DNA of 21,641 bases, from the NCBI GenBank assembly GCA_001460835.1, contig CYKH01000925.1:1-21641 (forward strand), given 5' to 3'. The notes under the pieces are model-generated. The model saw only the letters and a program-made list of their open reading frames with translations, did no database searches and was not told the origin of the DNA. Positions 1 through 21,641 of this stretch are shown in pieces. Origin of the DNA: Bodo saltans. Lineage: Eukaryota; Euglenozoa; Kinetoplastea; Eubodonida; Bodonidae. Made by a program: the position numbers and the translations under genes. Numbering within the stretch: position 1 is the first letter of the stretch; every line of letters starts with the position of its first letter.

Positions 1-2
1 CA

Positions 3-758
3 GACTCGATCTTTCGGCTTTCTATGAAGACTCCGCATTCCCGTGACACGCAGCACAAGACGACGAATTACAATCGTGCTTTGCTATTTCAGAATTATGG
101 TCTGCCGCCATCGCACTCCTTTGCACATTACCCTGGCATTTATGATCGGTCCGTCTTGTCTCGCATGTTGGAGGACGAAGTCAAAGACGAAGCGGCGACG
201 ACACGAGCTGCCCGAATCCGAACTCAAGATAGTATTTGGACGACCATGGTGTACCCCTACGTGGCATTCGCGCATCGTCGAGCTGTTGACCGCAAGCTTG
301 TTGGCGAGCGCCTCAAGCTCTGGTCCCGAGAGACCGAATATGAAACGCTCAGCAAAGACGTCTCCCGCCTCGGTCCGCTGATGGACCCCAACTTTGGGCT
401 ACTCCCAGAAGCGTATCAAGGAGACATGTGGCTTCCAGACCATGCCGCCTCTATGGCCAAAGTTCAACCTCTCTCCGCAAGCATTGGAAATTATGGCCAC
501 ACGGTTGTAAGAGAAAAGTTGCGAGATTGGCTTGTCTCGATGGAGGACAAGGACGAATCGCTGTATCATTTTTGCATGATGACGTCTGGCGGCATGGTGA
601 TGATGTACCACCGAGAGCTGCAATCGAAAATGAAGTTGTTTGTGACCCTGAACGATGATTTGAAAGTGATCAGTCCATTCACCGCGGATTCTGTTCAAAA
701 CTTGTTAAAATTAGTGAGCAGTGACGCGCCGTCCTGTCCGTGGGAAATAGTGGGCTGA
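3..758 (+). CDS. Stealth-family phosphotransferase, C-terminal part (Stealth-A, partial at left edge)
   Basis: The frame is open from the window edge, so the ATG at 24 is internal: the residues before it (DSIFRLS) align with ADAIFKLT of the complete paralogue at 2175-5756. What is visible is Stealth conserved region 3 (NYNRALL, GLPPSHSFAHYPGIYDRS, TTRAARIRTQDSIW with conserved His, Arg and Asp) and region 4 (FVTLNDDLKVISP), ending in a natural-looking C-terminus. Stealth proteins (human GNPTAB and bacterial capsule polymerases are known members) transfer hexose-1-phosphate from a nucleotide sugar to a glycan hydroxyl. By eye it is roughly 70 percent identical to its downstream paralogue, with one much more similar tract at 198-283. 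The catalytic N-terminal half lies outside the window, so whether the gene is complete cannot be judged. Confidence 0.85.
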   Translation, partial: DSIFRLSMKTPHSRDTQHKTTNYNRALLFQNYGLPPSHSFAHYPGIYDRSVLSRMLEDEVKDEAATTRAARIRTQDSIWTTMVYPYVAFAHRRAVDRKLVGERLKLWSRETEYETLSKDVSRLGPLMDPNFGLLPEAYQGDMWLPDHAASMAKVQPLSASIGNYGHTVVREKLRDWLVSMEDKDESLYHFCMMTSGGMVMMYHRELQSKMKLFVTLNDDLKVISPFTADSVQNLLKLVSSDAPSCPWEIVG

Positions 759-2174
759 AAAAGGTTTGTGTAGGAATTGTCGCCTTGCCTTCAATTTGGA
801 ATTTTGGCACCACAATATCACTCCATCGATCACACACGTGCACATTCAACAAAAGAAAAACACACACATCTTGCAGCTTTACTTTCTCTACGTCAATCGC
901 TCTCTTGGAAAACTACAACTGAGGATTTGAAGCCTAGAGCTACAAAGACGTGGAAAAGTCGTCTTTTTGCTACGAGATCAACGCAGTCACAGCGTGAAAA
1001 TTCGACGCCCTCAACTCTCAACGAGTTTTTTTTTTCTGTTTTGTTTTGTTTGTTATCCAGGAAATAATTATCAAACACATTCCGGAAAGCAACATCATAG
1101 CCCACTTTTTTTGTCTTCTTTCTTTCATCCTCAAAACTGTGTCCGTCCCCTCACTTTTATCAACCTTTCAATAATGTGTCAAGAAGCCAAATGGAGTATC
1201 GCAGCAATTCGGTTGCGCCATTCCACATCATTTATCACTGCATTTCTCAAACTGCCGTTTTTCGTTCAAGTGATCACTATTCTCTCTCCCTCCCCAAAAA
1301 AAATGCTCAAGTCCTCACAAAAGTTGGCTTGCTCCTTGATACAACACAAAACAGGAGAGCAGCCCGTCGGTAGTAGTTTCACTTCTTTCCCCTGTTACTC
1401 ACACGCCCACCCACCTCGTTGATTGTTTTTGTTTCGAAATGAATGAAAGAATACCTTAGTGTAGAAAGAAGAATACTTACGTTCTTAACTTCGGTTTACG
1501 GACGTTGTTTTATTTCACCTTTTTTCCCCCTCACCTCACTATCCCTCCCATTTTTTTTCCCAAAATGTTATTCTCTTTGCACAAACCTTGCCCCAGCGCC
1601 ATCTCTACTTCTTTTTTGTTGTGACGCGCGTGATCACCCTTCGGGATTTGCTTTCCTTCACTACTTTTTGTTTTCTTGCAAGGCCATTTTTCGCGTCATG
1701 CCACATTGTTTCCCAACAAGCCCTGATTGGTGGCTCATGTCCACCTGTTCGTGGCTGTTCACCTTTTTTTTTGGTTTTGGAACTCTTTTTGTTAGACACA
1801 CTGATAAGTTGTGCCTTCGTGTCAAAAACACACAAACACTCGTATGGCAATAATAACAACCTTGTCTTGCTCGATGCGGTTTTCACTTTTTTTTTTCTTT
1901 TGTTGTGTTGTTCCAGAGTAAAGCACAACTCACTTCCTTGGTCTTATTGCTTATTCAATTCGCCGTGGAGGTGTGTGAAAAAATAAGGGAAAAGAAACGA
2001 ATCGTGGCTTTTTCACAGCATTCGAAACTCTACAAAATACACACGATTTTCGAAACTCACAGAAGAAGACATCGGTCAAAAAAAAAAAAAACCTCAACAA
2101 CAGTTTTTGTTTTTTTATCATTCAACGAGACGCATTTCTCCGACAGGGCAGTCAGCAGCAGGCAGCAGTAGTCT
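759..2174. other. Intergenic region, T/C-rich, no convincing gene
   Basis: About 1.4 kb between the two Stealth genes. It is rich in poly-T and poly-C runs and holds only short overlapping reading frames with Phe/Ser/Leu-rich composition that follows from the T-rich DNA. Two strong polypyrimidine-AG signals, at about 1025-1060 and 1884-1916, look like spliced-leader acceptors but are not followed by a convincing coding frame. The last one, just before 2175, serves the next gene. A purine run of 14 A lies near 2078-2091. Confidence 0.6.
2103..2129 (+). promoter_or_regulatory. Candidate spliced-leader acceptor for Stealth-B
   Basis: A tract of about 15 T with few interruptions ends in an AG at 2128-2129, 46 bases before the ATG at 2175. 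This is the usual kinetoplastid spacing. The site is predicted from pattern only. Confidence 0.5.
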
Positions 2175-5100
2175 ATGCACTCCATTAACAACACTTCACC
2201 ATCTAAGCAAAACGACGCGGTGGTCTCGATGTCACCGACCCCCTCTCCCTCAACACTCTCAGCGACGCCACCACCACCCCAAATTCAACCATCCCACTCT
2301 GCATCGTCCCTTGCGTTGATCACACTACACCGGTCCCTTTCCGAGGCGTGCCGACGGAGCTACCGGTGGAATGCAGTGCCTCAAGGCGACGCAGCGAACC
2401 ACTTGCGCGTGTGCCTTCTGCGGCGCGTCATTACACTGCTCCGTCGTGTTGCGCACACCACCGAGCCTGCCTCCACCAGAAACGCCTCCACGAAGGCGTT
2501 GACACGAGCGCAACACAACGCCACTCTCGCAGCGGTAGTATCCAGCAGTATCAGGCCATTGGCCCTTACAGACGCCGATGAGTTTAAAATGCTTATGTTG
2601 GAATCTTTATCGGTTGTGTTCCACGCAAACTCCATGAGCTCCGTCTTTTATTGCGAACAGACGCTAGTGGATGCCGTCAACGGACTGGCCGCTGACAACA
2701 TTGCTCTAGAAGATCTCGTCCAAGCGTCGCTAGTGGATTTGAATTCTGTTGGGGGAAATTTTACTGCTGGGGCGTCGGATTTCGATGTTGCTGACGAACT
2801 ATCAGTTCCACAGCAGCAACAGCAGCAGCATCACTTTTCGTCAACAACGCGGCAGCGTGCCGCTTTTTTATCGTCGCCATTCTTACCCACCTCACCGCCG
2901 GAAGGGGTCTCGATGAACAGCAGCGCAGCACTTCAACAGCAGCATCTCAACTCTTCCAACGATCGCATGCTCAACGGCTCCGCGTCACAGCTTTTTGGTG
3001 TCTCGCGGCCCGGGGGGTACAGTGGCCGCTACAGCGTCGCCACAGGTGCCACGAGAACTCGCATTAGTCCGTACAATGGCAGCAAGCTCCTCGCGATGTT
3101 GTCGCCTTCTTCCTTCGGGAAGCTTTGGTCGCGTCAAACACTTGTCATGATGCTGTTTGTTCTTGTGGTGGTGTCTCTCTCAACGTCCTTGCATGCGTGG
3201 AGAGATTTACGCCGCAACAATGGAAGCCCTACTGACGTCACGTCTTTTACGTTCGCTCCTCGTCGAGAGCGCCACAGGGAAATGCCACGCGAGTATGAAG
3301 AAGAGGGAGCTGCGGTGGTGCCTCCTATCGTCGTCGGCGGCGATGAGGGAAATCCCGATGGCAATAACTACGAAGAACAACATCAGGCGCTTGAGGTGGT
3401 GTTTGCGACACCCAATCCACTGCCGCCAAGGCCTCAACGCGATATTGCCGAGGATGCCGCACATCCACGGATTAGCAGGAAAAGAGCGGCGGAACTTTCA
3501 GAAGCAAAGAAGCAGCAGCAACCAGAAGAAAGAAAGGTGAAAGTTGATACTGTTCTCGAGGAGCTTAAAAAAAGAGAACAAGATTTGTTAGACAGTCTCC
3601 AACGGGAGCGCGCGTTGATTGCGGCACTCAACGGTGAGCAGCAACCTGTGTCAACCTCCTCGCCGCCAACTTCAACAATCGCCGCTAGCAACACTGCCGC
3701 GCCCGCCCCACCACTTCCATTTATTGCGCCAACTGTGGCGAATCCTTGCGGAGCCGATAGTACCAAGAACCCAAGTGGTCTCCCAGGAAGAAGCTATGAC
3801 CCTGTCGATAGCATCACCGCGCTCTCGTTTGACCTCACCGATGAGGATTTGGGCATCATATCGAAGCTAGAAACGGCAAAACTAGCCACACGCCACACAT
3901 TTATTCGGGACTTAATTGCACGTGCGATGGACGCGGACCCACGCGATGAACGCTCCTCGTACCACATGTTCTTCCAAGATCGTCATGCACGAATGGAAAT
4001 GGTCGATGCTCAAGATGAACTTGCGCTGATTCCGCTTTCAGATGAAAGCGCATTTCTCGCAAACAATAGTGATGAGAAGGTTTTACTACGTCATCGCATC
4101 CCAGGCACAGCGTGCCCCGCCATCCAACCCGCTCTCGTCGACGCCGTGTACACGTACGTCAACCCCAACAGCGCATCTCACAAGACTGCCGTCAAAGATT
4201 CTTGCAAAGCACGCGGCCGTGAGTGCAGCGACCACCGCTTCCGCGACTTCAACGAGCTCATGTACTCGCTGCGGTCTGTTCACCACCGTGGAGGGATGCA
4301 TTCGAACGAAGGCAATGATGAACGCAAACAACAACAGAACTCGGGGCGGTTTGTGGGCAACGTCTACATTGTCGTCGCGGATCGTGATCAGATCCCAGGC
4401 TGGCTTCGTCATGAACATGTCCCCTTGACTGATGAAGAGAAGAATCAACGAGAGAATCTTAACAAAGCACTTGGTGGGGATACAATGCGCCAAGAAAGTC
4501 GTGTGTATTCGGTCACGCACAAGGAGATCTTCCCGCCCGAGGTGCACGTTTTTTTCCGCCCGATCTCGCACGCGCGGCAGCAGTACCGCATCGAAACAAC
4601 GGTGGAGGGGCAGTGCCTTGCCGAGCACTTCCGTTCCGATGAGTCTCCAGTTGTCGGCGCTGAGTCCCCCACCGAAGCCCTCAAACCTCTTGCCGCCAAG
4701 AGTCGCCGAGCTGTTGTGTTTATGGAACCAATTCATTACTTCGAAAAACTAGGCGAAGCTGCTGATCGACGCATGACGCCCAAGTACGATCCTATTCCAC
4801 AAAAAGCTCCCGTTGTCATCTCGCAAGTCAGACAGCGAGTGATTCGTACTGGGCGTGGTCAAGCACTCATTCCTGTACCGCTCGTACAGCAGCCGGCATC
4901 AACACCTACCCCTCCACCGCCTCCTCCACCGGAATCCACGTACATTGCGTCGATAGTATCGAACGAGCAGAATAACGCCTCATGTGCCTTCACTCCTGCG
5001 AAAGCAGATGCCATCTTCAAGCTTACTATGAAAACACCCCGTGCCTCTGATCTGTTGCACAAGACGACCAACTACAATCGGAAGTTGTTGTTCACCTACT

Positions 5101-5756
5101 ACGGACTGCCCCCGTCCCACTCCTTTGCCCACTACCCAGGCATTTATGATCGTTCTGTGTTGAGCCGCATGATGGACGAAGAGCTAAAAGAAGACGTTGC
5201 CACGACACGAGCTGCCCGAATCCGCACGCAAGATAGCATTTGGACGACCATGGTGTACCCCTACGTGGCATTCGCGCATCGTCGAGCAGTCGACCGTCGG
5301 CTTGTTGCTGAAACGTTGAACTTATGGACACGCTTCACAACGTACACTGAGCTCAGCAAAGATGTTGGTCGACTTGGCCCATTGATGGACCTCAATTTCG
5401 GAGCGCTTCCTGAAGAATACCAAGGCGAAATGTGGCTGACAGACGACGCGGCAAATGCCGCACACCTTCGTCCGCTTTCAGCAACGCTAGGAAAGTTTGG
5501 CCACGCCATCGCGAAAGAGAAACTTCGAGATTGGGTCGTGACCATGGACAACAAAGATGAGGCCATTTACCATTTCTGTATGATGACCACTGGCGCCATC
5601 GTCAGCAAATATCATCGAGAGCTGCAAACAAAAATGAAACTGTTTGTCACGGCCAATGACGATTTGAAGATTGTGAGCCCTATCAGTGTGGATGCAGTTG
5701 AGGCGCTGATGATGCTTGTGAGTGGCGGTGCGCCCCCCGCGCCATGGGAACGTTAA
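2175..5756 (+). CDS. Stealth-family phosphotransferase, type II membrane protein (Stealth-B)
   Basis: 1193 aa. Residues 1-320 are a low-complexity, Ser/Pro/Gln-rich region with a Gln run near 213-218. A single hydrophobic segment near 321-342 (LVMMLFVLVVVSLSTSL) fits a signal anchor, putting the remainder in the Golgi/ER lumen. A charged coiled-coil-like stretch covers about 435-487. Stealth region 1 starts at V655 (VDAVYTYVNP, then NELMYSLRSVHH at 693 and NVYIVVADRDQIPGWL at 729). Region 2 is weak (CLAEHF at 814, VVFMEPIHYF near 847-856). A Pro-rich linker follows near 910-920. Region 3 has NYNRKLL (966), H986 and RTQD (1017-1020); region 4 has NDD at 1161-1163. The expected role is transfer of a sugar-1-phosphate onto a glycan; donor and acceptor cannot be read from the sequence. 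The Asp pair usual in region 2 is not evident, so activity is uncertain. Family assignment is firm. Confidence 0.9.
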   Translation: MHSINNTSPSKQNDAVVSMSPTPSPSTLSATPPPPQIQPSHSASSLALITLHRSLSEACRRSYRWNAVPQGDAANHLRVCLLRRVITLLRRVAHTTEPASTRNASTKALTRAQHNATLAAVVSSSIRPLALTDADEFKMLMLESLSVVFHANSMSSVFYCEQTLVDAVNGLAADNIALEDLVQASLVDLNSVGGNFTAGASDFDVADELSVPQQQQQQHHFSSTTRQRAAFLSSPFLPTSPPEGVSMNSSAALQQQHLNSSNDRMLNGSASQLFGVSRPGGYSGRYSVATGATRTRISPYNGSKLLAMLSPSSFGKLWSRQTLVMMLFVLVVVSLSTSLHAWRDLRRNNGSPTDVTSFTFAPRRERHREMPREYEEEGAAVVPPIVVGGDEGNPDGNNYEEQHQALEVVFATPNPLPPRPQRDIAEDAAHPRISRKRAAELSEAKKQQQPEERKVKVDTVLEELKKREQDLLDSLQRERALIAALNGEQQPVSTSSPPTSTIAASNTAAPAPPLPFIAPTVANPCGADSTKNPSGLPGRSYDPVDSITALSFDLTDEDLGIISKLETAKLATRHTFIRDLIARAMDADPRDERSSYHMFFQDRHARMEMVDAQDELALIPLSDESAFLANNSDEKVLLRHRIPGTACPAIQPALVDAVYTYVNPNSASHKTAVKDSCKARGRECSDHRFRDFNELMYSLRSVHHRGGMHSNEGNDERKQQQNSGRFVGNVYIVVADRDQIPGWLRHEHVPLTDEEKNQRENLNKALGGDTMRQESRVYSVTHKEIFPPEVHVFFRPISHARQQYRIETTVEGQCLAEHFRSDESPVVGAESPTEALKPLAAKSRRAVVFMEPIHYFEKLGEAADRRMTPKYDPIPQKAPVVISQVRQRVIRTGRGQALIPVPLVQQPASTPTPPPPPPPESTYIASIVSNEQNNASCAFTPAKADAIFKLTMKTPRASDLLHKTTNYNRKLLFTYYGLPPSHSFAHYPGIYDRSVLSRMMDEELKEDVATTRAARIRTQDSIWTTMVYPYVAFAHRRAVDRRLVAETLNLWTRFTTYTELSKDVGRLGPLMDLNFGALPEEYQGEMWLTDDAANAAHLRPLSATLGKFGHAIAKEKLRDWVVTMDNKDEAIYHFCMMTTGAIVSKYHRELQTKMKLFVTANDDLKIVSPISVDAVEALMMLVSGGAPPAPWER

Positions 5757-6467
5757 TGGATTTGCAAACAAGGTGGAGTGAACGTGTCTTTATTACACAG
5801 CAATTGTTCGAGAGCAACGCAAGTGGTGACGTGAAACTATACAAACAGTCCGTCATTTAGGTCCTTGCATGATTCTCTCGATGTTCCATCTGGGTTCAGA
5901 ATTGGGGAAACGAGGGGGAAAAAGATGGCAACGAACGTATCTCTCGCCAACTTGGAATGAAAAAAAAAGAAGTTAACCTTCCTGCTGATAGCGAAAACAA
6001 AGTCAGGGAAAAAAGGTTTCACTCGCGACATAAAAAGCAGCTTAACAACAACAAAACTTTGTATTAGGTGACGCCGTCGTCAATTCACTTTTTTTTGGCA
6101 ATAATATCAAAGAAGAAACACATATGCATATGTTGTGTGTGAATCAAATACTAAAACCCCCCTCTCCTCTATTTTGCTCGTCCTCCTTCTACTTTTATGT
6201 ACCGCCAGTGGAATCGCCATTTGCATGAGCTCCAAACAGAAGAACAACTGTCAGATTGATGTGAAGGGGACGCAGCTGTTTTATGACTCGCCCCCATCAT
6301 GAACTTTTTTTTCCCCCTCCATCTGCGGCCCAAAAAAAAAGAACGACATTGAGCGATTTACTCAAGTTGCTGTGTTTCTGTAGGTGCTCGTATGAGCGTT
6401 GCTATTTTATTTTTATTTTTCATTTTGTGTGTGTGTGTGTCGTATTTTATGCGTCTGCGTTTTTCCT

Positions 6468-6498
6468 GTTGTCATTATTTTTTTTCCCCTCCCATCAG
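6468..6498 (+). promoter_or_regulatory. Candidate spliced-leader acceptor
   Basis: A dense T/C tract (about 27 bases) ends in CAG with AG at 6497-6498, 51 bases before an ATG at 6550. The pattern equals that seen before the confident genes. Prediction only. Confidence 0.35.
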
Positions 6499-6549
6499 CT
6501 TTCCGAGTGTCCATCTTCCAACATTAGCACAGCGGTTGGAATTACGTTA

Positions 6550-6747
6550 ATGACTTCTGGTAGGAGAAAACCACAACTCACTGATGCGACAGGCCTATTG
6601 AAGAAAGTAAGAGCATTTTTTCGAGTAGCCGACATCGGCAAGAGACTTGGCGGCTTATCTACTGTAGCTTGTCGTGATGTACGTGAGTGTGATTTTCCCC
6701 CAGTTTTAGAGCATTACTCACAGTTTTTTTGTTCGCCCTCTGTGTGA
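6550..6747 (+). CDS. Small hypothetical ORF, 65 aa
   Basis: The longer frame beginning at 6283 runs through poly-T and is probably noise, but the in-frame ATG at 6550 comes right after a good polypyrimidine-AG site. The product is basic and contains an amphipathic-looking stretch (LLKKVRAFFRVADIGKRLGG). I recognise no domain. It may be a small gene, a remnant of a longer one, or chance. It lies between Stealth-B and the dead glycosyltransferase copy. Confidence 0.25.
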   Translation: MTSGRRKPQLTDATGLLKKVRAFFRVADIGKRLGGLSTVACRDVRECDFPPVLEHYSQFFCSPSV

Positions 6748-7017
6748 CATTCACCGACAGTGGGGAGGAGAAAAGCTGTCTCATTTTTGGTTAGTGTTTT
6801 TCCCCTCTTTCCAATTTTCTTTTCATCCCTCCCTTGTTTCACACTTACGTTACCTTCATATGTGTGTTTGTGAAGCACTCTCTCTCTATCTCTCCTACTC
6901 AATACCGCATGAGTTTTACTTCTTTTTGTGGTTTGCCGGACGAGACGTTTTTGATCTTTCGTGCAGTGCACTTTTTGTTTTATGTTTGCTGGAACGTATT
7001 GTAACCAGACACACACA

Positions 7018-7085
7018 CGATATCTTGTCGTTGTTTGATATGAAAGGCCTACGAGATGACGCGATGTGCTCTGAACCTCACTGAT
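7018..7085 (+). repeat. Copy 1 of a 68-bp block upstream of the glycosyltransferase copies
   Basis: Aligns without gaps to 11921-11988 with 7 differences (about 90 percent identity). Both copies sit just upstream of a polypyrimidine-AG site and the glycosyltransferase reading frame. Weaker similarity extends left to about 6980. It shows that the duplication carried the upstream region along with the gene. Confidence 0.8.
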
Positions 7086-7109
7086 ATTTTTGCCTACCTT
7101 TTTAGGACG

Positions 7110-7584
7110 AAGAGGGAGAGAGAGCGCAACGTCGTTGCGCCGCTATTATCGAATGAGCGGCGTGGCCCAACACATCCCCAACAAAATGTGCTGCATCGTA
7201 ATGACGTAAAAGAAACACCACCGCGAATGGTCATCTGCTTGCTCATGGATGGAATGCAGGAAGCCGCCGCTCGATGGACCTCGCCTTCAGTGCAGGCTCC
7301 AACTCAACGGTGAAGAAGACACGAAGTGGCTTCGAGAAGAATCGATCCTTGGGGAGCTGCCCCAACCAGGTGAAAAAGACGGTGACATTATGGTACCAAC
7401 GAACATCACGTACACGTTCATGCCATTAGACGAGGCCCAACTTTCTCATTAGATGCGTGACATTGGCCACGTACCGACGCATCGTACAGGCGCTGCGGGG
7501 AATGTAAAGTTCTTCTACCCACAACTTCTACCCCACGAAGAGAAGGTGCTCATGCAAGGCAGCGACGTGCTGGTCGATAGAGAT
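7110..7584 (+). pseudogene. Broken GT8-type glycosyltransferase copy
   Basis: Closely matches the intact gene at 12156-13652 but is plainly dead. Similarity starts near the intact gene's codon 68, so the N-terminal membrane anchor is missing. Several deletions and frame changes occur between 7245 and 7310. A Trp codon (TGG in the intact gene) has become TAG at 7450-7452. The DSD motif reads GSD, losing the first metal-binding Asp. Similarity stops abruptly just after the DSD region, at about 7584, so the C-terminal half of the enzyme is absent. The stretch before the DSD motif (about 7455-7555) differs from the intact gene at only about three positions in 100, so the copy is recent or was recently homogenised. 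Confidence 0.9.
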
Positions 7585-8105
7585 GATAGCCACAAGCATA
7601 CCTTCTGCAAGGCAACCAAAAGCATTCAACTCCATGGAGGAGACTTGGTGCGAGAATACACGAGGTTTGCTCTCCTCAGCCACGATTCTGAGTATCACTG
7701 GCGCTCTTGGAGATGTACTACGCTCTGTCGGAGTTCCTTGAGGCCGAGAAGTTGTGCTTGACGAATACGTTCAAGGCCTCATCGGCATCATCTGGAACCG
7801 CGGCGTATTTACGAGGGTGCCTGATCTATCTAACTTTTTTTTATTCGCAACACTGTTCTACGTTTTGCTGTTAATCACTTCTTTTGTGTGTGTTTGTACA
7901 ATCATCAAGCATTCGCTAGAGAAGTCTCCATTCAGTGATGCATTGTTTTCATCTCTTTTTTTTTCTGCAATAGCCGCATCTCTCTTAAATTCACAACACT
8001 ATTCAACAGTACTCTGCATCCCTTTTTTTGTGCAATCTCAATGTTTTGTGTTGTGTTTTTTCTTGTCTGATCATAATTGCTAGAGAAATCTCTCACATTC
8101 ACACA
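7585..8105. other. Unassigned sequence between the broken glycosyltransferase and the membrane protein
   Basis: Right of the breakpoint at 7584 the sequence no longer resembles the glycosyltransferase gene. From 7692 to about 7840 one frame (ATG at 7713) gives roughly 40 residues with coding-like composition (MYYALSEFLEAEKL), with no recognisable domain. From 7830 to 8080 it is T-rich spacer; the hydrophobic translations there follow from base composition. A T-rich tract ending in TAG (8082-8083) lies 23 bases before the ATG at 8106 and could be a spliced-leader acceptor. Confidence 0.45.
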
Positions 8106-11100
8106 ATGCAACACAGCTCGGCCCGCTACAACCAACGTCACACAAAGCAAGAGGAGGCATGTTGCCATACTACAGGAGTTTCTGCTGCGACACAGCAGAA
8201 CTACACTATTACGGCAAACAGAAATACAGGGACACCTCTAAACTTCAAAAGGATCCTCAACAAGAACTATATCCCAGGCTCCATCGTTTTTATCAACAAG
8301 CTCCCGGAACATGGAACCCTAGTCGGTGTTCTTGGCAATGAAGTGGCGATCGGCGGGTCCACGGACGGAAACACCTTCACGTACCGCTCCAACCCAGATT
8401 ATCCCGCAGACGGCGTGAAGATGAGCTTGGATACAATTGGATTTCGTGCTGTGGCTCAAGGAGATGATGAAGTCACCGGACTGCTTGCCATTCAAGTCAC
8501 CCTCCGAGAACTGTTTATCAAAAACTACACCCTCAGGGCAACCGAGAGTACGACACCGTTGAAACTTCAGCTGCGCGCCCGTCAAGGCAACGCTATTGTG
8601 TCGCTTAAGGACCGTACCTTGCAAAGCGTTCAAATTGAAGCGCTCCCGACCAATGGTTGCATCGTCAAGCAAGCCGATGGCACCGTCATCGCATCTGCTC
8701 CAACTAAAGTTGTTGATGCTTTGCAAAACATTCTCGTGATTCCCGCTCCTGAGATGCAAGTCGGGGAGAGCTGCACGTTCAGCTATTCCGCAACACGAAG
8801 CAACGGCATCTCCACAAAACCAGCGTTTGTAACCCTAACGCGAGTTGAGCGGGGCACACTGAAGCCGCGTGCGTACAACACAAACTCCGTGTACAACGTT
8901 GATTTTGACGTCTCAAGAATGCTAGAGTTGATAGGATCCACACGCATTCCCGACTCGAACTTAACCTTCATTATCACAAAGCTCCCCGCATTCGGTCAAG
9001 TGCATGACGTGATGGACACAACGACCACACAGCTTCCAGAGTTTGGCCTCAGCGCCTCGTCGCTGCCGATTACCCTCTACGTCGGGCCCAAGACTCGTAT
9101 TGTGCTTGTGTACCAGGTCAGCCCTACACTTGTTCCCAACGCTACCACTGTCTCGCTTGAGTACATTGTGAAGGACAAGTTCGCTACATCCGCCCCCGCC
9201 AAGGTGAACATTATTCTGGACAAGAAGGGTTCCCCTATCTGCGGTGATGTGGTCATCTCCTGTGTTCTGGGACCGCCCCGTGAAGGACATAGTCCTGAAC
9301 TTCACGAACCCCAATGCTCGCACTGTGCAAAAGTTGATCCTCGTGAAGACTCCTGCGAAGCCTCTCGGTGATCTCCTCTACTCTCACACGACCATTCTCC
9401 GTCAGCGCAAAATCCGCCTACAACCTGGCAACTACTTCTCCGACGAGGACAATCGCTTGTCGTACCAAGTCCGCCCCTCAATGAAGCGGACTAGCGGCAA
9501 CGAGACGTACCTCTTCCGTGTTCAGAATTTCGATTGGATGTCATGTGTCGGGAAGGTCACGTTTATCGTTATGCAGCACGATGCACAAGTCGTTCCTGAT
9601 GCGAAGCTTAACATTCGTCGCGAAATTGTCCGCTTGAACGGGTACACCCCTTTGCCACTGTGGGGAACAGCGAATAAGACAATCGTCAGGCCCTCGTCTG
9701 TAATTCTGTCAACGAGCCCAACTTATGGCTCCATTTATCAACTGACTGAAGATGCCCCATACGACGCAGGCAGAATGTATCGCGTCAACCTTACAACCTG
9801 GCAACTACTTCTCCGACGAGGACAATCGCTTGTCGTACCAAGTCCGCCCCTCTATGAAGCGGACTAGCGGCAACGAGACGTACCTCTTCCGCGTTCAGAA
9901 TTTCGATTGGATGTCATGTGTCGGGAAGGTCACGTTTATCGTTATGCAGCACGATGCACAAGTCGTTCCTGATGCGAAGCTTAACATTCGTCGCGAAATT
10001 GTCCGCTTGAACGGGTACACCCCTTTGCCACTGTGGGGAACAGCGAATAAGACAATCGTCAGGCCCTCGTCTGTAATTCTGTCAACGAGCCCAACTTATG
10101 GCTCCATTTATCAACTGACTGAAGATGCCCCATACGACGCAGGCAGAATGTATCGCGTCAACCTGCTTGGTCAAGCGCGATCTTACTGCGTTCGTCGTAA
10201 CTGTGAGGACTACCGTGGCGATGCCGTCAATTCCGGTGATAAAGTCTTTCGCAAGGAATTGTGGGAAGAGGAGGGTCTCACAGAAAGCACACGTTTCTGG
10301 ATCTTGTACAAAGCCCCTGCGAGCCTCCCAGAAGGCACCACGCTTAACACTTTCACAGACACGTTTGAGTATCATTTCTTCAATGATGCAGGACAACAGA
10401 GCGAAGTCCAGCGTGTGACGATTTCATTCCGCAAAGCCGTCAAACGCGTCGTTGAATGCCGCTACACCGTCAATGATCTTCCCGATCTCAACTTCGATCG
10501 CCAGCAACAAACGTTCATCAAGTGCGTGTTGTCAAACGCGACAAATCAAGCGGTGATGATTCCTGAGTTTGATAAATATCGCCGCCACGGTGCGGAGGTC
10601 AACTTCCGCATGTTTCAGTTCCGCCAAGATGGCAATCGCATGTACACTGGCGATCGGCTCGCAAACACGTCGCGCGACAATGTCGTCGGTATGTGGCTTG
10701 ATAATCAGAACACTGTGCTCGTCGTACCTTCGGCCCGAGCGCGCACAATCAACTTCCAGTTTCGTGCTATGATTTACAATCTCACATCCTCAGGCGTCCT
10801 CGCACCTCCTCCCGAGTTAGTGCGAGTGCGCGTGATTCGTGACAACACTCCGCCGTTTTGGAACTACGACTACATCACTGAAAGTGGTACGTTAGAACTA
10901 TCAACAGGGGTCACAAAAGCGATTGATGTGACCGCGGAAGACCTTGAAGACGACCTGCTCCAGTTTCGGCTTGCGCAAGGCGTGTCAAAAGGCGTTTTGT
11001 ACTTCGAGGATCTGCGATTTGGTATTGGCACTTTGACGATTGTCGAAACTGGCTCCGTTATGCGTGTCCCCAAGGGTGCAATCGCTCGCCAGACCGCTCG

Positions 11101-11437
11101 CTTTTATTACAAAGTAGACAGCCGTGAGGGGTGGACGTATCCTCAGTACGACAACTTCACGCTCTACGCCGATGGTGGTGGTGTGCTGTCGCTTGCGTTG
11201 GTGTATAACATTACCATCACGAGCGATGGCAATGCCAATGTGTCGCAAGGAAAGTCCTTCACTGTCTCATTCAGCACTGTGGTGTTCGCACTTCTTACCG
11301 TTGTCGCCGTGTTGCTGATAGCGTTAGCAGTGGTGCTTCGCCGAAGGGGCATGAACAAGTTTACGTCGCTTTCAGCCGACACAGAAAGTGATGACGGCAA
11401 TGACCCAACGGCATCCAAAGAGCAAAGTGATGAGTGA
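8106..11437 (+). pseudogene. Large type I membrane protein with repeated cadherin/Ig-like domains, frame-disrupted
   Basis: One protein is spread over three frames: 8106 to about 9250, about 9250 to 9791, and 9792 to 11437. The first shift is a small indel; the second is caused by the 373-bp duplication at 9419-10164. The translation shows repeated extracellular-type modules, each with a KLP..G.(L/V) strand and a later LEYIVKD or F.Y.V segment (for example INKLPEHGTLVG, ITKLPAFGQVHD), resembling cadherin-like or VCBS/CSPG-type beta-sandwich repeats. A membrane segment at about 11280-11337 (FALLTVVAVLLIALAVVL) is followed by RRRG and a short acidic tail. The first ATG (8106) gives no signal peptide, although such a protein would need one, so the 5' end may be lost as well. 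It would be a cell-surface protein if intact. Assembly error is an alternative explanation for the frame breaks. Confidence 0.75.
9419..10164 (+). repeat. 373-bp direct tandem duplication (9419-9791 and 9792-10164)
   Basis: Two adjacent copies in perfect register differ at only two positions that I found: A at 9480 versus T at 9853, and T at 9519 versus C at 9892. The unit is 124 codons plus one base, so it shifts the reading frame. Reading out of copy 1 into copy 2 meets a stop at 9865-9867. Confidence 0.95.
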
Positions 11438-11451
11438 GGAAATGTTTGGAA

Positions 11452-11640
11452 TTCGCCCAAGAAATGGAACAACATGGGGGATCGGATCTCGAGAAGACCA
11501 GTGGTTACAAATCATACTTCGACGAGCCGACTCTGGGGTCCAATCCGGCGGGACAAGCTCAGACGAGACGCGCAGCGCTTGCACACGAAGAGGGGGCCGT
11601 TTCAACTCCATCTTTTGACCCGCATGGTCTACTTTCCTCG
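11452..11640 (+). pseudogene. Coding-like extension of the membrane protein tail
   Basis: Past the stop at 11435-11437, another frame reads a plausible hydrophilic cytoplasmic tail (EFAQEMEQHGG, then LEKTSGYKSYFDEPTLG, AHEEGAVSTPSFDPHG) until T-rich spacer begins near 11650. A third frame bridges the two with EEMF between about 11436 and 11450. The simplest view is that the tail was once longer and has lost register through two small indels close to 11435 and 11450. An unrelated small ORF is less likely. Confidence 0.45.
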
Positions 11641-11766
11641 TCAAGCAAGCACCGTTTTCATTTTTTTCAAAACATTTGCAAAAATTTCCAGAACTGCCAA
11701 CTTTTTTGCTCCATTGGGGCGTACAAACCATAAACGCGGCACTCCCTTACCTGGAAGGGGGGTGCT

Positions 11767-11869
11767 GCGAAGGAGAAACTGCGAGATTGGGCAGTGACCA
11801 TGGACAACATAGACGAGGCCATTTCCCATTTCTGTATGGTGACGTCTGGCGCACATCGTCAGAAAATAT
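11767..11869 (+). pseudogene. Stealth gene remnant (C-terminal coding fragment)
   Basis: The frame reads AKEKLRDWAVTMDNIDEAIS then HFCMVTSGA, matching residues just before region 4 of Stealth-B (DNA at about 5511-5615). Nucleotide identity is high, and closer to Stealth-B than to Stealth-A (shared gtgaccatggacaacat/a and gaggccattt words). One extra base near 11852 breaks the frame. Neither the rest of the gene nor region 4 follows. It lies directly upstream of the glycosyltransferase, the position Stealth-B holds relative to the broken glycosyltransferase copy. Confidence 0.85.
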
Positions 11870-11920
11870 TGTTTTCTCTTTTCGCTCGAAAGTTTTGTTA
11901 TTAGATACACTCACACTGCG

Positions 11921-11988
11921 CGATATTTTGTCGTTGTTTGGCATGAAAGGTCTACGAGATGACACGATGTGCTCTGAAACTCACCGAT
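11921..11988 (+). repeat. Copy 2 of the 68-bp block upstream of the glycosyltransferase
   Basis: Partner of 7018-7085, about 90 percent identical. It lies 168 bases upstream of the glycosyltransferase ATG and just before a polypyrimidine tract. The block contains an ATG-led frame conserved in both copies (MKGLRDD.MCSE.H), but substitutions include amino acid changes, so coding is doubtful. Confidence 0.8.
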
Positions 11989-12004
11989 GTGTATGTCTAT
12001 CATC

Positions 12005-12027
12005 AGTTTTTGTTTTTTTTTTCTTAG
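12005..12027 (+). promoter_or_regulatory. Candidate spliced-leader acceptor for the glycosyltransferase
   Basis: A run of almost only T ends in CTTAG with AG at 12026-12027, about 130 bases before the ATG at 12156. Later AGs without a good tract lie closer (for example near 12098). Prediction from pattern only. Confidence 0.4.
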
Positions 12028-12155
12028 AGGAGAGAAACAGGAACGCACTTGACCAAAATGGTCTGACCAGTCTCTCGCACTTAAAGTTCAAGTGTTAGCA
12101 GCAATTGGGTGGGAAGACAAGATTGGTCTCGAGGCAAATCATAACAACAGTTACA

Positions 12156-13652
12156 ATGTTCTCCACTGCAGTACGCCTTCGAATCATTCTCGTGGTTCTG
12201 TCAACAGTTGCCATTCTTCAGTTGCACAATGTACTGACGAGGACATCTGTTTTCATTCTTGACCGTGAGACTCCTCTCCCCATATCCCCTGACCAACCAC
12301 AAGTCGCGAAGACGCAAATCACGGAGCCTCTGATTGGTATGGAGAGCGACAACGTCACTGCGCAGCCGCTGTTATCGAATGAGCGGCGTTGCCCATCGCA
12401 TCCCCAACAAAATGTGCTTTATCGTAATGACGTAAAGGAAGTACCACCACCGCGGATGGTCATCTGCATGATAGCTCATGGATGGAAAGCACAAGGCTAC
12501 GAAGACGTAAATTCTATCAAAGGAAGTCGCCGCTCGATGGACCTTGCCTTACGAGGTATTCTACGAAGAGTCTCCAATAAATGCAGGCTCTCCAATAAAT
12601 GCAGGCTCCACTTTTACTTTATCACTGGAGAAGAGGACGCGAGGAGGATTCGAGAAGAATCGATCCTTGGGGAGCTGCTCCTACAAAATAAGGAGGGGAA
12701 CAGCGGTCGCATCATAGCACCAACGAACATTACGTTCACGTTCATGCCGTTAGACGAGGCCCAACTTTCTCATTGGTTACGTGACATTGGCCACGTTCCG
12801 ACGCATCGTACAGGCGCTGCGGGGAATGTGAAGTTCTTTTACCCACAACTTCTACCCCACGAAGAGAAGGTGCTCATGTTGGATAGCGACGTGCTGGTCG
12901 ATAGAGATATTTGTGAACTCTGGGAGCACTTTCAGTTCTTCCCGCGAGATCAACTGTTTGCGTTTGCGCCACAGAAAGTTCCGATGCAGATCAGCAAGGA
13001 TAACCAGTTCAACGCAGGTGTGGCGCTGCTTCACCTGGAGCGCATGCGTCAAGCCAATTGGTTGACGTTGGCGCGCAGTTCTATTGCAGCCTGGGATGCA
13101 TCGCCGTCACAATCTCCCAAGTGTTGTGCTCATGGAGACCAGTCGGTATTCCATATGGTGCGCTGGTACAGACCTTTGGTGTTTCAATATGTACTTCCAC
13201 GGTGGTGGAACTTGAACAAATGCCACAGCTACATGAAGTTCGAAGAGCATTACCGAAGATTTATAGATCGAAGAAACACGGAAAGCCACCAGAGGAAGAA
13301 GCGATGCTGGTTGCTTAACGACCTCTCGAGCAACAGCACCACTTTAGCTCAAGTTATTGAACACACGAAGGTGACGCCGAAGTTTTCTGAGCTTGTCATT
13401 CAGACTGAACACTCCCCACAACAGTCACATGGAGCTTTGAATCATCAACAGGAGCGCTACGTCATGGATGGTACGAAGCCACTACTTGATGAGGAAGACG
13501 TTTTTGTTGGTATCGTGCATTTAGGGTGCTGCAAGAGGTGCTCACGGCGCCATTTGAAATCATCTGCTCGATGGCAGCGGTTGCTTGCCGACATCGAGGC
13601 GTTTGATGCCGTTGCAATGCGCCGCAAACTCAAAGCATTGTCGAGAGCGTAA
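12156..13652 (+). CDS. GT8-type glycosyltransferase (GXYLT/LARGE-like), type II membrane protein
   Basis: 498 aa from the ATG at 12156; the frame upstream has no other ATG. Residues about 6-26 (VRLRIILVVLSTVAILQLHN) form a signal anchor, so the enzyme should face the Golgi/ER lumen. Motifs follow the order expected for a GT-A fold, retaining-type GT8 enzyme: HRTGAAGNVKFFYPQLLP, the metal-binding DSD at 243-245 inside KVLMLDSDVLVDRD, FNAGVALLHLERMR from 285, HGDQSVF from 326 and a late His in IVHLG (455). It would transfer a sugar from a UDP donor; which sugar and acceptor are not readable. An 18-bp tandem duplication adds six residues near 140-151. It is the intact partner of the broken copy at 7110-7584 and follows a Stealth remnant. 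All key motifs look intact. Confidence 0.85.
   Translation: MFSTAVRLRIILVVLSTVAILQLHNVLTRTSVFILDRETPLPISPDQPQVAKTQITEPLIGMESDNVTAQPLLSNERRCPSHPQQNVLYRNDVKEVPPPRMVICMIAHGWKAQGYEDVNSIKGSRRSMDLALRGILRRVSNKCRLSNKCRLHFYFITGEEDARRIREESILGELLLQNKEGNSGRIIAPTNITFTFMPLDEAQLSHWLRDIGHVPTHRTGAAGNVKFFYPQLLPHEEKVLMLDSDVLVDRDICELWEHFQFFPRDQLFAFAPQKVPMQISKDNQFNAGVALLHLERMRQANWLTLARSSIAAWDASPSQSPKCCAHGDQSVFHMVRWYRPLVFQYVLPRWWNLNKCHSYMKFEEHYRRFIDRRNTESHQRKKRCWLLNDLSSNSTTLAQVIEHTKVTPKFSELVIQTEHSPQQSHGALNHQQERYVMDGTKPLLDEEDVFVGIVHLGCCKRCSRRHLKSSARWQRLLADIEAFDAVAMRRKLKALSRA
12572..12607 (+). repeat. 18-bp exact tandem duplication inside the glycosyltransferase
   Basis: Two exact copies of ctccaataaatgcaggct, in frame, encode SNKCRL twice. 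The broken copy of the gene has only one partial match at this site, in a region with deletions. Confidence 0.9.
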
Positions 13653-13719
13653 CATTCCAGCTCACAGTCCACAGAGCACACCTTTTCTTGCGCGCACCAC
13701 ACTCACTGAGATCAACGCA

Positions 13720-13777
13720 CGTTTTTTCGTATTTCTTCACCCTTTTTGTTGCTGCTGTCCTCCACACAACGTTCAAG
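13720..13777 (+). promoter_or_regulatory. Candidate spliced-leader acceptor for the 561-aa gene
   Basis: A long T/C-rich tract runs to the first AG at 13776-13777, with no earlier AG after about 13711. It lies 56 bases before the ATG at 13833 and excludes the non-ATG upstream extension of the frame. Just downstream, at 13780-13821, an imperfect 21-bp repeat (aacgaacaagcgacacaa and a variant) forms the leader. Confidence 0.5.
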
Positions 13778-13832
13778 AGAACGAACAAGCGACACAAGTA
13801 AACGAACAAGCCACACAACAAGGACAACAATT

Positions 13833-15518
13833 ATGAACGAGGCGACTACATTGCGCCTTCATGAATCGCTCAGCCAAAGCCAGGCCGTTTTCCATCGAGC
13901 CGCTTCGACACCACTGTTGGGCCCAAGTACCATTCCCCATCCCGCACTGGGCAATCTTTTTTCACCAGATAATAGCCATGTCACAGCCTCTGTCATGGCT
14001 TCAATGCAACAAACAGTGGAGAAGCTTATCTTGCGAGTCGCCAAACTTGAGAGCCTCGTATTCTTGTTAGAAACCGAACGAAACACTGGAGGGGGAGGAT
14101 CAGGCTTGCTGTCAAGCGGATCCACCGTCAACCTGTTTCAAGACGTGCGAGCAACGTTGTATGAGACAATGGAGCCCGTTCGAGAGCAACTTCGACGACA
14201 CGAGGCCATCCTCATGGACGTGGTGCAGTCCCTTAACCATGCTGCGGGGTGGGGCTACTACAAACAGCGCAGTAGTGGCGATGCCGCTCCGCCCTCTCCA
14301 CGACAAGGTGAACATCATCAAGGAGCAGGCAACGTTTCCTCGAGAAAGCATGCGGCCGCTACCGCATCAGCGCCCCTAGCTCAAGGCACTCGCCAACGCA
14401 AGAACAGTCTTGGCAGAGAAGACGACGACGACAACGTAAAGCACCATGATCAACCACATCACAACAACGACGCGTTCGTTATGGTGTCACCCCTTACAAA
14501 AGCAGACACATCGCATCTCACCGCCGCTACGGCGTCGTTCATGCCGATCGTCCAAGTTGATCCGAGCACCGCAAACTTGGAAGAACGAATTGTCAGAATG
14601 CGGCGCCTTGCGGGAGCTTTAGGCAGCGGTGTTCCGCTTGGGTCGGCCACTGTCTCCCCAAGGAAAAGCCGCAAGGATAACAAAGACAAGAAGAAGAAGA
14701 AACATCACCACGAGTCGGACGATACCTCATCAGCCACGAGTTCCTTCTCTGAGAGTGACCAGTCACCGATTCGACACCACTACACAACTACAACAGAGGT
14801 TGAGTCCTCGACACAGCCCAATGCAACATCCTCTGGGGCAACGACAACCACAACATTTATCGATGAGGCGACGTCAACAGCGTCAGATGCACGTCATTAT
14901 CTTCAGCATCATCATGGTACCGGAGGCGACACCACGACCAATGATGAGGCGAAGGAGTTGATTCACAACGTGAAGAAGATCCTCCGCAAGACTGGTGACG
15001 ATGCAGGCGGCATCGCTGCCACTTCTGGTTTAGAAACTACGTCCACGACCACTACGACGACAACCAACAGCTCACTCCTTCTTCATCAGCAGCGCCACTA
15101 CAATGGCAATACATCAACGCACCTTAGCACCCCGCAGCGCGCTGTGAGGTTCGGGTTGGATGATTCGTTGGCAACTCCGCTCCCTGCCCGATACCAGACG
15201 GGTTCTATGTTTGGTGCTGGTGGTGGTGGTGGGAGAATGGTCACCAGCGATACAACGTCTACATCGTCAACATCGGGCAACCATCATCACACTCACAACG
15301 ATCCCTCCAACTATTATCGTACAGGTGTTCAACTTCTTCAGAGCCCAGGATCTGCAACATCGTTTCAACAAAGCAGACTGTTAGCCAACAACAACGCGTA
15401 CCCCCAGCATTACGCCACCGGGAGCGGTGCCTTGCGCTCTGGGCCACTGGACTTTCCTCAAGACTCCTCAAGCTTGAGCGATGGGTACCAAGAGTTGTTG
15501 AAGCGAATGCATATGTAG
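13833..15518 (+). CDS. Hypothetical low-complexity protein with short coiled coil
   Basis: 561 aa starting at the ATG at 13833; an in-frame upstream extension has only a TTG. I recognise no family. A short helical, coiled-coil-like segment spans about residues 55-85 (QQTVEKLILRVAKLESLVFL), followed by a second helical stretch to about 135 (TMEPVREQLRRHEAILMDVV). The rest is low complexity: Asp runs, a Lys run followed by His near 281-290, Thr runs, Gly runs and Ser-rich segments, with a short basic helix near 370-385 (AKELIHNVKKILRKTG). There is no signal peptide or membrane segment, so it is probably cytoplasmic. The structure would suit a scaffold or cytoskeletal protein, but that is a guess. 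It is the first of two intact genes after the glycosylation cluster. Confidence 0.8.
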   Translation: MNEATTLRLHESLSQSQAVFHRAASTPLLGPSTIPHPALGNLFSPDNSHVTASVMASMQQTVEKLILRVAKLESLVFLLETERNTGGGGSGLLSSGSTVNLFQDVRATLYETMEPVREQLRRHEAILMDVVQSLNHAAGWGYYKQRSSGDAAPPSPRQGEHHQGAGNVSSRKHAAATASAPLAQGTRQRKNSLGREDDDDNVKHHDQPHHNNDAFVMVSPLTKADTSHLTAATASFMPIVQVDPSTANLEERIVRMRRLAGALGSGVPLGSATVSPRKSRKDNKDKKKKKHHHESDDTSSATSSFSESDQSPIRHHYTTTTEVESSTQPNATSSGATTTTTFIDEATSTASDARHYLQHHHGTGGDTTTNDEAKELIHNVKKILRKTGDDAGGIAATSGLETTSTTTTTTTNSSLLLHQQRHYNGNTSTHLSTPQRAVRFGLDDSLATPLPARYQTGSMFGAGGGGGRMVTSDTTSTSSTSGNHHHTHNDPSNYYRTGVQLLQSPGSATSFQQSRLLANNNAYPQHYATGSGALRSGPLDFPQDSSSLSDGYQELLKRMHM

Positions 15519-15712
15519 GAAGAGAGGTGTTGTCGCACAGAAATCGAACGGAGGCACTCGCTTTTTTTCCCAAATCAAAGCAAAGAATTACAATAGAGAG
15601 AGGATACAGAGGATAGAGAGATATCATGTTGCGAGACGATTGCTTTGAAACGCATCCCATCGATGCTGTATCCTCATAGACACTCAATAATTGTACACCT
15701 TACATCAATCGG

Positions 15713-15734
15713 GGGATTTTTCTCATCCGCGTAG
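15713..15734 (+). promoter_or_regulatory. Candidate spliced-leader acceptor for the 1790-aa gene
   Basis: A short pyrimidine-rich tract ends in GTAG (AG at 15733-15734), 40 bases before the ATG at 15775. It supports this ATG over the TTG-led extension back to 15691. The rest of the 256-base spacer (15519-15774) is purine-rich with GATA/GAGA words. Confidence 0.4.
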
Positions 15735-15774
15735 ATTCATCAGCAACATAGAAGACACTGGGGAGGAAAGAAAC

Positions 15775-18700
15775 ATGCCTTCATCTTCAGCAGCTTCGCC
15801 TCCGAGAGTCCCCACAAGGCGCCTTGGGTCTGCGTCTCCTAGAATATCATCTTATGTCGCCTCCTCAACCAGCGGTTCGCCCCCATCGGCATCGTCGTCA
15901 TCATCGACAACAACCATTTCTTCTAAACCGCCAACTGGACCTCCAGCGCCGTCATCATTGTCGGTTGCATCAAACCATGCTACTGGCGATGCGCCGCCAG
16001 TCGTCACCAACCGCTTCGCCATCAGCAGTGCCTTCATGGTAATGAAGAAGGCAGACGATCAGCACACTGAGCAACGCCAAATTGAGGAGAAGCGCACACA
16101 ACACGTGCTCAGCTCAGCCAGCAATGAGATGATATGGAAAAACCTCACGCTGCAACGGCGCCAGAGTTTTGGTCAAACCGCTGCGATGCAGTTAGACCTG
16201 CCAGAGGATAGTGACGGCGCATTAAAGTCAGGACAGCAAGCAGTGTTATCACCCAAAACTCCGTCATCCTCGTCGAGACCACAGTCCTCACACGTTCGAT
16301 TAAACTCAGCCACTCCAACAAGGCGGCGTCCATCGGCGGACGGAAGTCCTGGAGGGTGGAATAATTGCGAGGATGCCAGTGCCGTTGCTCAGGGAGTCGT
16401 CTCAGACCTTCGCACCCTCGCAGCGAAGTTTGCGCATCGAGTCGATGTGCAGCGTGCGAATCTTTCTCATCTCGGGATTGAGGTACCGTCGTCCTTCACT
16501 GTAAAACCACCGTCGACATCCACTGCAGGCGCTATGGGGCGACGGCGAGGCCCACCGACAACACGACCGCAATCAGGCCGCCGATCACTAGGAGGAGAGG
16601 CGCCCATCTCCCCCACCTCAGCATCATCACCGCCGTCAGTACCACGCGCTGCGATCCGCAGCGCCAACCATCAAATCGTCACGTCTCTCGTTGTCCCTGC
16701 GAAGCTTCCTATTGCATCCTCCGTCACCCCGTACCTCGTCGCCTACGAGCGTCAAGGCAATATGGACTTCTACACAGATGTGTCGAAACAATCCCGCCAA
16801 GAACTTAAAACCCATATCCTGATGATCGACTACCTTGATCGTGCTTGGAGCTCCATTCCCAAAACAATTCCTTCGGGGGAATACATCAACATTGAAATAT
16901 TCAAGTGGATGCATCGGTTGATGTACGATCACTTTTGTTGTGCAGATGCCAACGAACATGTCTGGGCACAAGTTGTAGTGGAGGATTGGCGAATGTACGG
17001 TGGCGTCACAGCGGCAACGCCTCATCCGAAAGAGTCAACCAATCTAGCCACCATCGCAAAGATCTCATCACCTGTGGTGGTAGTTGCAGGGATGGACGAG
17101 GTGAATCATAGCGCCCTTCATTCTAGCAGCAGCAACAGCGACGCTGTCAGCACGGCTACAGTGGCGTCATCATCAGCACCAGCAGCAGCAGCTGGCAATC
17201 TTGGAAACCTTAGTATCGGGACTAGTATTGCTAATAGTAAGAGAGCAGCACAAGCAGTGATCATGGATCGAACAGGATTTGACAACTTCCTTTTTGCGTT
17301 TGTGGATGTTTGGTCCCAGACGCTCGATGTGCAAGAGTATCTGGCGCTCGGTGAAGAGACCTTAAAGGTAGTTGTGATGGAGGGCGCACCATACAGTGGC
17401 CCTCTCTGTGAGACGGAGGAGGGTCTGGAAGCGTACCGCGTCGCTGCAGCGTTGCAGCAGCAGCAACAGCGCGCTGCGGCAGTTAACGCCACCGACAAAC
17501 ATCACGGTAGTGGTGGAGGGAGGAATGGAGCTGCGGATGGCAACCACAATAGCAACAGTAACGGCATTAGTGTAGCAGGAGGAGGGGCACCATCGTCATC
17601 ATCGCCTGAAATCCCTTGGACAAAAGACATGGTGGTGGAGGCGGCAGAAATTCGCTCTTTGCAGGCAGTGGCAGCGGCACAACAGACATCCAAAGTGGTG
17701 GATGCATTGGCTACGATGGGTAAGTCGGATCTGGGTGTCACTGAGGCGAAGCAGCTTCAAGGATTTATTCGCGTCGTGTGTGACATCGAAGAACGAGAAG
17801 AAGATGAACTCCGCCGGCTGACATTTTGGGCGAATACATTTGTGGAGGACGTCACCAAGCGGTGCTGGTGGCTCCTTCAGCACGAACCGACGACAGCACA
17901 AAATTCTGGAGGCGCTTCGCCTCTTGAGGAACGTGATCAAGAAGGAGGAGAGAGGGGTGGAAGTCCAACAACAACGACGTCGACAGGGTCTCCCTCCCCA
18001 TCATCGTTGTCATCGCCGGTTGTGTTGGCTACAACCAACGAAGAAGTGGACACGACGACGACGGCGATCGCAACTGAAAATAAGTCCATAGCCGTCATTA
18101 TCAAAGATATTCAGCATCTGTTGTCGACCCATTCCACTGACGTCGCTGAGTTTAGTGACGCAGAGGGATCTGAGCGACGTAGCATCGTTGCCGCTGTATC
18201 GCGCCTTCTGGAGGCGGTCGCAACTGCAGTCGCAGAACGCGATGGATCGTCTGAGCACTCCCACAACGCAACTGACATCAGTGAAGTTCGAAAAAAAATC
18301 ACCGCTCATTGGAAAGTGGGGTCCAACGAGAAGCGAAAATTGCGTGGGACTCTACAGCGCGCGCTCACAGAGCTCAAGGCAGCATTCCGCCCGGCCTTGG
18401 AGAACAGCAACAGTGGCGGTGTTGCTTTAAGTAGCAACTCCATTGGTGGTGCAACAATGGATGCCGTCGCTACTGTCTCTGTCTCCGCAGAGGAGCGCAA
18501 TCTCGGCCTTGTCCTTCTTAGGGAGCTGGATGAAATGAGTCGACAAGCAGTCCTTGACGCAGCTCGCGCACAAGAGGAAACAACGCTTGTTGAGTTCCTC
18601 TCCGCAGAACTCGCCGCCCAACGGCCACTGACGTCGCTAATGGAAACCGCACTCGGTAATGCCCAGGAAGCCTCGAAAGCCAATGCAAAACGCCAGGTCA

Positions 18701-21147
18701 AGGTGGGGTCCGAATCTTGGGTGCAACAAACTCAAAGTCTTGCGCGTGTCGAAGTTGGTTTGTACCACGTTGTCGACTCCATCCATCAAGAGCTCCAGAA
18801 GAGCGTGGGTGCAATTGTCGACAGCTGCGAGAACACTATCATGAGCGCTCTTGCAGATGACAGTGGGGAGCGGTTCAACCGGTTTCCTATGCATTTGACA
18901 CAGAGGCTAGATGAGGGGCGAGAGTTTGTGATCAAAACGTGCAAAGAACATCGTGACTGGGCGTCGGTGATGATTAGTAACTTGAGACTCTTTTCCAATG
19001 AATATTTCACTAAAATCTGCCCAGAGGAGAAAACTGCTCTCGCGACGTGTAGGACAGAGGAAGACATTCGGAAAGCGCTATTAATTCGCGACGAAGTAGG
19101 CGCGGCGCAGTACCTTGCAAACCCGCACAGTAGTAGCAGCAGCGGTGCCAGCGGCGCTCAGTCTTCTCGTCCACAGAGTGCAGCCACTGGCGTAGTGCAT
19201 CATGCGTTGCTTCCGTCCTCCTCGAGGCGAAACATTGAACTCGCTCATCGGCATGCAATGCACGTGGCAGCGGCAGAATTCATGAAGAAAAGCCCTGCAC
19301 TTCAAGTGCCCATAGCGACATTTGTTCGTCCCTCGTGGTTTGTGATCAGCAAAGATCGAGCTCGGGATACCTTTTGTGCCACCCACATCTTTCCGTTACT
19401 CCAGCAACGAAATGTCGCATGGTCGTGCACGCTCCTCGGAGAGTTGACTGAAGTGGTTGGTCACGTCACTGCCGCCTTGCAGATCATGCGCGTCGAGGTG
19501 GAAGCAACGCTCGCTGAAATTCTTGCCGAAGCAGAGAGTCTTGCCCTAACAGCCCTCGCTTCTTCGACTGCTTCACAGGGTGCTGCAGCCGTCGATGGCG
19601 GACGTCGACGAGCGGATCGTGATGTGTGGAATGCCGCAGTAGACCGCAGCACCATCGAGCACATTCAAGAAACGATCCAACGACTAGTGAGCATTCCGCA
19701 GTCCACCATGACCGCCCAGCATGAGTTCTTCCTTCGGAAGACATTCGAGTGGGTGGAACGGCGCTGGTCGACAGAAGCGGAGATTTCAGCCATTCAAAAC
19801 GAAGCGCTCGGGGTGAAGAAAAAGAGCGAGTTGAACAAACTCGATCGGGTTGGAGGCTCTCTCGCCGATGTTCATCAAGAGCTGAATAAGATGGATGATG
19901 TGGTAGTCGATCATCAACTGACATCAGTAGAAACGATGCGCATCGACGAGGAGAAGCACCTTGCATGGATGAAGGAGCGCCGAGACATGCGGATTCAAGG
20001 TGAGAGGCAACTTCGTATCATGCGTGTCGTAGAGGGAGAAAAGTTGACAGTGGAGCAGCTGGACCAGCGGGTCCGGGCAGTGGCAAAAGAGCAGAGAGAG
20101 GCGGCGGCACGCGCTGTGATTGCTCGCTTCGCTCCCTCTGCCAATAAACCCTCCACCTCCTCAGCGAATGAAAGACCTTCTCTGGAAGTCATGCTGAACG
20201 CGACATCTTCTTCTTCTGCAGGGTCAACCGTCACGACAAGCATGGCTCGTTGGCTGCTCGCCTCCAACGTGGTCAAGCGCGGCGTTGATGGCTCAATCAT
20301 AGCCACATTCCGTGCCCATCCAGCCGTCGAAAAGCGCCGCGCCTTATATCTCAAGAGCAAGCTCAGCAACGTCGACGTCCTCGTCAGCGACTGCACCAAG
20401 AGAGGAGCTGCCATCCCAGACGCTATTCGAGTTCAGCTTAGTTCCAAACCTTGTGTCTTTGATGCTCTTGTGCTCCCCCTTCAGAGCACCCCGTCGATTG
20501 GAGGCGGCATCTCCATCATAGACCTCCTCAATGATCTCGTGTGGCTGAACCCTCTGCAGTACCTTTCACTCAATCAGTGCAACCTCACCAATGCCGATGT
20601 AGAAAGCCTCTCGAAACTCTTGGCGGGGCATCCCACCGTCAATTGCATCGACTTGCGTTACAATGCTCAGATCACAGATGCGAAGCCTATCATACGCTTG
20701 CTCGATGTCAACCGCGCCACAATGCTCCTGATTGCCGTCGGTCATGGCACAGGATTGGAGAGGTCTGCGATTCGTGAGGTAGAAACGTCTAGTCAATTGT
20801 GTAGGCGAGAACGCCCGGCATTGGAACAGCACGAGATGATGTTAATGGCCTCCCACTTCAGCGTTCTCAAATCCCAACGCTCCAAGGATGGAGATGGAAA
20901 AATCTCACACATTTCCATCGCCGCTGTCGCAACGGAGTACAAGCGACACCAGCAGCGGCAAGGCTGTAGAGGTGGAGCTTCGCATCCTATCGCCGCGCTG
21001 CAAGGCCTCGTTGCGGTATTTATCGCTGAGTCTCAACCAGCGATTGAGGCGTGGTCGGAGATTAACTTTCTCAACGCGCTATTTCCAAACTGGAATTCAG
21101 ATCAAGTGCAACAGGTGCTCGATGTCTTTACATCGCCCCTGTCGTAA
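15775..21147 (+). CDS. Large helical protein with C-terminal leucine-rich repeat, putative cytoskeletal
   Basis: 1790 aa. Residues 1-300 are disordered and Ser/Pro-rich. A conserved-looking helical module covers about 313-409 (ILMIDYLDRAWSSIP, then MHRLMYDHFCC and VVEDWRMYG), interrupted by a low-complexity loop and continuing at about 497-533 (TGFDNFLFAFVDVWSQTLDV); this resembles paired EF-hand-like helices found in some protist axonemal proteins, but the link is my inference. A Gln run lies near 560. The middle is mainly helical with low-complexity inserts; a charged coiled coil occupies about 1348-1450. RI-type leucine-rich repeats lie at about 1594-1665 (LQYLSLNQCNLTNADVESLS), followed by a degenerate EF-hand loop at 1703-1714 (Asp at 1705 and 1707, Ser at positions 1 and 12). 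No membrane segment is seen. A flagellar or cytoskeletal role is plausible, not shown. Confidence 0.85.
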   Translation: MPSSSAASPPRVPTRRLGSASPRISSYVASSTSGSPPSASSSSSTTTISSKPPTGPPAPSSLSVASNHATGDAPPVVTNRFAISSAFMVMKKADDQHTEQRQIEEKRTQHVLSSASNEMIWKNLTLQRRQSFGQTAAMQLDLPEDSDGALKSGQQAVLSPKTPSSSSRPQSSHVRLNSATPTRRRPSADGSPGGWNNCEDASAVAQGVVSDLRTLAAKFAHRVDVQRANLSHLGIEVPSSFTVKPPSTSTAGAMGRRRGPPTTRPQSGRRSLGGEAPISPTSASSPPSVPRAAIRSANHQIVTSLVVPAKLPIASSVTPYLVAYERQGNMDFYTDVSKQSRQELKTHILMIDYLDRAWSSIPKTIPSGEYINIEIFKWMHRLMYDHFCCADANEHVWAQVVVEDWRMYGGVTAATPHPKESTNLATIAKISSPVVVVAGMDEVNHSALHSSSSNSDAVSTATVASSSAPAAAAGNLGNLSIGTSIANSKRAAQAVIMDRTGFDNFLFAFVDVWSQTLDVQEYLALGEETLKVVVMEGAPYSGPLCETEEGLEAYRVAAALQQQQQRAAAVNATDKHHGSGGGRNGAADGNHNSNSNGISVAGGGAPSSSSPEIPWTKDMVVEAAEIRSLQAVAAAQQTSKVVDALATMGKSDLGVTEAKQLQGFIRVVCDIEEREEDELRRLTFWANTFVEDVTKRCWWLLQHEPTTAQNSGGASPLEERDQEGGERGGSPTTTTSTGSPSPSSLSSPVVLATTNEEVDTTTTAIATENKSIAVIIKDIQHLLSTHSTDVAEFSDAEGSERRSIVAAVSRLLEAVATAVAERDGSSEHSHNATDISEVRKKITAHWKVGSNEKRKLRGTLQRALTELKAAFRPALENSNSGGVALSSNSIGGATMDAVATVSVSAEERNLGLVLLRELDEMSRQAVLDAARAQEETTLVEFLSAELAAQRPLTSLMETALGNAQEASKANAKRQVKVGSESWVQQTQSLARVEVGLYHVVDSIHQELQKSVGAIVDSCENTIMSALADDSGERFNRFPMHLTQRLDEGREFVIKTCKEHRDWASVMISNLRLFSNEYFTKICPEEKTALATCRTEEDIRKALLIRDEVGAAQYLANPHSSSSSGASGAQSSRPQSAATGVVHHALLPSSSRRNIELAHRHAMHVAAAEFMKKSPALQVPIATFVRPSWFVISKDRARDTFCATHIFPLLQQRNVAWSCTLLGELTEVVGHVTAALQIMRVEVEATLAEILAEAESLALTALASSTASQGAAAVDGGRRRADRDVWNAAVDRSTIEHIQETIQRLVSIPQSTMTAQHEFFLRKTFEWVERRWSTEAEISAIQNEALGVKKKSELNKLDRVGGSLADVHQELNKMDDVVVDHQLTSVETMRIDEEKHLAWMKERRDMRIQGERQLRIMRVVEGEKLTVEQLDQRVRAVAKEQREAAARAVIARFAPSANKPSTSSANERPSLEVMLNATSSSSAGSTVTTSMARWLLASNVVKRGVDGSIIATFRAHPAVEKRRALYLKSKLSNVDVLVSDCTKRGAAIPDAIRVQLSSKPCVFDALVLPLQSTPSIGGGISIIDLLNDLVWLNPLQYLSLNQCNLTNADVESLSKLLAGHPTVNCIDLRYNAQITDAKPIIRLLDVNRATMLLIAVGHGTGLERSAIREVETSSQLCRRERPALEQHEMMLMASHFSVLKSQRSKDGDGKISHISIAAVATEYKRHQQRQGCRGGASHPIAALQGLVAVFIAESQPAIEAWSEINFLNALFPNWNSDQVQQVLDVFTSPLS

Positions 21148-21499
21148 TATTCCCTGGCCGGCGAAACGCGATCAAAATGTGAAGAAAAAATTCCAAAGCT
21201 AGACAAACACTAAATGAATGCATTTACGCGCGCGTGTACTTGAAAACTATCCGCGCGCCCTTCCTCCACACTCCGCACACCTTTTGATGATTATCACCCC
21301 TTCTCTTCGTGTATGCATCTTCCTCGACCGAACTTATTTTGATTCTTCCTCCGCAACAGATGAAGCCGAAATGAAACCGCACATATTCGCATGTAGTCTC
21401 ACCCCAGCTTTCAGATTTGGCTACTTGTTCTCGAAGAAATAAGAAGAGGTTCAGCGACGAAGCGACACAAAAAAATTTGACCTCCCCCTTCAAAATGAT
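21148..21499. other. Intergenic region after the 1790-aa gene
   Basis: About 350 bases with no convincing gene. A pyrimidine-rich stretch with CAG (21359-21360) near 21334-21360 could be a plus-strand spliced-leader acceptor; two very short ATG-led frames follow it. If the minus-strand frame at 21500-21640 is real, this is the gap between convergent genes. Confidence 0.4.
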
Positions 21500-21640
21500 T
21501 TATCGCTTTGTTGTGAAGTCAACGTCATTAAGCGGCACCGTATCACCCCTGCACGCAGCGCACCGCTGTTCCTCGTCGACATCATCGAAAGGACAGCCGT
21601 CGTCCACTGGCGGTGGATTGTCCCTAGGTCTCGATTTCTC
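21500..21640 (-). CDS. Possible 3' end of a minus-strand gene with a CxxC motif (partial at right edge)
   Basis: On the minus strand the frame is open from the right edge and ends in TAA (complement of 21500-21502). The 46 residues are hydrophilic, acidic and include a Cys-rich segment (DDGCPFDDVDEEQRCAAC, then RGDTVPLNDVDF), reminiscent of a zinc-binding turn. It would be the only minus-strand gene in the window. The plus strand is also open here (ATG at 21495 to the edge, 49 codons, Ser-rich), and third-position GC does not separate the two. I favour the minus frame slightly for its protein-like composition. Confidence 0.35.
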   Translation of the reverse strand, partial: EKSRPRDNPPPVDDGCPFDDVDEEQRCAACRGDTVPLNDVDFTTKR

Positions 21641-21641
21641 T

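Follow-up and report, generated by a model that had tools for sequence, protein, structure and literature searches.

Partial local duplication and decay next to a Stealth gene array: probable gene-family turnover beside a GT8 glycosyltransferase gene in Bodo saltans

Stealth-domain proteins have been described in kinetoplastids of the genus Leishmania, where the available text of two reports names LmjF.16.1010 as well as LinJ.16.1030a and LinJ.16.1040, the LinJ pair with repeat regions (PMC9769760, PMC5498541). For the human PTase, the exchange of Asp-408 to Ala is listed among the changes that diminish or abolish activity (PMC11418123). The original prediction for the locus described here was that a link between Stealth and GT8 genes in a free-living kinetoplastid would represent a new system. 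Kinetoplastid Stealth proteins themselves were already published from Leishmania; a Stealth-GT8 pair in kinetoplastids was not found described in the listed titles and abstract openings of the open-licence literature. We analysed a stretch of 21,641 nucleotides from Bodo saltans (contig C414 in our numbering), termed the window. The reading we favour, to which we assign a probability of roughly 0.7, is ordinary turnover of a gene family at one margin of a Stealth array, in which a partial local duplication would have been followed by insertion, deletion and decay. Frames, Pfam matches and a comparison of the window with itself confirmed the predicted order and identity of the pieces, save for the intactness of Stealth gene B, and the earlier list of pieces lacked a further Stealth 3' end (3-758) as well as the Stealth genes that contig C415 carries. 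The features are as follows:

3..758, + strand: C-terminal part of Stealth gene A, a 251-aa frame cut by the contig start
2175..5756, + strand: Stealth gene B, open frame of 1193 codons, CR2 core absent
4548..4554, + strand: CR2 gap point in Stealth B, from DNA alignment to the C415 gene and BLAST flanks
5511..5612, + strand: Stealth 3'-end repeat, left copy, 88% identity to 11767-11869
6975..7584, + strand: upstream block and decayed copy of GT8, the latter without start or C-terminal half, with internal gaps and one stop
7593..11511, + strand: segmental copy of C913 (~2745-6177), comprising a SET/TPR gene end, intergenic DNA and a broken membrane-protein gene
8106..11437, + strand: membrane-protein pseudogene, frame-broken, with an open relative on C913
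9419..10164, + strand: 373-bp tandem duplication within the membrane-protein pseudogene, 99.5% identity
11767..11869, + strand: Stealth 3' fragment, right repeat member, abutting the GT8 upstream block
11869..12155, + strand: GT8 upstream block and 5' leader, of which 11869-11999 matches 6975-7096
12156..13652, + strand: GT8-family glycosyltransferase of 498 codons (Pfam PF01501, Glyco_transf_8)

The genome search covered 29.3 Mb in 934 contigs, and all counts are lower bounds, as some stretches consist of N and the assembly may be incomplete. Stealth loci were found on C72, C414 (the window contig), C415, C517, C521, C645 and C875, giving a family of nine or ten genes if partial ones are counted, several of them in tandem, as on C415 and C645, where one Stealth gene adjoins another. 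CR2 exceeds the Pfam cut-off in seven Stealth genes, all outside the window (C72, C415, C517, C521, C645 twice, C875); in five of these CR3 scores 13.8-21.3 bits, below the cut-off of 24.2, and for the second C645 gene and C875 no CR3 match with E of 1 or lower was listed. Such core-keeping members of the array, for example the C415 gene, would transfer sugar-phosphate. The frame of Stealth A shares 70% identity with residues 945-1192 of the Stealth B protein, has a weak CR3 match (15.6 bits; cut-off 24.2), and is possibly the other end of a gene truncated at the end of C415. NCBIfam gave no match for GT8 or Stealth B; a match of the C415 protein at E 0.074 was taken as chance, as were ten weak PDB matches (E 0.035-0.59) of its front 562 residues, which lie outside CR2. 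The genome contains nine matches to the paraflagellar-rod family (best E 9e-105), and the window has pyrimidine tracts and long plus-strand frames; these matches and the look of the sequence underlie the kinetoplastid reading, and a consensus pattern for the spliced leader, with as many as two mismatches allowed, was not found in the genome.

Stealth gene B had been predicted to be intact, and its frame is indeed open, yet in the assembly this gene is without the catalytic core of CR2. Compared with the product of the C415 Stealth gene, the protein shows 52% identity in residues 42-749 and 67% in residues 793-1193, which establishes homology to Stealth proteins with CR2. By hydropathy it has one strong hydrophobic segment (residues 323-341) and a borderline peak at 1164-1182. 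Pfam CR2 scores only 16.5 bits over profile positions 1-17 (cut-off 39.4), and CR3 reaches E 0.027 and 14.8 bits (cut-off 24.2). In the DNA alignment, Stealth B lacks at 4548-4554 a piece of CR2 that the C415 gene has, 126 bases (42 codons) long, while the flanks 4500-4548 and 4554-4787 match C415 10511-10559 and 10691-10918 by BLAST. The LPxFNSxxIE and NDD-type core of CR2, present in the seven other genes, is thereby absent from Stealth B; its counterpart in the alignment with PTase 7s6n is [10 protein letters not shown]...YLNDD, and judged by spacing, Glu-389 and NDD 406-408 of human PTase correspond to positions within the lost stretch. On this sequence comparison, Stealth B appears to be without its catalytic core and, because the CR2 core is lost, should not transfer sugar-phosphate. 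Six other Stealth proteins of the genome have 62 invariant columns in common; 20 of these fall into this one gap, 39 of the remaining 42 match in Stealth B, and of the three that differ, two adjoin the gap. The columns that align with human His-956 and Arg-986 hold an invariant His and Arg, also in Stealth B, and the D and Y of DYFRP, invariant in the six others aligned, are altered at the gap junction. Good preservation outside the gap may mean that the loss is very recent, that Stealth B still has some function, or that the assembly is at fault.

An assembly or gap-closing fault, with Stealth B being a normal active Stealth gene, is unlikely but deserves to be taken seriously, and it is compatible with the duplication history, so that the two are not exclusive. 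Besides the high conservation elsewhere in the gene, it draws on the silent-site identity to the C415 gene, which is 0.76-0.85 in three windows around the gap and 0.11-0.71 in windows outside this patch and one other patch; this rise fits gene conversion as well as a mix-up of paralogues in the assembly. Moreover, third-position GC of the C415 gene is 0.90-1.00 around the gap region, which could favour sequencing drop-out, and the available description of the Bodo saltans assembly mentions Illumina data with gaps closed by software (PMC4728078). Against it, the reading frame is kept, the stretch contains no N, and the junction carries the altered DYFRP bases instead of a clean join of C415-like sequence. 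That Stealth B is a retained pseudoenzyme, acting as a structural or regulatory partner of active Stealth paralogues, seems to us rather improbable: the open 1193-codon frame and the 39 of 42 columns kept would agree with it, and the human PTase is reported to be a dimer (PMC11418123), but a recent loss would look identical. Slightly less probable again is its more specific version, according to which Stealth B, after a clean in-frame loss of CR2, is a selectively retained, catalytically dead paralogue that partners with and tunes the active Stealth enzymes of the array.

The self-comparison of the window by BLAST, which had been suggested with the original prediction and from which all repeat coordinates are taken, revealed ordered repeats of the Stealth end and GT8. 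Three matches, 5511-5612 versus 11767-11869 (88%, E 5e-31), 6975-7096 versus 11869-11999 (77%, E 3e-22) and 7120-7584 versus 12342-12908 (73% with gaps, E 2e-106), are colinear, with the Stealth 3' end followed by the GT8 region in the same order and on the same strand on both sides. This colinearity supports a local duplication that took in the Stealth 3' end and extended into GT8. The idea that each half holds a Stealth sequence followed by the same upstream block and GT8 is borne out as far as these colinear repeats go, but direct succession is confined to the right side, where the Stealth fragment and the GT8 leader piece abut at 11869; on the left side 1,362 bases lie between the Stealth piece and the GT8 upstream block. 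The second Stealth sequence on the right amounts to only ~100 bp, a complete second gene was not found in the window, and the fragment at 11767-11869 is nearer to gene B (88%) than to the C415 gene (73%). A scattering of separate ectopic GT8 and Stealth pieces, with no tandem unit, would suit the patchwork nature of the region with its C913 block and a short C440-like repeat at 11647-11750; it is decidedly doubtful given the shared order and strand, the abutment of Stealth and GT8 leader, and the fact that the Stealth fragment is nearest to gene B of the same locus.

Between the two halves lies a 3.9 kb copy of DNA from C913, which runs through intergenic DNA as well and whose pieces are 79%, 91%, 90% and 91% identical at the DNA level. 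The first of these pieces starts at 7623, and in tblastn the similarity to the SET/TPR end begins at 7525 and 7593, so that the left edge of the copy is approximate; the C913 gene itself contains the SET domain. Silent divergence of the copy (dS 0.21 and 0.15) is similar in magnitude to the value for the two GT8 copies (dS 0.27). The C913 relative of the membrane protein has an open frame of 985 residues with hydrophobic segments at 8-26 and 938-956. The membrane protein had been correctly recognized as broken, but it was copied from locus C913 and belongs to neither unit. A link of the first ORF of C415 to the membrane protein was rejected, as there was no tblastn match at E 1e-4.

The GT8 gene at 12156-13652 is intact as predicted: its frame is open, and it passes the Glyco_transf_8 cut-off (32.2 versus 24.3 bits, profile positions 88-203 of 253). 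By hydropathy it has an N-terminal hydrophobic segment at residues 5-28; it matches LARGE1 in the PDB at E 3.7e-07, with its DSD aligned to the DTD of LARGE1. DSD, HGDQ and HLGCCK were read by eye in the sequence, and DXD and the C-terminal His (HLGCCK) are candidate metal ligands. The leader contains a pyrimidine-rich stretch and an AG near 12005-12030. The gene product is LARGE-like and probably active. The left copy, rightly called dead, covers residues 66-252 of 498 with gaps and has one in-frame TAG; over 129 codons the two copies differ by dS 0.27 and dN 0.07 (dN/dS ~0.27). GT8 genes were found at two loci, C414 and C150, which is a lower bound. In contigs of viral and prokaryote genomes no GT8 relatives were confirmed, by scans that reach close relatives only and therefore say little about origin.

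The genome search on which the original prediction had been staked beforehand found Stealth-GT8 adjacency at the window locus only, with none at the seven other CR2-bearing Stealth genes of the searched assembly. The prediction itself had named this outcome as speaking against it, although the search gives lower bounds in a possibly incomplete assembly. Under polycistronic transcription, as described for trypanosomatids (PMC4728078), adjacency counts for little as evidence. The proposed whole duplication of a working, phosphoglycan-making two-gene cassette with loss of one member per copy, although it would account for the colinear repeats and the constraint between the GT8 copies, is very improbable in view of the ~100 bp second Stealth piece, the missing CR2 core, the C913 piece between the halves, the single adjacency, and the Stealth neighbours of Stealth genes on C415 and C645.

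According to the favoured reading of gene-family turnover, whose order of events is arranged by parsimony from sequence, a tandem duplication would have taken in the 3' end of Stealth B and reached into GT8. The copy of the unrelated C913 segment would then have come to sit between the halves, terminating the left GT8 copy, and deletions would have brought the right Stealth remnant up against the GT8 leader and deprived the left GT8 copy of its start. One survivor would be a single GT8 gene encoding a type II Golgi membrane enzyme that is predicted to glycosylate a glycan with a nucleotide-sugar as donor, in a metal-dependent manner via its DSD motif; the other would be Stealth B, either a pseudoenzyme or a dying gene. 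The locus teaches that shared repeats and neighbouring genes do not make a pathway, and with core-bearing paralogues at hand, sugar-phosphate transfer in a kinetoplastid becomes testable.

Compared with known systems, the Stealth proteins of the window resemble those of Leishmania, by description, in being kinetoplastid and Stealth-domain proteins; GT8 is not mentioned in the available parts of the Leishmania reports. With the GlcNAc-1-phosphotransferase GNPTAB and bacterial CpsY, the family shares CR2 over the cut-off in seven genes of the genome, and a Stealth profile built from seven genes, gene B included and the C517 gene left out, finds CpsY at E 4e-23 and the PTase-type entries 7s6n (5e-22), 9bgg (4e-19), 7s05 (2e-18) and 7dxi (FI02838p; 5e-15). 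In contrast to GNPTAB and CpsY, the seven core-bearing paralogues carry NND in place of NDD, gene B is without the core altogether, CR3 stays below the Pfam cut-off wherever scanned, and in the genes scanned the N-terminal region is long and includes a strong hydrophobic segment whose position varies. The GT8 protein matches the LARGE1 GT8 domain and XXYLT1 over residues 210-373 including DSD/DTD, NxG and DQ, and while LARGE1 has a second catalytic domain, the enzyme encoded here has one GT8 domain.

The locus is best explained by local turnover of gene families, which has left a GT8 gene that is probably active and a Stealth gene without a catalytic core in the present assembly. Comparison of the window with itself revealed three plus-strand repeat pairs whose order is kept between the two halves:

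Repeat pairs linking the two halves (self-comparison)
5511-5612 vs 11767-11869, plus strand: Stealth 3' end, 88% identity
6975-7096 vs 11869-11999, plus strand: leader block, 77% identity
7120-7584 vs 12342-12908, plus strand: GT8 coding sequence, 73% identity with gaps

The tandem Stealth-GT8 repeat of the original prediction is real and colinear, but its reading as two cassettes that each lost one member goes beyond the evidence. The predicted order of Stealth piece, upstream block and GT8 recurs in each half, but Stealth piece and leader block are in direct contact only on the right (at 11869); in the left half they are 1,362 bases apart, separated by Stealth end and intergenic DNA. A single duplication followed by a deletion in the right half would be the simplest account. 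The right Stealth fragment shares more identity with gene B, the Stealth gene at 2175-5756, than with the full-length Stealth paralogue on contig C415 (88% vs 73%), and is therefore of local origin. Between the GT8 copies, dS is 0.27 and dN 0.07 over 129 codons, and therefore at least one of the two lineages is constrained; one of these codons is a stop in the left copy. This copy is dead, as predicted, and is recognisable only up to the start of a block resembling contig C913.

This middle block, judged by its sequence matches, is foreign to both halves: 7623-11511 matches C913:2745-6177 in pieces (79%, 91%, 90% and 91% identity), spanning coding and intergenic DNA alike. It carries the end of a SET/TPR gene, to which protein-level matches begin at 7525 and 7593, together with the membrane-protein gene. 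On C913 the relative of the latter is an uninterrupted 985-residue frame that has a hydrophobic segment close to each terminus. In the window, its reading frame is broken, as had been proposed, and contains a 373-bp tandem duplication. A further 104 bases (11647-11750) recur, on the opposite strand, at the end of contig C440, perhaps as a dispersed repeat.

The right GT8 frame (12156-13652) has an N-terminal hydrophobic segment, passes PF01501 and matches best, among PDB entries, the GT8 domain of LARGE1 (E 3.7e-07), followed by XXYLT1 (E 0.0033); its product is probably active. At 12571-12606 it contains an in-frame 18-base tandem repeat doubling SNKCRL. All long open frames discussed are on the plus strand. 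Two other long open frames (13833-15518 and 15775-21147) contain no Pfam family above cut-off.

The 29.3 Mb genome assembly, in which the window is the complete contig C414, was searched for both families.

Stealth genes found by genome search, besides gene B
C414, 3-758 (start of contig): Stealth 3' end
C415: one complete gene, plus the front part of a second that runs off the end of the contig (12597-14303)
C645: two genes
C72, C517, C521 and C875: one gene each

The cut gene of C415 and the Stealth 3' end of C414 may belong to a single gene interrupted by a gap in the assembly. The C517 gene (3887-7683 of stretch L036) is split over two overlapping frames and may be broken or mis-assembled. 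By protein search GT8 was found only on C414, and by Pfam on C414 and C150, the second domain lying inside a very long open frame (4462-9999 of L053, from C150). Since GT8 was found only on these contigs and Stealth had no match on C150 in the genome searches, a single Stealth-GT8 adjacency, that of C414, was found; the further adjacencies expected did not appear, the count being a lower bound, as searches give minimum counts, contigs are short, and C415 and C645 include stretches of N. Genes for paraflagellar-rod proteins are present (9 matches in the genome, best E 9e-105) and fit the kinetoplastid assignment; a spliced-leader pattern gave no match in the genome.

Gene B (1193 codons) had been taken as intact. 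The Pfam cut-off for conserved region CR2 is passed by seven other Stealth genes of the genome and not by gene B, which lacks 126 bases, in frame, relative to the C415 gene. The absent stretch corresponds to 29 residues of PTase 7s6n and, by spacing, includes the sugar-contacting Glu-389 of human PTase together with its NDD motif at 406-408; changing Asp-408 is one of the alterations for which diminished or abolished activity has been reported (PMC11418123). The seven genes with the CR2 core have NND at the position of NDD in PTase 7s6n. By alignment, gene B retains equivalents of Arg-322, His-956 and Arg-986, and Asn-1151 would correspond to the ANDD motif. On sequence grounds, gene B as assembled has no catalytic core. 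Of 62 columns invariant among six further Stealth proteins (leaving out the split gene of C517), it matches 39, 20 fall in its single CR2 gap, and 3 carry another residue, two of these next to the junction. Gene B has therefore either been inactivated only recently, been retained as a pseudoenzyme or been corrupted during assembly. Silent-site identity between gene B and the C415 gene is raised in two patches, around the gap (0.76-0.85; 4425-4664, codons 751-830) and at codons 999-1058 (0.72-0.84; 5169-5348), vs 0.11-0.71 in the remaining windows. The raised patches suggest gene conversion between members of the Stealth array, though an assembly fault may also account for them; the altered bases at the junction favour a real event. 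In the CR1-CR2 part of the C415 gene (about 9690-10740), third-position GC is 0.90-1.00, above the rest of the gene.

The significance is modest and rests on the loss of the CR2 core in gene B and on the size of the Stealth family. According to a review on African trypanosomes, GT6, GT8 and GT77 queries for one galactosyltransferase class gave no convincing hits (PMC9472816). The word 'stealth' is absent from the main text of the Bodo saltans genome paper (PMC4728078), and titles and abstract openings among the matches listed describe no kinetoplastid Stealth-GT8 pair; Stealth-domain proteins as such have already been named in Leishmania (PMC9769760, PMC5498541).
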